Positions 1 through 64,000 of a stretch of DNA of 64,000 nucleotides are shown piece after piece (position 1 is the stretch's first letter; every line of letters starts with the position of its first letter). The position numbers and the translations under genes are program-made. Location: assembly GCF_001418335.1 (NCBI RefSeq), contig NZ_LIPP01000071.1, positions 72,104 through 136,103 on the forward strand, in the 5' to 3' direction. The notes below the pieces were generated by a model. It made no database searches. It was given only the letters and a program-made list of their open reading frames with translations, and was not told the DNA's origin. Source of the DNA: Streptomyces aurantiacus. GTDB lineage: Bacteria > Actinomycetota > Actinomycetes > Streptomycetales > Streptomycetaceae.

Positions 1-1177
1 CGGTCTTCAGCGTCAGGCCGTACGTGCTGAGCACCGGGTTGATGGGCTGGTGGAAGGTGATTCCGCCCTTCTTGCAGTCGCCGGTGCCCCCGGACGTGAC
101 GCCCTGGGCCTGGGTGCCGGAGACGAAGGAGCCGCCGGAGTCGCCGGGCTCCGCGCACACCGTCGTACGGGTCACTCCGTCGACCTCGCCCTCGGCGTAG
201 CTCACGCTGGTGCCGTGCTGCTCGATCGTCCCGCAGTGCCAGCCGGTGGTGGAGCCCGACCGGCAGATCGCCGCGCCCACCAGCGCCTGCACCGAGCCGG
301 TGACCTGCACGTTCGCGTCACCCTCGCCCTTGACGGCGGGCGTGGCGGTCCACTGGCTGTTGACGGCGACCCAGGACATGTCCTGCCGCGGGAAGACCGA
401 GGCCTCGAAGGTGCCCTGGGCGACCTTGTTGAAGCCGGAGGTCTTGGCATCCGCCTTGCCGCAGTGCCCGGCGCTGGCGAACCCCTGCTGCTCGCCCTTG
501 GTCACGGAGAACCCCACCGAACAGCGGGCCTTGTCGTCGATGTAGTACGCGTCACCGCCCCGGACGTCGAACAGGGTGCGCGGGCGGTCCGCCGACACCT
601 TGACGTTCACGAGGCGCCGGTCGATGCCCGCGGCGGCGACGAGCCTGTCGGCCGCCGCGGCGCTCGTCGCCTGCACCGTCACCTGGTTGGTCCGCACGTC
701 GACGTACCGGACGGGCGTGTCGAGGGACTTGCCCACCGCGGCGGCGTCCAGCTTCGTCCTGGCGGCCTGCAAGTCCTGCAGCGTGTGACTGACGACCTTC
801 GCCTGCGCCCCGGCCGCCTTGATGGCGGGGGCGTCCGCGGCGTGGGTGGTCGCGACGGTCAGGGCCGCCGAGGTCGTGCCGTGCACCCAGGCACCGGCGA
901 AGTGCTTGCCCAGCGCGTTCTGGAGCCGGCCGGCGCGCGTGCCCGCCTCCGCCTCGTTCACCAGTCGCGCCTGGGCCTGCGCGCTCGTCAGGCCCAGGTC
1001 CCGCCGCAGCGCGTGCAGGACGGCCGACGACGGTCTGACGGAACCGAGTGTCTGCGCGGAGGAGGGTACGGGGGGCTCGACGGCCGCGGCGGCGGCGGCC
1101 GGCGGCCCCGTGAGCACGAGTGCGCCGAGCACGGTCAGGGCGGTCCGGGCTGCTCCGCCGGCATGTCTGTGGACCAT
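1..1177 (-). CDS. Secreted chymotrypsin-like serine protease (streptogrisin / alpha-lytic protease type, S1), 3' end outside window
   Basis: Exported endopeptidase made as a pre-pro-enzyme. The 392 residues visible start at ATG 1177 with an Ala-rich signal peptide (about residues 8-30). A long pro-region typical of alpha-lytic-type proteases follows to about residue 200. The catalytic triad is complete: His in SAGHCG (about 237), Asp in QDMSWV (266) and Ser in GDSGGS (347). Cysteines near the His (ARCS, GHCG) and the Ser (TTVCAEPGDSGG, TGDCKKGG) suggest the usual disulfides. The coding frame reads open through base 1, so the C-terminus and stop lie outside, and an extra C-terminal domain cannot be excluded. 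The neighbour at 1356-3020 is also exported and is read in the same direction, 178 bp upstream. Family assignment is firm; substrate preference is not readable here. Confidence 0.93.
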   Translation of the reverse strand, partial: MVHRHAGGAARTALTVLGALVLTGPPAAAAAAVEPPVPSSAQTLGSVRPSSAVLHALRRDLGLTSAQAQARLVNEAEAGTRAGRLQNALGKHFAGAWVHGTTSAALTVATTHAADAPAIKAAGAQAKVVSHTLQDLQAARTKLDAAAVGKSLDTPVRYVDVRTNQVTVQATSAAAADRLVAAAGIDRRLVNVKVSADRPRTLFDVRGGDAYYIDDKARCSVGFSVTKGEQQGFASAGHCGKADAKTSGFNKVAQGTFEASVFPRQDMSWVAVNSQWTATPAVKGEGDANVQVTGSVQALVGAAICRSGSTTGWHCGTIEQHGTSVSYAEGEVDGVTRTTVCAEPGDSGGSFVSGTQAQGVTSGGTGDCKKGGITFHQPINPVLSTYGLTLKT

Positions 1178-1355
1178 CGGATGACTCCTCGTTCGGGGAA
1201 AGGTGGAGAAAGGTGTCGGGAACCTAGACCTTGCCGACATGGACTCAGAAAATGTCCACTTCGCCCCGGTTCGGCGCATCGGACGACACGAAGGACCCGC
1301 CCGGCGGAGTACCGGGTGCCGAGGGACCGGCTCACCAGGTACCGCGGCCCTGGGG

Positions 1356-3020
1356 TCAGGCGGGCTTGAGGCCCGGGTCGCCCGCCTCGGTCACGAAGGA
1401 CGCGGCGGTCGTGACCGGTGCGCCCGGCGTCGTCACGGCGGAGACCGTCCGGAAGTCGGCCCGCGCCTTCTGGCGGTCCAGCGACACCCGCACATAGCCG
1501 CGCCGCCCGTTGTAGAACTTCAGGTGCGGGTTGGCCTTGAGGTACGTGGCCCAGTTGGCGGGCTTCTCCGCGCCGTCCTTGCCGCTCGCGACCGAGGTGG
1601 CGACGATCTCCGTGCCCAGCGTCTTCGAGTCCGGATCGTCGAAGTCGTCCTTGATGTCGAAGGCGTACCCGACGTGCACGTCACCCGTCATGACCACCAG
1701 GTTCTCGACCCCGGCCGCCCGCGCGCCGTCGAGGACCCGCCGGCGCGAGGCCCGGTAGCCGTCCCAGGCGTCCATGGACATCTTCGCCTGGGCGTCGAGG
1801 TCGAACTTGCGCTGCGAGAAGCACACCTGTTGGGGCATGACGTTCCACAGGGCCTCCGAGGCCCGCCAGCCGTCGATGAGCCACTTCTCCTGCGCGGCGC
1901 CCGTGAGGGTGCGGGCCGGATCGTCCGACTCGGGACCGGGTGCGTGCGGGGTGTCCCCGTACGCCTGGTCGGAGCGGTACTGGCGGGTGTCGAGGACGTC
2001 GAACTGCGCGAGCGTGCCCCACTGGAGCCGGCGGTAGAGCCGCATGTCCGGTCCGCTGGGCAGTTGCGCGTTGCGCAGGGGCTGGTTCTCCCAGTGCGCC
2101 CGGTAGGCGGCGGCGCGGCGCAGCAGGAACTCCTGCGGCGGCTCGCCGTTCTCGCTGACGGAGCCCGCGTAGTTGTTCTCGGTCTCGTGGTCGTCCCAGG
2201 TGACGACGAAGGGATGCGCCGCGTGGGCCGCCCGCAGGTCGGGGTCGCTCTTGTAGAGGGCGTAGCGCAGCCGGTAGTCGTCCAGGGTCTTGGTCTCGCG
2301 GTTGAAGAAGGCGGGCAGCTTCCGGTCGGTGTAGTCGCGCGCGCCGCCCGCGGAGTTCACCGCGTACTCGTAGAGGTAGTCGCCGAGGTGGAACACCACG
2401 TCGACGTCGTCCTGCGCGAGATGGCGGTGCACCGTGAAGTACCCGTCGTGGTAGGCCTGGCAGGCCACGGCCGCGTAGGTGAGCTTCGTGGCGGCGGCCG
2501 TGGTGGCCGGTGCCGTGCGGGTACGGCCCGTCGGGCTGATCCAGGTCCCGGCCTTGAACCGGTAGTGGTAGACACGGCCGGGCTCCAGGCCCTCGACCTC
2601 GATGTGCAGGCTGTGGTTGTACTCGGGGTGCGCGATGGCGGTGCCCCTGCGGACGGGCTGGGCGAAGCGCTCGTCGGCGGCCACCTCCCAGTCGACGGCC
2701 ACGTACTGGCCGGGCAGCCCGCCGCCCGGCTCGTACGGGGACGGCGCGAGCCGGGTCCACAGCAGCACCGAGCCGGGCTGCGGGTCTCCGGAGGCGATGC
2801 CGAGCGTGAACGGATCACTGGGGATCCTCGCCGCGTCGAGCCCGGAGGCGCCTGCCGCTCCGCGGGCCGGCAGGTCGGTGGTGAAGGCGAGGGCGGCAGC
2901 GGCGGCGGTGATCGTGAGGAAGCGGCGGCGCCCGAAGTGCCGCGCCGCGGCGCGCGATTCGGGGTCGTGTCGTGACGAGGTGTCCTGCGTCAGCGCTCTG
3001 CGACGGCCTGCCGGGGCCAT
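1356..3020 (-). CDS. phoD: Alkaline phosphatase D (PhoD family), Tat-exported
   Basis: Extracellular phosphodiesterase/phosphomonoesterase, 554 aa, which in this family uses Fe and Ca to free phosphate from organic P. A twin-arginine signal (FGRRRFLTITAAAAALAF, about residues 29-46) precedes an Ig-like N-terminal PhoD domain (GIASGDPQPGSVLLWTRL) and then the metallophosphatase domain. Metal-site motifs are HLGDYLYEY, WDDHETENNYAG and TGDVHVGYAF. The length is normal for the family. The start is ATG 3020 with AGGAG six bases upstream. It is monocistronic, with the protease start 178 bp downstream and a divergent hydrolase upstream. PhoD genes are classically PhoP-controlled in Streptomyces, but I could not see a convincing GTTCACC-type PHO box in the 220 bp upstream, so its regulation is open. 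Confidence 0.95.
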   Translation of the reverse strand: MAPAGRRRALTQDTSSRHDPESRAAARHFGRRRFLTITAAAAALAFTTDLPARGAAGASGLDAARIPSDPFTLGIASGDPQPGSVLLWTRLAPSPYEPGGGLPGQYVAVDWEVAADERFAQPVRRGTAIAHPEYNHSLHIEVEGLEPGRVYHYRFKAGTWISPTGRTRTAPATTAAATKLTYAAVACQAYHDGYFTVHRHLAQDDVDVVFHLGDYLYEYAVNSAGGARDYTDRKLPAFFNRETKTLDDYRLRYALYKSDPDLRAAHAAHPFVVTWDDHETENNYAGSVSENGEPPQEFLLRRAAAYRAHWENQPLRNAQLPSGPDMRLYRRLQWGTLAQFDVLDTRQYRSDQAYGDTPHAPGPESDDPARTLTGAAQEKWLIDGWRASEALWNVMPQQVCFSQRKFDLDAQAKMSMDAWDGYRASRRRVLDGARAAGVENLVVMTGDVHVGYAFDIKDDFDDPDSKTLGTEIVATSVASGKDGAEKPANWATYLKANPHLKFYNGRRGYVRVSLDRQKARADFRTVSAVTTPGAPVTTAASFVTEAGDPGLKPA

Positions 3021-3177
3021 AGAAGGCTCCTCTCACGGTTGACGGCACAACGGACCCACGGACTACGTGCGGCGGGGCCACAGGAAGTGGATCAGACGCA
3101 TGCTAAACAGATAAAGCTCACATATACGGCAGGCGCGGGAGGGGTCGGGCATCCGCGCCGCGCCCCTACGACGGCCG

Positions 3178-3224
3178 TTGACAAAACGGAACCGTGCTCC
3201 GTACATTAAACGGAACAACGTTCC
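3178..3224 (+). promoter_or_regulatory. Promoter with two tandem 13-bp palindromic operators
   Basis: TTGACA (3178-3183) and TACATT (3202-3207) are separated by 18 bases and read toward the hydrolase at 3333. One perfect inverted repeat, GGAAC-AAC-GTTCC (3212-3224), lies just after the -10. A degenerate copy, GGAAC-CGT-GCTCC (3188-3200), fills the spacer. The two start 24 bp apart. This geometry is typical of a TetR-type repressor site; no regulator lies next to it, so the protein is unknown. Confidence 0.6.
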
Positions 3225-3240
3225 ACTTCAGGAGCGGCCG

Positions 3241-3336
3241 ATGTCGGCACTCCTGACCGCCTCGTCCGCCGACGCCCGAAGGGTCCGGCGGCAAGGGCCC
3301 ATCACATGGAAAATCGAATGGAAAGACGCCTCGTGA
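3241..3336 (+). CDS. Short leader ORF (31 aa) coupled to the hydrolase
   Basis: ATG 3241 follows an ideal ribosome-binding site, AGGAG, with a six-base spacer. The frame runs 31 codons and its TGA (3334-3336) overlaps a GTG (3333) in frame with the downstream hydrolase. The peptide begins MSALLTASSADARRVRR and resembles nothing I recognise. The likely role is translational coupling or a regulatory leader rather than a working peptide. It is the only strong ribosome-binding site between the promoter and the hydrolase. Confidence 0.45.
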   Translation: MSALLTASSADARRVRRQGPITWKIEWKDAS

Positions 3337-4292
3337 GCGATTCGACCGACACAGCCGGCACCTTCAACTCGCCCGTTCCCGTCCTCTCCGTGAGCCCGGT
3401 GGTACTGCCGGCCCCCGGCCGGGCCGTGGACCTGGAGCTGCGCGTCTCCGCGCCCGTGACCGGGGAGGACCTGCCGGTCATTCTCCTGTCACACGGCCAG
3501 GGGTACTCGAACCACCTCTCCTCCCTGAACGGCTACGCACCCCTCGTCAACTTCTGGGCGGCGCACGGCTTTGCCGTGATCCAGCCCACCCATCTGAGCT
3601 CGCGGACCCTGAACCTGGATCCCAACACCCCCGGGGCGCCTCTGCACTGGCGATCGCGGGCGGAGGACATGCGGCTCGTCCTCGACCGGTTCGACGCGAT
3701 CGAGGCGGCCGTCCCGCAGCTCCGAGGGCGCCTGGACCACAGCAGGGTCGCGGTGGCAGGGCACTCGATGGGCGGGCACACCGCGAGCCTGCTGCTGGGC
3801 GCGCGACTGACCGATCCGGACGACGGCACGGAGGTGGACCTGGCCGATGGCCGGATCACGGCAGGCGTACTGCTTGCCGCGCCCGGCCGCGGGGGCGACG
3901 CCCTCACCGAGTCCGTCGCCAAGAACATGTCCTTCTTCTCGACCACGGACTTCTCCCGGATGTCGACGCCCGCGCTCGTGGTCGCGGGCGACAAGGACAC
4001 CTCCGCTCATCTGACGGTTGCGGGCCCCGCCTGGCACGCCGATCCGTACTTCCTCGCCCCGGGCCCCAAATCCCTGCTCACCCTGTTCGACGCGGAACAC
4101 GGGCTCGGCGGAGTCTCCGGCTACGACGTCGCCGAAACCACGGACGAGAACCCCGAGCGGGTGTCCGCGGTCCAGCGCCTCACCTGGGCCTACCTCCGCA
4201 CCGAGCTCCACCCCGGAGACCCGGCCTGGCAGACCGCACTCGACGCGCTGACGACCGGCCCCGACGCGCTCGGACGGATCGAATCCAAGTAA
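3333..4292 (+). CDS. Alpha/beta hydrolase of the chlorophyllase / PAF-acetylhydrolase-like group
   Basis: Probable esterase, 319 aa from GTG 3333. The frame is also open from ATG 3306, but that codon has no ribosome-binding site, and the GTG overlaps the stop of the leader ORF. The oxyanion region is ILLSHGQGYSNHL; the nucleophile elbow GHSMGGH sits about residue 145. A late Asp (VVAGDKD) and His (AEHGLGG) complete a plausible triad. There is no signal peptide, so it is probably cytoplasmic. Expression is expected to be repressible through the palindromes at 3188-3224. The substrate is unknown; xenobiotic or plant esters are possible. It is followed closely by a convergent membrane-protein gene. 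Confidence 0.85.
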   Translation: MSDSTDTAGTFNSPVPVLSVSPVVLPAPGRAVDLELRVSAPVTGEDLPVILLSHGQGYSNHLSSLNGYAPLVNFWAAHGFAVIQPTHLSSRTLNLDPNTPGAPLHWRSRAEDMRLVLDRFDAIEAAVPQLRGRLDHSRVAVAGHSMGGHTASLLLGARLTDPDDGTEVDLADGRITAGVLLAAPGRGGDALTESVAKNMSFFSTTDFSRMSTPALVVAGDKDTSAHLTVAGPAWHADPYFLAPGPKSLLTLFDAEHGLGGVSGYDVAETTDENPERVSAVQRLTWAYLRTELHPGDPAWQTALDALTTGPDALGRIESK

Positions 4293-4311
4293 CGCGCCTA
4301 ATAGGACTCCG

Positions 4312-4704
4312 TTAGGTGAGGCGTCGGTACGCGGCGCGGGCGTTGACGATGCGGGCGACGGCGGTCCCGGCGACCGTCGCGGCGAGCAGGCAGGCGAGCC
4401 AGGTGGTGTCGCGGTGTCCGGCCCAGGTGAGTTGTCCTGCGGGCGGGATGGCGAAGCCGTTGAGGAACAGCCAGCACAGGGCGGCGGTGCCGGGTGCGGC
4501 GGTGAAGCGGGCGCACAGTCCGAGCACGGCGGCGAGGAGGGACAGCGCGATCAGGGCCGTGGTGGGCTGCCCGGGGTCGCCGAGCTGGTTGATGACCGCC
4601 ACCAGCAGCAAGGCGCCGGTGAAGGCCGCGAACCAGACGAACGGGGTGGCGACGGGCCGGGGAACAGCCCGGACACCTCTGCTCAGCCGCACCCACTCGA
4701 TCAT
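4312..4704 (-). CDS. Small four-helix membrane protein, function unknown
   Basis: 130 aa, starting at ATG 4704 (MIEWVRLSRGVRAVPRP) behind GGAGGGAGC, a strong ribosome-binding site. Longer in-frame starts lack one. Hydrophobic stretches at about residues 22-42, 50-70, 73-92 and 100-118 suggest three or four membrane helices. The layout (short basic N-terminus, paired helices) recalls membrane domains of KdpD-like sensors, but no catalytic or kinase part is present. The gene ends 20 bp from the convergent hydrolase and begins 163 bp downstream of the pseudokinase gene on the same strand. I do not recognise the family. Confidence 0.75.
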   Translation of the reverse strand: MIEWVRLSRGVRAVPRPVATPFVWFAAFTGALLLVAVINQLGDPGQPTTALIALSLLAAVLGLCARFTAAPGTAALCWLFLNGFAIPPAGQLTWAGHRDTTWLACLLAATVAGTAVARIVNARAAYRRLT

Positions 4705-4867
4705 GCTTGCTCCCTCCTCGTACCCCACTTCTGCGCGGCGCGGGACAGGGCACGCTCCTCCCGGCTCATCGAGCAGGGAGGACCCCCACTCGCCGGGTCC
4801 GGGCCGCACTCGAATTCTTCCATCGGGCGGACGCGCGGTGACCCGTACGGTCGGCCAATGATGCCCG

Positions 4868-6523
4868 TCAGCCCGACAGGCCGCGGAAGGTCGCCAGGAA
4901 GGTCTTCAACGCCTGCTGGTTGCCAGGGGTGTCCCAGTCGGCGTCCGGGGTCGTCCAGCGGAGTGAGAAGCCCTCGCCGCCCCCGATGAGGAACCCACGC
5001 CCGAAGGTGCGTACGCGCGTGCCCCCGGACTCTTCGACCCACTCCATGTCGGCGGCCTCGCGCCCCTGGTAGGTCGTCGCGCGGATCGCACCCAACCTGT
5101 CGTAACCGGCCCCTTCCTGCAACGAGGGTTCGACGACGTCCCGCCACACGGCGACCGGGTCGGAGCCGACACGCGTGCTGTAGGTGACGGCCAGGCTCCG
5201 CGGGTCGCCGTCGGCACCGAAGACGACACGGTAGGAACGGTCGTCGGCGCGATCGGTACCGACTCGCTCCCAGGTCTCGGGGAGGGCGACGGCGAAACCC
5301 TCCGGCGCCGTGTAGACGCGGAATCCGGCCGGAAGAGCCCCACTGGCGGAGGCCGAAGGCGAAGGCGAACGAGAGGAAGAGGGAGAGGAGGGAGAAGAAG
5401 TGGGCGAAGGGGAAGAAGAAGGGGACGCCGTGGGGGCCGCGGCGCCGGGCGCGGACGTACTCGCCTCGTCGCCGCCTCCGTCAGGAAAGAGGGGACCTGT
5501 ACGAGAAGCTGCCGCGCCGGATACGGAGGAATCGGCGCCGGAACTGTCGCCGGTCGCGGCGAGGGCGGTGACGGTCAGGGCTACGGCCGCGGCCACCGCG
5601 GTTGCGATGAGCGTCACACGGCCGAGGTGCTGTCTGCCCCGGACCATGTGCACGAGGCGGTGGACCGAGGACCGCGGCGGTGGAACCGTCGTCCGTACCG
5701 TCGCGGAGTCCTCACTACTGACGATGTGGGCGAGGGCATCGCGGACCACGGGCCCGGTGAGCCGTTCACGGGAGTCCTTGCGGAGCAGTCCCTGGATGAT
5801 CCGGGCGAGTGGACCGGCGCGCCGCGGGCTGCGCGGCGTCTGCCGCACGATCGACTTGAGGGTCGCCTCGGGCCGGCCACGGTCACGGAAGGGCGGGCGT
5901 CCCTCGGTCATCGTGTGGAGCAGCGCGCCCAGCGCCCAGAGGTCGGCCGGTGCACCGTAGGACTCGTCCCGGGCCTGTTCCGGCGACGCGTACGCCGGTG
6001 CGCCGATCCGTGCCGACGGACCCGCGCCCGCCAGGCCGTAACCGGCCACGGTCACGCCTCCGTGGTCCCGCACGAACACCTGACCGAGGCTCAGTTCGCC
6101 ATGGACGAGGCCCTCGGCGTGTGCGGACTCCATTACGTCGAGGAGGTCGAGCCCGATGCGGGCGGCCCGTACGTGGTCGAGTGCGCCGTACTGGTCGAGG
6201 AACTCTCCCAGAGGCATGCCGTCGATCCATTCGACGACCGTCCACAGACTGCCGGGTTCCTCGACGACGTCGATGACGCTCGCCACGCTCCCCGGCCACC
6301 GCAGGCCCATGACCTCGGCGGCGTGCATGATCCGCGCGGCGGTCGGCCCGGCCGGGCCCTGCAGCGGATCGGGCGGCAGGTGCGTCTGCGTCAGCAGCCG
6401 GGGACGCGCGTACGCGATGTCCTCGCCGTACCAGCAGACGCAGCTCACTTCGCTGTGGACGACCTCCTGCAGCCGATATCTTCCGGCGACCAACTCATTC
6501 GCAGCGGCACCCGCGTTGCCCAT
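4868..6523 (-). CDS. Membrane-anchored Ser/Thr pseudokinase receptor
   Basis: 551 aa from ATG 6523 (GAGGG six bases upstream; ATG 6529 is too close to it). An N-terminal kinase-like domain (about 10-255) keeps the late fold markers APAYASPEQ and DLWALGALLHTM. It lacks the catalytic parts: no glycine-rich loop, no VAIK lysine, the HRD/N loop reads HGELSLGQVF, and DFG is replaced by GYG. One membrane helix (TLIATAVAAAVALTVTALAA, near 310) is followed by a Ser/Pro-rich linker and an extracellular domain of about 145 residues (YTAPEGFAVALPETWERV onward). The topology matches PknB-like receptors with dead catalysis. It probably acts as a scaffold or ligand-responsive adaptor. No FHA or PP2C gene is adjacent. 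Confidence 0.88.
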   Translation of the reverse strand: MGNAGAAANELVAGRYRLQEVVHSEVSCVCWYGEDIAYARPRLLTQTHLPPDPLQGPAGPTAARIMHAAEVMGLRWPGSVASVIDVVEEPGSLWTVVEWIDGMPLGEFLDQYGALDHVRAARIGLDLLDVMESAHAEGLVHGELSLGQVFVRDHGGVTVAGYGLAGAGPSARIGAPAYASPEQARDESYGAPADLWALGALLHTMTEGRPPFRDRGRPEATLKSIVRQTPRSPRRAGPLARIIQGLLRKDSRERLTGPVVRDALAHIVSSEDSATVRTTVPPPRSSVHRLVHMVRGRQHLGRVTLIATAVAAAVALTVTALAATGDSSGADSSVSGAAASRTGPLFPDGGGDEASTSAPGAAAPTASPSSSPSPTSSPSSPSSSRSPSPSASASGALPAGFRVYTAPEGFAVALPETWERVGTDRADDRSYRVVFGADGDPRSLAVTYSTRVGSDPVAVWRDVVEPSLQEGAGYDRLGAIRATTYQGREAADMEWVEESGGTRVRTFGRGFLIGGGEGFSLRWTTPDADWDTPGNQQALKTFLATFRGLSG

Positions 6524-6684
6524 GCCCATCCCTCGCTGAAGCCTTGCAGCCTTGCTCCCAGTCACCAGGAATACGCAGTGAGCCATGGCCTGTGTTCAAC
6601 GGATCCGCGACCGCTGATGTCCGATGTGGCTGTCGGCTACACGTTCGGGGTAGAGGTCGGGTCCGAGTCCGGAACGGGACGGGA

Positions 6685-6734
6685 CGTGAAAGCGGGACGT
6701 GCGACCTCCCCAGGCTCCACGTCCCGCTTTCACG
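6685..6734. repeat. Perfect 17-bp inverted repeat between divergent genes
   Basis: CGTGAAAGCGGGACGTG (6685-6701) is repeated exactly in inverse at 6718-6734 with a 16-base loop. It lies in the 401-bp divergent region between the pseudokinase (start 6523) and the HATPase gene (start about 6925). A terminator is not expected between divergent genes, and no T-run follows on either strand. It may be a protein-binding site, a regulatory RNA hairpin, or a copy of a dispersed intergenic hairpin. Confidence 0.7.
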
Positions 6735-6924
6735 ACAGGAGCCCACTACCCGGACTCTCCGCCCTTATTCCGCCACTCGGCCCCATGAGGAAGCCCCGCG
6801 AGGAACCTTCCAGACCTCATGCCGGATCTCATGCCGGACCGCCGGCCGAAATCCCTGAGCGGCAGATGCGTATGCGGCGGAAGAGGGGGTACATGCGGGC
6901 GAGCACAGGGTGAGGGCGGACGGC

Positions 6925-7389
6925 ATGGAATCATTGATCAAGGGCGGAGGCCGTATGGCGCCGCAGAGTGGACGCATAGAGACCACAGTTGCTCTGGAAG
7001 GCGATTCGCTCTGCATCGCCGAGGCCCGCCATCTCGCGGCCGACTTCCTCTCGCGGGCCCAGGCCGAACACGGCCTGCCGGTGACGGACCGGATGACGGG
7101 GCTGACCCAGCTGGTGGTGAGCGAACTGGTCACCAACGCCCTGAAGTACGCGCCGGGTCCGGTCCTGATCGATCTGCGGATCGCCGACGGGGCGCTGGAA
7201 GTGGCCGTCTGGGACAGCGATCCGGTACTGCCGGTGGCCAGGTCCGCGGACCCGGGACGAGTGGGCCAGCACGGCCTGGAGATCGTCATGGCCATATGCG
7301 AGACCTTCGAAGTCCGAAGAGAGCCGGTCGGCAAACACGTCACGGCCCGGATCGCCCTGCTCGACGATCCGGGCCTCGATACCCGCTGA
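6925..7389 (+). CDS. Stand-alone HATPase (RsbW/SpoIIAB-like) ATP-binding regulatory protein
   Basis: 154 aa GHKL ATPase of the HATPase_c_2 group, the fold of anti-sigma factor kinases. N-box VVSELVTNALKYA (about 70-83), the ATP-lid aspartate segment VAVWDSDPVLP and a GLEIV G-box-like motif are visible. The core starts about residue 20. Three starts are possible: GTG 6910, ATG 6925 and ATG 6955 (GGAGG only four bases before it); 6925 is a compromise. No partner antagonist or sigma factor is adjacent. In Streptomyces such orphans often act with remote STAS, PP2C and sigma-B-family partners, all of which occur elsewhere in this window. The gene is convergent with snapalysin, 75 bp away. Confidence 0.88.
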   Translation: MESLIKGGGRMAPQSGRIETTVALEGDSLCIAEARHLAADFLSRAQAEHGLPVTDRMTGLTQLVVSELVTNALKYAPGPVLIDLRIADGALEVAVWDSDPVLPVARSADPGRVGQHGLEIVMAICETFEVRREPVGKHVTARIALLDDPGLDTR

Positions 7390-7464
7390 CAGACGGTCCC
7401 GGTTCGGGTCCCGGTTCACAGTTCGACAGGTCGGCGTTCGGCAGATCGTGTCCCGTTCGGCGCG

Positions 7465-8025
7465 TCAGTCCACGATCACGGCACCGAGCGGCAGCGCTCC
7501 GGCCGTCCCCGCGAGCGCACCGCCGAAGTTGCCCTCGACCTCGGCCTTCTCCGCCGCGTCCGGGTAGGGGTTCGTGCACGAGGTCCCCGCACTGGAACCG
7601 GACATGAGGCTCGAACACGGGCCGGGCTTACGGTCCGGCAGGCCGAGGATGTGCCCCAGCTCGTGGGCGGAGATACGGATCGTGTCGTAGCCCTGATCGA
7701 CCGCCTGCCGTCCGATGTAGACGGTTCCGTTGCCCAGCGAGGTGGTCTGGGCGCGGGGCCAGCCGTTGTCCGCCAGAACCCGGATGTTGGCGCGTTGCCC
7801 GGACGCGGCGGGCCGCAGTGCGACGGCGTCGACGCTTTCGTTCCAGATCGCGGCGCCTCGGTCCACCGCGGTCCTGAACTCCGCGGAACCGCTCGCGTCA
7901 TAGGTGACGATCCGTGCGGCGGCGACGTGGTCCGCGCCCGGGGCGGCCACCGCCTGACCGGCCATCAGGGAAAAGGTCACTGCCAGGACGGCGGCGAATC
8001 CACTGGTCAGCTTACGGACGTGCAT
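7465..8025 (-). CDS. snpA: Snapalysin-type small neutral metalloprotease (M7)
   Basis: Secreted zinc endopeptidase, 186 aa. ATG 8025 follows AAGGAGG with a good spacer. The signal peptide (LTSGFAAVLAVTFSLMAGQ) ends at AVA-AP about residue 28, followed by a very short pro-segment. The extended zinc motif HELGHILGLPD (about residues 120-130) has the His-Glu-His plus Asp third ligand pattern that defines snapalysins. The paired cysteines in GPCSSLM and GTSCTNP agree with the family disulfide. In well-known Streptomyces loci snpA is divergent from a LysR activator; here the divergent gene 195 bp away is a small zinc-ribbon protein, so the activator is not local. Confidence 0.94.
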   Translation of the reverse strand: MHVRKLTSGFAAVLAVTFSLMAGQAVAAPGADHVAAARIVTYDASGSAEFRTAVDRGAAIWNESVDAVALRPAASGQRANIRVLADNGWPRAQTTSLGNGTVYIGRQAVDQGYDTIRISAHELGHILGLPDRKPGPCSSLMSGSSAGTSCTNPYPDAAEKAEVEGNFGGALAGTAGALPLGAVIVD

Positions 8026-8220
8026 GGTCGACCTCCTTGTGGGGGAAAGGCAGTCGTGCACATGACATGACACACCCTCACTCCCTGCCCAGCAAGGACG
8101 AACGCCAATCCGTCGATCCGGTCGGCCGGCGAGCGAGACGGAGCCCGCCCGAAGCCGGCCGTACGGCCCCGGTGTGATGAGATCTCCGGCGGACCGGGTA
8201 TCCGCGGGTACCCTGCCTCC

Positions 8221-8439
8221 ATGACGCAGGAGCGGCCTCTGGAAACGGGGTCCAGTGACGCCGTCGTGGCTTCGACGAGTGCGGAGATCACCACGACGGA
8301 CTGCCGCCAGTGCGGTGCCCAGGTGAGCGGGCTCAACAACCGGTACGCCTGCTCGTACTGCGGGTGGGTCAACCACTGGGCGGAAGGCTCCAACACGCTG
8401 CCGTCGGCCGAGGACGACCCGGATCACCCCGGCCACTGA
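8221..8439 (+). CDS. Small zinc-ribbon-like protein, function unknown
   Basis: 72 aa with a two-knuckle cysteine motif, CRQCGAQVSGLNNRYACSYC (about residues 28-47), which should bind one zinc ion. The N-terminal 25 and C-terminal 20 residues look disordered and acidic. The start ATG 8221 has only a weak ribosome-binding site. It stands 88 bp before hemC on the same strand, so co-transcription is possible, but no functional link is known to me. It could be a short regulator or an RNA/protein adaptor. Confidence 0.6.
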   Translation: MTQERPLETGSSDAVVASTSAEITTTDCRQCGAQVSGLNNRYACSYCGWVNHWAEGSNTLPSAEDDPDHPGH

Positions 8440-8527
8440 AGCCCCGAACTAATGAGCGGGAGCGCGGGAGAGGGGTCCACCGGCCGACTCCCGATGCGCG
8501 TGAGACCCACGGTCTATCGTGGATCAC

Positions 8528-9463
8528 ATGCACGCTCCCGAGCTGATCCGTATCGTCTCCCGCGACTCGCCCATGGCCCTGGCCCAGGTGGCACGCGTAC
8601 GCGCCGAACTGGCCGCGCTCCATCCCAGGACGCGCACCGAGGTCGTCCCCGTGAAGACGACCGGCGACAAGTGGCTGGGCGACCTCTCCCAGGTCGAGGG
8701 CAAGGGAGCGTTCACCAAGGAGGTCGACGCCGCACTGCTGGCCGGCGAGGCCGACCTGGCGGTGCACTGCGTCAAGGACGTGCCCGCCGACCGGCCGCTC
8801 CCGGCGGGCACCATGTTCGCCGCGTTCCTCAAGCGGGACGACATCCGTGACGCCCTCATCCACCCGGACGGGCTGTCCCTCGACGAGCTGCCGGCCGGTA
8901 CCCGGATCGGCACCTCCTCCGTGCGCCGCGTCGCACAGCTGGCCGCCTCCCGTCCGCACCTGAGGTGCGTGCCGTTCCGCGGCAACGCGAACCGGCGCCT
9001 GGAGAAGCTCGCGGCAGGCGAGGCGGACGCGCTGCTGCTCGCGGTCTCCGGTCTGGAGCGCATCGACCGCACCGACGTGATCACCGAGATCCTCTCCCCC
9101 GAGACGATGATGCCGCCGATCGGCGCGGGCATCCTCGCCCTCCAGTGCCGCGAGGGCGACACCACGGTCATCGACGCCGTCAGCGCGCTCGGCGACCCGG
9201 ACACCCACCGCGAGGCCACCGCGGAACGCATGTTCCTGCACGTCCTCCAAGGCCACTGCAACTCACCGATCGCCGGTTACGCCACAGCCGACCGCGGTGG
9301 CGAACTGTCCCTGCGCGCCTGCGTGTTCACCCCGGACGGCAAGACCCGGCTCAACGCTCACGAGTGGGCCGGCCGCCTCGACCCGGCCACCCTCGGCACC
9401 TCCGTGGCCGTCGCCCTGCTGCGCCAGGGCGCCCGCGACCTGATCGACGCCATCACCCACTGA
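8528..9463 (+). CDS. hemC: Hydroxymethylbilane synthase (porphobilinogen deaminase)
   Basis: Joins four porphobilinogen units into hydroxymethylbilane, an early step toward heme, siroheme and cobalamin. 311 aa from ATG 8528 (GTG 8519 is also possible; neither has a clear ribosome-binding site). Conserved features are the catalytic-Asp loop HCVKDVP, the substrate-binding [18 protein letters not shown], and the dipyrromethane-cofactor cysteine in [12 protein letters not shown]. It stands alone; Streptomyces normally carry hemC in a hemACDB-type cluster, so this is probably an extra copy. The changed residues (HS to HC in the Asp loop, GNVNTRL to GNANRRL) suggest divergence from the housekeeping enzyme. 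It may supply tetrapyrrole under special conditions. Confidence 0.92.
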
Positions 9464-9509
9464 CCGGCCCGGCCCGCCGAAGGCGACCCTCCTCCTTCAA
9501 GATGCGATC

Positions 9510-9541
9510 ATTTGCCTAAAAACTTTAGGCAAATGCATAAT
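9510..9541 (+). promoter_or_regulatory. Perfect 11-bp-arm palindrome next to a -10 box, TetR operator
   Basis: ATTTGCCTAAA (9510-9520), a three-base centre, then the exact inverse (9524-9534). A CATAAT -10 candidate follows at 9536-9541, 26 bases before the start of the TetR gene at 9568. Its AT-rich base content stands out from its surroundings. Autoregulation of the TetR-esterase operon is the natural reading. Confidence 0.78.
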
Positions 9542-9567
9542 GGTTCCGACCGAACGGGAGGAACCTC

Positions 9568-10137
9568 ATGGTCCGCGTGGGACTGACGACGGAGCGCCTG
9601 GTCCAGGCCGGCGCGGAGCTGGCCGACGAGGTCGGCTTCGATCAGGTGACCGTGTCCGCGCTCGCCAGGCGGTTCGACGTCAAGGTCGCGAGTCTGTACT
9701 CGCACCTGAAGAACTCCCAGGACCTCAAGACCGGGATCGCGCTGCTCGCCCTGGAGGAGCTCGCCGACCGGGGAGCCGCCGCCCTGGCCGGACGAGCCGG
9801 CAAGGACGCCCTCATCGCCCTGGCGAACGTCTACCGCGACTACGCCGCCGAACATCCCGGCCGCTATGCCGCCGCCCAGCTCAGACTCACCCCGGAGGCG
9901 GCGGCCGCCAGCGCCGGGAGCAGGCACTCGCAGATGACGCGGGCCATCCTGCGGGGCTACGACCTGACGGAACCGGACCAGACACACGCGGTCCGGCTGC
10001 TCGGCAGCGTCTTCCACGGCTACGTCAGCCTGGAGCTGGCCGGCGGGTTCAGCCACAGCGCCCCCGACTCCCAGGAGACCTGGACCCGGATCCTGGACGG
10101 CCTCGACGCCCTCCTGCGGAACTGGCCCGCCCCATAA
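9568..10137 (+). CDS. TetR-family repressor (WHG-type C-terminal domain)
   Basis: 189 aa. The N-terminal HTH spans about residues 8-50 (TVSALARRFDVKVASLYSHL), followed by an all-helical ligand domain that includes a conserved FHGYVSLELAGGF segment typical of the TetR_C_33/WHG group. ATG 9568 has GGAGG with a good spacer. It probably binds the palindrome at 9510-9534 and so represses itself and the SGNH hydrolase 50 bp downstream, which is read in the same direction. The inducer is not evident; an ester or acylated sugar handled by the hydrolase would be a fair guess. Confidence 0.92.
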   Translation: MVRVGLTTERLVQAGAELADEVGFDQVTVSALARRFDVKVASLYSHLKNSQDLKTGIALLALEELADRGAAALAGRAGKDALIALANVYRDYAAEHPGRYAAAQLRLTPEAAAASAGSRHSQMTRAILRGYDLTEPDQTHAVRLLGSVFHGYVSLELAGGFSHSAPDSQETWTRILDGLDALLRNWPAP

Positions 10138-10187
10138 GGCGCCGGCCAGGCGGTCCCCCGAACACACCGAACGACAAGGCCGAAGCC

Positions 10188-11414
10188 ATGCACACCGAAA
10201 CCCCGCACACCGAGGACGACTGGATCACCACCCCCATCACCGCGGACCTCCTGCGCGGCGCCCTCGACCTGGAGCGCACCGAGCACGGCGTACTGCCGCA
10301 CCGGCTGCCCGCCTGGGTCCGCGCCCAGTACGCCGACGGGCAACTGGCCATGGCCGAGTCCCAGCCGTCGGGCGTACGGCTGGTCTTCCGCACCCGGGCC
10401 ACCACCGTGGAACTGGACACGCTGCCCACCAAGCGGATCTACGTCGGGGCCCCGCCCCGCCCGGACGGCCTGTACGAACTGCTCGTCGACGGGGTTCCTG
10501 CCGGCCGGGGCAGTGTGCGGGGCGGCAGGACGCTGACCATCGACATGACCGCCGGGAGCGCCGAGCTGCGGACCGGTCCCGCCGGCACCGTCCGCTTCAC
10601 CGGGCTGCCCGACGGCGGCGAGGACGGCAAGGACGTCGAGATCTGGCTGCCGCACAACGAGACCACCGAACTCGTCGCCCTGCGCACCGACGCCCCGGTC
10701 GAGCCCGCCCCCGACCAGGGGCGCAGGGTGTGGCTGCACCACGGCAGTTCCATCAGCCAGGGCTCGGACGCCGCTGGGCCGACCGCCATCTGGCCCGCCC
10801 TCGCCGCCTCCCTCGGCGGCGTGGAGCTGATCAACCTGGGCCTGGGCGGCAGCGCTCTGCTCGACCCGTTCACCGCCCGCGCCCTCCGGGACACCCCGGC
10901 CGACCTGATCAGCGTCAAGATCGGCATCAACCTGGTCAACGCCGATGTGATGCGCCTGCGCGCGTTCACCCCCGCCGTCCACGGCTTCCTCGACACCATC
11001 AGGGATGGCCGTCCCGACACACCGCTCCTGGTCGTCTCACCGATCCTGTGCCCCATCCACGAGGACACACCCGGCCCGAGCGCCCCGGACCTCACCAACC
11101 TCACCGACGGGCAACTGCGGTTCGTGGCCATGGGCGATCCGGCGGAGAAGGCGGCCGGGAAGCTGACTCTGCGCGTCATCCGCGACGAGCTGTCCCGGAT
11201 CGTGGCGCAGCGGTCGAAAGAGGACCCGAACCTGCACCACCTCGACGGCCTCGGCCTGTACGGCGAGGCCGACTTCGCCGAGCTGCCGCTGCCCGACGCG
11301 CTCCACCCAGACACGGCCACCCACCGCCGCATCGGCGAACGTTTCGCCGCACAGGTCTTCGCCGCCGGCGGAGCCTTCGCGCCGCGGAGCGTCACTCAGC
11401 CGCCGCCCCGCTGA
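10188..11414 (+). CDS. SGNH/GDSL-family esterase with N-terminal beta domain
   Basis: 408 aa. Residues about 1-170 form a beta-rich domain of the type found before SGNH esterases (carbohydrate-esterase-like). The SGNH domain follows: block I HHGSSISQGSD (nucleophile Ser about 187), LGLGGSALLDPF (block II Gly), KIGINLVNAD (block III Asn), and PDALHPD near the C-terminus carrying the Asp-His pair. There is no signal peptide, so it is cytoplasmic. It is the second gene of the TetR operon, and its last 19 bases overlap the convergent HATPase gene at 11396. Substrate unknown: perhaps acetylated sugars or another small ester. Confidence 0.88.
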   Translation: MHTETPHTEDDWITTPITADLLRGALDLERTEHGVLPHRLPAWVRAQYADGQLAMAESQPSGVRLVFRTRATTVELDTLPTKRIYVGAPPRPDGLYELLVDGVPAGRGSVRGGRTLTIDMTAGSAELRTGPAGTVRFTGLPDGGEDGKDVEIWLPHNETTELVALRTDAPVEPAPDQGRRVWLHHGSSISQGSDAAGPTAIWPALAASLGGVELINLGLGGSALLDPFTARALRDTPADLISVKIGINLVNADVMRLRAFTPAVHGFLDTIRDGRPDTPLLVVSPILCPIHEDTPGPSAPDLTNLTDGQLRFVAMGDPAEKAAGKLTLRVIRDELSRIVAQRSKEDPNLHHLDGLGLYGEADFAELPLPDALHPDTATHRRIGERFAAQVFAAGGAFAPRSVTQPPPR

Positions 11415-11905
11415 TCGGCTCCGGTCGGGCGGAAGCAGGCCGTCACCATCTTGCCGTGGCGCTGACAGCGCATCCCCCACTCGTCGGCGAGCATCCGTAC
11501 GATCCCCACCCCTCGGCCGGACATCTCGCCGGCCCCCGGGTCCCGTTGCCGCGGCAGCGTGGGGTCCTCGTCGTGGACGCACACATGGAGGCAGTCGCCG
11601 TCCCAGGTCAGTACCAGGTGCGCGTCACTGCGCGCATGGACGTGGGCGTTGGTCAGCAGCTCCGACACGGTCAGGACGACGGCGTCCACCGTGTCCGGCT
11701 CGGCCGCGGTCCATGGCAGGGACTCCAGGTGCTCGCGTGTCCACTCCCGCCCCGCGCGCACACCGCCCGCCACCGGGAACGAATGCGCCCAGCCCATCGC
11801 CCTGACCCCCACCGACCTGCTCCCGTCCCTGTCGTCCGTACGTTCGTACTCCCGCCGTACCCCCGTGTCACGAACCGGGTACCCGTCGGGCACGTACACA
11901 GGCAT
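11396..11905 (-). CDS. Second stand-alone HATPase (anti-sigma-like) regulatory protein
   Basis: 169 aa HATPase_c_2 protein with LTVSELLTNAHVHA (N-box), CVHDEDPTLP and GRGVGIVRMLADEWG motifs. The first 35 residues are poorly conserved and charged; ATG 11905 lacks a clear ribosome-binding site, and ATG 11797 (MGWAHSFP) would give a compact 133-aa domain protein. The stop overlaps the convergent esterase by 19 bp, so the two mRNAs have complementary 3' ends. This is probably a kinase/anti-sigma-type switch protein with unknown partner. It is not closely similar to the one at 6925. Confidence 0.85.
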   Translation of the reverse strand: MPVYVPDGYPVRDTGVRREYERTDDRDGSRSVGVRAMGWAHSFPVAGGVRAGREWTREHLESLPWTAAEPDTVDAVVLTVSELLTNAHVHARSDAHLVLTWDGDCLHVCVHDEDPTLPRQRDPGAGEMSGRGVGIVRMLADEWGMRCQRHGKMVTACFRPTGADQRGGG

Positions 11906-11923
11906 TTCGCCGTACTTCGGCGT

Positions 11924-12586
11924 TCAGCCGTCCGACGGGGTGGCGCGGATGGCGGCGATGTCGAACTGGAGGCGGACCTTGTCACTCACCATGGCGCCGC
12001 CCTCGGCCAGCCTGGTGTTGTACGTCAGGCCCCACTCGGAGCGGTTGATGGTGGTGGTGCCGTCGAAGCCGACGCGCTCGTAGCCGAACGGGTCGGTGAC
12101 ATAGCCGATGTACGTCAGATCGAGGACGACGGGACGCGTCCGGTTCTTGATGGTGAGGTCGCCGGTCATCCGGTAGAGATCCCTGTCCGCGAGCCGCACG
12201 GCGGTACTGAGGAATCGCATGTGCGGGTACGCGGCGGAGTCCAGGAAGTCACGGCCCGCCACGTGGCTGTCGCGCTGGTCCACGCCCGTCTCGACGCTGG
12301 CGGTGGACAGCAGGATCTCGGCCCCCGAGCGGGACGGGTCGCGGCCGTCGAAGTAGAGGCGGCTGCGGTAGTCCGTGAACGCGCCCCGCACCGTCGTGAC
12401 CATGGCATGCCGGACGGAGAAGCCGATCCTGCTGTGCGCGGGATCGATGACCCAGTTCCCGGTCAGCGTTCTCAGGTCGGGTTCGGACCGGCCGCCGTGG
12501 GGGACATCGGGCGGGCCGGCGGGCCGTTCCGGTTCGACGAGTGTGGTCGAGCGGCGGGGAGAAGCACCTCGATTAAAAAGATTCAT
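11924..12586 (-). CDS. YceI-family lipid-binding protein
   Basis: 220 aa. After a variable, proline-rich N-terminal 40 residues comes the YceI beta-barrel: GNWVIDPAHSRIGFSVRHAM, then GAFTDYRSRLYFDG, HMRFLSTAVRL, MTGDLTIKNRTRPV and NRSEWGLTYNTRL. Members form lipocalin-like barrels that hold a polyisoprenoid or fatty-acid-like ligand. There is no signal peptide, so it is probably cytoplasmic, as is common in actinomycetes. It begins at ATG 12586 and lies 18 bp upstream of the HATPase gene on the same strand, so the two may be co-transcribed. Confidence 0.9.
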   Translation of the reverse strand: MNLFNRGASPRRSTTLVEPERPAGPPDVPHGGRSEPDLRTLTGNWVIDPAHSRIGFSVRHAMVTTVRGAFTDYRSRLYFDGRDPSRSGAEILLSTASVETGVDQRDSHVAGRDFLDSAAYPHMRFLSTAVRLADRDLYRMTGDLTIKNRTRPVVLDLTYIGYVTDPFGYERVGFDGTTTINRSEWGLTYNTRLAEGGAMVSDKVRLQFDIAAIRATPSDG

Positions 12587-12890
12587 GACTCACCTAGCTA
12601 TTACGCAATAGATGTTTCCGCAAAGCCGAACCAAGATCCACGAGTTTACCGGATTCATACCCGGCAACTGGCCGACGACCCCCACCCGGCCAATGGGCCA
12701 CAGAATCCACACACCCGTTACCGAGCCCCCAGAAGGCACTGAGTGCCTGGCCTGAGCCACCGGCACCGAACGCCTCAAAACGACATGAATTCCACGCACA
12801 GAAAGGGGCAATATGCGCTGGGCGCCAGAATTGCGCCGATCACGGAAATGCGGTGAAGTCGTGACGGCACGGCACTGCGTGGCAGCGCCG
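12587..12890. other. Gene-free stretch upstream of yceI-like gene
   Basis: About 304 bp between the start of the YceI gene and the stop of the next minus-strand gene. The part nearest YceI (12590-12660) is clearly AT-richer than its surroundings and should carry its promoter, but I cannot assign -10/-35 boxes. No convincing ORF or hairpin was seen. Confidence 0.5.
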
Positions 12891-14447
12891 TCAGTAACCG
12901 AAGCTCGTCGTGTAGGCGCACTCGGTGTAGATGTAGCCGGACGACAGTTTGGCGGTGTCCGATGCCGGGGTCTTTCCGAGCCCGCTCTTGGATTTGTGCA
13001 CGAAGTACGTCGTCCCGGCGGGCAGCCGGATGGTCCGCTGCGGGTAGTTCTTGCCGCTGTCGCTGCACGGTTCGAAGTTCAGCCCCACCGTGCTGGCGAG
13101 CGAGTAGGAGGTGCAGCTGCCGCAGCCCTTGAGAGTGAAGCTGCCCGTCACCGGTCCCGTGTACAGCACCGTGATGTCGTCGGGGCTGTCGTTCTTGACG
13201 GTGACGGAGATGCCGCCGCCGGATGCCGTGGTCGGCAGACGCTTGCCCGCGGCGGGCACGGTCTGGGCGACCTCGGCGGCAATGGCGATCTTCTTGGCGC
13301 GGGCCCGGTTCTTGTGCCGCTCGTTGTTCTTGACGAAGTCGTTCATGGTGGTGACGGCTTCGGCGAAGCTCTTGTCCTTGTACTGGTCCACCCCGCAGGC
13401 GTACGTACCCGAGGCCGCGCTCCTGTCCGCCCGGTCGGCGTCCTTGCCGAGGGCCTCGCCCAGACCGGCGCGCTCTCCCGGCAGCCCGGCGACCTGGGTG
13501 TTGAGGGTCTCCAGTCGCTCGACGGCCGCGCAGGGGTCGTCTCCGCCCACGGCCTTCACGGCCTTGTCGACCGCCGTCCTGACCGACGGTTCCACCTTCG
13601 CGCTCTGGTCGGACCGCGGGAAGGTCGACAGGAGCTCGCCGTAGTGCGTGGTCCACTCTCCGGCTCCGCCGGACAGCGACTGCGCGCCGCACTCGTAGAG
13701 CGAGGTGGCCAGCCGGTCGTCGGGCCAGGTCGCCAGCGTGCCGAGTTCCTCCTCGCCCATGGTGCGCGGGACCGTGCGGAGGTACTTCAGGGGCTCCACG
13801 GCGTCGCAGTAGTTCTGCTGCTCGTAGGCGGAACCTACGGTGGTGTAGTACGACGTGAGCCGGTCGGGGACCCGGTCGGCCGCCCGCGAGCCGGGGTGAT
13901 CGCTGCGGAGATCGCGGTAGGCGGTCAGGGCCCGGCGGTAGTCGGGCTCCGCCGTCGGGAACGACTGCTTGCCGGCCGTCCGGACCAATGTGTCCGCGCG
14001 CTCAAGGCGGTCCAGGAGCATCTGCTCGGTGGCTTCGTCGCGCGCGCCGTCGTACAGGGCGACGCCTCCGGCGGGCACGGCCAGGAGCACGATTCCGAGG
14101 ACGACGGCGAGCCAGGCCGTCGGCGGCCATGTCAGCCGGGTCCGCAGCCCCACGAGCGCGCCGTGGACGGCCGCGAGGCCGAGGAGGACGAGGTAGGCGA
14201 CGAGGGCCCCGGTGGAGACTCCGTCCGGGTCGGCGGGCAGGGCCACCAGGAGCAGCACCGCCGTCGCGACCCAGCACGCCGCCATCAGCCACCAGCGGCG
14301 CGTCAGCGCGTAGCCGAGGCCGAGCCCGCTGAGGTTCAGCAGCGCGACCCCGGCCGCTCTCCCGCCGTCCGCGGGTGCGGGCGGCGGCGCGGCCGGCATC
14401 GGCGGTATGACGAACCCGTCACGGAAGTCATTGTGGTCCCAGGACAT
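12891..14447 (-). CDS. Membrane-anchored protein with helical repeats, function unknown
   Basis: 518 aa from ATG 14447 (GGGGGAG with a five-base spacer; an upstream in-frame start is weaker). A proline-rich N-terminus is followed by about four membrane helices (residues 38-150: LLNLSGLGLGYAL, WWLMAACWVATAVLLLVAL, ALVAYLVLLGLAAVHGAL, WLAVVLGIVLLAVPAG). A long, extracytoplasmic helical region with TPR-like character (about 160-400) and a C-terminal beta-rich domain (400-518) follow. The last part has a CGSCTSYSLA cysteine pair and a FEPC cysteine. It may be a cell-envelope stress or assembly factor; I do not recognise a named family. Confidence 0.8.
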   Translation of the reverse strand: MSWDHNDFRDGFVIPPMPAAPPPAPADGGRAAGVALLNLSGLGLGYALTRRWWLMAACWVATAVLLLVALPADPDGVSTGALVAYLVLLGLAAVHGALVGLRTRLTWPPTAWLAVVLGIVLLAVPAGGVALYDGARDEATEQMLLDRLERADTLVRTAGKQSFPTAEPDYRRALTAYRDLRSDHPGSRAADRVPDRLTSYYTTVGSAYEQQNYCDAVEPLKYLRTVPRTMGEEELGTLATWPDDRLATSLYECGAQSLSGGAGEWTTHYGELLSTFPRSDQSAKVEPSVRTAVDKAVKAVGGDDPCAAVERLETLNTQVAGLPGERAGLGEALGKDADRADRSAASGTYACGVDQYKDKSFAEAVTTMNDFVKNNERHKNRARAKKIAIAAEVAQTVPAAGKRLPTTASGGGISVTVKNDSPDDITVLYTGPVTGSFTLKGCGSCTSYSLASTVGLNFEPCSDSGKNYPQRTIRLPAGTTYFVHKSKSGLGKTPASDTAKLSSGYIYTECAYTTSFGY

Positions 14448-14586
14448 GACGGCTCCCCCAGTCAATCACGCCCGAAGTTCTATGACTTGTCAGCGTACGG
14501 TCAGCCGTTCGGGGGCGGCAAGGGGATACGCCATTCTCTCGGTTGCCGGCGGGCCTCGGCACCGACCACTGCCAACACCGGTCCGG

Positions 14587-16296
14587 TCAGCAACAGTTGC
14601 CGTCAGCGGCCCCGGCCGTGCCGGGAACGGCGCCGGAAACCGCATCAGGGCGCAGCCGGCAGAAGCACGACGCCTCGATCGGTACGTCCGCCACGGCGGC
14701 GGCGATCTTCAGCTGCTGGGCCACGATCTCCGCCTCCCCCGTCCTGCCCAGCCGGACGAGGCACTCGTGGAACCCGTGCAGGGCCCAGACGTTGCCGGGA
14801 TGGTGCGAGGCGCGGGGAAGCGAGTCGTCGAGCCCCAGATCGGCGCGGTAGACCGCTTCCGCCTCGGCGACGCGACCCTGTTCGAGAAGCAGGGCGCCGT
14901 ACGCGTGCCGGGTGGGCTGCATCCATCCCCAGGGCTCGTCGTAGGGAAGGCTGTCGTCCAGTTCGACCGACCGTTCCAGGGCGGCGAAGGCGGCCTCGTG
15001 ATCGCCCTTGCGGTACTCCAGTTCGCCGTCGAGCATCGCCGACGCGACCGCGAGGATGTCGGCGCAGGTGTTGTTGAACAGCATCCGGGTCTCCGGGACC
15101 CGGGTGACCGCCTCCCTGAACAGCGCGCGCTCGCTCTCGGCCTCGGCGATCCTGCCGGTGGCCGAGTACGCGACGCCGCGGGCGTAGTGGAGCATCGCGG
15201 TCGTCACGCGGTACAGCCGCGGATCGGCGGGCGGGGCCAGCCGCAGGATGTCGGCCCAGCGGCCGAACCGGATCAGGACGTGGACCCGCATGGCGAGGAA
15301 GCCTTCGAGCCAGTCCGCCATGGGCGGGCTCTCGACCCGCAGCAGTTCCTCCGGGACGGACGCCTCAAGCCGGGCGGCGGTCTCCAGGGCGGTCCTCGAC
15401 TGTCCGAGGAACATCGCGCCGTAGATCCTGAAGTGGTAGTTGTGCGTCCGGTACAGCGTGTAGAAGTTCATCGCCCCGGACCGCGCGAGGTACTTCTCGT
15501 CGGCGGCGATCGCCGCGCCGTTGTCGGCCACGACGCGCCGGTAGTCGCCGCAGAGCACGTCCAGGTGCGTGGGCATGTGCTGGAGATGGCCGGCGTCGGG
15601 GACCAAGCCGCGCAGCCGGTCCGCGGCGGGCAGCGCGGTCTCGGGGACCGGGGACATCTCCATCAGGTGGATGTACATATGCAGCAGCCCCGGGTGCCGT
15701 GCCCCGGCCTCGCCGGCGATCGCCCGCTCCAGGACCGCCCTGGCCACCGCGGTACGCGCGCCGTCGGCCGGCTCACCCGTGCGCAGGTCCCACAGCGCCC
15801 AGGGGGTGAGGTTCATCAGCGCGTCGGCGTAGAGCGTGGCCACGTCCAGGTCGTCCGGGGCGAGTTCGTACACGGCGCGCATGCTGTCGGCGTACGCCTC
15901 GTTCCACACCGAGCAGTCCTCGACGGCCTTCGCCTGCGGATAGCGGGCACGCAGCGCACCGATCAGGGCCTGCTCGACGGGGGTGGCGCCGGCCGCCTTC
16001 CGCTGCGCGAGCTCCACGGCGGCGTGCGTGCGGTCGACGGTACGGGCCAGGTCCTCGCCGTCGAAGAACTCCCAGGGTTTGTTGTAGTTCGGGCCGAGGG
16101 CGTAGGCGATACCCCAGTGGGCCATGGCGCAGTCGGGGTCCGCCGCCGCGGCGGCCTCGAAGCAGGCGACGGCCTCCTCGTGATGGAAGGCGTACGACCA
16201 GACCAGGCCGCGGTCGAACCAGAGCTGGGCCCGGGGGGACGACGTCGTCACGGTGCGACCGTGCGTGCCGAGGTCGTAGTAGTCCGCGTGGTCCAT
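14587..16296 (-). CDS. Tetratricopeptide-repeat protein
   Basis: 569 aa from ATG 16296, preceded by AGGAG. The longer open frame upstream has no support. Repeated helical pairs are visible, for example LVWSYAFHHEEAVACFEAAA with MAHWGIAYALGPNYNKPWEF, and further TPR units around LEYRKGDHEAAFAALERSV and GALLLEQGRVAEAEAVYRAD. A conserved central HMYIHLMEMSP segment is characteristic of this widespread bacterial family, whose function is unknown. The last residues carry CFCRLRP and end DGNCC, an unusual cysteine-rich tail that could bind metal or form disulfides. It is cytoplasmic by sequence and divergent from the cutinase gene. Confidence 0.85.
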   Translation of the reverse strand: MDHADYYDLGTHGRTVTTSSPRAQLWFDRGLVWSYAFHHEEAVACFEAAAAADPDCAMAHWGIAYALGPNYNKPWEFFDGEDLARTVDRTHAAVELAQRKAAGATPVEQALIGALRARYPQAKAVEDCSVWNEAYADSMRAVYELAPDDLDVATLYADALMNLTPWALWDLRTGEPADGARTAVARAVLERAIAGEAGARHPGLLHMYIHLMEMSPVPETALPAADRLRGLVPDAGHLQHMPTHLDVLCGDYRRVVADNGAAIAADEKYLARSGAMNFYTLYRTHNYHFRIYGAMFLGQSRTALETAARLEASVPEELLRVESPPMADWLEGFLAMRVHVLIRFGRWADILRLAPPADPRLYRVTTAMLHYARGVAYSATGRIAEAESERALFREAVTRVPETRMLFNNTCADILAVASAMLDGELEYRKGDHEAAFAALERSVELDDSLPYDEPWGWMQPTRHAYGALLLEQGRVAEAEAVYRADLGLDDSLPRASHHPGNVWALHGFHECLVRLGRTGEAEIVAQQLKIAAAVADVPIEASCFCRLRPDAVSGAVPGTAGAADGNCC

Positions 16297-16693
16297 TCGC
16301 CGCTCCTGCACGTGTATGGCCGGCGGGGGCGAACCGCCGGCCTGCCCGACCGGGCATCCCGTCGCGTCGACCCGCCCCGCACACCCGGCGCCTCGATTCC
16401 CTCCGGGGCCAACGCCCTTGGCGGGTTTGCGGCTCCGAGCGTAGAGGTGATGCGCGCGCAGGTGTCCCGCGTTCACCTCTTCAGGGCATCCGCTCCATGC
16501 GGTTGACGAACGCCCGGCGGTGCTCGCGGACGACCGGTGATATCGCCGATGGCCGCACCCCGTCCATGGGCCGACAGTGGCATGGCCGGCCACCGGTCGG
16601 CGCCGTCGGCAGAGCTTCCGGACGTGGCACTCGGATCCTCCGTATGCCGCGTCCGGTCCGGCGGTACGTCATGACCGAGAGGACGACTTCGTC
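16297..16693. other. Divergent intergenic region, TPR gene / cutinase gene
   Basis: 397 bp between two divergent genes. It should hold both promoters. I find no strong inverted repeat, no clear -35/-10 pair and no believable ORF. The cutinase frame is open back to 16577, but those residues (Arg-rich, no signal peptide first) do not look like protein. Confidence 0.45.
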
Positions 16694-17665
16694 GTGCAGC
16701 AGCACTCGCAGAACAGCTCGCTCATCGCCGGGACGGTCCCACCCGAGTCCGCCGGCCATCGCCCGCGCCGCCGCGATGGGCGCGGTGGGTGGGCCGCGAA
16801 GCGGATCACCGGCGCCCTCGCGGCGCTCACCACCGTCGTGGGCCTCAGCTCGCTGGCGAGTCCCGGGGCACATGCCGCGGACAACCCCTACGAGCGCGGC
16901 CCCGCCCCCACCACGTCCAGCATCGAGGCGGCCCGCGGTTCCTACAGCGTGTCCCAGACGACCGTCTCGTCGCTGGCGGTCACCGGTTTCGGCGGCGGCA
17001 CCGTCTACTACCCGACGAGCACCGCCGACGGGACGTTCGGCGCCGTGGTGATCTCGCCCGGGTACACCGGCACCCAGTCCTCCATCTCGTGGCTGGGCGC
17101 ACGGCTGGCGTCCCAGGGATTCGCCGTCTTCACCATCGACACCCTGACGACCCTGGACCAGCCCGACTCGCGCGGCCGGCAACTGCTGGCGGCGCTGGAC
17201 TACCTCACCGAGCGCAGCAGCGTACGCACCCGGGTCGACGGCAGCCGGCTCGCGGTGATGGGGCACTCGATGGGCGGCGGCGGCAGTCTGGAGGCCGCGA
17301 AGAGCCGCCCGTCCCTCCAGGCGGCGATTCCGCTGACTCCCTGGAACACCGACAAGTCCTGGCCCGAGGTCAGCACACCCACCCTGATCGTCGGAGCGGA
17401 CGGCGACACGATCGCGCCCGTCGCCTCGCACGCCGAGCCGTTCTACGGAAGCCTGCCGTCGTCCACCGACAAGGCCTACCTGGAACTCAACAACGCGACG
17501 CACTTCACGCCGAACTCGTCCGACACGACGATCGCGAAGTACAGCATTTCGTGGCTCAAGCGGTTCGTGGACAACGACACCCGCTACGAGCAGTTCCTCT
17601 GCCCGCTGCCGCGGCCGAGCCTGACCATCGAGGAGTACCGGGGCAACTGCCCCCACACCTCGTGA
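16694..17665 (+). CDS. Secreted cutinase / polyester hydrolase (PET-hydrolase-like)
   Basis: Extracellular serine esterase of the actinomycete cutinase (lipase class III) family, 323 aa. GTG 16694 is chosen because a basic N-terminus and a hydrophobic signal ([19 protein letters not shown], cut near [12 protein letters not shown]) follow. The mature enzyme is about 260 aa. It carries oxyanion SPGYTGTQ, nucleophile [13 protein letters not shown], acid [16 protein letters not shown], His NATHFTPN, and a C-terminal disulfide pair (QFLCPLP, GNCPH). The block [16 protein letters not shown] supplies the substrate-cleft tryptophan. These motifs are nearly those of Thermobifida cutinases that hydrolyse PET. 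The natural substrate is probably cutin or suberin. It is followed by a strong terminator. Confidence 0.93.
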
Positions 17666-17707
17666 GGTCTGTGTGAGGTCTTCGTGAGGCCGGCACCCCA
17701 GGAGCAG

Positions 17708-17746
17708 CCGGTGGGCGGGCGCGTGGGGAACGCGGCCGCCCACCGG
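17708..17746 (+). terminator. Terminator of the cutinase gene
   Basis: A 16-bp stem (17708-17723 with 17731-17746, one mismatch) and seven-base loop lie 42 bp after the cutinase stop. The stem is very GC-rich with no T-run, as is common in Streptomyces. Confidence 0.75.
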
Positions 17747-17920
17747 CGCTGTGCGGACGCACAGAACCGCGGCGACGTCGCTGGGCAGGGGTACACGGCT
17801 ACAGGCAAGGGAGTGCCCGGGCGAAGCCGTATCGGCGCAGGTGAAAGTGGGAGACCGCGCGGCGGGAGGCGCCGGACGAACTGCTTCCGCTTCTCGTCGC
17901 CCGCAGGTAACGTCCCCGGG

Positions 17921-20800
17921 ATGACCGGACGGACGAACGCTCCCCAGTCTCCCCCACTGCACGCCCGAGGCTTGCCCCACCACACGGCACAAGCCTCTCC
18001 CCCACCGCACGGCGACAGCACTCCCCCGCTGCACGGCCGAAGCGCGGAACTCGTGGAACTCGCGGCGCTGACGGCCCTGTCGGACCGGCCCGGTGCGAAC
18101 GCCCCGGTGCTCGTGCTCGCGGGCGATCCGGGCCTCGGCCGTACCGCGCTGACCGAATGGGCGGTCCGCTCGTTCGATGCCGGACCCGTGCTGCACGTGC
18201 GGGCCGACCGCGCGGAGTCCCGGCTCCCCGGCGGCGGGATGCACGCGTTGCGGTGCGCCGCGGACGCTCTGCCTGGCGGAGGAGCCGTCGGTGTCCCGGA
18301 CTCCGGGACGACACCCGAGTGGCTGCTCCGGCTGCTGACCGCGACCGCCGCGGGCTCGCCCCTGCTGGTGTGTGTCGACGACGCGCACCTGTGGGACGCT
18401 CCCTCGCGGGCCGCCCTGGGCTTCGCCGCCCGGCGCCTGCACCCGGCCGGGCCGGTGCGACTGCTCCTCACGGTCGCCGGGCGGCACACGGCCGACCCGG
18501 ACTTCGCCGCGCTGCCCGTCCGCACGCTCGCGCCACTGCCCCCGTACGCCGCTGACGTGCTCCTCGACGACACTGTGCGCGGGCCCGTCGCCCCGGCCGT
18601 CCGCAGAGACCTGCTGGAGGAGGCCGAGGGCAACCCGGCCCTCTTGCGCGCCCTGGTGGCCCGGCTGTCGCCCGCCGAGCTGGCCGGTGAGCAGCCGCTG
18701 CCCTGGCCGTTGGCCGATGCCGAGACCCTGCGGAGTGTGGCCGGCGCGCACGTGGCGGGGCTGTCCGCCGGCGCGGGCGAACTCCTCCTACTGGTGGCGG
18801 CCGCACACGTACCCGACCCCGAGGGTCCGGGAGCCGACGCCGAACTGGTCCACGCAGCGGTCGCACGGCTCGAAGGCGCGCGGGCCGTACTCGCCCTGGA
18901 CCGCGTCCCGGACGCCCTCGTGCTGTCCGACGGCCGGTACCGCTTCACCAGCCCCGTGCTCCGCAGAGCCGTGCACGAATGCGCCGGCCCCGGCCGAAGA
19001 CGCGCCGCCCACCGGGCGCTCGCCTCCGTACTGGCGGACGAGGGTCACGGGCTCGTCGCGCTGCTCCACCGGGCCTGGTCGATCGCCGGGTACGCCCCGC
19101 CGACGGCGGATCAGCTGGCCGCCGCGGCGGCCGACCCGTGCGTCACCGCCTCCCACGGGCAGCGGTCGGCGGCGTACGCGCGGGCCGCGGAGCTGACGGC
19201 GGACGCCCGCGAGCGGGCGGAGCACCGGACCGCGGCGGCCGAGCAGGCGCTGCTCGCGGGCCACGCACGGACGGCCCGCCGGCTGATCGGCGGGGCCCAC
19301 GACAGCGCCCTGCCCGCCGCGGTGGAAGGCCGTTCCGCTTGGGTGCGGGGCGTCCTGGCCCTGCGCGACGGACCCGCCGCCGACGCCTGCGAGGCCCTGC
19401 TGCTGGCCCGGTCCCTGCTCGCGGCCCACGATCCGGACCGCGCCCTGCTCGCGGGCCTCGCCGCCGCGGAGGCCGCCTGGGCCACCGGCGATGCCGTCGC
19501 CTGTCTGCGGGCCCTGAACGCGGCGGACCGTACGGTCGTGCCCGTCCGCGCGGTCACGGAGCGGGCGCCCGCCCTTGCGGCCCCGGCGCCGGAGCTGCCG
19601 CGGGACTACTTGCGGGGCATGCGGGCGATGCTGGAGCGGGACTTCGGCCGGGCGATCCCGTCGCTGCGCCGCGTGGTCGAGCACGCCTGGCAGGAGGACG
19701 GGCCGGAGCGGCTGCTGTGGTCCGGCGCGGCGGCCCTCCTCCTGGGAGACGTGCACGCCGCCTGCCGGATCGGCGCACGGACGCTGGCGGCGGCCCGGTC
19801 CCGGGGACCGGAGGCAGCCGTGCCGCGGGCCCTGGAGCTGCTGGCCTACGCGGAGTTGCGGACGGGGCAGCACGCGCGGGCCCGGGCGCACGCCGAAGAG
19901 GGGCTGCGCGCCGCGCACCGGTACGGGCAGAGCAACGTGGCGGCCCGCCACCACGCGGTGCTGGCCCTGGCGGCGTCGATCGCGGACGAGCCGACCCTGG
20001 TCGCACACCATGCGGACGCCGCGCTGACGACCGCGCGGCGCCACGGACTCCGGCAGGCCGCGGCGCTCGCCGAATGGGCTGCCGGTCGCGCCGAACTGGG
20101 GCGAGGACGCCCCTTCGAGGCAGCCGCGCGGCTCGGCCCGCTGGTCCGTCCGGGCCCGGACGGCGGCCACTTCGCCGTACGCATGCTGGCCGTGCCCTGC
20201 TATGTGGAGGCCGCGGTGCTCGCCGGGCAGCGGGACGACGCGCGCGCCGTCGTCGAGGAGTTCGCCCTGTGGGCACGCTTCGGCGCCGACGTGCAGGCAC
20301 CCGCCCAGCTCGCCCGGTGCCGGGCGCTGGTGGCCGACGCGGACCACGCCGACACGTTGTACGAGGACGCTCTTCTTCTGCACGCGCGCGTGGGCGGTGA
20401 CTTCGAGCAGGCGCGTACCCGGCTGCTGTACGGCAAGTGGCTGCGCAGGCGCCGCAGACTCCGCGAGGCGCGCGGCTGTCTGCGGGACGCGCTGGTCGCC
20501 TTCGAGCGCTGCGGCGCCCGCATCTGGGCGGACCAGGCGCGGGCCGAACTGCGGGCGAACGGCGCGGCTCCGGCCGTGGCGAGCTCCGCGGCGCTGGCCG
20601 GCCTCACCCCGCAGCAGCTGCGGATCGCGCGGTGTGTGGCCGAGGGCGCCACGAACCGGGAGGTGGCCCTGCACCTGTCCGTCAGCCCCCGCACGGTCGA
20701 CTACCACCTGCGGAAGGTCTTCGCCGTGCTCGGGGTGCGCTCGCGCGTCGAGCTGTCCCGGATGGTCGAGCAGGCGGAGAAGAACGGCGCCCAGCTCTGA
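17921..20800 (+). CDS. LuxR-family LAL-type transcriptional regulator
   Basis: 959 aa from ATG 17921. The order is an N-terminal AAA-type NTPase (about 38-330), a long helical/TPR-like middle, and a LuxR HTH (about 890-950: LTPQQLRIARCVAEGATNREVALHLS and SPRTVDYHLRKVF). The Walker A region reads GDPGLGRTAL with arginine where the lysine of GxxGxGK[ST] is expected; Walker B is LLVCVDDAHLWD. The nucleotide site may therefore be weakened. It lies 175 bp after the cutinase terminator and could regulate that gene or an unlinked cluster, since LAL proteins often act on biosynthetic or hydrolytic genes. The gene end is 12 bp from the convergent 105-aa gene. Confidence 0.9.
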   Translation: MTGRTNAPQSPPLHARGLPHHTAQASPPPHGDSTPPLHGRSAELVELAALTALSDRPGANAPVLVLAGDPGLGRTALTEWAVRSFDAGPVLHVRADRAESRLPGGGMHALRCAADALPGGGAVGVPDSGTTPEWLLRLLTATAAGSPLLVCVDDAHLWDAPSRAALGFAARRLHPAGPVRLLLTVAGRHTADPDFAALPVRTLAPLPPYAADVLLDDTVRGPVAPAVRRDLLEEAEGNPALLRALVARLSPAELAGEQPLPWPLADAETLRSVAGAHVAGLSAGAGELLLLVAAAHVPDPEGPGADAELVHAAVARLEGARAVLALDRVPDALVLSDGRYRFTSPVLRRAVHECAGPGRRRAAHRALASVLADEGHGLVALLHRAWSIAGYAPPTADQLAAAAADPCVTASHGQRSAAYARAAELTADARERAEHRTAAAEQALLAGHARTARRLIGGAHDSALPAAVEGRSAWVRGVLALRDGPAADACEALLLARSLLAAHDPDRALLAGLAAAEAAWATGDAVACLRALNAADRTVVPVRAVTERAPALAAPAPELPRDYLRGMRAMLERDFGRAIPSLRRVVEHAWQEDGPERLLWSGAAALLLGDVHAACRIGARTLAAARSRGPEAAVPRALELLAYAELRTGQHARARAHAEEGLRAAHRYGQSNVAARHHAVLALAASIADEPTLVAHHADAALTTARRHGLRQAAALAEWAAGRAELGRGRPFEAAARLGPLVRPGPDGGHFAVRMLAVPCYVEAAVLAGQRDDARAVVEEFALWARFGADVQAPAQLARCRALVADADHADTLYEDALLLHARVGGDFEQARTRLLYGKWLRRRRRLREARGCLRDALVAFERCGARIWADQARAELRANGAAPAVASSAALAGLTPQQLRIARCVAEGATNREVALHLSVSPRTVDYHLRKVFAVLGVRSRVELSRMVEQAEKNGAQL

Positions 20801-20812
20801 AAGAAATCCCGC

Positions 20813-21130
20813 TCAGAACTCGCGGTCGATGCCGGTCACGAAGGGCGGGCCCAGTGGGGCGTCCCTCTCGGGGAAGCCGCTGTCGCGCAGGGCGCGGGAG
20901 ACCAGTTGGACCGCCTCGTTCTCGGCGCCGGCCCGGTCCGCCGCCTCGACCTCGACCCTGGCGGAGAACATGCCGCCCTCCTCGACCGACAGCAGGCTCA
21001 GCTCCTCGCTCTCGCCCAGGTCCGTGTTCTTCGGGTCCCGGGAGCGGAGCCTGCGCTCGATGTCGGAGCGCGCGGCGTCCGGGACGCCGTTGACGAAGGT
21101 GCCGGGGACGGTGATGACGTACGTGGTCAT
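20813..21130 (-). CDS. Small conserved-looking protein, function unknown
   Basis: 105 aa. ATG 21130 has AGGGAG with a five-base spacer. The composition is that of a compact alpha/beta protein: MTTYVITVPGTFVNGVP, then MFSARVEVEAADRAGAENEA and VQLVSRALRDSGF. There are no cysteines, signals or membrane helices. The gene is monocistronic and convergent with the LAL gene. No family recognised. Confidence 0.72.
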   Translation of the reverse strand: MTTYVITVPGTFVNGVPDAARSDIERRLRSRDPKNTDLGESEELSLLSVEEGGMFSARVEVEAADRAGAENEAVQLVSRALRDSGFPERDAPLGPPFVTGIDREF

Positions 21131-21246
21131 GTGGACTCCCTACGAGAACGTGCCGAGGCGCCGAGGGCCGTACGAGCCGGTCGTGGCGAAGTCGGAACGG
21201 TGTCCTGATCCCATGTGGTCCGCTTCCCTCGGCAGCGCCCCGTTCG

Positions 21247-21294
21247 GTGACCCGCTCAGTGGTCCATTCAGTGATCCGCTCCGTGTTCGGCTCC
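21247..21294. repeat. Four tandem 12-bp imperfect repeats
   Basis: Units begin at 21247, 21259, 21271 and 21283: GTGACCCGCTCA, GTGGTCCATTCA, GTGATCCGCTCC, GTGTTCGGCTCC. The minus-strand reading is a Thr-Glu-Arg-X repeat, the same pattern as the coding repeat at 36157-36252. Confidence 0.7.
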
Positions 21295-21361
21295 TCCCGG
21301 CCGTGCTCCGCTTCCCGGCTCACGGGCGACCCAGTTCCACGTTCCCCTCCTGCGGCGGGAC

Positions 21362-21529
21362 ATGCGGATCGACCGGTGCGGCAGCCGGTCGGGCCCCTTG
21401 ACCAGCTTCTTCCGCCGCCTCTTCCACCGTCTCTTCCACCGCGACACGGGGACCACGCCGCCTTGGGCGGACGTACCGGGAAAACAGAGGTCGTCACCGG
21501 ACGAGCACACTTTGCCCAGCCCCCGGTAG
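21362..21529 (+). CDS. Doubtful 55-codon ORF with an amphipathic FRRLFHRLFHR segment
   Basis: ATG 21362 to TAG 21527-21529. The middle reads LTSFFRRLFHRLFHRDTG, a basic amphipathic helix produced by a short internal DNA duplication. The ribosome-binding site is weak (GGCGGG). There is no known relative. Chance is quite possible. Confidence 0.2.
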   Translation: MRIDRCGSRSGPLTSFFRRLFHRLFHRDTGTTPPWADVPGKQRSSPDEHTLPSPR

Positions 21530-21638
21530 CCTCGTCGAATTCATGCGCGCAATGCTTCTCCCGGGTGCAGGCAGAGGGCCTCGTGGCGCATTCTTGCTGT
21601 GTCAGCCACCCGGGCGGCGCACGGACGAGGTAGGGCCG

Positions 21639-24227
21639 ATGACTGGCAGAGCCGAGCACGAGACCCGGGCCCCCGGACGCCTGGACGCGCTGCTCACCGA
21701 GACCACGACGGAGGCGATCAGCGCGGCCGGCGGCTTCGCGGCAGGCGTGTACCTGCGCTCCGGCACGCCGGGGCTGTTACGGCTCGCCGTGCTCTCGGGA
21801 CTGCCCGGACCCTTGTTCCGCCCCTGGTGGCGCCTGCACGTGGACCGCAGGTTCCCGGTGGCCGACGCCTACCGGCTGGGCGTCCAGGTGGTCCTCCCGG
21901 ACGCCACGGAGACGATGCGCCGCTATCCCCAGTTCGCGGCGGGCCTGCCCTTCCAGTTCGGCTCCCTGTACGTGCCCGTCGTGGGCAGGTCGACGACGTA
22001 CGGCGTACTGACCATTCTGCGTCCCGCGGCGTCCGACACCGCCGAGGTCCTGCCCGACCGTGACCGCATGGCGCAGCTGGCCGAGGACCTGGGACAGTCC
22101 CTGTGGGACCTGGCGGAGGACGGCGGTCCGGACATCGCCTGGGACGGCGAACCGCTCTGCGTACGGCCACCGGCGGCCCAGCCTCCCGCCGGTCTCATCG
22201 GCCGCTTCACCTGGGACCCGGCGTCCGACGTCGTGACCGCGGACAACCATCTGCGTGCCCTGCTCGGCGTGGCGCCGGGCAGCACCGCGGACACCCCGCA
22301 GGCGCTCGCGGACACCGTGGCCGCCGCCGACGCCCAGCAGATCCTGGCCGCCCTACGGGAGACGGCCGCGGGACGGCCGCCGTCCCTTCCCCTGCCGGTG
22401 CACACGGCCGACGGCGGCCTGCGGCTGCTGGAGCTCTGGAACCCGCAGGACGACACGGCCCCCGCGACGGGACCGCGTGCCGTCCGGGGCATCGTGCTCG
22501 ATCCGGGCATCGGTTCGGCGGCCGACGGAGCGGCCGACCTGCTTCCCGAGGGCGTGTTCTGCCTCGACCGGCTGGGCCTGATCGTCTACGCGAACGAACA
22601 GGCCGCCAGGCTCCTGGGACGACCGCGGACACGGCTGCTGGGCCGCCCCCTGGGCGAGGAGGTGCCCTGGCTGGAACGATCCGCCTACGAGGACCATCTG
22701 CGCGAGGCCCTGCTGTCCGCGGAACCGGTGCACTTCCACGTCGTACGGCCTCTTCGCCACGGTGCGGAGCCTCCCCCCGAGCCGTGCGGGAGCGGTGACT
22801 GGCTGGCCCTCTCCGTCTATCCCGGACCCGACATCCTGACCTGCACCGTCGTGCCCGCGAACCGGATGGCCGGCCCGGCCGCCGACCTCGCGCCCCCGCC
22901 CGAGGGGGCGCCGGTGGCCGGTATGCCCCTGCCCGACGGATCGGCCGGATCGGCCGGATCGGCTGCCGAAGTCACCTCCATGGCTCCGCTGTACCGGCCG
23001 ATCGTCCTCGCGATCGCGCTGACCGAGGCGGTCACCGCGCGCCAGGTGTCCGCGGTGGTGATGCAGGAGCTGCTGCCGGCCTTCGGCGGGGGCCGGCTCG
23101 CCATCTACCTGCTGCAGGACCGGCACCTCTACCTGGCCTGGGAGACGGGCTTTCCCCAGGGGTTCCTCGCGCCGTTCGAAGGGGTCGGCCTCGACGCGCG
23201 GCTGCCCGGCGTCGAGACCCTCACCAACGGCCACCCGATCTTCTTCGAGTCGATGCAGCAGCTCGCGGCCACCTATCCGGGCATCCCCCTCGACGCCACG
23301 GAGGGCTCCCGGGTCTTCCTGCCGCTGATCGCCTCCGGGCGTCCGGTCGGCTCCTGCATCCTGGGCTTCGACCGTCCCCGCGACTTCAGCACCGAGGAAC
23401 GTACGGTGCTCACCGCCCTCGCCGGGCTGATCGCCCACGCCATGGAGAAGGCACGCCGCTACGACACCGAGGCCGCGCTCGCCCGAGGCCTGCAGCAGGC
23501 ACTGCTTCCCCGGCGCCTGTCCGCCCATCCGCGGATGGAGACCGTCGGACGCTATCTGCCGGGCACCCAGGGCATGGACGTGGGAGGCGACTGGTACGAC
23601 GTCGTCGAGGCGGGGGACGGTCTCGCGCTGGTCATCGGGGACGTCCAGGGGCACGGTGTCCAGGCAGCCGCGACGATGGGGCAACTGCGCAGTGCGGTAC
23701 GGGCCTTCGCACTCGGTGACCGGCCGCCCGACGAGGTCATGAGCGGCACCAACCATCTCCTGATCGACCTCGACCCCGGTCTGTTCGCCAGTTGCTGCTA
23801 CATCCGGCTGGATCCGCTGACCGGTCTGGCCCGGGTGGCGCGGGCCGGTCATCCGCCGCCGATCCTGCGCCGCCCGGACGGCCGTACGCACGTCCTGGAC
23901 ATCCCGGGCGGTGTCGTACTCGGGGTGGATCCGGGGGCCCACTACCCGGTGACGGAGCTGCAGCTGGACCCCGGCGCGATCCTCGCCCTCTACACGGACG
24001 GCCTGGTCGAGCGGCCGGGCATCGACATCGACGTGGGCATCACCGCACTGCGCGTCGCCCTGGCCCGGGCCGGTTCCCCCGCCGGCCGCCCCGGGAGCCG
24101 GTCGCTCGCGGGGGTCGCCGACCGGCTCACCGCGAAGGCCAGGCATGTGGCCGACCGCCCCGACGACATAGCGCTCCTGCTCGCCACACGTCGCCCGGAG
24201 CCCGGCCCGCCCGGCCCCCACCACTGA
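21639..24227 (+). CDS. Multi-sensor SpoIIE-type PP2C phosphatase (GAF-PAS-PAS-GAF-PP2C)
   Basis: Cytoplasmic serine phosphatase of the RsbU/SpoIIE type, 862 aa from ATG 21639. An N-terminal GAF-like domain (about 10-170) is followed by two PAS-like regions (185-300 and 300-430), a second GAF (470-610) and the PP2C domain (640-855). Metal-site motifs are DVGGDWYDV, IGDVQGHGVQAAATM, LYTDGLVERPG and DDIALLL. The linker ARGLQQALLPRRL is characteristic of this class. There is no membrane helix. It should dephosphorylate a STAS anti-anti-sigma factor in response to an internal signal; no STAS gene is adjacent. A GC-rich hairpin follows. Confidence 0.92.
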   Translation: MTGRAEHETRAPGRLDALLTETTTEAISAAGGFAAGVYLRSGTPGLLRLAVLSGLPGPLFRPWWRLHVDRRFPVADAYRLGVQVVLPDATETMRRYPQFAAGLPFQFGSLYVPVVGRSTTYGVLTILRPAASDTAEVLPDRDRMAQLAEDLGQSLWDLAEDGGPDIAWDGEPLCVRPPAAQPPAGLIGRFTWDPASDVVTADNHLRALLGVAPGSTADTPQALADTVAAADAQQILAALRETAAGRPPSLPLPVHTADGGLRLLELWNPQDDTAPATGPRAVRGIVLDPGIGSAADGAADLLPEGVFCLDRLGLIVYANEQAARLLGRPRTRLLGRPLGEEVPWLERSAYEDHLREALLSAEPVHFHVVRPLRHGAEPPPEPCGSGDWLALSVYPGPDILTCTVVPANRMAGPAADLAPPPEGAPVAGMPLPDGSAGSAGSAAEVTSMAPLYRPIVLAIALTEAVTARQVSAVVMQELLPAFGGGRLAIYLLQDRHLYLAWETGFPQGFLAPFEGVGLDARLPGVETLTNGHPIFFESMQQLAATYPGIPLDATEGSRVFLPLIASGRPVGSCILGFDRPRDFSTEERTVLTALAGLIAHAMEKARRYDTEAALARGLQQALLPRRLSAHPRMETVGRYLPGTQGMDVGGDWYDVVEAGDGLALVIGDVQGHGVQAAATMGQLRSAVRAFALGDRPPDEVMSGTNHLLIDLDPGLFASCCYIRLDPLTGLARVARAGHPPPILRRPDGRTHVLDIPGGVVLGVDPGAHYPVTELQLDPGAILALYTDGLVERPGIDIDVGITALRVALARAGSPAGRPGSRSLAGVADRLTAKARHVADRPDDIALLLATRRPEPGPPGPHH

Positions 24228-24229
24228 GG

Positions 24230-24275
24230 CGACGGCACCGCTCCGGGCCTCACCCGCGCGGAGGCCCGGCCGTCG
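24230..24275. terminator. Bidirectional hairpin between convergent genes
   Basis: Inner stem CCGGGCCTC (24243-24251) with GAGGCCCGG (24261-24269), and outer CGACGG/CCGTCG arms at 24230-24235 and 24270-24275. It follows the phosphatase stop directly and overlaps the stop of the convergent DUF2071 gene. Confidence 0.5.
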
Positions 24276-25050
24276 CACGGCCCAGGCGTACGCGGACTCC
24301 CGGCGAGTACAGCACGCTCACCGGGTCCCCCGCCGGTGCCGGCAGACCGGCCGACCGGACGAGGTTCTCCTCGCACGTGACCAGCGTCGCGCGGTGCAGC
24401 GGCCAGCGTGGATGGTCGTTGGGCAGGAAGCCGGCGGCGTCACCGGCGCCACCGAGGAACGGCTTGTGCATGCCCCATCGGGCGGTCAGAAAGTGTTCGA
24501 GGGCGGTCGGCTCCGCTATCCGCTCCCCGGGCCTGACGACGAGGCGGCTGTACGCACCCCGCGGGCCCGGCAGGCGCCGCGCGCTGGTGTAGGCGACCCT
24601 GTTCCCGCCGTCCCCTCCCTGCCCGCCGGTCCGCACCGACATACGGGACCACACGTACGGCAGCCGGAAACCGAGGCGCCCCATGACCACCGGTACGAGC
24701 CGGGACGCGTCCATGGAACGGAAGACCACGCCGCGCCGCCCGTACTCGTCCACCGAGTACAGCCGCACATTGGTCTCCGGGAACGAGCCGAAGTAGGGCA
24801 CACCCGGCAGCCGCATCCAGCCCACCCGGTGCATGCGGAAGGCGACCAGACCGACGAAGGTGACGCCGTCCAGGGTGTCGGGGACGGTGCCGGCCGGCAG
24901 CAGCCCCGCCACGACCGCCGGATCCACGGCCCAGTGCACGAAGGTGAGGTCCAGCCACTCCTGCGTGAGCAGCGGGCTGTGCAGCACGACGGGGGCGTCG
25001 GGCGTGATCGGTTCCGGCACGGACGAGGTGATCGACACGGGCGCCAGCAT
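24250..25050 (-). CDS. DUF2071 (YqjF-type) family protein
   Basis: 266 aa. Typical family landmarks: LTFVHWAVDPAVVAGLLPAG near the N-terminus, TFVGLVAFRMHRVGW, YFGSFPETNVRLYSVDEYGRRGVVFRSMDA, then LTARWGMHKPF. The fold resembles acetoacetate-decarboxylase-like barrels, but the family's function is unknown. There is no signal or membrane helix. It is monocistronic and convergent with the phosphatase. The start could lie at ATG 25050 or slightly later; the N-terminal 20 residues are variable. Confidence 0.88.
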   Translation of the reverse strand: MLAPVSITSSVPEPITPDAPVVLHSPLLTQEWLDLTFVHWAVDPAVVAGLLPAGTVPDTLDGVTFVGLVAFRMHRVGWMRLPGVPYFGSFPETNVRLYSVDEYGRRGVVFRSMDASRLVPVVMGRLGFRLPYVWSRMSVRTGGQGGDGGNRVAYTSARRLPGPRGAYSRLVVRPGERIAEPTALEHFLTARWGMHKPFLGGAGDAAGFLPNDHPRWPLHRATLVTCEENLVRSAGLPAPAGDPVSVLYSPGVRVRLGRATAGPPRG

Positions 25051-25131
25051 CGCAGGGCCGCGCCCCGGGCCGGACGAGAACCCGTGCCGTGTGACGCGTC
25101 TGGCACACGCCGGACCTGGCGGACACGGCGG

Positions 25132-25563
25132 TCAGACGTCGGTGGGCAGGCCGCTCACCTCGGCGATACCTCGCAGCTCCTCGTCCTGGCGGTGGCGCTC
25201 ACCGATGAAGTCGGCGATCTCCTGGCACCGGGCGGGATCGGCCGCGGTGCCCGAGTCCGTCACGACCCTGACGGATCCGCCCTCCTCGGTCTCGATCTCG
25301 ACGATCTGGTTGTCCATGCGCCCCGTGACGGCGACCGCCACCACGAGGGATGCCTCGTCACGGACCTCCTGGGAGACGCTGGCGCCTTCCTCGCCCTCCA
25401 GGCTCAGCTCGATCGGTCCAGCACGTTGCTCCTGCATCGCTTCGAGTACGGGTTCGACCATGCGAAGCAGCAGCGCGTAGTCCGACGGGGTCATGCGGAC
25501 ACGCAACAGATCGAGGTAGAGGTCCACGGGCCGGCCTTGCGACGGAAACTCTGATTCAGTCAT
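25132..25563 (-). CDS. Small acidic protein, function unknown
   Basis: 143 aa from ATG 25563 (MTESEFPSQGRPVDLYLDLL). It looks like an alpha/beta protein with two strand-rich segments (ASLVVAVAVTGRMDNQIVEI, SVRVVTDSG) and a C-terminal helix. There are no motifs I recognise. It is read in the same direction as, and about 80 bp upstream of, the DUF2071 gene, so co-transcription is possible. Confidence 0.68.
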   Translation of the reverse strand: MTESEFPSQGRPVDLYLDLLRVRMTPSDYALLLRMVEPVLEAMQEQRAGPIELSLEGEEGASVSQEVRDEASLVVAVAVTGRMDNQIVEIETEEGGSVRVVTDSGTAADPARCQEIADFIGERHRQDEELRGIAEVSGLPTDV

Positions 25564-25724
25564 GGGACTCGACTTCCCCAATGTGGGCAATGTGATCGCA
25601 TCTGACTCCAGAATGGTGGATCCCGGCCTGCACCGCCGCTCGACACCGTTCACCGGCCGTCGGAAGGCTTTCCCGTCCCCGCCTCCCGTATGCGCTCCCG
25701 TAGCGCCTCCCGTGTGCTCCCGGC

Positions 25725-27254
25725 CTACGCGCCGCGCCGGATCCGGGCGGCCTTCCGGGCCTCGGCCGTCTGACGGGCCTCGGCCGACCGCCGGGACTCG
25801 CCCCCGGCCCGGCCCGGGCGGGTGCCCATGCCCCGGAAGGGAGCACCGCCGCGCTGGGGGCGCTCCGCGACCGGAGCGCTTCCGGCGACGGGGACACCGG
25901 AGGGCGTCCGGGCGCCGGTGATGCGGCTCAGCTCGGCCTCGCCGGAGCGGACCTGGGTGACCTGCGGCCTGATGCGCGCGTCGGACATCAGACGGGTCAT
26001 GTCGCGGCGCTGGTTGGGCAGGACCAGCGTGACGACGCTGCCGGACTCGCCGGCCCGTGCCGTACGGCCCCCGCGGTGCAGGTAGTCCTTGTGGTCGGCG
26101 GGCGGGTCGACGTTGACGACGAGGTCGAGATCGTCGACGTGGATGCCACGGGCCGCCACGTTGGTCGCCACCAGGACGGTGACCTGGCCGCTCTTGAACT
26201 GTGCCAGGGTGCGGTTGCGCTGGGGCTGTGACTTGCCGCCGTGCAGGGCCCCGGCCGGCACACCGCTGCCGAGCAGGTGCTTGGTGAACTGGTCGACGGA
26301 GTGCTTGGTGTCGAGGAACATGAGCACACGTCCGTCGCGGGCGGCGATCTCCGTGGCGGTGGCGTACTTGTCGGTGCCGTGCACGTACAGCACGTGGTGC
26401 TCCATCGTGGTGACGGCGCCGGCCGACGGGTCGACCGAGTGGACGACCGGGTCGTGGAGGTAGCGGCGGACCAGGAGGTCGATGTTGCGGTCCAGCGTGG
26501 CCGAGAACAGCATGCGCTGGCCGTCGGGCCGCACCAGGTCGAGGAGCGCGGTGACCTGGGGCATGAATCCCATGTCGGCCATCTGGTCCGCCTCGTCCAG
26601 AACCGTGATGTCGACCCGGTCAAGACGGCAGTCCTTGCGCTCGACGAGGTCCATGAGCCGGCCCGGGGTCGCGACGACGACCTCGGCTCCGGACCGCAGC
26701 GCGCCGGCCTGCCGACCGATCGACATCCCGCCGACCACGGTGGCCAGCCGCAGCTTCAGCGACCGGGCGTACGGCGTGAGCGCGTCGGTGACCTGCTGGG
26801 CCAGCTCACGCGTGGGGACGAGGACCAGGGCCAGCGGCTTCCGCGGCTCGGCCCGCCGTCCGGCGGTGCGGGCGAGGAGCGCCAGGCCGAACGCGAGCGT
26901 CTTGCCCGACCCGGTGCGCCCACGGCCCAGCACGTCGCGGCCCGCGAGGGAGTTCGGCAGCGTGGCGGCCTGGATCGGGAAGGGCTCCACCATGCCGAGG
27001 CCGGTGAGCGTCTCCAGCAGTTCGGCGGGCAGGTCCAGTTCCCCGAAGGCCGCCACGGCGGGGAGGGCGGGAGTGAGGGTGGCCGGCGGCGCGAACTCGC
27101 CCTGCACGGCGGAGGGGCGACGTCCGTTGCCGCCCGAACGGGTGGCGGGGCGCCCCTGGCCCTGCGAGCCGGACCGGCCACCGCGGCCGGCACCCCCGAA
27201 ACCGTCCCTGCGATTACTGGAGAAACGATCGTTCGTACGTGCTGATCGGTTCAT
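25725..27254 (-). CDS. DEAD-box RNA helicase, cold-shock associated
   Basis: ATP-dependent RNA helicase, 509 aa from ATG 27254. An Arg/Gly-rich N-terminus (residues 10-50) is followed by the core: FPIQAATLPNSLAGRDVLGR with Walker A GRTGSGKT, PTRELAQQ, GG, TPGRLMD, DEAD (VLDEADQM), SAT, then ARGIHVDDLDLVVN and HRGGRTARAG. A basic C-terminal tail (MGTRPGRAGGESRRSAEARQ) probably binds RNA. Such helicases unwind mRNA or rRNA in the cold. It lies downstream of cspA on the same strand, beyond a terminator-like hairpin, and its ribosome-binding site is inside a perfect hairpin (27263-27289). Translational or autogenous control is therefore likely. Confidence 0.95.
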   Translation of the reverse strand: MNRSARTNDRFSSNRRDGFGGAGRGGRSGSQGQGRPATRSGGNGRRPSAVQGEFAPPATLTPALPAVAAFGELDLPAELLETLTGLGMVEPFPIQAATLPNSLAGRDVLGRGRTGSGKTLAFGLALLARTAGRRAEPRKPLALVLVPTRELAQQVTDALTPYARSLKLRLATVVGGMSIGRQAGALRSGAEVVVATPGRLMDLVERKDCRLDRVDITVLDEADQMADMGFMPQVTALLDLVRPDGQRMLFSATLDRNIDLLVRRYLHDPVVHSVDPSAGAVTTMEHHVLYVHGTDKYATATEIAARDGRVLMFLDTKHSVDQFTKHLLGSGVPAGALHGGKSQPQRNRTLAQFKSGQVTVLVATNVAARGIHVDDLDLVVNVDPPADHKDYLHRGGRTARAGESGSVVTLVLPNQRRDMTRLMSDARIRPQVTQVRSGEAELSRITGARTPSGVPVAGSAPVAERPQRGGAPFRGMGTRPGRAGGESRRSAEARQTAEARKAARIRRGA

Positions 27255-27262
27255 GAAGAACC

Positions 27263-27289
27263 TTCCTCGATATGGCACGTATCGAGGAA
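27263..27289 (-). promoter_or_regulatory. Hairpin that buries the helicase ribosome-binding site
   Basis: On the transcribed (minus) strand, TTCCTCGATA (27289-27280), a seven-base loop, and TATCGAGGAA (27272-27263) form a perfect 10-bp stem. The ribosome-binding site AGGAAGG (27267-27261) begins in its 3' arm, six bases before the ATG at 27254. The stem would block ribosomes until melted. Confidence 0.75.
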
Positions 27290-27453
27290 TCCTCGGCATG
27301 CACAAGCCGAATGAATTGCAAGAACGAGCCGAATGTAAAACGAAATGAAGCCCACTGTGAAGCCCGCTGCGCCGACGCGGCGCAGTGCGGAAGAGCGGCG
27401 CCGGACGGCGGGAATCCCGCCACGATCCCTCCGAAGCCCTTGAAAACGCAACA

Positions 27454-27487
27454 AGCTGGGGCCCCACCGTGAGGTGGGACCCCAGCT
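27454..27487 (-). terminator. Terminator or attenuator between cspA and helicase
   Basis: A 15-bp stem with one mismatch (27454-27468 with 27473-27487) and loop GTGA, starting 18 bases after the cspA stop. The helicase start lies 200 bp further on, so transcripts passing this point would be shared by both genes. Confidence 0.78.
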
Positions 27488-27505
27488 GCCTTGTGCGCTA
27501 CAGCA

Positions 27506-27709
27506 TCAGGCAGGAGTGATGTTCTCCGCCTGCGGGCCCTTCTGACCCTGCGTGACGTCGAAGGTCACCTTCTGGCCCTCCTGAAGCTCACGGAAGCCCT
27601 GGGTGGCGATGTTCGAGTAGTGGGCGAAGACGTCGGGGCCGCCGCCGTCCTGCTCGATAAAGCCGAAGCCCTTTTCCGAGTTGAACCACTTCACGGTTCC
27701 AGTAGCCAT
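27506..27709 (-). CDS. cspA: Cold-shock protein, CspA family
   Basis: 67-aa single-stranded nucleic-acid chaperone: [18 protein letters not shown] carries RNP1-like KGFGFI, then DVFAHYSNI (RNP2-like) and [17 protein letters not shown] 27709 has GGGATATG upstream. Upstream in-frame codons are leader sequence, not protein. The mRNA leader contains a nested hairpin (27808-27843), as is usual for cold-shock genes. A terminator-like hairpin separates it from the DEAD-box helicase, suggesting a cold-response pair. Confidence 0.97.
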
Positions 27710-27807
27710 GTCATATCCCTTTCGGGGCAGTACCCGGGGGCCCGCACTGTGTGGACCCCTGTGACGCCGCAATTGACCCCGTCCGGAATGAAATGCCGGA
27801 AATACAA

Positions 27808-27843
27808 AAGTGCCCGACGAATACGAATTCGCCTGCGGCACTT
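27808..27843 (-). promoter_or_regulatory. Nested hairpin in the cspA leader region
   Basis: Outer arms AAGTGCC (27808-27814) and GGCACTT (27837-27843) enclose inner arms CGAAT (27818-27822) and ATTCG (27827-27831). It lies about 100-135 bases upstream of the cspA ATG; whether it is transcribed depends on the unmapped start site. Confidence 0.5.
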
Positions 27844-27990
27844 GAAGTGTGCGGGAACTACAACTGCAACTGGATCAAGACTATCACGCAGGGCCCGTGA
27901 GGCAACGGCACGGCCGCACAGCCGGAGAACCGTTACCTACGGACCGCCGGCCCGGCCCCCGCACCCGCCCAGCGCCCATCGCCCATCCGT

Positions 27991-28046
27991 CGCCGCAGGA
28001 CTGTCGATGCAGGTCCACCGATGCAGGACCACCTACGCAGGACTAT
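27991..28046. repeat. Four tandem 14-bp imperfect repeats
   Basis: Units at 27991, 28005, 28019 and 28033: CGCCGCAGGACTGT, CGATGCAGGTCCAC, CGATGCAGGACCAC, CTACGCAGGACTAT. The constant core is GCAGG. They end 34 bp before the likely start of the dehydrogenase gene. The spacer in the larger 27710-28080 region otherwise holds only the csp leader. Confidence 0.75.
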
Positions 28047-28080
28047 GGAATCTGACGCCTCGTCAGGTTACGCTCCGCGC

Positions 28081-29154
28081 ATGCTTCCCACGGTGGTCTG
28101 GGGTACCGGCAACGTCGGCCGCGCGGCGATCCGTGCCGTCGAGGCACACCCGGCGCTCGATCTCACGGCCGTGCTCGTCCACGACCCCGCCAAGGTCGGG
28201 CGCGACGCGGGCGAACTCGGTGGCCTCGGCCGGGGCCTGGGCGTCGCGGCGACCGACGACATCGACGCCGTACTGGCCGAAGGACCCCGCGCGGTCGTGT
28301 ACGCGGCGTCGGGCGACCTCCGTCCCGACGAGGCGCTGGCCGACATCGCCAGGGCGGTCCGGAGCGGTGCCGTGGTCGTCACTCCGGCCCTGTACCCGCT
28401 CTACGACCAGCGCAACGCCCCGCCCGAGTTCCGCGAGCCCGTACTGGCCGCCGTCGCGGACGGCGGGGGGTCGCTGTTCGTCTCCGGTGTCGACCCCGGC
28501 TGGGGCAACGACGTACTGCCGCTGCTGATGAGCGGTCTCGGCACGGTCGTCGACGCGATCCGCTGCCAGGAGATCTTCGACTACTCCACGTACGAGCAGG
28601 AGGAGTCGGTGCGGTATCTGGTCGGGATGGGCCAGCCGATGGAGTACGAGCCGCTGATGCTCGCCCCGTCGATCCCGACGATGGTGTGGGGCGGGCAGAT
28701 ACGGCTGATGGCCAGGGCCCTCGGCGTCGAACTCGACGAGATCCGCGAGACCTTGCAGCGCCGCGCGCTGGACGCCACGGTGAGCACCCGGACGATGGGC
28801 GAGTTCGAGGCCGGCACGCAGGGTGCGGTGCGCTTCGAGGTGCAGGGTGTCGTCGAGGGCGAACCCCGCATCGTCATCGAGCACGTCACCCGGATCCATC
28901 CGTCCTGCGCACCGGACTGGCCGGCGCCGCCGGGCGGCGACGGGGCGCATCGCGTGATCATCGAGGGCCGCCCGCGCATCGAGATCACCGTCGAGGCGAC
29001 CGACGAGGGCGAGAACCGGTCCGCGGGCGGGAACGCCACGGCGGTCGGCCGGCTGGTCGGCGCCATCGAATGGCTCGTGGACGCGGAGCCCGGTCTGTAC
29101 GACGCGCTGGACGTCCCGCTGCGACCGGCGGTCGGAAGGCTCGGCAGGAAGTGA
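28081..29154 (+). CDS. NAD(P)-binding dehydrogenase of the DapB / 2,4-diaminopentanoate dehydrogenase-like group
   Basis: 357 aa. The start at ATG 28081 puts the Rossmann fold right at the N-terminus (VVWGTGNVGRAAIRAV), as in relatives. The frame is open to ATG 28021, but that stretch is made of the tandem repeats. Further conserved parts are VVYAASGDLRPDEALADIA, FVSGVDPGWGNDVLPL and VWGGQIRLMARALGVELDEI. Relatives include DapB-like and diaminopentanoate dehydrogenases; the substrate here cannot be told. The CMD/AhpD-like gene follows 25 bp later, forming a two-gene operon. Confidence 0.85.
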   Translation: MLPTVVWGTGNVGRAAIRAVEAHPALDLTAVLVHDPAKVGRDAGELGGLGRGLGVAATDDIDAVLAEGPRAVVYAASGDLRPDEALADIARAVRSGAVVVTPALYPLYDQRNAPPEFREPVLAAVADGGGSLFVSGVDPGWGNDVLPLLMSGLGTVVDAIRCQEIFDYSTYEQEESVRYLVGMGQPMEYEPLMLAPSIPTMVWGGQIRLMARALGVELDEIRETLQRRALDATVSTRTMGEFEAGTQGAVRFEVQGVVEGEPRIVIEHVTRIHPSCAPDWPAPPGGDGAHRVIIEGRPRIEITVEATDEGENRSAGGNATAVGRLVGAIEWLVDAEPGLYDALDVPLRPAVGRLGRK

Positions 29155-29179
29155 CACCGCGTACCCGAAGGAGCCCCGG

Positions 29180-29659
29180 ATGAAGGTCGACATCCCCGAA
29201 GGCAGGAACCCCATCGAGTACGTGTGGGGTGAGATGGTCCCCGGCATCGGGCCCGCAGCCGCCGACTTCTCGCTGGCCGTCTACGCCCGTACGACCCTGG
29301 GGCTCCGCGAGTTCGAGGCCGCGCGGCTGCGGATCGCCCAGCTCAACGGGTGCCTCTTCTGCCTCGACTGGCGGACCGAGCGGGACGGGCTGAAGGTCGA
29401 GGAGGAGTTCGCCGACGCGGTGGCGAAGTGGCGCACGACCGACGCCTTCGACGAACGCACCCGCCTGGCCGCCGAGTACGCGGAGCGGTACACGCTCGAC
29501 CACCACGGCCTCGACGAGGAGTTCTGGGACCGGATGACCGCGCACTACAGCCAGGCCGAGATCGTGGAGCTGACCATGAGCCTCGGCTCGTGGCTGGCCT
29601 TCGGACGGCTCAACCGCGTGCTGGGACTCGACGCCATGTGTGTGCTGCCGGGGCACTGA
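29180..29659 (+). CDS. Carboxymuconolactone decarboxylase / AhpD-like protein
   Basis: 159 aa. It carries the AhpD-type CxxC in AQLNGCLFCLDWRT (about residues 56-65) and the family's downstream helix MTAHYSQAEIVELTMSLGSWLAFGRLN, so a peroxidase or thiol-oxidoreductase activity is plausible. ATG 29180 has AAGGAG with a good spacer. It is the second gene after the dehydrogenase. The pair may detoxify an aromatic or amine substrate together, but this is inference from position only. Confidence 0.9.
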   Translation: MKVDIPEGRNPIEYVWGEMVPGIGPAAADFSLAVYARTTLGLREFEAARLRIAQLNGCLFCLDWRTERDGLKVEEEFADAVAKWRTTDAFDERTRLAAEYAERYTLDHHGLDEEFWDRMTAHYSQAEIVELTMSLGSWLAFGRLNRVLGLDAMCVLPGH

Positions 29660-29665
29660 ACCGGC

Positions 29666-29698
29666 CCGGGGCCACCCGGCGAATCCGGGCGACCCCGG
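29666..29698. terminator. Bidirectional terminator between convergent genes
   Basis: A 14-bp stem (29666-29679 with 29685-29698, two non-Watson-Crick positions) and five-base loop. It serves the CMD gene and probably also cholesterol oxidase, whose stop is at 29755. Confidence 0.6.
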
Positions 29699-29754
29699 CC
29701 CCGGCCTCGGTCTCCGTCTCGGTCTCCTCGCGGGCGCCACTCGCCCGCACGCCG

Positions 29755-31434
<1,680 letters not shown>

Positions 31435-31524
31435 CTACTGGCACCCCCGTGAGAAGTCACGCCATACCCTGAGGTAACTTTCCAACGATCACATACTGGG
31501 CATCGCGTACACCGCGAGGTCCTC

Positions 31525-32832
31525 TCAGTCGCGCAGGAGCCGTCGGGCGGTCAGCGCGAGGCTGAACTCCACCATGTCGGCCGGGCGGGCGAGCGAGCGC
31601 CCGGTCAGCTGTTCGCACCGCTTCAGCCGGTTGAGGACGGTGTTGCGATGGCAGTACAGCCGGGCGCTCGCCCGCTGCGCCGAGCCGTCGCACGCGAGCC
31701 ACGCCGCCAGCGTGTCCAGCAGGATGTCCCGGTCGGACTGCTCCAGGCGCAGCAGCGGCCCGAGGACCTCTTCGGCCAGCGCGCCGCCGAGTTCGGGGCA
31801 CGACATCACGAGGGCCGCGGGCAACTGCTCGGTCAGCCGTACGGTGCCGCCGTCGTCCGCGCACATGCTCAGGGCCAAGTCCGCCAGCCTGCGGGCGTCG
31901 CCCACGGCGGCCAGCCCCGACACGACAGGACCGACACCGACTCTCGTACCTGTGGGGGCGGTGGGCCCCACCGTCGGCACGGACAGGTCGCCTCCGCCTT
32001 CACCATCACCGTCGCCGTTGCCGTCGCCGTCGCCGACCAGGACGATGCCGTGGTCGACGTCCACGCCCGTGTGCCAGTGCACGCGCGCACCGGCCGGTAC
32101 GCCGCGGTCGCCGGGCACGGAGGCACGACCGGCCGGGCGGCCGCCCGCGACGGCGACCACGGCGTACCTGCCCTGTTCCGGCAGGTCCAGGATCTCGGCC
32201 GTCTCGGCGACGTCGGCGATACGGCTCGTGCCGTCGAGCAGGGCCGCGGTCAGCAGACGTACCCGGTGCTCCTGACGCCAGGCGTGCTGCCGTTCCACCT
32301 TGCGGTAGACGTCCGCGACGAGGGTGCAGTGCTCGTCGACGAAGTTCCATACGTCGGCCGCCACATGGACGAGGAGGCGGACGTCCTCGGGAGCGGTCCG
32401 GGAGGTCTCCTCGACCAGTACCTGCCAGATCAGGGAGCCGCCGAGCCGGAAGGCGTGCAGGAGCGCGTCGAGCGGCAGTCCCTGTTCGGCGCGAGCGGCG
32501 CCGATCCGCCACGAGCAGCGCAGCGCGGCGTCCCGGGCGCTGCGCGGGTCCAGCAGGGAATTGACACTGTGCAGGAGCGATCGGTGCACCTCCTGCCACG
32601 TGCCCGCGGCGTCGCTCTCCAGGGTGCTCCGGTAGGCGGGTTCCCGTTCCCGCAGCGCCGCCACGAGCCGGTCGGTCAGCTCCGGGAGGTTGTTCTGCAG
32701 CACCCGGGCCGACCGGTGCAGCACGCGAAGCGCGTCGGCGTCGATCAGCGAACGGGCCTTGGGGGCATGCGACCGTGCGGCGGTCGGCGGTCCGTGGCCC
32801 AGCTCGACTCGGGACCGTACGGCGTGATGCAT
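31525..32832 (-). CDS. PucR/CdaR-type helix-turn-helix regulator
   Basis: 435 aa. ATG 32832 follows GGGAGAA. An N-terminal helical sensor-like half (about 30-180) is followed by a GGDEF-like degenerate region and the C-terminal PucR HTH (RASARLYCHRNTVLNRLKRC). A low-complexity GDGDGNGDGDGEGGGD stretch (about 262-277) comes from six-base DNA repeats and may be a flexible acidic loop. The gene ends 126 bp upstream of cholesterol oxidase, read the same way, so local activation of that gene is a reasonable guess; a regulator of this family usually responds to metabolites. Confidence 0.88.
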   Translation of the reverse strand: MHHAVRSRVELGHGPPTAARSHAPKARSLIDADALRVLHRSARVLQNNLPELTDRLVAALREREPAYRSTLESDAAGTWQEVHRSLLHSVNSLLDPRSARDAALRCSWRIGAARAEQGLPLDALLHAFRLGGSLIWQVLVEETSRTAPEDVRLLVHVAADVWNFVDEHCTLVADVYRKVERQHAWRQEHRVRLLTAALLDGTSRIADVAETAEILDLPEQGRYAVVAVAGGRPAGRASVPGDRGVPAGARVHWHTGVDVDHGIVLVGDGDGNGDGDGEGGGDLSVPTVGPTAPTGTRVGVGPVVSGLAAVGDARRLADLALSMCADDGGTVRLTEQLPAALVMSCPELGGALAEEVLGPLLRLEQSDRDILLDTLAAWLACDGSAQRASARLYCHRNTVLNRLKRCEQLTGRSLARPADMVEFSLALTARRLLRD

Positions 32833-33033
32833 CGCGTTCTCCCGGGGCGTCGGCTCGGTGGCGGCGCGCTCACAGCGGTCGGTCCGCGGCCTGCTGTCGG
32901 CCGCGGGCTCCCTGTGATCGTCGGCACCCGTCTCGTCCTGCCCCGTAGAATGACATACCGTCCAGTCGGTCCCTAGGGTTCTGCGGTGTTCTTTTCCAAC
33001 GGCTCCGCCTGCCTCACGTCGGTCCGGGGTCGG

Positions 33034-34101
33034 TCAGGCGGTGTGGCGGCGGACGGCGTCAAGCAGGTCGTCGATGTCCTGCGGGCTCGTCGCGAAGGAG
33101 GCGACGAGGCGGACGACCCCGGGCTCCCAGCGGTCGTGGTAGAAGACGTAGCCCTCGGACAGCAGGCTGTCGATGACCTGTTGGGGCAGTCGGCAGAAGA
33201 GGATGTTCGCCTCCGCGGCACCGAGGAGGTCGACCTCCGGTATCGCCTTGAGGCCGTCCTGGAGACGGGCGGCCATGGCGTTGGCGTGGGTCGCGTTGCG
33301 CAGCCACAGGTCGTCGGTCAGGTAGGCGTCGAGCTGGGCGGCGTGGAAGCGCGCCTTGGAGGCGAGCTGGCCGGACCTCTTGGCCCGGAAGGAGAGTTCC
33401 GTGGTGAGGGAACGGTCGAAGACGACGATCGCTTCGGCGGTCATGGTGCCGTTCTTCGTGGCTCCGAACGACAACAGGTCGACACCGGCCCGCCAGGTCA
33501 GTTCGGCGGGGGTGGCGCCGAGGGCCGCGACGGCTCCGGCGAAGCGGGCGCCGTCCATGTGGAACCGCAGGCCCGGCTCCTTGACGACGGAGCCCAGCGT
33601 GCGGAGCTCGTCGAGGGTGTAGACGGCGCCGGTCTCGGTGGCCTGGGTGACGCTCACCACGGAGGGCTCCACGCTGTGCACGTCCCCGGCCTTGTTCCGT
33701 ACGGCCGCCCGGAGTTCGGCCGCGTCGATCTTGGCGTCGTCGCCGCCGAGCGGGACGAGTTTCGCGCCGGCGGTGTAGAACTCCGGGGCCCCGCACTCGT
33801 CGTTGTTGATGTGGCTGTCGCGGTGGCACAGGACGCTGCCCCAGGGCGGGGTCAGTGCGGCCAGGCTCAGGGCGTTCGCGGCGGTGCCCGTGGAGACGAT
33901 CAGGACGTCGACGTCACGTTCGAAGATCTCGCACAGCCGGCGGCGGACCTCGGCCGTGACGGTGTCGGACCCGTACGGCGACGCCTGTCCCGCGGCGGCC
34001 CGGACCACCGCGTCGACTATCTCCGGGGACGCGCCGGCGGCGTTGTCACTGCTGAACATCCGGGTGGCGGTCGTGGTGGCGGTGGTGGTGCTGTTGCTCA
34101 T
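33034..34101 (-). CDS. ltaE: Low-specificity L-threonine aldolase
   Basis: PLP enzyme cleaving L-threonine or allo-threonine to glycine and acetaldehyde. 355 aa. Visible landmarks: SSDNAAGASPEIVDAV near the N-terminus, STGTAANALSLAAL, HINNDECGAPEF, RFHMDGARFAGAVAALG (Asp for the pyridine N), and the PLP lysine in SFGATKNGTM. The length is family-typical. ATG 34101 follows a weak AGGA. The TetR gene starts upstream on the same strand with a 79-bp gap, so control by TetR is possible. Related beta-eliminating lyases share this fold, but the motif set favours aldolase. Confidence 0.93.
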   Translation of the reverse strand: MSNSTTTATTTATRMFSSDNAAGASPEIVDAVVRAAAGQASPYGSDTVTAEVRRRLCEIFERDVDVLIVSTGTAANALSLAALTPPWGSVLCHRDSHINNDECGAPEFYTAGAKLVPLGGDDAKIDAAELRAAVRNKAGDVHSVEPSVVSVTQATETGAVYTLDELRTLGSVVKEPGLRFHMDGARFAGAVAALGATPAELTWRAGVDLLSFGATKNGTMTAEAIVVFDRSLTTELSFRAKRSGQLASKARFHAAQLDAYLTDDLWLRNATHANAMAARLQDGLKAIPEVDLLGAAEANILFCRLPQQVIDSLLSEGYVFYHDRWEPGVVRLVASFATSPQDIDDLLDAVRRHTA

Positions 34102-34180
34102 GCCGAGGGTCCTGACTTTCCGTTGACGGCGGGAGGTACGACGGTGGATGCGGGGGGCGGCGGCCCGGCCTCGGATGCGG

Positions 34181-34846
34181 TCACAAGGGGTCCTTGCCGG
34201 TGGCCTCCCGCGCCGGGTCGGCGGCGTGGATGAGCTGGCGCAGTGCCCCGTGGTAGACCTCGTGGTCGGTCAGGGCGGGCAGGATCGCCGCCACGTTGCC
34301 GGTCAGCGCCGGGTAGCCCGCCGGGTCGAGCGAGGCGAGGGCGGTGCGGGTCACCGTCCGGGTGGCCTCGGGATCGCGGTGGTCGACGAAACTCGCGCTG
34401 CCGAGGGTGAGCAGGTACATCCGCCGGTAGGCGGTGATCGCCTCCTCGGGGGTCATCCCGGCCGTCAGGCTGTCGGCGAGCTGCGGCTCGACGAGGCGGG
34501 CCAGCAGGTGCGGGCCGAGCCAGGGGCGGGCGCCCCGGAGCGCGACGAGGCCCGGATGCGCCGACAGCAGTCGGTACAGAGCGGTGAACCGTGCCTCGGT
34601 GGCCGTGGCCCAGGCCGTGCCCGGCTCGACGTCGGGCAGCCGGGCGGCCAGGTGGTCGGTGCACAGGTCCAGCAGCCCCGCCAGGTCGGTGCAACGACGC
34701 TGGAGGGACGCGAGGGAAATGCCCAGTCGAGCGGCCAGCGCGCGGAAGGTCAGCGCCTCGGGACCGGCCTCGTCGACCAGCGACAGGGCGCTCTCGGCGA
34801 TGCGGTCGGGGGTCGCGCGGTCCAGGGACGGGGAGCTCCGGGGCAT
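34181..34846 (-). CDS. TetR-family transcriptional regulator
   Basis: 221 aa from ATG 34846 (MPRSSPSLDRATPDRIAE). The HTH lies at about 14-58 (LTFRALAARLGISLASLQRR), with a helical ligand domain after it. A perfect palindrome (34860-34874) lies 14 bp upstream of the ATG, and no ribosome-binding site is present, so the mRNA could be leaderless or nearly so and the operator would cover the promoter. It probably represses itself and possibly threonine aldolase downstream. The longer open frame from 34912 would include the operator and is unlikely. Confidence 0.9.
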   Translation of the reverse strand: MPRSSPSLDRATPDRIAESALSLVDEAGPEALTFRALAARLGISLASLQRRCTDLAGLLDLCTDHLAARLPDVEPGTAWATATEARFTALYRLLSAHPGLVALRGARPWLGPHLLARLVEPQLADSLTAGMTPEEAITAYRRMYLLTLGSASFVDHRDPEATRTVTRTALASLDPAGYPALTGNVAAILPALTDHEVYHGALRQLIHAADPAREATGKDPL

Positions 34847-34859
34847 GCGTGTCAGCGTA

Positions 34860-34874
34860 CGATACGACGTATCG
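34860..34874 (-). promoter_or_regulatory. Palindromic operator of the TetR gene
   Basis: CGATAC-GAC-GTATCG, a perfect 6-bp-arm inverted repeat, 14 bp upstream of the TetR start. The position over a short or absent leader fits autorepression. Confidence 0.7.
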
Positions 34875-34959
34875 GTGCGATCCGGCGGGCCCGTCGACCC
34901 GGCTGCCTGCACCGGATCGGCGGCACGGGGTGCGCACGGGCGGTGGTCAGGAGAAGAGG

Positions 34960-35937
34960 TCAGGAGAAGAGGGCGTCCAGGTCGGGCTTCTTGTCGTCGA
35001 AGAGGCCGTCCCGTTCACCGAGGGACGCCAGCTTCTCCAGGGAGGCGGTGTCGATGTCCGGGGGCCAGCTGGGCAGTGTGAGCTTCGTCAGGACATCGCC
35101 ACTGATCTTGGTGTACGTGGTGAGGATCTGGCGTGCCTCGTCGGGATGGTCGGTGGCGTACCGCAGCGACTCGGTCATCGCCTCGGTGAACTTCTTCACC
35201 AGGCCGGGGTCCTTCTTCGCCAGCTCGGCCGAGGTGAAGTACGTCGCCACGGTGAGTTTCGGGTCCGTCTCGGCGAACGGCGACGCCACGACGCGTACCC
35301 CCTGCGCCTTGGCGACGGTCATCGCGGGCTCACCCATCCACGCGGCGTCCACGCGTCCGTCGTCCACAGCGGCAGGCATCTGGTCGAACGGTATCTCCAC
35401 GAACTCGACCTCGGACGGGTCGCCGCCGGCCACCCGGACCGACTCGCGCACGGTGGTGTCCCCGATGTTGCGCAGCGTGTTCACCGCCACCGTGTGCCCG
35501 GCGAGGTCCTCGGCCGACTTGATCGAGCTGTCCTTCCTGACGCCCACGCCGGTGACGTCACCGCCGACCTTGCCGTTGGACGCCGCGCCGTTGACCACGG
35601 ACTTGACCGGAACTCCCTTGACCTGGGCGACCATCAGCGACGTCGTGTTGCTGAAGCCGAACTGGAACTGGCCGCTCACCACACCGGGAATGATCGCCGC
35701 GCCACCCTGGGCGCTCACCATTTCGAGCTCGATGCCGCGGCTGCCGAAGAAGCCCTTCTTCTGCCCCAGATAGAGCGGGGCCACGTCGACGATCGGGATG
35801 ATGCCGACCTTGACCCGTGTCGTCCCGTCCCCGCCCGAGGACGACGAACCGCCGTCCCCCGAGTCCGACGACCCGCATCCGGCCGCGGCGACGATCACGG
35901 ACAGTACTGCGACAAGCCCCGGAATACGCCTTCGCAT
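34960..35937 (-). CDS. Substrate-binding lipoprotein, NitT/TauT (SsuA) type ABC transporter
   Basis: 325 aa. ATG 35937 has AGGAGGAG with a short spacer. The lipoprotein signal MRRRIPGLVAVLSVIVAAAGC ends in a cysteine at about residue 21, then a Gly/Ser-rich linker. The binding domain reads RVKVGIIPIVDVAPLYLGQKKGFFG, ISAQ-like VSAQGGAAIIPGVVSGQFQFGFSN (first part), and DQMPAAVDDGRVDAAWMGEPA. The family binds nitrate, sulfonates, taurine or related small molecules. No ABC permease or ATPase is next to it, so it either works with a remote partner or is an orphan. Confidence 0.92.
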   Translation of the reverse strand: MRRRIPGLVAVLSVIVAAAGCGSSDSGDGGSSSSGGDGTTRVKVGIIPIVDVAPLYLGQKKGFFGSRGIELEMVSAQGGAAIIPGVVSGQFQFGFSNTTSLMVAQVKGVPVKSVVNGAASNGKVGGDVTGVGVRKDSSIKSAEDLAGHTVAVNTLRNIGDTTVRESVRVAGGDPSEVEFVEIPFDQMPAAVDDGRVDAAWMGEPAMTVAKAQGVRVVASPFAETDPKLTVATYFTSAELAKKDPGLVKKFTEAMTESLRYATDHPDEARQILTTYTKISGDVLTKLTLPSWPPDIDTASLEKLASLGERDGLFDDKKPDLDALFS

Positions 35938-36118
35938 GGGCTCCTCCTGGCAGCAGGGGGGACAGACCAACACGGCTGAGCGGAAGGCGACTTGACGGGT
36001 CGGCGCTTCAGCTCGATGCACGTTGTGCATTTTCGTGACGGCTGAAATCTACAGAGCCAGGTTCGCGCTGTCAGTACTCCGGACAAGGGAGGATCGAGGG
36101 AAGGCCGCGGACGACCCG

Positions 36119-36550
36119 CTACGCCGTGAGGGCCCGCCGGGGCGTGCCCGCCGGCGACGACGTGCCCCGGTCCGTGCCTCGATCCGGGCCTCGCTCCGTG
36201 TTTCGATCGGGCCCTCGTTCGGTGCCCCGGTCCGTGCCCCGCTCGGTGGGGCGCGCCACGGGACGCACCACAGGGCGCACCGGGTACGTGGTCTTCGCCG
36301 GGTCGATCACCGGGTCCCCCAGCACGATGCGGCCCGCCGCGTGCAGTGCGTCGCACTCGTCGGTGGGCAGGGCCACGTAGCAGCCCCCGTACCCGGAGCC
36401 GGCCGTGGCGGCCTGCCAATAGCCGTATCTGCGGCGGCCGTTGGCGTGCACGGTCAGGCACACGGGGACGCGCTGCACGGTGATCAGACGCAGCACCTCG
36501 GCACCGCCGGGGCCGAGTGGCGCGGGCGTACCCGGGAGAGCTCGCAGCAT
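36119..36550 (-). CDS. Unknown protein with repetitive C-terminal TERG/TDRG tail
   Basis: 143 aa from ATG 36550 (GGAGAG nine bases upstream; ATG 36682 has no ribosome-binding site). A folded part about residues 15-95 (EVLRLITVQRVPVCLTVHAN) is followed by a basic-acidic repeat tail, TERGTDRGTERGPDRN and similar, about seven four-residue units encoded by 12-bp DNA repeats. The tail may vary in copy number between strains. No family recognised. Confidence 0.65.
   Translation of the reverse strand: MLRALPGTPAPLGPGGAEVLRLITVQRVPVCLTVHANGRRRYGYWQAATAGSGYGGCYVALPTDECDALHAAGRIVLGDPVIDPAKTTYPVRPVVRPVARPTERGTDRGTERGPDRNTERGPDRGTDRGTSSPAGTPRRALTA
36157..36252. repeat. Tandem 12-bp repeats inside a coding region
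   Basis: Seven clear units start at 36169, 36181, 36193, 36205, 36217, 36229 and 36241 (for example GGTCCGTGCCTC, GATCCGGGCCTC). A weaker one precedes at 36157. In frame they encode the Thr/Pro-Glu/Asp-Arg-Gly tail of the minus-strand gene. Confidence 0.8.
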
Positions 36551-36760
36551 GGTCAGCGCTCTCCGTTCGTGGCTCGCGGCACGGCACGGCGGTGGAGAGT
36601 GGGCGTCATGTGCGGGCGGCCTTTCGACGGACGGGTTCGATCGCGTATCGCCAGGAGCGATGACGTTGTCGCTGTTCTGCATTCTCGCTGCTCAGCATTC
36701 TTGCGGAGGGCACTGACAACGCGGCCGGAGCCGCACCGGGCCGCTCCCCGGTACCGCCCC

Positions 36761-37162
36761 TCAACGGCGGTCGGGCGGTGGCGGCGTGTGGTGGGCGCGG
36801 CCTTCCGCTTCGCCTTGGACGAAGGGGTCGTCGGCGGCGTCGTACACCCCCGCGTGATCGAAGAGCGCGTCGGCGATGCGCTCCCACTCCTCGACCTCCG
36901 CCTGCGCGATCAACGCCTCGTGTGCGGTGAGCGACTTGGTCCTGGCCGCCTTGCGGGCCTCGTCCAGCGCGTCCTTCGCCTCGTGGTGCCGCATTCCCGT
37001 GGCCGAGCGCCGTACCCGTGCCCAGGCTTCGCGCTCGCCCTCGGACGGCTCCGCCGCGTCCTCGGGCGATCTTGCCGCCTCGTCGCTCGTGTCGTCGATG
37101 CGGCCGGGCGCTCCGTCCTGCTCCACGCTCACTGCTCCACCTCGTTCGGTACCGCGCTGCAT
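36761..37162 (-). CDS. Small charged helical protein, function unknown
   Basis: 133 aa if ATG 37162 is used; GTG 37132 (123 aa, preceded by GGAG) is as likely. An acidic, disordered N-terminal 50 residues precede a strongly helical, Ala/Glu/Lys-rich segment about 55-100 (HHEAKDALDEARKAARTKSL, TAHEALIAQAEVEEWERIAD) that could form a coiled coil. No motif recognised. A perfect 14-bp duplication overlaps the ATG. Confidence 0.55.
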   Translation of the reverse strand: MQRGTERGGAVSVEQDGAPGRIDDTSDEAARSPEDAAEPSEGEREAWARVRRSATGMRHHEAKDALDEARKAARTKSLTAHEALIAQAEVEEWERIADALFDHAGVYDAADDPFVQGEAEGRAHHTPPPPDRR

Positions 37163-37186
37163 GCTTCGTTCAGCATGCTTCGTTCA
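37159..37186. repeat. Perfect 14-bp direct duplication
   Basis: GCATGCTTCGTTCA occurs twice in a row (37159-37172, 37173-37186), across the ATG 37162 of the charged helical protein. Confidence 0.8.
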
Positions 37187-37257
37187 GCGTCTTCGTCTGC
37201 CGCCGGCGTGAGCACCGCGCTTCGCACCGCGGGCATCAACCTGCATACCTGCCCAGA

Positions 37258-37518
37258 CTACGCATTGTTGTCCCGGGAGGTGCGGCTGCGGGGGCGTCGC
37301 CTCAGGGCTCGCCGTTCGCCCTCGGTCCTGCCGCCCCACACGCCGATGCCCTGGCCCGTTTCGAGCGCCCAGTTCAGGCAGTCCTCGCGTACGGGACAGC
37401 GTCGGCAGACGGACTTGGCGTTCTCGATCTGCACGAGCGAGGGGCCCGTGCCGCCGATGGGGAAGAAGAGGTCGGGATCGACCGTGCGGCATTCCGCGTA
37501 CTCGCGCCAGCCCTCCAT
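37258..37518 (-). CDS. WhiB-family iron-sulfur transcription factor
   Basis: 86 aa. ATG 37518 follows GAAGGAGG. The four cysteines for the 4Fe-4S cluster are visible: AEC (about residue 10), then SVCRRCPVREDC. The GVWGGRTEGERRALRRR turn and basic tail bind sigma factor or DNA. Wbl proteins sense redox or NO and act with sigma-70 region 4 in development or antibiotic control. It is monocistronic, divergent from the GAF-ANTAR gene; which wbl paralogue it is cannot be decided here. Confidence 0.95.
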   Translation of the reverse strand: MEGWREYAECRTVDPDLFFPIGGTGPSLVQIENAKSVCRRCPVREDCLNWALETGQGIGVWGGRTEGERRALRRRPRSRTSRDNNA

Positions 37519-37642
37519 GGGGCCTCCTTCGGTCGCAGGGGTGTGGTTCCTGGGGCTCGGTTCCCTTCGGGTCACCCCCGACCGCACCGGTGAAACAGGC
37601 GCACGGGTGACAAGATGGGCCTCCCCGGAGCGGCGTCCGGGA

Positions 37643-37706
37643 CCTTCACCGACGGGACGCTTCACGGACACAAGGCTTCACGGACGGAACACTTCGGGGA
37701 ATGGAC
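37643..37706. repeat. Four tandem 16-bp imperfect repeats before the GAF-ANTAR gene
   Basis: Units start at 37643, 37659, 37675 and 37691. The middle two are GCTTCACGGACACAAG and GCTTCACGGACGGAAC; the outer two are weaker. The last unit ends next to the ribosome-binding site AGGAG of the gene at 37716. Confidence 0.72.
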
Positions 37707-37715
37707 AGGAGACAT

Positions 37716-38420
37716 ATGTCGCAGGAGCCGGTCGAGGTCTGGGAGCAGTTCGCGATCGCCGTGGCGGAAATGGCGCGGGATCTGCTGGCGCAGGACTCCG
37801 CCCAGGGCACCTTGGACCGCATCGTGGAGCACGCGACGGTCCTGATCAACGGGTGCGACGAAGCCGGCATCCTCACCGTACGCCAGGGCGAAGTGCATGC
37901 TCTTGCGGCGACGGGTGACCGGGTGCGTCTCGCGGACCGCATCCAGCAGGACCTGCAAGAAGGCCCCTGCTTCGACGCCGTGACGGACCGTCAGCAGATC
38001 TACACCATCGAGGATCTGCGGCAGCCGAGCAAGCAGTGGCCCCTCTTCGCCCCCGAGCTGAGGAAGCTGGGCATGGGGAGCATGATGGGTTTCCTCCTCT
38101 TCACCGAGGACGACAACCTCGGCGCCCTGAACGTGTACTCGCACACCCCGGGCACCTTCGACGAGACCGCCCGGCGCGCCGGCTGGGTCCTCGCCTCCCA
38201 TGCGGCCGTGGCCTTCTCCGCGGCCCGTACGCATCAGCAGCTCAGCCATGCCCTGGAGACCCGGCACGAGATCGGCGAGGCCATGGGCATCCTCATGGAG
38301 CGCTACGGACTGGCCGAGGACGCCGCTTTCAAGGTGCTCAAGAAGACGTCACAGGACCGCAACGTCAAACTGCGTGAGATCGCCCGCCAGGTCTGCCGGA
38401 CCGGCGAGAACCCCTCCTGA
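37716..38420 (+). CDS. GAF-ANTAR RNA-binding regulator
   Basis: 234 aa. ATG 37716 has AGGAG five bases before it. A GAF domain (about 10-165; ILTVRQGEVHALAATGDRVR and LGALNVYSHTPGTFDETARRA) precedes a C-terminal ANTAR domain (about 170-232: HEIGEAMGILMERYGLAEDA and FKVLKKTSQDRNVKLREIAR). ANTAR proteins bind RNA and can prevent transcription termination; the GAF should respond to a small ligand. It stands 205 bp before the sigma-B-family gene, read the same way, and behind four 16-bp repeats. Confidence 0.93.
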   Translation: MSQEPVEVWEQFAIAVAEMARDLLAQDSAQGTLDRIVEHATVLINGCDEAGILTVRQGEVHALAATGDRVRLADRIQQDLQEGPCFDAVTDRQQIYTIEDLRQPSKQWPLFAPELRKLGMGSMMGFLLFTEDDNLGALNVYSHTPGTFDETARRAGWVLASHAAVAFSAARTHQQLSHALETRHEIGEAMGILMERYGLAEDAAFKVLKKTSQDRNVKLREIARQVCRTGENPS

Positions 38421-38553
38421 CCGAGCGGACCGTCGTCAACACGGCGCCGCCGCCACGGTGGTGGCCGACAGGGTGACGGGCCAGGCCGGGCCGAACCGGG
38501 CCGATCCGAGTCTCTCCGGCCGGCGCCGAATGCGCGCCTTCGCGATCGCTCGG

Positions 38554-38579
38554 GTCTTTGCGGACATGCTTGTGGGTAT
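38554..38579 (+). promoter_or_regulatory. Sigma-B-type promoter of the sigma factor gene
   Basis: GTCTTT (38554-38559) and GGGTAT (38574-38579) are separated by 14 bases, close to the Streptomyces sigma-B consensus GTTT-14/16-GGGTAY. It lies inside the N-terminal part of the longer frame, which supports the start at GTG 38626. It suggests autoactivation. Confidence 0.65.
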
Positions 38580-38625
38580 GCCGGGCACTAGACGACCAAC
38601 TTGCTTTCTATCTGAGGCGGCACCT

Positions 38626-39498
38626 GTGGTTTTCTCCGTGAACGCTCCCGAGGCAGTCGCTTCCGGCGTGGGAGTGACCGAGGTTGTCGGTGATCTGCCG
38701 TGGATCGAGGACGGGGGCAAGGTCGCTCCCCAGGACGCGCGGGTACTGTCCCGGCTGTTCCTGGACCGGCTGCGGGAGCTGGAAGAGGGCACCCATGAAT
38801 ACCAGTACGCCCGCAACACGCTGATCGAGATGAACCTGTCCCTGGTGCACTTCGCGGCCCGCCGGTTCCGCAGCCGGGGCGGCGGCGACATGGAGGATGT
38901 CATCCAGGTCGGCACCATCGGCCTGATCAAGGCCATCGACCGCTTCGACCTGACGCGCGAGGTCGAGTTCACCTCCTTCGCGATCCCCTACATCGTCGGC
39001 GAGATCAAGCGCTTCTTCCGGGACACCACCTGGGCCGTGCACGTCCCGCGGCGCCTCCAGGAACTGCGCGTGGCCCTCGCCAAGAGCAAGGAGACCCTCG
39101 CCGCAGCGCTGAACCGCCCGCCCACGGTCAGGGAACTCGCCACGCACCTGGACCTGTCCGAGGAGGAGATCATCGAAGGACTGGTGGCCGCCAACGGTTA
39201 CGCCGCCGGCTCCATCGACACCCCCGGGGGCGACGACGACTCGACCGACGGCGGACCCAGGTACGCCGACACCCTGGGCGAGGAGGACCCGGCGATGGAC
39301 CTCTTCGAGGACCTGCACACACTCGCCCCCCTCCTGCGGGAACTCGACGAACGCGAACGGACCATCATCGAGATGCGCTTCGGCCAGGAGATGACCCAGG
39401 CCGAGATCGGCCGCGAACTGAACCTCTCCCAGATGCACATCTCCCGCCTGCTCACCCGCACCCTCACCCGCCTGCGCACGGGACTCCTCGCCGCGTGA
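38626..39498 (+). CDS. Sigma-B/SigF-family RNA polymerase sigma factor
   Basis: 290 aa from GTG 38626 (AGGCGG, five-base spacer). ATG 38566/38578 would overlap the predicted promoter. Regions 2 (NTLIEMNLSLVHFAARRFRS, VIQVGTIGLIKAIDRFDLTR, YIVGEIKRFFRDTTWAVHVP), 3 (NRPPTVRELATHLDLSEEEI) and 4 (LDERERTIIEMRFGQEMTQA, EIGRELNLSQMHISRLL) are all present. The N-terminus is short and acidic. In the family activity is set by partner switching: an anti-sigma HATPase, an anti-anti-sigma STAS protein and a PP2C. None is adjacent, but several such genes occur in this window. Targets are osmotic, oxidative and developmental stress genes. Confidence 0.94.
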   Translation: MVFSVNAPEAVASGVGVTEVVGDLPWIEDGGKVAPQDARVLSRLFLDRLRELEEGTHEYQYARNTLIEMNLSLVHFAARRFRSRGGGDMEDVIQVGTIGLIKAIDRFDLTREVEFTSFAIPYIVGEIKRFFRDTTWAVHVPRRLQELRVALAKSKETLAAALNRPPTVRELATHLDLSEEEIIEGLVAANGYAAGSIDTPGGDDDSTDGGPRYADTLGEEDPAMDLFEDLHTLAPLLRELDERERTIIEMRFGQEMTQAEIGRELNLSQMHISRLLTRTLTRLRTGLLAA

Positions 39499-39735
39499 GA
39501 CAGGCGCGCCCCATGTCTTCGTACAGTCACCTTGAAGGTTGAATTCGAGACATGGCTTCGCGCGGGTGGCCAGGTGTCTCCCGCGTACGCTCCTGCCTGC
39601 GCCTTTGCTGTCCACGGCGGCGCGTTGCGGGTCATCGAACAGTGGGAACGGTCCTGACTACTTCGGGATCATGGCCTGATGATGCGAGTAGCATCCGGGC
39701 CCAGCACCACACGATGACGAGGAGAGGTAACCGCC

Positions 39736-40341
39736 ATGTCCGAAGTCGAATCGGCCGCCACCGAGCTCAAGAGCCAGTACGCCGCCCAGGTGTCCGCGGA
39801 CCTCGATCGCAACACCAAGGAGCAGGAACGTATCGGCGCCGAAGTGGCCGCCCTTGAGGAGCAGTTGCGTGCGCTGCGCCACGACCAGACCTTGTTGGCG
39901 GAACTGCAGCGGGCACTGGGTGGCGACGGCTCCGCGCCCGCGCCTTCGGTACCGCGGCAGGCCACGGCGGCCAAGCGGAAGAAGGCCGCCACCACGAAGT
40001 CGGCGGCCAAGCCCGCGGCCACGAAGGCCGCCGGTTCCGGCGCCCCGAAGGCTGCCGCCGACTCGACCGCGGACAAGCCCGATGCCGCCAAGTCGGCCGC
40101 CGCCAAGCCCACGCTGGTCGAGCTCATCCGCGAACACCTCGGCCGGCAGTCCGAGCCGCGCTCGTCCGCCGAGGTCGCCACCGCGCTGGCCGAGGCCCAC
40201 CCGGAGCGCGAGATCAAGCCCAAGGTCGTACGCACCACGGTGGAAGGGCTCGTCGCCAAGGGGCAGGTCCAGCGCACCAAGCAGGGCTCGTCCGTCTTCT
40301 ACACGACGTCCAGGACCACTCCGGCCGACAAGGAGCAGTGA
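39736..40341 (+). CDS. Histone-H1-like winged-helix protein with N-terminal coiled coil
   Basis: 201 aa. GAGGAGAGG precedes ATG 39736. Residues about 5-58 form a coiled coil ([40 protein letters not shown]). Residues 75-122 are a Lys/Ala/Pro-rich histone-H1-like tail ([20 protein letters not shown]). Residues 123-190 look like a winged helix ([40 protein letters not shown]). It probably binds DNA and compacts or bridges it. It is monocistronic. Actinomycete relatives are described as nucleoid-associated-like or as unknown. Confidence 0.72.
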
Positions 40342-40403
40342 CCCCACCCGCGCCGTGGTGTCCAGCGCGTCACCGCTGACCGGCGTGGCACGCATCCGCG
40401 CCG

Positions 40404-40590
40404 CGGGGCGAGCGGGACTTCGACCGCGCGATGGCCCGCTACGCGCCGGACGTCGAGGTGTTCCAGGTCAGCTCCGCGTCGAGACGGCGGATCTCCCCCT
40501 CGGCGTCCTCGTCCTCCCGGAACGCGCGCACCTCCACGGCACCGACGGCCGCCTCGACGGCTTCCTCGACGCTGTCGCACTCAAGGACGG
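40404..40590 (+). pseudogene. Possible frameshifted remnant of a SnoaL/NTF2-like gene
   Basis: The + strand between 40404 and about 40470 reads [20 protein letters not shown], which resembles the N-terminal helix and strand of SnoaL-like proteins. A second frame from about 40521 reads [20 protein letters not shown], like a later part of the same fold. A frameshift lies between. There is no start codon with a ribosome-binding site. The rest of the 372-bp gap (40342-40713) holds nothing else I can see before the riboswitch. Confidence 0.3.
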
Positions 40591-40713
40591 CTCCTCCACC
40601 CCTGGTTCGACGGGTGCCGTGCCGAATCGACGCGCCCACAGCATCTCCTGTGCCACCCCGCGCTCCCCGAGGGCCGCTTGTCACCACCCCTGTACGCGCA
40701 CTACTGTCGCCAC

Positions 40714-40870
40714 GCCTTGGTGCTCGGGAAATCGGTGTGATGCCGGTGCGGCCCTCGCCACTGTGATCGGGAAGTCCGGCTCCAGCCCTCACGGGCAGCC
40801 ACTGGGTCCTCGGACCCGGGAAGGCGGAGCAGGGGTGGTCCTACCCGTAAGCCAGGAGACCGGCCAAGGC
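40714..40870 (+). ncRNA. Cobalamin riboswitch
   Basis: A classic B12-sensing leader upstream of cbiM. P1 pairs GCCTTGG (40714-40720) with CCAAGGC (40864-40870). The conserved GGTGC/CTCGGGAA start, GCCGGTGCGG, GCCACTG (40797-40804), GGGAAGG and the B12 box AAGCCAGGAGACC (40849-40861) are all in order. When B12 is abundant it should shut cobalt uptake, through hiding of the ribosome-binding site or early termination. Confidence 0.93.
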
Positions 40871-40912
40871 GCGTCAACCATCCACGAGGTGTTGGAGAGG
40901 GTCTGCCGAGCC

Positions 40913-41662
40913 ATGCACATTGCCGAGGGTTTCCTTCCTCCGGCGCACGCGGTCGCCTGGGGCATCGCGTCGGCGCCGTTCGTCGTCCACGGAGTCCGGT
41001 CGCTCACCCGTGAGGTCAGAGAACATCCCGAGAGCACACTGCTCATCGGGGCGTCCGGGGCTTTCACATTCGTCCTCTCCGCGCTGAAACTGCCGTCCGT
41101 GACGGGCAGTTGCTCGCACCCGACCGGCACGGGACTGGGCGCCATCCTGTTCCGGCCGCCGGTCATGGCGGTGCTGGGCACCATCACCCTGCTCTTCCAG
41201 GCACTGCTGCTCGCGCACGGCGGCCTCACCACACTGGGCGCCAATGTCTTCTCGATGGCGATCGTCGGACCGTGGGCCGGGTACGGGATCTACCGGCTGC
41301 TCCGGCGGCTCGACGTGCCGTTGATGGTCGCGGTGTTCTTCGGCGCGTTCGTCGCCGACCTGTCCACCTACTGCGTCACCAGCGTGCAGCTGGCGCTCGC
41401 GTTCCCCGACCCGAGCAGCGGATTCCTGGGCGCGCTCGGCAAGTTCGGCTCGATCTTCGCCGTCACGCAGATCCCGCTCGCGGTGAGCGAGGGGCTGCTG
41501 ACCGTCCTCGTGATGCGGCTGCTGGTGCAGTCGAGCAAGGGCGAACTGACCCGGCTCGGCGTGTTCCTCGCCAGGAAGCAGTCCGGGACCCGGACGGCCG
41601 AGTCCGCCGAGACCACCGCGGCGACCAAGACCTCCGAAACGACCGAGACGGTGGTCCGATGA
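40913..41662 (+). CDS. cbiM: Cobalt ECF transporter S component CbiM
   Basis: Membrane protein that binds Co(II) for import, 249 aa. It starts [17 protein letters not shown]; the Met-His N-terminus and a later His supply the metal site in this family. About seven membrane helices are seen, including [40 protein letters not shown] and [18 protein letters not shown] loop [13 protein letters not shown] is family-typical. The C-terminus has a Thr/Ala/Glu-rich tail. ATG 40913 lies 43 bp after the riboswitch; the stop overlaps cbiN by ATGA. Expression is B12-controlled. Confidence 0.95.
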
Positions 41663-42069
41663 GCCGTAACGCGAAGATCAACGCCGTGCTGCTGTTCGTC
41701 GTGGCCGCGCTCGCCGTACTGCCGCTGGCCTTCGGCCTGGGCGACCACAAGAAGGAGCCGTTCACGGGCTCCGACACGGAGGCGGAGACCGCGATCACCG
41801 AGATCGAGCCGGACTACGAGCCGTGGTTCTCGCCCCTGTACGAGCCGCCGTCCGGTGAGATCGAGTCGGCGCTGTTCGCCCTCCAGGCCGCCCTCGGCGC
41901 GGGCGTCCTCGCCTACTACTTCGGTCTGCGCCGGGGGCGGCGACAGGGCGAACTGCGTGGTTCGGCACGGCGGGACGACGGTCAGGGCCCGCCGCCCGCC
42001 GCGGCCGGTGGTACGGGCGGTGCCGGCGGTACAAGCGGTGCCGGTGGGTCCGCGGCCGGACGGGCCTGA
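41659..42069 (+). CDS. cbiN: Cobalt ECF transporter accessory subunit CbiN
   Basis: 136 aa with two membrane helices: [20 protein letters not shown] (about 8-27) and [20 protein letters not shown] (about 70-90). The loop between them ([20 protein letters not shown] and following) is the family signature that helps load CbiM. The C-terminus ends in a long Gly/Ala-rich tail ([20 protein letters not shown]), longer than usual. The start overlaps the cbiM stop (ATGA), and the stop is 6 bp from cbiQ. Confidence 0.93.
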
Positions 42070-42075
42070 GTCTTC

Positions 42076-42825
42076 GTGCTGCCGATCGACGCGGCGGCGC
42101 ACAGCAGCCGCTGGCGCCACCGCCACCCCGTGGACAAGGCCGTGCTCGGCCTCGGCCTGACCGTGCTGGCGATCTCGCTCCCGCCCTGGCCGGGCGCCGC
42201 CCTGGTACTGGTGACGGCCCTCGTCGTGATGCTGGGCCCGGCCGCCGTACCGGGGCGCCGGCTCTGGCGCGCCTACCGGGTGCCGCTGGGTTTCTGCGTG
42301 ACCGGGGCACTTCCGCTGCTCCTCCAGGTCGGCGGTCCCGACGGGTTCGTGACCCTGGCCGCGGGCGGGCCGACGCGCGCCGGCGAACTGCTGCTGCGCA
42401 CCTCCGCCGCCTCCCTCGGAGTGCTCCTGTTCGCGTTCACCACCCCCATGTCCGACCTGCTCCCCCGCCTGGTGAACGCCGGAGTGCCCGCGCCGGTCGT
42501 CGACGTCGCCCTGGTGACGTACCGGATGAGCTTCCTGCTCCTCGACTCGGTACGCCGTATCAGGGAGGCGCAGGCCGCCCGGCTCGGGCACACCACACGT
42601 GCCGCCACCTGGCGCTCCCTGGCCGGGCTCGGCGCGACCGCCTTCATTCGGGCCTTCGACCGGGCGACGCGGCTGCAGGCGGGGCTCGCCGGGCGCGGTT
42701 ACGACGGCACGCTGCGCGTCCTGGTACCGGAGGCCCGGGTCTCCGCGCGTTTCACGCTCGCCGCCGGCGCGCTGCTCGCGGCCGTGGCCGCACTCACCTT
42801 CGTACTGGAAAGGGCGCTGCGATGA
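42076..42825 (+). CDS. cbiQ: ECF transporter T component CbiQ
   Basis: Transmembrane coupling protein, 249 aa, GTG start 42076. Helices include AVLGLGLTVLAISLPPWPGA, ALVLVTALVVMLGPAAVPG, and a C-terminal one near VLERALR. The coupling region has the conserved arginine-rich ARGYDGT-like LAGRGYDGTLRVLV and AFIRAFDRATRLQ segments that contact the ATPase. It ends in ATGA overlap with cbiO. Together with CbiM, CbiN and CbiO it imports cobalt for cobalamin biosynthesis. Confidence 0.93.
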   Translation: MLPIDAAAHSSRWRHRHPVDKAVLGLGLTVLAISLPPWPGAALVLVTALVVMLGPAAVPGRRLWRAYRVPLGFCVTGALPLLLQVGGPDGFVTLAAGGPTRAGELLLRTSAASLGVLLFAFTTPMSDLLPRLVNAGVPAPVVDVALVTYRMSFLLLDSVRRIREAQAARLGHTTRAATWRSLAGLGATAFIRAFDRATRLQAGLAGRGYDGTLRVLVPEARVSARFTLAAGALLAAVAALTFVLERALR

Positions 42826-43685
42826 ACGAGCCCGTGCTGGTCGCCCTGCGGGGCGCGTCGTACGCGTACGAGGACGGCCCGGCCGTGCTCAGCGGCCTCG
42901 ACTTCGAGGTGCGGGCGGGACGCGCGCTCGCCCTGCTCGGCCGCAACGGCAGCGGCAAGACCACGCTGATGCGGCTGCTCAGCGGCGGACTCCGGCCGCG
43001 CGCCGGACAGTTGACCGTCGAGGGCCGGCCGGTCCGGTACGACCGCAAGGGCCTGACCCTGCTGCGTACGACCGTCCAGCTGGTGGTCCAGGATCCGGAC
43101 GACCAGCTGTTCGCCGCGTCCGTCGCCCAGGACGTGTCGTTCGGGCCGCTGAACCTCGGCCTGCCCGACACCGAGGTACGGGCCCGGGTGGACGAGTCGC
43201 TCGCCGCGCTGGACATCTCGGCGCTGGCCGACCGGCCCACCCATCTGCTCTCCTACGGCCAGCGCAAACGGACCGCGATCGCGGGCGCGGTGGCGATGCG
43301 GCCGCGTGTCCTGATCCTCGACGAACCGACCGCGGGGCTCGACCCGGACGGCCAGGAGCGGCTGCTCGCGACCCTCGACGGGCTGCGCGAGAGCGGCACC
43401 ACCGTGGTGATGGCGACGCACGACGTGGACCTCGCCCTGCGCTGGGCCGACGACGCGGCGCTCCTCACCCCGGCCGGAGCGGTCACCGGCCCGGCGGCCC
43501 CGACCCTGGCCCGTACGGACCTCCTGGAGCAGGCGGGACTGCGCCTGCCCTGGGGCGTCGCGGTAGCTGAACTCCTGCGGGTCCAGGACTTGTTGACCGG
43601 CCCGCACCCCGGCCCGCGTACCGCGGACGAACTGGCTGCCCTGACCTCACGGCAGTCCGCTCCCCCGGTACCGGCCGAGGGCTGA
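42822..43685 (+). CDS. cbiO: ECF transporter ATPase CbiO
   Basis: 287 aa ABC ATPase. Walker A GRNGSGKTTLMRLL (about 43-56), Q-loop VVQDPDDQLFA, signature LSYGQRKRTAIAGAVAMRP, Walker B ILDEPTAGLD and H-loop MATHDVDLAL are all intact. The signature LSYGQ is the usual variant in this family. It completes the four-gene cobalt uptake operon under the riboswitch. Confidence 0.95.
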   Translation: MNEPVLVALRGASYAYEDGPAVLSGLDFEVRAGRALALLGRNGSGKTTLMRLLSGGLRPRAGQLTVEGRPVRYDRKGLTLLRTTVQLVVQDPDDQLFAASVAQDVSFGPLNLGLPDTEVRARVDESLAALDISALADRPTHLLSYGQRKRTAIAGAVAMRPRVLILDEPTAGLDPDGQERLLATLDGLRESGTTVVMATHDVDLALRWADDAALLTPAGAVTGPAAPTLARTDLLEQAGLRLPWGVAVAELLRVQDLLTGPHPGPRTADELAALTSRQSAPPVPAEG

Positions 43686-43719
43686 CAGCCCGGCCCGCGG
43701 CGCCATTTATCACGGTTTC

Positions 43720-43742
43720 GTGGAGAAAAAAGTTGTCTCCAC
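43720..43742. repeat. AT-rich-loop inverted repeat between cbiO and the LTD gene
   Basis: GTGGAGA (43720-43726) and TCTCCAC (43736-43742) flank the loop AAAAAGTTG, 35 bp after the cbiO stop. It may be a weak terminator for the cbi operon or a leader/operator of the secreted LTD gene. Confidence 0.45.
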
Positions 43743-43814
43743 CCACTCAACACGGATCTTTCACGACATGGTTAAACTCCGATGTCTTGCACATATCCGG
43801 AGGGGGAATTTTTC

Positions 43815-44318
43815 ATGGGTAAGCACCCAGTCATAGCCGCGGCCGTCACCGCGGTCACCGTCGGCGCGCTGGCTGTCGCCGCCGCCGCGCCGGCCCAGGC
43901 GGCCGAGTACCACTCGGCGCTGAAGATCCGCGGCGTGCAGTACGACGCGCCCGGCAGCGACTCCAACAGATGTTCCGGGGGGAACACGGACGAGGAGTAT
44001 GTGACGATCAAGAACTACTCGTCCTCGGCGACCATCAACCTCAAGAACTACCTGGTGAAGGACGCCGCGGGCAATCGTTTCCGCTTCACCGCGAATCACT
44101 ATCTCCAGCCCGGCGACTACGTGAAGCTGCGCGGCGGCAACGGCTCCGACTCGGACAGCCGGAACGTCGTCTACCGCGACAACTGCAACTTCATGTGGAA
44201 CAACAGCGGCGACACGATCTACCTCGACAAGCCCTCCGGCAGCCGTTCCGACGTGCACGCCTACACGAAGCGTGGCTCCGACCCCGACAACAACGGCTAC
44301 ATCCGTTTCCACAACTGA
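43815..44318 (+). CDS. Secreted lamin-tail-domain (LTD) protein
   Basis: 167 aa. ATG 43815 follows GGAGGGGGAA. The signal peptide (IAAAVTAVTVGALAVAAAAP, cut at AQA-AEYH about residue 30) precedes an Ig-like LTD: ALKIRGVQYDAPGSDSN, EYVTIKNYSSSATINLKNYL, VKDAAGNRFRFTANHYLQPG. Two cysteines (NRCSGG, RDNCNF) probably form a disulfide. LTD domains bind surfaces or nucleic acids and occur in many exported Streptomyces proteins. Function unknown. Confidence 0.9.
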   Translation: MGKHPVIAAAVTAVTVGALAVAAAAPAQAAEYHSALKIRGVQYDAPGSDSNRCSGGNTDEEYVTIKNYSSSATINLKNYLVKDAAGNRFRFTANHYLQPGDYVKLRGGNGSDSDSRNVVYRDNCNFMWNNSGDTIYLDKPSGSRSDVHAYTKRGSDPDNNGYIRFHN

Positions 44319-44356
44319 TCGGCAGCTGACGGGGCCGCGGGTGTGTCGTCCGGCGT

Positions 44357-45754
44357 TCAGGCCGTGGCGGCCTCGCGCTCGCGGTCCGTCAGTGGTGGGC
44401 CCGCGAGATGGGGCTTCTTGCGCCCGAAGCAGACCAGGGCGAGCATGTCGGGCATGAGCAGCCTGGCAGGTGGCTTCTCCATGCTCATCACGTCCAGCAG
44501 GATGCGCAGGGCGCGGGGGTTGCGCGAACCGGTGTCGACGGCCCGGTCCACGAAGGCGGCAAGAGCCCTTTCCAGCCGCGTGGGGGGCTCGTCGCTCGCG
44601 CCGGGGTAGAACACGTCCTGGCCCACGGCCAGGCTCCAGGCGTTCTCGACCGGACGTGCCGCGCTCTTCTGGATGCGCCGGGCCGTACCGGGGGCGCGCA
44701 GGTCCTGCCTTTCCAGGATGTGGCGCAGCGCGACGACGCTCTGCGCGGCGGCGCTCAACCCGTGCCCGTAGACGGGGTTGTAGCTGCCGACCGCCTCGCC
44801 GAGAACGGCGAAACCGTCGGGCCAGCGGGCGGCCTTCTCGTAGTAGCGGCGCCTGTTGGCCGTGCTGCGGGTCGTGACGACGTCCGTCTCGGGTTCGGCG
44901 CCGGCGAGGAGCTCACCGATGACGGGGTGCGGCAGACCGAGTGCGAACGGCACGAACGCGTCGTTGTCCGCGCTCGGCCTGCCTCCCCTGGTTCCGGCCA
45001 GCGTGACCAGCCACCGGCCGCCCTCGATGGGGGCGATGATGCCGCCCCTGCCGGGATTCCGCCGGGGGTCGGCCTGGACGTTGACGATCGGAAAGCCTTC
45101 GGCGGCCGTGCCGGGGGCGCGATAGATCCGGCTGGCGTAACCGAAGCCGGCGTCGACCGTACGCTCCGCCACCGGTGGGAGTCCGAGGTCCCGCAGCCAG
45201 GCGGGAGCGCGGCTGCCCCGCCCGCCGGCGTCGATCACCAGGTCGGCGGGAAGGGCGCTTTCGACGTCCGCCGACCGGATGCGGACTCCGGTCACGCGGC
45301 CGGCACCGCCTTCCAGGGACAGCAGTTCGGTCTCCTGTCGCAGGGTGATGCGGTGGCTTTTCAGCACTCGGGCGCGGATCACCGCGTCGAGCAGGTCCCG
45401 GCTGCACAGAAGGCTCAGGTGGCCGGCGTGGTTGAAGCGCCGGAACCACTGGCCCGAGGGGGCCTTGGACACCAGGCCGGCCATGACGGGGATCATCCGG
45501 GCGCCCCGGTCGACGAGTTGGCCGACGACGCCCGGCAGGAGGTCGTCGAGGGCCTTGACGCCACCGGACCACAGGATGTGTGCGTGCCGGGCCTGCGGAA
45601 GGCCCTTGCGGGGCCGGGGCCCGTCCGGCAGGAGGTCCCGCTCGACGATCGTGACGTCCGCGTGGTCGGCGAGCACCGAGGCGGCGAGCATGCCCGTCAT
45701 GCCCCCTCCGACGACGATCGCACTGCGCCCGGTGGTGGAGTTCGTGTCAGGCAT
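44357..45754 (-). CDS. FAD-dependent monooxygenase / epoxidase-like
   Basis: 465 aa. N-terminal dinucleotide motif AIVVGGGMTGMLAASVLADH, then a VERDLLP acidic strand end, ARHAHILWSGG, and the second FAD motif GFAVLGEAVGSYNPVYGHGL (Asp of the usual GD motif is Glu here). There is no signal peptide. It resembles group A flavin monooxygenases (2-polyprenylphenol/geranylgeranyl reductase-like). It is 230 bp downstream of two membrane proteins and an ImmA-like peptidase on the same strand, and may be part of that cassette; the substrate is unknown. Confidence 0.87.
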   Translation of the reverse strand: MPDTNSTTGRSAIVVGGGMTGMLAASVLADHADVTIVERDLLPDGPRPRKGLPQARHAHILWSGGVKALDDLLPGVVGQLVDRGARMIPVMAGLVSKAPSGQWFRRFNHAGHLSLLCSRDLLDAVIRARVLKSHRITLRQETELLSLEGGAGRVTGVRIRSADVESALPADLVIDAGGRGSRAPAWLRDLGLPPVAERTVDAGFGYASRIYRAPGTAAEGFPIVNVQADPRRNPGRGGIIAPIEGGRWLVTLAGTRGGRPSADNDAFVPFALGLPHPVIGELLAGAEPETDVVTTRSTANRRRYYEKAARWPDGFAVLGEAVGSYNPVYGHGLSAAAQSVVALRHILERQDLRAPGTARRIQKSAARPVENAWSLAVGQDVFYPGASDEPPTRLERALAAFVDRAVDTGSRNPRALRILLDVMSMEKPPARLLMPDMLALVCFGRKKPHLAGPPLTDREREAATA

Positions 45755-45983
45755 GGGTGTTGGCCCTCTCTGTCGACCGCCGTCGGTGCGTGGCTGCGGG
45801 CACGCGGGTCGCGCGGGTGGGCGATCGCTGCTCGGAGCCCGGAGCCGGGACTTCTTCGGTCCGGCCCTCCCCCTGATCGAACCATGATCGCGTCAGGAGG
45901 TCATCAGGGCCTCCGGTATGCCAAGTGGGCGCGCGAGGCGTTCTGTTGACTGGGTATCAGGTGTGGCGGCCCGGCAACCGGCC

Positions 45984-47171
45984 TCAGTCGTGGCGTACTT
46001 TCTGCCGGGCAGCGTGCCGGCGGGCCTCCGCGACGACCGGCGAGCGGGACAGGGCCCGAGCCAGCTCCACCATCAGGTGCGGCTTCGTTACCGACCGCAG
46101 CCGGCCGACGTCCGACGGGATCTCCGCGTCCTGGCCCGTGCCGAGCCGCGCCCTGGCCGCCGCGAGCATGGCCGCCTCGGCGACGATCTCCAGGTGGGCC
46201 GGTCCCGCCCGCTCGCCCGGTGAGACCGCCTGTGCGCGCAGCGCCGAGCAGGCGGCCCGGTGGACCTCGTTGTCGAGGTAGGGCGAGCACACCAGGACAC
46301 CGTCCAGGATCGTGATCTCCTGCCGTACCAGGCGCACCACGGGCAGGTCCCACCAGTGGGTGTCGGCCACCGGTACCCGCAGGTCGCGCATCTCCAGCCA
46401 GAGCGGTCTGAGCAGGCGGCACCGCCGCCAGGCCCGGAAGTTGTCCGCGGTCGCGGGGCCGACGCGCGGCAGCGCGAAGCCGGCGGCGACGGTGACGCCC
46501 GCCGCGGCCACCAGGGGCGGCGAGACGCTCGTGGAGAGGAAGTCCCAGTCGTGGCCGGCCAGGCGGGCGCCGATGGCCAGGTACTTGGCGATCTGGTACG
46601 ACAGGTCGAGCAGCACGCCGACGACGATCAGCGTCAGGCCCTGGCGGGTGAGGCCCCGTACCTTCCGCAGCCATGCCAGGCACATGACCGCGAGGGCGGC
46701 GGTGGCCGCGGTGTGGAACATCAGGTACAGCAGGATCATTTCCCGCATGTACGGCGTGTTGGCGTAGTAGGTGTCCAGGTCCCGGGTCCGTTGCACGGGC
46801 ACGTCGGACAGGGCGAAGAGGGTGACGATCCCGATGATCACCAGCCCGTAGACGCACACCACCCGGCGGGACGCGCGGGCGACCCGCTCGGGTTTCCCGC
46901 CTCTCCAGGCGATCATCAGGACGAGGTAGCAGGCGCTGAGCGCGGACATCCCCGAATAGACCAGCGGCGCCGAGAAGTTGGTGATGCCGGTGAGCCCGTT
47001 GACGACGCCGATGGTGGGGGGCGCGGACAGGATGCACACGAGGGCGCCGATGAGCAGCACGGAGATGCTCGCGGCCATCAGCGGGTCACGCCACTCCCCT
47101 CTCATGGCCGGCAGGTTGAGGACCGCGGTGACGAGAAGGATCACGCCTGGGATGTAGAGGACGGCGTCCAC
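45984..47171 (-). CDS. Seven-helix membrane protein, MAB_1171c / DUF6545 type, copy 2
   Basis: 395 aa from GTG 47171. About seven membrane helices fill residues 1-235 (for example AVLYIPGVILLVTAVLNLPA, ASISVLLIGALVCILSAPPT, VVCVYGLVIIGIVTLFALSD). A cytoplasmic C-terminal half follows (ARRHAARQKVRHD at the end). Shared core with the next copy: WRDPL, APPTI, FSAPLVY/FSSPLVY, DTYYANTP/DTYYATTP, REMI and LYL. The family is described only as a putative transporter. It is 70 bp downstream of copy 1 on the same strand. Confidence 0.85.
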   Translation of the reverse strand: MDAVLYIPGVILLVTAVLNLPAMRGEWRDPLMAASISVLLIGALVCILSAPPTIGVVNGLTGITNFSAPLVYSGMSALSACYLVLMIAWRGGKPERVARASRRVVCVYGLVIIGIVTLFALSDVPVQRTRDLDTYYANTPYMREMILLYLMFHTAATAALAVMCLAWLRKVRGLTRQGLTLIVVGVLLDLSYQIAKYLAIGARLAGHDWDFLSTSVSPPLVAAAGVTVAAGFALPRVGPATADNFRAWRRCRLLRPLWLEMRDLRVPVADTHWWDLPVVRLVRQEITILDGVLVCSPYLDNEVHRAACSALRAQAVSPGERAGPAHLEIVAEAAMLAAARARLGTGQDAEIPSDVGRLRSVTKPHLMVELARALSRSPVVAEARRHAARQKVRHD

Positions 47172-47245
47172 GCTTCACCGGCCTTCCGCGGCCGGGGAAG
47201 GCCGGTGCTCGGGCGGTGCTGAGCGGCAGGGTGAAGGTGGTTCAT
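47141..47245 (-). CDS. Possible 34-aa coupling ORF between the two membrane-protein genes
   Basis: ATG 47243-47245 overlaps the stop of copy 1 as ATGA, and its own TGA lies 31 bp into copy 2. The peptide starts MNHLHPAAQHRPSTGLPR. There is no ribosome-binding site of its own; it would depend on re-initiation. It could be a coupling ORF, a short peptide, or chance. Confidence 0.25.
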   Translation of the reverse strand: MNHLHPAAQHRPSTGLPRPRKAGEAWTPSSTSQA

Positions 47246-48480
47246 GTGGGGGACTTCTCGCCGTCCTCGGCCGGGGAGGCGGCAGGGCTCACGCGGGCCT
47301 CGTCGTCCTCCGCCGGGGATGTGGCGAGGCCCGCGCGGGCAGCCGCGACGATCGGGGACGTGCGCAGCGCGGCCGATACGCCCACGGGGGCGGTGCGCAC
47401 CGCGCTGATCTCGGAGTGGTCGGGAAGGAGGCGGGAGCCGACGGGCAGGCCCCGGCGGACGGCCCGGACGGCGGCGGCGACCATCGCCGCGTGACCGATC
47501 CTGTCGGCCTCGTCGCCGGTGTGGCCCTCGGCGAGCGCCGCGCTCCGCGCGCGGGTACGGACCTCGGTGTCGAACCACGGTGCCACGAGGCTCAGCCCGT
47601 CCTGGACGCCCGCCTCGCGCTGGGTGAGGCGTACCCGGGGCGACGAGTACCACGGGATGGGGCCGGCGAGCGGCGTCCGGGGCGAGGCGCCCCCCAGTTC
47701 GCGCCACAGTGGGCCGAGCTTCCGGTAGGTCGTCGCCGCCCGCCAGTTGTAGACCACCCAGGGGCCCACCAGGGGCAGCAGGAATCCGACGGTGGCGCAG
47801 GGCGCGGACATCGCGGAGAGCGCGGGCGCCAGGGTCGTACTGAGGGCTCCCCAGTCCTGACCGGCCCAGCACGCCGCGACCGCGGCCATTTTGAGGCCGC
47901 TGAAGGCGAGGTTCAGCAGCCAGCCCACGACGAGGATCCACAGGCCTGCCCGCAGCCACCCGCTGACCTGGAGTGCCCAGCGCCAGCACAGCACCGTCGT
48001 GACGAGCGCTGCGGTCATGTGGGCGACCAGGTACAGGACGATCATCTCGCGGATGAACGGGGTCGTCGCGTAGTAGGTGTCGAAGTCGGTGTGCCGGTCC
48101 ACCGGGGCGTCACCGAGCACGAAGAGGACCACGAGCATGACGACGACCAGGGCGTACCCGGCCTGCCAGCGCCGCGAGACGCGCCGCACGTACGCGGGCG
48201 GGCCCCCACGCCAGTGGACGATGAGCAGCAGGCAGGCGGCGCTGAAGGCGCTGATGATGCCGTACACCAGAGGGCTGGAGAAGTTGGCTGTGCCGGTGGC
48301 CTCGTTGACGGCGTCGATCGTGGGCGGAGCCGCGAAGAAGAACCCGGCGCCGCCGAGAGCGATCACCAGGCAGACGGACCGTACGAGCGGGTCGCGCCAG
48401 TCCTTCACCAGGCCCGGCAGTTTGACGGCCAGGCCGACCAGTGTGGCGACGGCCGGGGTGTAGTAGTCCGATGAGTTCAC
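47242..48480 (-). CDS. Seven-helix membrane protein, MAB_1171c / DUF6545 type, copy 1
   Basis: 412 aa, GTG start 48480, three bases after the stop of the peptidase gene, so the two are surely co-translated. The seven-helix N-terminal half (VATLVGLAVKLPGLVK, VCLVIALGGAGFFFAA, IISAFSAACLLLIVHW, YALVVVMLVVLFVLGD) and the cytoplasmic C-terminal half match copy 2 in motif order, but overall identity looks modest. The C-terminus carries a duplicated SPAEDDEARVSPAASPAEDG acidic tail. Confidence 0.87.
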   Translation of the reverse strand: MNSSDYYTPAVATLVGLAVKLPGLVKDWRDPLVRSVCLVIALGGAGFFFAAPPTIDAVNEATGTANFSSPLVYGIISAFSAACLLLIVHWRGGPPAYVRRVSRRWQAGYALVVVMLVVLFVLGDAPVDRHTDFDTYYATTPFIREMIVLYLVAHMTAALVTTVLCWRWALQVSGWLRAGLWILVVGWLLNLAFSGLKMAAVAACWAGQDWGALSTTLAPALSAMSAPCATVGFLLPLVGPWVVYNWRAATTYRKLGPLWRELGGASPRTPLAGPIPWYSSPRVRLTQREAGVQDGLSLVAPWFDTEVRTRARSAALAEGHTGDEADRIGHAAMVAAAVRAVRRGLPVGSRLLPDHSEISAVRTAPVGVSAALRTSPIVAAARAGLATSPAEDDEARVSPAASPAEDGEKSPT

Positions 48481-48483
48481 TGC

Positions 48484-49047
48484 TCAGACCTGTGGCCGGC
48501 GCTGTCCGAGCGACGCACCGATGCGGCCTGCGATCCGGCCCCGGTCCATGGCCGCACTGTCGGGTTCGCCCTCCAGCCGGCCGCGGAACCGGGTGACGGC
48601 CAGCAGGCCGAACCGCTCGGCGTCCGCCTCCTCGCGCCGGTCGAACTCGGTGCGGGCGGCCACCTTGCGGGCCGGCTCCTGGAGTTCGGGGAGTTCGGCG
48701 CCGGTCGAGAGCATCCGGGCCGCCACCGCCTTGCCCACGACGTGGTTGCCGCAGTCTCCCTTGAGCATGTGCCAGACCTCGTGGAAGAAGATCGCCAACT
48801 GGTGCAGGGGCGTCGCCCGCTTGTCCACCACGATGAGGTCGTAGGCGGGGAGGTCGAGCCACAGTCCGCTGGCGGTGTGGTGCGGGAACTCCTCCTTCAC
48901 GAGCCGGACCTCACGGCCTCTCAGCTCGCTCACGGCCGTGATCAGCGCGGCGAACAGCGCGTCCGGATCCGCCGGCGTGGGAAGAGTCAGCCTGTCGGCC
49001 AGCTGACCGATCAGGTTCCGCATCTCTCTGGCTCTGCTTGTGCGCAC
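48484..49047 (-). CDS. ImmA/IrrE-like zinc metallopeptidase
   Basis: 187 aa. GTG 49047 (GGGGAG four bases before it) or ATG 49023. The HExxH motif is HEVWHMLKGDCGN (about residues 88-100), preceded by DLIVVDKRATPLHQLAIFF, the strand-helix order of ImmA-like (DUF955) peptidases. A third ligand could be the Glu/Asp in RREEADAERFGLLAVTRF. ImmA-type peptidases cut an XRE repressor to trigger genes; no XRE gene is adjacent. First gene of a four-gene minus-strand cassette with the two membrane proteins and the FAD monooxygenase. Confidence 0.82.
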   Translation of the reverse strand: MRTSRAREMRNLIGQLADRLTLPTPADPDALFAALITAVSELRGREVRLVKEEFPHHTASGLWLDLPAYDLIVVDKRATPLHQLAIFFHEVWHMLKGDCGNHVVGKAVAARMLSTGAELPELQEPARKVAARTEFDRREEADAERFGLLAVTRFRGRLEGEPDSAAMDRGRIAGRIGASLGQRRPQV

Positions 49048-49421
49048 CGCTCTCCCCGTGAACCTCAGCACGGGCACCGTCGCGCGGCGTCCGCCGAATC
49101 CCAACTGACCACCGGCACGGGCTCCAGCGCGCCCCACTCGGTAGGCAAATATGTCAAACGAGAGCCGTGTCGGCCACACCTGAATCCAAGAAGTGCCCGG
49201 AGGGAGGCGAGCAGAAATACCGAACAAGCCCGACATGCACGAGTCTGGTCCTGGCGCATTCGTTGCGCTCATCTCCGCCTTTCGGGCAGGTCTTGATCCA
49301 GTCACTCGTCGGCCGGGGCGTTTCTTCGGCCGGTCGCGGCGTGCACGCGTGTACGCAAAGGGCGGTCGAACCTGCCTTCACAGGTCCGACCGCCCTCAGT
49401 GGGATGCGTAGAACAGTGCCG
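49048..49421. other. 374-bp region between ImmA-like gene and DUF1996 gene
   Basis: Holds the promoter of the cassette on the minus strand, and a terminator-like hairpin (49359-49396). The peptidase frame is open further upstream, but without a ribosome-binding site and with unlikely composition. I saw no XRE-like ORF in it. Confidence 0.5.
49359..49396 (-). terminator. Terminator of the DUF1996 gene
   Basis: A 16-bp stem with one mismatch (49359-49374 with 49381-49396), loop of six, 25 bp after the DUF1996 stop and followed by TTTGCG on that strand. Confidence 0.8.
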
Positions 49422-51476
49422 CTACTTCGACCGACTGGCGATGCGGCGCAGGAGCACGAAGCCGGCGATCACCAGCAGCCCGCCGGCCGCGGCCGGCCAC
49501 AGGCTCGTACCGGTGTCCGCCAGTCCACCCGTGACCGTCTGCGGTTCGGCCAGGCCGCCCGCGTCCGAGGGTTCGGGGCCGGGTACGGCGCCGGCGGCGT
49601 CCGAGCCGTCTGCCGAGCCGGCCGCGTCGCTCTTGACGGCTGACGGGGAGGTGTCGGCCTTGGGCTGTGCGTCGTTCTTGCCCTTGTCCGCGCCGCCCGC
49701 CGCCTCGGTCTCCTGGGTGCTGCTGACCGTGGGCTCCGGCGCGTTCTCGTCGCCGTTGTCCGCCGGGTCGTCGGACTGCTCGCCGCCGCCCGGCTGCTCG
49801 GTCGCGGGCTGATCGTTGTCGCCTGTCGGGTCCGGAGCAGGCGTCGTCGGCGGTTTGGTCGGCTCCTCGCCGCCACCGCCACCGCCGTTGCCGCCTCCAC
49901 CGTTGCCGCCGCCGTTGCCGCCGTCCGCGGAGTCACACTTGCGGCCCTCGTTGATGCAGTCCACCATCTCCGCCATCAGCGCCTCGTCGAAGACGTTGAC
50001 GAAGTCGCCGTGGTCGGTGACCGGCTTGTGGAGCTGCTCGGGGAAGGAGTCGACCGCGAACAGCGGCTTCGTCTTGCCGCCGTCGGCCACGCTGGGCGCG
50101 TCGATGTCGTAGACGATGCGCTGCACCAGCTGCGGGATGGCACGGAAGTCGCCCGCGCAGGCGCCGTTGGCGTCGGCGAAGGCCATGTGCGTGCGGTGGT
50201 TGGCACTGTCGATGTTCCGGCCGTCCCAGCAGCTCTGGAACTTGAAGGTGCGGACCACGTCACTGCCCTGGGGGCAGAGCGGGTACTTGTCCTTCAGCTG
50301 CCGGTTCTCGAAGCCGGTGCAGCTCCAGGACGCGTTGGCGTTGGCGGGGCCGTTGACGAACGACTTGGCGTCGCCGGTGATGATGCGCAGCAGCTTCGGC
50401 ATGGCCGTGACCTCGCCGCGCGGACTGCCCACGAAGTTCAGCGTGACCTGCTTGGGCGTGACGATCTCACCGGCGTTGCCCTCGATGCCGCCGCCGGGAG
50501 AGGCCGCGTCCTTCTCGTCGGTGCCGTTCTGCAGCCGCACCACGGGCCAGTAGTACGAGGACTTGTCGCCCTCGTTCGCACAGCTCGTCTCGGCGTTGGT
50601 CAGGTCCTCGTCGCTCGCGAAGGCGTCGTTGGACTGGTTGCCGACGTAGTCGTGGAAGTGGTGGGCCCCGTTGGTGACACCGGGGGCCGCGATGATGTTG
50701 TCGGAGTTGAACAGTCCTTCGGCGTTCACACCACAGCTGGTGGTGAAGGAACCCTTGGAGGCGCCGTCCTGGGCACTCGGCTTCGGCACATTGGGCTGAA
50801 CGCTCTTGATGTCCGCGAAGTCGGCGACCACGGGACCGTTCCCGGTCTGACCGCCGTTGCCGCCCTGCTGGTCGCCCTGGTCCTGACCGTCGCCCTGGTC
50901 CTGGCCGTCCTGGTTGTCGGCGTTGCCGGCGTCATCGGCGTTGCCGTTGTCGCCCTGGCCCTCGCCGTTCTCCTCGCCGTCCTGCCCGTTCGCCGGCTCG
51001 TCCTGGTTGCCGGAGGCGCGCAGGATGCAGGGCGCGAACGCGTCGAGGCCCTCCGGGCGGTCCCCCACGGCGTCGATGGCTGCCACGATCCGATCGATCG
51101 CCGCCGCTCGCTTGTCCTTGAGCGGGTTCATGATCGAGTTGTCGGCGAAGGCCGCGTCCTGCTTGATCGCCTCCGCTGAGCTCTGCAGTCGCTGATAGGC
51201 CTCGGCGATCTGCTTGTCCAGGAGGGCGAGTTCCTTGTCGACCTGCGTCTTGGCGCCGTCCGGCACCGCCGCCAGCTCACTGCCGACATCCGGGCAGTCG
51301 ATCGTGGCGGCACCCGAGGCAAGGACCTGGTTGGTCCGGTTCTCGCCCGAGGTGCTCTCGGAGGCCGTGGCGTAGACGTTCGCCGCTACCAGCCCACCTC
51401 CTCCCAGCATCAGCGCGACCGCCCCTATGGTCGCGCGTCGTGCGCCTGTTGGGCGTCTGCGCGTGTTGCGTACCAA
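49422..51476 (-). CDS. LADTG-anchored surface protein with DUF1996 domain
   Basis: 684 aa. The start is TTG 51476: AGGAG lies seven bases before it, and the basic residues before a hydrophobic signal (ATIGAVALMLGGGGLVAANV) fit. An N-terminal helical region (60-160) and Gly/Asp/Gln-rich linker lead to DUF1996 (about 235-500; HHFHDYVGN, NHRTHMAFADANGACAGDF). A long Gly/Pro/Glu/Asp-rich stalk follows. The C-terminal signal is LADTG, then WPAAAGGLLVIAGFVLLRR and a basic tail, the Streptomyces sortase class E pattern (LAXTG). The protein is expected to be covalently anchored to peptidoglycan. DUF1996 function is unknown; fungal relatives are secreted. Confidence 0.92.
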   Translation of the reverse strand: MVRNTRRRPTGARRATIGAVALMLGGGGLVAANVYATASESTSGENRTNQVLASGAATIDCPDVGSELAAVPDGAKTQVDKELALLDKQIAEAYQRLQSSAEAIKQDAAFADNSIMNPLKDKRAAAIDRIVAAIDAVGDRPEGLDAFAPCILRASGNQDEPANGQDGEENGEGQGDNGNADDAGNADNQDGQDQGDGQDQGDQQGGNGGQTGNGPVVADFADIKSVQPNVPKPSAQDGASKGSFTTSCGVNAEGLFNSDNIIAAPGVTNGAHHFHDYVGNQSNDAFASDEDLTNAETSCANEGDKSSYYWPVVRLQNGTDEKDAASPGGGIEGNAGEIVTPKQVTLNFVGSPRGEVTAMPKLLRIITGDAKSFVNGPANANASWSCTGFENRQLKDKYPLCPQGSDVVRTFKFQSCWDGRNIDSANHRTHMAFADANGACAGDFRAIPQLVQRIVYDIDAPSVADGGKTKPLFAVDSFPEQLHKPVTDHGDFVNVFDEALMAEMVDCINEGRKCDSADGGNGGGNGGGGNGGGGGGEEPTKPPTTPAPDPTGDNDQPATEQPGGGEQSDDPADNGDENAPEPTVSSTQETEAAGGADKGKNDAQPKADTSPSAVKSDAAGSADGSDAAGAVPGPEPSDAGGLAEPQTVTGGLADTGTSLWPAAAGGLLVIAGFVLLRRIASRSK

Positions 51477-51690
51477 GGATCTACTCCTACGCTTCTGTTG
51501 CCGACCGGCATGGCAATCCCCCGCCTCATACGGAGATGAAGCTCCGAGTGTTCAAACGCCTCTCGGATTCATAGAAACCTCTCATGAACCAGACGTTTGC
51601 GCGGCCCGTGTCCGGGCAATCACGTTTTCCTGCCGTCTGGTTGGGGACGTGCCGATCCGACGCACTCTGCGACGCCAGGGCGCGCGTGCG

Positions 51691-52896
51691 TCACCAGCGC
51701 ACCGGCAGCTCCCGTACGCCCCTGATCAGCAGCCCCGGGATCCACGGCAGCCCGGTCTCGTCCGCGTCCTGTGCGAGGTCCGGGCAGCGTGCCAGGAGCG
51801 TGCGGATCGCGATACGGCCCTCCAGCCGGGCCAGCGGGGCTCCCAGGCAGTAGTGCAGGCCGTGGCCGAACGCGATGTGGCCGCGGGCGTCACGCCGGAT
51901 GTCGAAGCTGTCGGGGTGCTGGAAGCGCTCGGCGTCGCGGTCGGCGTCGGCCATGGCGATCAGGACGGTGGAACCCGCCGGAACGGTCACCGCGCCCATC
52001 TCCACGTCCGTCAGGGCGAGACGGTCCGTGCACGTCTCCACCGGGCCGTCGTAGCGCAGCATCTCCTCGATCGCTCCGTCGAGGAGCCCGGTGCCGGCGC
52101 GCAGCGCGGCGAGTTGGTCGGGGTGTGCGAACAGGGCCCGCATGCCGTTGCCGATGAGGTTGACCGTCGTCTCGTGGCCGGCGATGAGCAACAGCACCGA
52201 CATGCCGATGAGTTCGTCCGGGGAGAGCCGGTCGCCGCCCTCGTCGACGGCGTGGATCATCGCACTCAGCAGATCATCGGCATGCTGTGCCCGCTTGGCC
52301 GCGACCAGTTCGGCGAGGTAGGCCGCCATCGCGTCGTAGGCCGCCGACTCCGCCTCCGGACTCGTACGGGCCACCATCTCGTTGGACCAGCCGCGGAAGG
52401 CGTCCCGGTCGAGTGTGGGGACGCCGAGCAGTTCACAGATGACGGTCATCGGCAGCGGGAACGCGAAGGAGGCGACCAGATCGGCCCGCCGCTCCTTCGC
52501 CACCAGCATCGTGTCCAGCAGTTCGTCGGCGATCTCCTGGACACGCGGGGCCAGGGTGTCGACCCGGCGCGGCGTGAACTCCTTGGCCACCAGCCGCCGC
52601 AGCCGGGTGTGGTCCGGCGGGTCCGACATCAGCATGTGGGCGAGGGCGGGCTGGTCCGCCCTGGTGTTGATGATCTGCCCCATGGTCCCGGACTTGCGCC
52701 AGTCCCGGCTCAGCCGGGGGTCGGTGAAGGCGGTGCGGCACGCCTCATGGCCGACGACGAGCCACACCTCCTCGCCGCCGGGATCGAGCACCCGGTGCAC
52801 CGGTCCTGCGGCGCGGAGCTCGGCGTAGACGGGATAGGGATCGCGGGTGAAGCTCGCTCCGAGCTTCCGCAGATCGACAACAGGCCCTGCTTGCAC
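51691..52896 (-). CDS. Cytochrome P450 (bacterial CYP107/CYP105-like)
   Basis: 401 aa heme monooxygenase, GTG start 52896. I-helix LLIAGHETTVNLIGNGM (acid-alcohol pair ET), ExxR in EEMLRYDGPVETCTDR (Glu-Met-Leu-Arg), and heme loop FGHGLHYCLGAPLARLEGRI with the cysteine ligand. The N-terminal YPVYAELRAAGPVHRV and DPPDHTRLRRLVAKEFTPRR are typical of the class. No ferredoxin or reductase is adjacent. The substrate is unknown; it is not in an evident biosynthetic cluster. Confidence 0.94.
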   Translation of the reverse strand: MQAGPVVDLRKLGASFTRDPYPVYAELRAAGPVHRVLDPGGEEVWLVVGHEACRTAFTDPRLSRDWRKSGTMGQIINTRADQPALAHMLMSDPPDHTRLRRLVAKEFTPRRVDTLAPRVQEIADELLDTMLVAKERRADLVASFAFPLPMTVICELLGVPTLDRDAFRGWSNEMVARTSPEAESAAYDAMAAYLAELVAAKRAQHADDLLSAMIHAVDEGGDRLSPDELIGMSVLLLIAGHETTVNLIGNGMRALFAHPDQLAALRAGTGLLDGAIEEMLRYDGPVETCTDRLALTDVEMGAVTVPAGSTVLIAMADADRDAERFQHPDSFDIRRDARGHIAFGHGLHYCLGAPLARLEGRIAIRTLLARCPDLAQDADETGLPWIPGLLIRGVRELPVRW

Positions 52897-53051
52897 GGTG
52901 TTTCCCCCATTCGACTTGTTTCCCCCGTGCCACGCTTCTTCCGCTGGATTGGTCGCCCGAACGGCACGCTAACCGGGCCCTGCCACCGGGCCAACGGGTT
53001 CTTCGGACACGTATGCCGCCCCCGTGGCCGTTCAGGGCAGGGGTTCGGTGT

Positions 53052-53291
53052 TCAGGACAGGGGCTCCGCCGAGGGCGGCGCGGGTGTCTGGTAGCCGCCG
53101 CTGGCCAGCATCCGTACCTCCCCCGCCTGACTGATCTCGGCCCGCAGGATGCCCGTGGGATCGCAGTAGACGGGGTTGCCGCCCGGCCCGAGGGAGGCGG
53201 TCCGCTCGACGACCACCTCGTCCGTGGCGGCGCCGCCATCGCTCGAACGCCCATGGGTGAAGGTGAGCCGGTACCGGTCCGGGGTTTGCAT
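53052..53291 (-). CDS. Small protein, possibly DUF6296 family
   Basis: 79 aa. ATG 53291 has GGAGG with a five-base spacer. The sequence MQTPDRYRLTFTHGRSSDGG, then DEVVVERTASLGPGGNPVYC (a Thr-rich strand), DPTGILRAEISQAGEVRMLA looks like a small beta-rich protein. It resembles a short Streptomyces-specific family (DUF6296), but I am not certain. Divergent from the PP2C sensor. Confidence 0.6.
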   Translation of the reverse strand: MQTPDRYRLTFTHGRSSDGGAATDEVVVERTASLGPGGNPVYCDPTGILRAEISQAGEVRMLASGGYQTPAPPSAEPLS

Positions 53292-53330
53292 GACGGCCTC
53301 CGTGCACGCTCTGGCCCTGTCGCGGACTAC

Positions 53331-53420
53331 ACGCGACTACACGCGAATGCAGACGAACGACTACGAACGATGGTGAACGACGACGAACGACGACTTATAA
53401 AGACTTACGACGGCGAATGC
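53331..53420. repeat. About nine 10-bp phased repeats
   Basis: The sequence falls into units of ten with a shared core like CGAA in the middle: ACGCGACTAC, ACGCGAATGC, AGACGAACGA, CTACGAACGA, TGGTGAACGA, CGACGAACGA, then CGACTTATAA, AGACTTACGA and CGGCGAATGC. One helical turn per unit. It lies between the divergent DUF6296-like and PP2C genes. Confidence 0.7.
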
Positions 53421-53610
53421 ATCCACTTCCATGATGCGGCCGAATCACACCGCCGGCAGATCGTCCCTGGTTCCGGCCGACCGCGCCGGGCCGGCGTCAC
53501 CCATCGGTCCGTGACCTGCCCCGGCCCACTTCCGGTCGTTTCCGACCACTTTCCGACCGATTCGCTGCACTGCGCTGCGCCACACGGGGTAGATCTTCAC
53601 CCGTCGTACC

Positions 53611-53622
53611 AGGGGCGCCCCT
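53611..53622. promoter_or_regulatory. 12-bp perfect palindrome upstream of the PP2C sensor
   Basis: AGGGGCGCCCCT, 36 bp before the ATG at 53658. It may be an operator or chance in high-GC DNA. Confidence 0.3.
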
Positions 53623-53657
53623 CGCCTCATGACTCCCGGCAGTGTAGACATGGGCCT

Positions 53658-56345
53658 ATGGTCCGACTCTTGGGTCGATCCTGGGCCCGGTCGACCTCCC
53701 GCCGCGACGCTCTGCGCGCACGGCGCAGACACGCACTTGGCGGACGCACCGTCGCGGGCCAGGTCTTCGTGCTCCAAGTGGCGATCGTGCTGCTCCTGGT
53801 CGCGGTCGCGGTCGTCGCGCTGGTCCTCCAGGTACGCCACGACAGCACGGAGGAGGCACGGAACCGCTCCCTCGCCGTCGCCGAGGCGTTCGCCAACGCT
53901 CCGGGCACCCGCGAGGCGCTCAGTGCCTCCGATCCCACGGCGGTGCTCCAGCCGCGCGCCGAGGCGGCCCGGGTGGGGTCCAAGGTCGACTTCGTCGTGG
54001 TGATGAACACCGACGGCATCCGCTACACCCACCCCGAGCGGGACCGGATCGGCAAGAAGTTCATCGGGACGCTCGGCCCCGCGCTGGCCGGCAAGCCCTT
54101 CACCGAGGAGATCACGGGAACCATAGGGCCGCTGGTGCAGGCCGTGGTGCCCGTCAAGGCGGACGACGGGTCGGTCGTGGGCCTGGTGTCGGCGGGCATC
54201 ACGACCGAGAAGGTGGGAGGTGTCGGGGACCGCCAGCTGCCGCTCCTCCTGGCCGCCGCGGCCGCCGCCCTGGTCCTGGCCCTGGTGGGGACGGCACTGG
54301 TGAGCAGGCGGCTGCTGCACCAGACCCATGGCCTGGGACCGTTCGAGATGACACGGATGTACGAACACCACGACGCGGTCCTGCACGCCGTCCGCGAAGG
54401 GGTCCTCATCGTCGGCGGCGAGGGCCGGCTGCTGCTCGCCAACGACGAGGCCCACCGCCTGCTGGACCTCCCCCAGGACGCCGAGGGGCGGCACGCCCTC
54501 GAACTGGGCCTGGACAAGGACACCGCCGAGCTGCTGGCCTCGGGGCGGGTCGTCACGGACGAGGTGCGCCTCGTCGGTGACCGGCTGCTGGCGATCAACC
54601 AACGGCCCACGGACCTCAAGGGCGGCCCGGCCGGCAGTGTCGCGACGCTCCGCGACTCGACCGAACTGCGTGCGCTGTCCGGCAGGGCCGAGGTGGCCAG
54701 GGAGCGCCTCAGATTCCTGTACGACGCCGGGGTGGGCATCGGCACGACCCTGGACGTGACCCGTACGGCCGAGGAACTGACGGAGGCGGCCGTCCCGCGC
54801 TTCGCGGACTTCGCCGCGGTCGATCTGGCAGAGACCGTGCTGAGCGGCGAGGAGCCCGACGCGCAGACCCCGCTGCGCCGTGCGGCGCTCAACGGAATCC
54901 TCAAGGACGCACCCTTGTATCCCGTGGGCGAGCGGATCGGATTCGCCGCCTCCACCCCACAGGCGCACAGCCTCGGCACCGGTGAGGCCGTGGTCGCGCC
55001 GGACCTCGGGAACGCCCATGGCTGGCTCGCCGATGACAGCGAGCGCGCCACCGAGGTCGTGGAGTACGGAATGCACTCGCTGCTCACGGTCCCCCTGCGG
55101 GCGGGGCCCCTGGTGATGGGCGTGGCGCACTTCTGGCGCTCCGAGAACCCGGAACCGTTCGACGAGGACGAGCTGGCTCTCGCCGAAGAGCTGGTCGCCC
55201 GTGCGGCGGTCTCCATCGACAACGCGCGCCGCTACACGCGCGAGCACACCATGGCCGAGGCACTGCAGCGCAGTCTGCTGCCCCGCAACCTGCCCGAGCA
55301 GGGCGCCCTGGACATCGCCTACCGCTACCTTCCCGCCCAGGCGGGGGTGGGCGGCGACTGGTTCGACGTGCTGCCCCTGTCCGGTGCCCGGGTCGCACTG
55401 GTCGTGGGCGACGTCGTGGGTCACGGGCTGCACGCGGCGGCCACGATGGGGCGCCTGCGGACCGCGGTCCACAACTTCTCCGCCCTGGACCTGCCGCCCG
55501 ACGAGCTGCTGGGTCTCCTCGACGAGCTGGTCGCCCGTATCGACCAGGACGAGGCGACGGACGACGGCAGCGCCGCGATCACCGGCGCCACCTGCCTGTA
55601 CGCCGTCTACGACCCGACCACCCGGCGGTGCTCCGTCGCCCGGGCCGGCCATCCGCCGCCGGCGGTGGTCCGCCCGGACGGCAGCGTCGACTTCCCCGAG
55701 GTGCCCGCCGGGCTGCCGCTCGGTGTCGGCGGTCTCCCCTTCGAGACGGCCGAGCTGGAGCTGGCGGAGGACAGCAGGCTGGTCCTCTACACGGACGGGC
55801 TGGTCGAGGACCGGGAACGGGACATCGACGTGGGCCTCGAACTCCTGCGCAGCGCCCTGACCGGGGCCGGGCGGTCCCCCGGGGACACCTGTCAGGCCGT
55901 CCTCGACGCCCTGCTTCCGTCCCGCCCGAGCGACGACATCGCCCTGATCGTCGCGGGCACCCGGGCGCTCGGTCCCGACCGCGTCGCCGAGTGGCGGGTA
56001 CCGTCCGACCCGGCGGCCGTCGGCGAGGTACGTGGCTCGGTCGCCCGGCAGCTGACGGAGTGGGACCTGGACGACATGGCGTTCACGACGGAGCTGATCC
56101 TCAGCGAGCTGGTCACCAACGCGATCCGGTACGGCCAAGGCCCCATCCAGGTCCGCATGCTGCTCGACCGCAGCCTGATCTGCGAGGTCTTCGACGGCAG
56201 CAACACCTCACCGCATCTGCGGTACGCCGCGACGACGGACGAGGGCGGGCGCGGTCTGTTCCTCGTCGCACAGCTCACCGACCGCTGGGGCACCCGGTAC
56301 ACCCCCGCGGGCAAGGTCATCTGGACCGAACAGCCACTCCCCTGA
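53658..56345 (+). CDS. CitA/DcuS-like sensor fused to PAS-GAF-PP2C-HATPase
   Basis: 895 aa. ATG 53658; the upstream frame is repetitive DNA. Membrane helices at about 33-58 and 195-217 enclose an extracytoplasmic sCACHE-like domain of about 135 residues (VVMNTDGIRYTHPERDRIGK, ITGTIGPLVQAVVPVKADDG). The linker HGLGPFEMTRMYEHHDAVLH is the PAS-entry region of CitA/DcuS histidine kinases. Then PAS (230-345), GAF (350-520), PP2C (545-765: VGGDWFDVL, GDVVGHGLHAAATM, LYTDGLVEDR, DDIALIVAG) and HATPase (790-890: LSELVTNAIRYG). Instead of a histidine kinase it ends in phosphatase plus anti-sigma-like ATPase. Confidence 0.93.
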   Translation: MVRLLGRSWARSTSRRDALRARRRHALGGRTVAGQVFVLQVAIVLLLVAVAVVALVLQVRHDSTEEARNRSLAVAEAFANAPGTREALSASDPTAVLQPRAEAARVGSKVDFVVVMNTDGIRYTHPERDRIGKKFIGTLGPALAGKPFTEEITGTIGPLVQAVVPVKADDGSVVGLVSAGITTEKVGGVGDRQLPLLLAAAAAALVLALVGTALVSRRLLHQTHGLGPFEMTRMYEHHDAVLHAVREGVLIVGGEGRLLLANDEAHRLLDLPQDAEGRHALELGLDKDTAELLASGRVVTDEVRLVGDRLLAINQRPTDLKGGPAGSVATLRDSTELRALSGRAEVARERLRFLYDAGVGIGTTLDVTRTAEELTEAAVPRFADFAAVDLAETVLSGEEPDAQTPLRRAALNGILKDAPLYPVGERIGFAASTPQAHSLGTGEAVVAPDLGNAHGWLADDSERATEVVEYGMHSLLTVPLRAGPLVMGVAHFWRSENPEPFDEDELALAEELVARAAVSIDNARRYTREHTMAEALQRSLLPRNLPEQGALDIAYRYLPAQAGVGGDWFDVLPLSGARVALVVGDVVGHGLHAAATMGRLRTAVHNFSALDLPPDELLGLLDELVARIDQDEATDDGSAAITGATCLYAVYDPTTRRCSVARAGHPPPAVVRPDGSVDFPEVPAGLPLGVGGLPFETAELELAEDSRLVLYTDGLVEDRERDIDVGLELLRSALTGAGRSPGDTCQAVLDALLPSRPSDDIALIVAGTRALGPDRVAEWRVPSDPAAVGEVRGSVARQLTEWDLDDMAFTTELILSELVTNAIRYGQGPIQVRMLLDRSLICEVFDGSNTSPHLRYAATTDEGGRGLFLVAQLTDRWGTRYTPAGKVIWTEQPLP

Positions 56346-56365
56346 GCCACTCCTCGGCCGGCGCC

Positions 56366-57904
56366 TCAGCGGGTGCCGTTCCCCTGGAGACGCTCAAGGT
56401 CGCCGGGGCGTACCTGAATGACGAGCAGGGCGACCAGGGCCGCGAGGACGGCGAAGACCGCGGCGACGATGAAGGCGGTCGAGATGCCCGACGTCAGCAC
56501 CTGGTCGCTCCACGGCGACGGCAGCGTGCCGGTTCTGCGGAACTCCGAGCGCTGGGCGTCGGTCGCCTCCGCCATGAACCGGCGGACCTGGTCGGTGGCT
56601 TCGTTGCGACTGGCCGTGCCGTAGACGGTGACCAGTACGGACAGGCCCAGTGAACCGCCCACCTGCTGCGTGGCGTTGAGGATTCCGGAGGCCGCGCCCG
56701 CCTCCTGCGGGGCGACGCCGGAAACCGCCATCAGGGTCAGTGACACGAAGTTCAGCCCCATGCCGAAGCCGAAGACCAGCATGGGCCCGAGGATGCTGCC
56801 CGCGTACGTGCTGTCGACCTCGGTCAGGGTCAGCCAGCCGAGTCCGACGGCCGACAGGATCGCGCCCGCCGTCATGAACGGCTTGGGGCCCCACCTCGGC
56901 AGCAACTGGGAGGCGAGCCCGGCGCCGATCGCGATGATGGCGCTGACCGGCAGGAAGGCGAGGCCGGCCCGCAGCGGACTGAAGCCGAGGACGTTCTGCA
57001 CGAAGAGCGTCAGGAAGAAGAACATGCCGAACATCGCCGCGGCCAGGCTCAGCATGATCGCGTAGACGCCGGCGCGGTTGCGGTCGCGGAACATCCACAG
57101 GGGTGTGATGGGCTGCTTCGACCGGCGTTCCACGAGGATGAAGGCGGCGAGGAACACGACGGCCGCCCCGAAGGCCGCGAGGGTCGGGCCGTCGCTCCAG
57201 CCCTCCTCCGAGGCGCGGATGAACCCGTAGACGAGCAGCACCATGCCGGCGGTGGAGGTGAGCGCGCCGAGGAGGTCGAAGTGGCCCGGCATGCGTTCGG
57301 ACTCCCGGATGTAGCGGGGCGTCGCGAGCGCGATCAGCAGGCCGATGGGGATGTTGACGTACAGGACCCAGCGCCAGTCGAGCCACTCCACCAGCAGGCC
57401 GCCCGCGAGCAGCCCGATCGCGCTGCCGCCGGCCGAGACCGCGGCGAACACTCCGAACGCCCTGTTGCGCTCGGGCCCTTCGCGGAAGGTCGTGGTGATC
57501 AGTGAGAGGGCCGTCGGCGAGGCGATGGCTCCGCCGACGCCCTGCAACGAGCGGGCCGCGAGCAGCTGCCAGGACTCCTGGGAGAGTCCGCCGAGCAGAG
57601 AGGCCACCACGAAGAGCAGGACACCGGAGACGAAGACTCTGCGGCGGCCGAGGATGTCGCCCAGCCGACCGCCGAGCAGAAGCAGACCGCCGAAGGTCAG
57701 GGTGTAGGCATTGACCACCCACGACAGGTTCTCGGTCGAGAAGCCGAGCGAGCTCTGGATGTGCGGGAGGGCGATGTTCACGATGGTGATGTCGAGGACC
57801 ACCATCAGCTGGCACGAGGCGATGACGAGAAGCGCGATCCCGCTGCCGTGGCCCCGCCGCGGGGACTTGGCAGTGTCGGAAGGTGTCGGGTGAGCGCTGG
57901 TCAT
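56366..57904 (-). CDS. MFS drug efflux transporter, DHA2 (EmrB/QacA) family
   Basis: 512 aa with about 14 membrane helices. Motif D1-type VVLDITIVNIALPHIQ lies in helix 1, motif A LGGRLGDILGRRRVF follows, and motif C-like GVFAAVSAGGSAIGLLAGGL is present. The last helices end in VRPGDLERLQ. Proton-driven efflux of drugs or antibiotics is expected. ATG 57904 is the clear start. An inverted repeat (57927-57944) 22 bp upstream of it looks like an operator, but no repressor is nearby. The gene stands alone. Confidence 0.93.
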   Translation of the reverse strand: MTSAHPTPSDTAKSPRRGHGSGIALLVIASCQLMVVLDITIVNIALPHIQSSLGFSTENLSWVVNAYTLTFGGLLLLGGRLGDILGRRRVFVSGVLLFVVASLLGGLSQESWQLLAARSLQGVGGAIASPTALSLITTTFREGPERNRAFGVFAAVSAGGSAIGLLAGGLLVEWLDWRWVLYVNIPIGLLIALATPRYIRESERMPGHFDLLGALTSTAGMVLLVYGFIRASEEGWSDGPTLAAFGAAVVFLAAFILVERRSKQPITPLWMFRDRNRAGVYAIMLSLAAAMFGMFFFLTLFVQNVLGFSPLRAGLAFLPVSAIIAIGAGLASQLLPRWGPKPFMTAGAILSAVGLGWLTLTEVDSTYAGSILGPMLVFGFGMGLNFVSLTLMAVSGVAPQEAGAASGILNATQQVGGSLGLSVLVTVYGTASRNEATDQVRRFMAEATDAQRSEFRRTGTLPSPWSDQVLTSGISTAFIVAAVFAVLAALVALLVIQVRPGDLERLQGNGTR

Positions 57905-57926
57905 GGGATGGCCCTGCGTCCTGGCG

Positions 57927-57944
57927 ACGTCCGGCGTCGGACGT
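57927..57944 (-). promoter_or_regulatory. Inverted repeat upstream of the efflux gene
   Basis: ACGTCCG, four bases, CGGACGT: a perfect 7-bp-arm repeat, 22 bp upstream of the transporter ATG. It probably is a repressor site. Confidence 0.55.
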
Positions 57945-58461
57945 TCGCCCCATCGACGTTAGCCCCGCGCCGGCGTCCCGACCAGTCGATCACTGCCGCA
58001 CTCCGGGACTCCGGGGGCCGGGGGCTACGAGGGCCGTTCAGTCCTCACCCCTGACGATGTTCCCCTCCGGTTCCGCGCAGGCGCGGCGCGCGTCCCTGTC
58101 GGCTGTCGCCGGAAGGCAGATACGCACGCGACCGTCCCGGTGACGGGCCTGCGCCCAGCCTGTCTCGGGGCGCCGAACGGTGTCCTGGGTGCTGCTGCCG
58201 TACGCGGTCACGACTCCTCACATTCCTTCCGCGCCCTGTCCCACTCGGGGGCGGGTCTGCGTCATGTTGCTGCGCTTTGTCGGTTACCGGTACCGGGTCC
58301 CCCGCGGCGGCGCCGGAAAACCCGGCCCTGTGACGACCGGTACGATCCAGCATTCGCGTAAATAAAAGGGTGAAAAAAATTTCATGTATCACTTGACGCG
58401 TGAAGGTCCAGAGCTGAATCTGGGAGGAGACAGTGACGGTGATGCCCGGGGAGCGGCTGCC
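57945..58461. other. Divergent region, efflux pump / STAS-ANTAR gene
   Basis: 517 bp. AT-rich at 58355-58390, unusual for this genome, which should hold the STAS-ANTAR promoter. TTGACG at 58393-58398 is a candidate -35 without a good -10. The short ORFs in it are not supported. Confidence 0.45.
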
Positions 58462-59343
58462 ATGTCGGAACCAATGCTTTCTGCCCAGCTCATGGGCTTG
58501 TACGCCGCACCCTGCGCGAAGTCGCCCGACCTCGCGAGGGAACGCCCGTCGGCGTACCTGAAGACCGAGACGCACCCCGCCGGCGAGCGGATGACCGTCG
58601 TGGTGATCGGCGAGATCGACATGGCCACCTCCCGACGGCTGCGGCGCTCCCTGCGCGACGCCCTCGCGGAATCGGTCAGCGGTGTCGATCTCGACCTGAC
58701 CAGGGTCTCCTTCTGCGACTGCGCCGGCCTCAACGTCCTGCTGGACGCCCGTCAACACGCGTCGGCGTACGGCAGAACGGTCACCATCGGGTCAGCCGGC
58801 CCCGCCGTCGTGCGGCTGCTCGCTCTCTCGGACACGTCGTCCCTGTTCGCGCCCACGAGCGAGGCCGGCCCCGGCATCGCCTTCACGCACGTCCCGCGCC
58901 CCGGCGCGACGCACAGCACCACGGAGGAGAGCCCGTTGTCCGATGACGCCATCGACGCCACCACCGCCGTTGCCGCCGTTGACACTGCCGGCACCGGCGA
59001 GGCCGCGCAGGAACTTCGCGTCGAAGTGGTCCAGTTGAAGCGCGCCATGGAGACGCGGCCGGTCATCGACCTGGCCCGCGGAGTCCTGATGGCGTCCTTC
59101 GGGCTGAGCCCCGAGGACGCCTGGACCGTACTGGTCACGGTCTCCCAGAACACCAACATCAAGCTCCACCACCTCGCCGAGAGCACGGTGGCCGCCGTCC
59201 AGGGCGAGCCACTGCCCGAGCCCCTGCGGCAGCAGCTGTCCGCGGCGGTCGCCGAACTCGTCCCGGCCCGGCAGGCAACCACCCACGACACCGACGTCCC
59301 CGGACCGGTCCCGGAGGAGCTGCTCCAGGAAGCGGAGCCGTGA
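58462..59343 (+). CDS. STAS-ANTAR fusion regulator
   Basis: 293 aa, starting at ATG 58462 (GGGGAG with a longer spacer). A STAS (anti-anti-sigma) domain at about 30-140 (MTVVVIGEIDMATSRRLRRS) keeps the fold, but the phosphorylated DSSG motif reads CDCAGLNVLL, so there is no acceptor serine. A flexible Ala/Thr linker (145-195) leads to an ANTAR domain (about 197-258: ELRVEVVQLKRAMETRPVID, LARGVLMASFGLSPEDAWTV). The coupling of a sigma-regulator fold with an RNA-binding domain is rare. It probably works without phosphorylation, linking sigma-factor status to transcript antitermination. Confidence 0.86.
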   Translation: MSEPMLSAQLMGLYAAPCAKSPDLARERPSAYLKTETHPAGERMTVVVIGEIDMATSRRLRRSLRDALAESVSGVDLDLTRVSFCDCAGLNVLLDARQHASAYGRTVTIGSAGPAVVRLLALSDTSSLFAPTSEAGPGIAFTHVPRPGATHSTTEESPLSDDAIDATTAVAAVDTAGTGEAAQELRVEVVQLKRAMETRPVIDLARGVLMASFGLSPEDAWTVLVTVSQNTNIKLHHLAESTVAAVQGEPLPEPLRQQLSAAVAELVPARQATTHDTDVPGPVPEELLQEAEP

Positions 59344-59396
59344 CTTCGGCGGGCGGCCGGACGCTCCGGCTCCGGCTCAGGGGCCGGGGCCCTCGG

Positions 59397-60461
59397 TCAG
59401 GCCGGCCGCCCGTGGACCTCGGCCTCCGAGGGCGCCGCGGTCGTGCCCCGTACTTCGAGGACGGGCGTACTCAGGACGACCTGGCCGGGGCGGGCGGGGT
59501 CGGCGATCCGGTCGAGCAGGCACTGCGCGGCGCGGCGGCCGACGTCGTGGCCCGCGCTGTCCACGGTGGTGAGCCAGAGGTGGCGCAGCCGGGCAAGGTA
59601 GGTGTTGTCGTAGCCGACGAGTGAGATGTCCCGGGGCACCCGGAGGCCGAGTTCCTCGGCGGCGGACAGCGCGCCGACGCAGGCGATGTCGTTGAACGCG
59701 AACACGGCGGTGGGCCGCCGGGGGGAGCTGAGCAGCCGGACCGTGGCCCGGTAGCCGCCCTCCTCGGTGAGGTCGCCCTGCTCCACGACCGCCGTGCCGG
59801 TCAGCCCGTGTTCGCGCATGACAGCCTCGAAACTGTGGCGGCGCAGTGCGCCGACCATGCCCTGACCGGCGATGTGGGCGATGCGCCGGTGGCCGAGTCC
59901 GATGAGGTGCTCGGTGGCGAGGCGGGCGCCGTACTCGTCGTCGTTGGCCACGATGTCCGCGCGGGGCAGTTCAGGCTCGCGGGCGCCCGCGACGACGGTC
60001 GGCAGCCGCCCGGCCGCCGTGCGCAGTACCTGTGGATCGGGCAGTGTCCCGACCGCGACGAGGCCGTCGACCCGCAGGTCCGTGAACATGCGCGTGAGGT
60101 CCTCGCCGAGCCGCCGGTTCAGGTGGCCGTCGGCCAGCAGCATGTGCAGACCGTGGGCGTCGAGCAGGGAGTTGAGACCGTCCAGCAGTTCCACGAACCA
60201 GGGGTTGCGCATGTCGTTCAGGAGCACACCGACCGTGGGGGTGCCCCCGGACCGCGCGTGGTCGAGAGGCTGGGGGTGGGCGCGCCGCTCGCTGAGGCTG
60301 CGCGCGGCGGCGTTGGGCCGGTAGCCGAGCTCCTCGACGGCGGCCAGGACCGCCTGCCGCTTCTCGGGGCGCACCCGGTCGGAGCCGCGCAGCACGAGCG
60401 AGACCAGTGATTTCGACACTCCGGCCTGTTCGGCGACGTCGCGGATCGTCGGTGCTCTCAT
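59397..60461 (-). CDS. LacI-family transcriptional regulator
   Basis: 354 aa. N-terminal HTH (TIRDVAEQAGVSKSLVSLVL, about 4-24) with hinge (GYRPNAAARSLSERRAH), then a sugar-binding-like domain: TPTVGVLLNDMRNPWFVELL, NDDEYGARLATEHLIGLGHR, FAFNDIACVGALSAAEELGL. ATG 60461. It is divergent from the Gfo/Idh/MocA gene with the 11-bp repeat tract between them, so repression of that gene is likely. The ligand is probably an inositol or sugar derivative. Confidence 0.95.
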   Translation of the reverse strand: MRAPTIRDVAEQAGVSKSLVSLVLRGSDRVRPEKRQAVLAAVEELGYRPNAAARSLSERRAHPQPLDHARSGGTPTVGVLLNDMRNPWFVELLDGLNSLLDAHGLHMLLADGHLNRRLGEDLTRMFTDLRVDGLVAVGTLPDPQVLRTAAGRLPTVVAGAREPELPRADIVANDDEYGARLATEHLIGLGHRRIAHIAGQGMVGALRRHSFEAVMREHGLTGTAVVEQGDLTEEGGYRATVRLLSSPRRPTAVFAFNDIACVGALSAAEELGLRVPRDISLVGYDNTYLARLRHLWLTTVDSAGHDVGRRAAQCLLDRIADPARPGQVVLSTPVLEVRGTTAAPSEAEVHGRPA

Positions 60462-60560
60462 GAAATGGACCGTTCCACAAGGGTCGACGGAAAGTCAAAG
60501 GGGTTGACACCTGGTGTTACGGACTCCAATCTGAGCCGGAACCATTATGGACCGATCCAA

Positions 60561-60637
60561 AAGCGGTCCAAAGCCAGTCTCAAGCCGGTCTTAAGCCGAT
60601 CCGAACGGATCAAAAACCGACCCGTTATCGATCCGAA
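60561..60637. repeat. Seven tandem 11-bp units, possible LacI target
   Basis: Units start at 60561, 60572, 60583, 60594, 60605, 60616 and 60627, each carrying a GGTC/GATC/GACC core: for example AAGCGGTCCAA, AGCCAGTCTCA, AGCCGGTCTTA, AGCCGATCCGA. One unit per near-helical turn; the tract ends 12 bp before the start of the dehydrogenase gene. Confidence 0.75.
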
Positions 60638-60648
60638 GAGGGGCAGTC

Positions 60649-61806
60649 ATGGGGAGTACGTTCGGCGTCGCCGTCGTGGGGTTCGGCTGGATGGGGCGGG
60701 TGCACACCCAGGCGTACGCGCGCGTGCCGCACCACTTCCCGCAGCTTCCCCTCCGGCCCGAACTGATCGCCGTCGCCGACGAGGTGCCCGGCCGGGCCGA
60801 GGAGGCCGCCGCGCAGTACGGGTTCGCCACGGCCGCCCGGGACTGGCGGGAGGTCGCCGCCGATCCCCGTGTCCGGGCCGTGAGCGTCGCCGCCCCGAAC
60901 TTCCTGCACCGCGAGATCGGCGTCGCCATGGCCGAGGCGGGCAAGCACCTCTGGATCGAGAAGCCGGTCGGCCTCACAGCCGACGACGCGCGGGCCGTCG
61001 CGGGCGCCGTCGCCAAGGCGGGCGTCCAGGGCACGGTCGGCTTCAACTACCGCAACGCGCCTGCCGTCTCGGCCGCACGCGAGCTGATCGCCGCCGGGGA
61101 GATCGGCACCGTCACCCACCTCCGCATCCGCCTCTTCAGTGACTACGCCGCCCATCCCCAGGGCGCTCTGACCTGGCGGTACGAGCGTGAGCGGGGTGGC
61201 AGCGGGGTGCTGGGCGACCTCGCCTCGCACGGCGTGGACCTGGCCCGCTTCCTGCTGGGCGAGATCGCGTCGCTGACCGCCGACACGGCCGTCTTCGTCC
61301 CCGAGCGGGCCCGGCCCACGGGCGCCACCGCCGGCCACGCCCGTTCCGCCGGCGGTGAGTTGGGGCCGGTCGAGAACGAGGACTACGTGTCCTGCCTGCT
61401 GCGCTTCGCCTCCGGCGCCCGCGGCGTGCTGGAGGCCTGCCGGGTCTCGGTCGGCGAGCAGAACAACTACGGCTTCGAGATCCACGGCACCGAGGGCGCG
61501 GTCTCCTGGGACTTCCGTCGTATGGGTGAACTGGGCGTCAGCCGCGGTACGTCGTTCCAGGACCAGCCGGTCAGCACGGTGTATGTCGGCCCGGGGCACG
61601 GCGAGTACGCCGCCTTCCAGCCGGGCGCGGCCAACAGCATGGGTTACGACGACCTCAAGGTCGTCGAGGCGTACAACTTCCTGCGCTCCATCGCTGAAAG
61701 CACCCCGTACGGGGCCACCCTGGAGGACGCCGTCCGCAGTGCTGCCGCGCTGGACGCCATGGCCCGCTCCGCCGAGCACGGCACCTGGGTCGCTCCGGCC
61801 GAATGA
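60649..61806 (+). CDS. Gfo/Idh/MocA-family oxidoreductase (inositol-dehydrogenase-like)
   Basis: 385 aa NAD(P)-dependent sugar or inositol dehydrogenase. The Rossmann motif is GVAVVGFGWMGRVHTQAYAR; the EKP motif is in HLWIEKPVGLTADDARAVAG; a C-terminal beta domain contains GVLGDLASHGVDLARFLLG and VSCLLRFASGARGVLEACRV. ATG 60649 has GAGGGG before it. It is divergent from the LacI gene and probably under its control. The FGE-like gene follows 73 bp later, perhaps co-transcribed. Confidence 0.93.
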   Translation: MGSTFGVAVVGFGWMGRVHTQAYARVPHHFPQLPLRPELIAVADEVPGRAEEAAAQYGFATAARDWREVAADPRVRAVSVAAPNFLHREIGVAMAEAGKHLWIEKPVGLTADDARAVAGAVAKAGVQGTVGFNYRNAPAVSAARELIAAGEIGTVTHLRIRLFSDYAAHPQGALTWRYERERGGSGVLGDLASHGVDLARFLLGEIASLTADTAVFVPERARPTGATAGHARSAGGELGPVENEDYVSCLLRFASGARGVLEACRVSVGEQNNYGFEIHGTEGAVSWDFRRMGELGVSRGTSFQDQPVSTVYVGPGHGEYAAFQPGAANSMGYDDLKVVEAYNFLRSIAESTPYGATLEDAVRSAAALDAMARSAEHGTWVAPAE

Positions 61807-61879
61807 TCCTGGCATAACCGCGCGGTACGTGCTGCCCCGAACCGTGCGCCTACGAGATGGTCAGTAGGATTGCCTGTTC

Positions 61880-62554
61880 ATGGACACACGCGTGGCGAAC
61901 GAGATGATTACCGTGCCGCCGGGGCAGGTCACACTGTCGGACCGGCGGACGCGGCGCAGTTGGTCGGTCGAGCTGGCGCCCTACCGGCTCGGTGCCTTCC
62001 CGGTCACGCAGGCGTTGTACGCGCGGGTCACGGGTGAGCGGCCGAGCGCCGGGGACGGGGACCAACTGCCCGTCGAGGGCATTTCGTGGTGGGACGCGGT
62101 CCGGTTCTGCAACGCCCTGTCGCTGCGCGAGGGGCTCACCCCCGCCTACGCGATCCACGCCGGCAGCGAGGGCATCGACTGGGACAGAGCCGCCGACGGC
62201 TACCGGCTGCCCACCGAGGCCGAGTGGGAGCACGGCTGCCGTGCCGGCACGCCGGGACCGCGCTACGGGCCGCTCGACGAGATCGCCTGGTACCGCGACA
62301 ACTCCCAGGAGCGGGTCCACGACGTGGGCGGCAAGCTGCCCAATCCGTGGGGGCTGCACGACATGCTGGGCAACGTCTGGGACTGGTGCTGGGACGTCTA
62401 CGACGCCGAGGTCTACGGCACCTACCGGGTCCTGCGCGGCGGCGGCTGGTTCGACGAGCACTGGAGCTGCCGGGCCTCCGCGCGGCGCCGCAGCCACCCG
62501 AGTTTCCAGGTCGACGACGTGGGGTTCCGGGTGGCGCGGTCCGTTTCACACTGA
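61880..62554 (+). CDS. SUMF1/FGE-like protein lacking one catalytic cysteine
   Basis: 224 aa, of the formylglycine-generating-enzyme fold: GAFPVTQALYARVTG, EGISWWDAVRFCNALSLREG, YRLPTEAEWEHGCRAGTPGP, WGLHDMLGNVWDWCWDVYDA, RVLRGGGWFDEHWSC, VDDVGFRVARS. In real FGE the segment after RGG carries two cysteines five apart; here the first position is Asp (WFDEH) and only the second (SCRA) is Cys, so copper-dependent formylglycine formation is unlikely. No sulfatase is next to it. Other SUMF1 proteins act in hydroxylation, binding or scaffold roles. Confidence 0.85.
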   Translation: MDTRVANEMITVPPGQVTLSDRRTRRSWSVELAPYRLGAFPVTQALYARVTGERPSAGDGDQLPVEGISWWDAVRFCNALSLREGLTPAYAIHAGSEGIDWDRAADGYRLPTEAEWEHGCRAGTPGPRYGPLDEIAWYRDNSQERVHDVGGKLPNPWGLHDMLGNVWDWCWDVYDAEVYGTYRVLRGGGWFDEHWSCRASARRRSHPSFQVDDVGFRVARSVSH

Positions 62555-62579
62555 CGCGCGCGGTAAGGGTGTGGGGGGC

Positions 62580-62717
62580 GTCAGGTCGTGGGTGCACCGC
62601 GGGCCGGTGGGGGCTTGGCGCGCAGTTCCCCGCGCCCCTTGCGGCGGCCCCGCCGCAAGGGGCGCGGGAAACTGCGCGGCCGGCCCCCACGGCGTCGCGG
62701 TGCACCCACGACCTGAC
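62580..62717. repeat. 138-bp long inverted repeat, REP-like, between FGE-like and sthA
   Basis: Symmetric about 62648.5, with arms of about 69 bp and few mismatches. Near the centre it has GCGGCGG and CCGCCGC; outer arms carry GTCAGGTCGTGGGTGCACC and its inverse. The core CGCAGTTCCCCGCGCCCC matches a short sequence common between Streptomyces genes. It can form a very stable hairpin and probably also terminates transcription. Confidence 0.9.
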
Positions 62718-62784
62718 GACCCCACGCCGACCCGCGGAGCGATTCACCCTTTCGGGCGACCGCCTCGGCTGACAGACTTCGGAG

Positions 62785-64000
62785 GTGCGCGACTACGACT
62801 TCCTCGTCATCGGATCCGGCCCGGGCGGCCAGAAGGCCGCCATCGCCGCGGCCAAGCTCGGCCGCCGGGTCGCCGTCGTCGACCGCCCCGACATGGTCGG
62901 AGGGGTCTCCATCCACACCGGAACGATCCCCTCCAAGACCCTGCGCGAGGCGGTCCTCTATCTCACCGGTCTCACCCAGCGGGACCTGTACGGCCAGAGC
63001 TATCGGCTGAAGGAGGACATCACCATCGGCGACCTGACCGCGCGCACCCAGCACGTGGTCAGCCGCGAGGTCGACGTCATCCGCAGTCAGCTCTCCCGCA
63101 ACCACGTCTCCCTGTTCGCGGGCACCGGCCGCTTCGTGGACGACCACACCATCGCGCTGCGCGAAGTGACCGGCAACGACCGGCTGTTGAGCGCCGACAC
63201 CATCGTCATCGCGACCGGCACCAGGCCGGCCAGGCCCGCGACCGTCGAGTTCGACGAGCAGACGATCCTGGACTCCGACAACGTTCTCAACCTGGAGCAG
63301 GTACCCCGCTCCATGGTCATCGTCGGGGCCGGCGTGATCGGCATGGAGTACGCCTCCATGTTCGCCGCCCTCGGCAGCAAGATCACCGTGGTCGAGCAGC
63401 GTCCCGGGATGCTCGACTTCTGCGACGTCGAGGTGATCGAGTCGCTCAAGTACCACCTGCGGGACCTCGCCGTCACCTTCCGCTTCGGCGAGACGGTCGC
63501 CGCGGTCGAACGCCACGCGCGGGGCACGCTCACCATCCTGGAGAGCGGCAAGAAGATCCCGGCCGACACCGTGATGTACTCCGCGGGCCGGCAGGGCCTC
63601 ACCGACGCACTCGACCTCGACAAGGCCGGCCTGTCCGCCGACAAGCGCGGCCGGATCAAGGTCGACGAGCACTACCGCACCGAGGTACCGCACATCTACG
63701 CCGTCGGCGACGTCATCGGCTTCCCGGCACTGGCGGCGACCTCGATGGAACAAGGACGTACGGCCGCGTACCACGCGTGCGGCGAGCCGGTGAACCGGAT
63801 GCACGACCTCCAGCCGATCGGCATCTACACCATCCCGGAGATCAGCTTCATCGGGCGGACCGAGGACCAGCTCACCGAGGACCGCGTGCCGTTCGAGGTC
63901 GGCATCTCCCGCTACCGCGAACTGGCCAGGGGGCAGATCATCGGCGACTCGCACGGCATGCTCAAGCTGCTCGTCTCCCCCGACGACCGGAAACTGCTCG
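62785..64000 (+). CDS. sthA: Soluble pyridine nucleotide transhydrogenase (Si-specific), 3' end outside window
   Basis: Flavoprotein that exchanges reducing equivalents between NADPH and NADH. The start is GTG 62785: a TGA in frame at 62770 rules out longer starts. The visible 405 residues have FAD motif [39 protein letters not shown] (the redox cysteine pair of dihydrolipoamide dehydrogenases is absent, as expected of transhydrogenases), NAD motif [29 protein letters not shown] and [19 protein letters not shown]. The frame is open through 64000. It follows the long inverted repeat, so it should have its own promoter in a short 68-bp gap. Confidence 0.94.

What the first reader, a model, noticed from the sequence alone, without database searches (positions are those of the whole stretch)
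44357..49047. Four-gene cassette: ImmA-like peptidase, two DUF6545-type 7TM proteins, FAD monooxygenase
Seen: a metallopeptidase (HEVWH), a seven-helix protein starting three bases after its stop, a diverged second copy 70 bp on, and a flavin monooxygenase, all on the minus strand. Established: ImmA/IrrE peptidases usually cleave an XRE repressor to release a stress or mobile-element response. Inference: here the usual XRE partner is missing and duplicated membrane proteins are present instead, so the peptidase may sense or cut a membrane-linked partner, and the monooxygenase may make or modify the signal. It could be a signalling or defence module that has not been described.
Basis: partly seen in the sequence, partly recalled or inferred. 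Interest (0 to 1): 0.75.

Follow-up and report, generated by a model that had tools for sequence, protein, structure and literature searches.

The report
Orphaned peptidase–7TM receptor–epoxidase signalling cassette
This Streptomyces stretch carries a stripped-down copy of a widespread but unstudied actinobacterial gene module: a predicted repressor-cutting protease nearly always paired with a seven-helix membrane protein, plus an enzyme of the kind that epoxidises polyenes, and it may be a membrane-to-gene signalling route in which the membrane protein controls the protease.

Summary
In detail: on the minus strand, a 187-aa HEVWH peptidase, two DUF6545/MAB_1171c 7TM proteins (40% identical) and a flavin monooxygenase, spaced as stated. 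The neighbourhood is conserved far beyond chance: in 148 genomes of the class, 41 of 48 DUF6545 genes (35 of 37 above cut-off) sit with an HExxH peptidase gene, mostly directly downstream of it. Peptidase and 7TM distances track closely (r = 0.93). The missing XRE gene is real here but secondary: 110 of 140 related peptidase loci have an XRE gene directly upstream, including a window-type cassette in S. ureilyticus; a Streptomyces linear plasmid has a five-gene version with it. All nine genomes with the window-type cassette still encode the standard-locus XRE. The flavoenzyme is a Lsd18/MonCI-type polyene epoxidase (E = 5e-115). The 7TM model (pLDDT 92) is N-out/C-in, with its most conserved loops outside, plus a cytosolic helical domain. 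Best reading: a receptor–protease–repressor signalling module, here detached from its own repressor and with two receptor paralogues. All four genes are under purifying selection. No evidence for phage defence. Ligand, cleavage target and regulon are unknown.

The parts
48484..49047 (-). ImmA/IrrE-like (M78-superfamily) metallopeptidase, 187 aa, GTG start; HEVWH at 48783-48769, third-ligand-type Glu (E132 of the 179-aa form) at about 48630-48628
   Evidence: HExxH invariant and E132 invariant or nearly so across relatives; remote M78 homology; purifying selection
47242..48480 (-). DUF6545 / MAB_1171c-family 7TM protein, copy 1 (412 aa): seven helices, N-out/C-in, plus cytosolic helical domain
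   Evidence: 54 bits; 130.8 bits, cut-off 100; AlphaFold2 pLDDT 92.3; topology
45984..47171 (-). DUF6545 / MAB_1171c-family 7TM protein, copy 2 (395 aa), old paralogous lineage
   Evidence: 35.7 bits; 109 bits, cut-off 100; 40% identity to copy 1; separate clades
44357..45754 (-). FAD-dependent epoxidase of the Lsd18/LasC-MonCI family (465 aa)
   Evidence: family profile vs Lsd18/LasC E = 4.5e-177; window protein vs Lsd18 E = 4.7e-115; motifs RKGLPQARHAHIL and NPVYGHGLS
49131..49178 (-). Upstream block TGTGGCCGACACGGCTCTCGTTTGACATATTTGCCTACCGAGTGGGGC, nearly identical in the four closest species; candidate promoter/operator (inference)
   Evidence: 19-bp core found only in this cassette and its three closest orthologues among fetched loci

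Best explanation
The cassette is a detached, two-receptor version of a conserved actinobacterial module: XRE repressor, ImmA/IrrE-like metallopeptidase, DUF6545 7TM protein, and often a Lsd18/MonCI-type epoxidase. SHOWN by sequence: the genes, their conserved operon-like order across many genera, the co-divergence of peptidase and 7TM protein, the secondary absence of XRE here, and purifying selection. INFERRED: the 7TM protein is a receptor that binds a ligand at its conserved extracytoplasmic face; its cytosolic helical domain holds or activates the soluble peptidase; the active peptidase cleaves an XRE repressor and derepresses target genes, as ImmA does to ImmR. This resembles BlaR1-BlaI logic split over separate proteins. 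In this genome no XRE is encoded in the cassette, so the substrate would be supplied in trans; the XRE of the standard locus (G000:C62) is the prime candidate. Most tentative: the epoxidase makes or destroys the lipophilic (polyene or isoprenoid) ligand. Two receptor paralogues would allow two ligands or a heterodimer.
For: Surveying from DUF6545 rather than from the peptidase, 41 of 48 hits in 148 genomes of the class lie with an HExxH peptidase gene, 35 of 37 above the curated cut-off, in about ten families besides the window's own; gaps are mostly -19 to +66 bp. Peptidase and 7TM distance matrices correlate at r = 0.93 over 47 loci, none of 2000 permutations as high. XRE lies directly upstream in 110 of 140 peptidase loci; L145 and L123 show tandem-7TM cassettes with XRE, and the tree needs several changes of XRE state; plasmid NZ_CP108815.1 carries HTH - 'toxin component' - MAB_1171c - DUF6545 - oxidoreductase, homologous to the window's genes. 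All 9 genomes with the window-type cassette keep the standard XRE. 7TM: confident model, positive-inside topology, outer loops the most conserved. Peptidase: zinc motif and third Glu retained; its dN/dS and the epoxidase's are the lowest of the four. Repressor inactivation by ImmA is described in PMC2701414.
Against: No interaction, cleavage or ligand has been shown. XRE-peptidase pairs without any 7TM gene are common (55 of 140), so the 7TM protein is not needed for the basic pair. The standard XRE's operator-like sites are absent from the window, so that XRE need not control this cassette. XRE co-occurrence could be shared ancestry. Foldseek matches are not significant (7TM best E = 0.05, peptidase best E = 0.04). 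NCBI names the 7TM family a putative transporter. The epoxidase is the least coupled member (r = 0.67-0.75).
Confidence: 0.45

Rival explanations
1. The 7TM proteins are membrane enzymes or transporters that act together with the epoxidase on a lipid or polyene (like the fungal pair of FAD epoxidase and integral-membrane cyclase Pyr5/Pyr4), and the XRE-peptidase pair merely regulates the operon.
For: The epoxidase is a close relative of Lsd18/MonCI, and Lsd18 can epoxidise farnesyl acetate (PMC12144862). The family is annotated as putative transporter. FAD monooxygenase genes lie beside two 7TM genes without an annotated peptidase on plasmid NZ_CP107895.1.
Against: Across the class the 7TM gene's usual partner is the peptidase, not the epoxidase; most loci outside Streptomyces lack the epoxidase, and peptidase-7TM coupling is tighter. 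A large cytosolic helical domain is conserved. No transporter or cyclase fold was matched significantly in the PDB. The Pyr4/Pyr5 comparison is from memory, not tested.
Confidence: 0.2
2. It is a three-part toxin-antitoxin or addiction system of the predicted XRE-COG2856 kind, and the window copy is a fragment.
For: XRE-COG2856 pairs were predicted as toxin-antitoxin systems (PMC2701414). NCBI names the peptidase 'toxin-antitoxin system, toxin component'. The 7TM family occurs on 26 plasmids, in annotated cases beside that gene.
Against: The window cassette persists under purifying selection in several species without any antitoxin gene in it. ImmA is established as an anti-repressor, not a toxin. 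The same authors excluded XRE-membrane protein pairs as toxin-antitoxin candidates.
Confidence: 0.12
3. Orphan remnant: after losing XRE the cassette has no regulatory role, or keeps only the epoxidase function.
For: No XRE and no standard operator in the cassette; the peptidase tree needs several changes of XRE state.
Against: dN/dS 0.15-0.24 for the peptidase and 0.17-0.18 for the epoxidase against the closest species, catalytic residues intact, no frame disruption, and a conserved upstream block.
Confidence: 0.13
4. Undescribed phage-defence module in which the membrane protein senses infection and the peptidase triggers a response.
For: Peptidase plus membrane protein plus HTH is a plausible defence layout; the module is patchy and plasmid-borne in places.
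Against: No PADLOC match for any of the four proteins, no phage record encodes the 7TM protein or the peptidase at E <= 1e-5, and the window neighbours are ordinary chromosomal genes.
Confidence: 0.05

Closest known systems
ImmA-ImmR of ICEBs1 and IrrE(PprI)-DdrO (XRE-COG2856 / M78 systems)
   Same: Small soluble HExxH peptidase of the M78 superfamily encoded with an XRE-type repressor in the standard form of the module; repressor cleavage is the likely output.
   Different: Here a 7TM protein is a frequent third partner, the window copy has no XRE gene, and the peptidase is too diverged for Pfam to recognise directly.
BlaR1-BlaI / MecR1-MecI
   Same: Membrane sensor that controls a cytosolic-side gluzincin and a repressor: the same logic as proposed here (analogy, from general knowledge).
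   Different: BlaR1 is one polypeptide with an M56 peptidase and a penicillin-binding sensor domain; here receptor and peptidase are separate, the receptor is 7TM, and repressors are XRE/HTH_3. BlaR1 came up only as a weak Foldseek hit (E = 0.16).
Lsd18/LasC and MonCI polyene epoxidases
   Same: Full-length homology (E = 1e-105 to 5e-115) with close versions of both diagnostic sequence regions.
   Different: Encoded in a regulatory-type cassette with no polyketide synthase gene beside it; substrate unknown.
MAB_1171c of Mycobacterium abscessus (NF042915 namesake)
   Same: Same family of 7TM proteins by name and model.
   Different: Only a mutant phenotype is reported (about half the biofilm mass; PMC8707978), interpreted there as transport; no link to a peptidase.

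Membership tests
ImmA/IrrE (Peptidase_M78) metallopeptidase | HExxH zinc motif and downstream third-ligand-type Glu, with profile homology to M78 | tested here: met
   HEVWH and E132 conserved in the family; hhalign to 21 true M78 proteins 93.5%, E = 2.2e-7
ImmA/IrrE (Peptidase_M78) metallopeptidase | Direct match of the window protein to the Pfam model | tested here: not met
   No Pfam match at E <= 1; 15 of 36 relatives match weakly, best E = 5e-4
ImmA/IrrE (Peptidase_M78) metallopeptidase | Cleaves an XRE-family repressor | not testable with these tools
   Needs biochemistry
XRE-COG2856 pair (predicted toxin-antitoxin) | XRE gene adjacent to the peptidase gene | tested here: not met
   Absent beside the window peptidase, though present in 110 of 140 relatives and in the genome at C62
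DUF6545 / MAB_1171c family | Score above curated cut-off | tested here: met
   Both copies pass Pfam PF20182 and NCBIfam NF042915
MAB_1171c family 'putative transporter' | Transport activity | not testable with these tools
   The only experimental report found is a biofilm phenotype (PMC8707978)
Lsd18/MonCI polyene epoxidase | Full-length homology and the two conserved regions flanking the flavin | tested here: met
   close but not exact matches to the motifs in PMC10560226
Lsd18/MonCI polyene epoxidase | Location in a polyether polyketide gene cluster | tested here: not met
   No polyketide synthase among the ten window neighbours examined
G-protein-coupled receptor fold | Significant structural match to GPCRs | tested here: inconclusive
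   7TM, N-out/C-in; top Foldseek hits are mostly GPCRs, but E >= 0.05 and GPCRs are very numerous in the PDB
Known anti-phage defence systems (PADLOC) | Match to a PADLOC model | tested here: not met
   No match at E <= 1 for any of the four proteins

The most novel reading that the evidence does not exclude
A bacterial seven-helix receptor, with N-out/C-in topology like GPCRs, directly switches on a separate cytosolic metallopeptidase that destroys an XRE repressor; a dedicated polyether-type epoxidase makes or erases the lipophilic signal. In the window lineage the receptor-protease unit has been uncoupled from its own repressor and acts on repressors encoded elsewhere.
Probability: 0.25. 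Interest if true: 0.85.

Novelty: new variant of a known kind. Interest (0 to 1): 0.55.

Why it matters
ImmA/IrrE peptidases are known to be activated by signals that are mostly unidentified. A module in which such a peptidase is tied to one 7TM protein, in many Streptomyces and in other actinomycetes, offers a concrete candidate receptor that can be tested. It also gives the uncharacterised DUF6545/MAB_1171c family a functional context, and shows that the polyether-epoxidase family extends into regulatory-type cassettes, where its product might be a signal rather than an antibiotic intermediate.

Tried and rejected
Recent tandem duplication of the 7TM gene: rejected, the two copies belong to separate old clades. 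XRE pseudogene upstream: no tblastn hit better than E = 0.05. Control of the cassette by the standard XRE through its usual operator: the two conserved sites occur perfectly only at C62 in this genome and not in the window. Phage or defence origin: no PADLOC or phage hits. Peptidase-7TM gene fusion as proof of interaction: one case found (L064/L273), but it has lost the transmembrane helices and no second case appeared among 247 genomes of the genus, so it is treated as a private deletion. GPCR homology: not claimed, Foldseek E-values not significant. Solved-structure search with the peptidase and 7TM profiles: nothing significant.
Full report
WHAT IS THERE. In transcription order: a 187-aa peptidase (48484-49047, GTG start, HEVWH); a 412-aa 7TM protein starting 3 bases after its stop (47242-48480); a 395-aa second 7TM protein 70 bp on (45984-47171; 40% identical to the first); and a 465-aa flavoenzyme (44357-45754). 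Both 7TM proteins exceed the curated cut-offs of DUF6545 and MAB_1171c. The genome is a 9.26-Mb assembly; all 80 organism-named relatives of the peptidase are Streptomyces except one labelled only Actinobacteria bacterium, so the source is a Streptomyces.

THE PEPTIDASE. The window protein has no Pfam match. In an alignment of 36 relatives the HExxH residues are invariant and a downstream Glu of the third-ligand type is nearly so. Fifteen of the 36 match Peptidase_M78 weakly, and profile-profile comparison with 21 true M78 proteins gives 93.5% probability, E = 2.2e-7. The AlphaFold2 model is good in its core (pLDDT 90+), but its Foldseek hits (a minigluzincin, PprI/IrrE, BlaR1, a mycobacterial regulator) are weak. 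I call it ImmA/IrrE-like by remote homology.

THE 7TM PROTEINS. The model of copy 1 has mean pLDDT 92. It shows seven helices and a cytosolic helical domain, which contains the Pfam DUF6545 region. Lysine and arginine concentrate in loops 1, 3, 5 and after helix 7, so the N-terminus is outside and the C-terminus inside; the outer loops are the most conserved. Foldseek's best hits are mostly GPCRs, but none is significant. Receptor function is therefore an inference from topology and conservation.

THE FLAVOENZYME. The family profile matches the polyene epoxidases Lsd18/LasC at E = 4.5e-177 and MonCI at about 1e-155; the window protein alone matches Lsd18 at 4.7e-115. It carries RKGLPQARHAHILWSGG and NPVYGHGLS, close versions of two regions that PMC10560226 describes as present only in polyether-biosynthesis enzymes. 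The cassette members are thus a counter-example, or a sister group, outside polyether clusters. Lsd18 also accepts farnesyl acetate (PMC12144862), so an isoprenoid substrate is conceivable.

NEIGHBOURHOOD CONSERVATION. To avoid circularity I surveyed from DUF6545. In 148 genomes of the class, 26 carry it, with 48 hits; 41 lie with an HExxH peptidase gene, 35 of the 37 above the curated cut-off (counted by hand from these outputs). The peptidase is nearly always directly upstream; over all loci, 78 of 82 gaps lie between -19 and +66 bp. About ten families besides the window's own are represented. Peptidase and 7TM distance matrices correlate at r = 0.93 over 47 loci; the epoxidase correlates less (0.67-0.75 over 24 loci).

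WHERE XRE WENT. In 110 of 140 peptidase loci an XRE/HTH gene lies directly upstream (the loci are partly redundant). In the standard Streptomyces locus this pair is divergent from a protein that is a stand-alone MmyB-type ligand-binding domain (PF17765, 51.7 bits). An MmyB-like regulator has been crystallised with a fatty acid (PMC3406030 abstract). Fifty-five loci have XRE-peptidase without a 7TM gene. Window-type cassettes without XRE occur in seven other Streptomyces genomes (L075-L081). S. ureilyticus (L145) has the same kind of cassette with an XRE gene, and lies as sister to the XRE-less clade in the peptidase tree (98/98). A Streptomyces linear plasmid carries the full five-gene order HTH, 'toxin component', MAB_1171c, DUF6545, oxidoreductase, with 38-47% identity to the window proteins. 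So absence of XRE is most simply a loss, and the tree needs several changes of that state. All nine genomes with the window-type cassette retain a standard XRE, the other eight being 86-95% identical to the window genome's. That is suggestive of trans supply but not independent of ancestry.

REGULATORY DNA. Two conserved operator-like sites precede the standard XRE gene (GTCAACTATCGTGGCA and CGCCACAGTTGTGGCG). In this genome each occurs perfectly once, at C62, and the window has neither beyond chance. The window cassette instead has its own upstream block at 49131-49178, nearly identical in the four closest species. The cassette therefore appears to have separate transcriptional control.

SELECTION AND MOBILITY. 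dN/dS against the closest species is 0.15-0.24 (peptidase), 0.25-0.31 and 0.28-0.37 (7TM copies) and 0.17-0.18 (epoxidase), with no disrupted frames. The three closest relatives share the upstream DUF1996 gene, so the location is stable in that lineage. Relatives of the 7TM protein occur on 26 plasmids, sometimes beside replication genes; no phage record matched.

MECHANISM. Shown: the conserved module, its co-divergence, local XRE absence against an XRE-bearing background, and continued selection. Inferred from known systems: the peptidase cleaves an XRE repressor as ImmA does to ImmR (described in PMC2701414). Inferred from topology and frequent pairing: the 7TM protein senses something outside or in the membrane and controls the peptidase through its cytosolic domain. 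Speculative: the epoxidase makes or removes the ligand, and in this lineage the substrate XRE comes from the standard locus. I put 0.45 on the overall reading.

NOVELTY. No paper held here mentions DUF6545; one mentions MAB_1171c, for a biofilm phenotype. Makarova and colleagues noted XRE-COG2856 pairs and, separately, excluded XRE-membrane protein pairs from their toxin-antitoxin list. The three-part coupling appears undescribed in the literature I could search, which lacks most subscription journals. I rate it a new variant of a known kind; it would become categorically new only if receptor control of the peptidase were shown.

Noticed in passing
L035 (G000:C62), about 9229-12624: Standard Streptomyces locus: a stand-alone MmyB-type ligand-binding domain protein is divergent from XRE-peptidase(-7TM); two operator-like sites between them (GTCAACTATCGTGGCA, CGCCACAGTTGTGGCG) occur perfectly only here in the genome.
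   Followed up: partly
L064:8736-10247 (G064:C15), also L273: Single-genome fusion of the peptidase to the cytosolic DUF6545 domain with the transmembrane helices missing; the frame is open and the zinc motif intact. Close relatives have separate genes.
   Followed up: yes
L211 (about 6740-8050) and L202 (about 6600-8750): Loci with an XRE gene next to or near a DUF6545 gene but no HExxH peptidase between them, the reverse of the window's loss.
   Followed up: partly
Cassette epoxidase genes, e.g. window 44357-45754, L036, L061, L285: Polyether-type epoxidase sequence signatures, said in PMC10560226 to be confined to polyether biosynthesis, occur in cassettes with no polyketide synthase gene seen beside them.
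   Followed up: partly
L283, L284, L285, L286 (Streptomyces linear plasmids): The cassette and its variants sit on large linear plasmids, sometimes near RepL2 or primase genes; one (L283) has monooxygenase-7TM-7TM-monooxygenase with no annotated peptidase.
   Followed up: partly
window 40913-43685 (+): Cobalt-type ECF transporter operon (CbiM, CbiQ, ABC ATPase) just beyond the cassette's end; ordinary.
   Followed up: no
window 43815-44318 (+): Small protein with a signal-peptide-like N-terminus and a Lamin Tail Domain (PF00932), convergent with the epoxidase gene.
   Followed up: no
window 49422-52800 (-): DUF1996 protein with a C-terminal anchor-like tail, and a cytochrome P450, upstream of the cassette; the DUF1996 gene is also next to the cassette in L075-L077.
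   Followed up: partly
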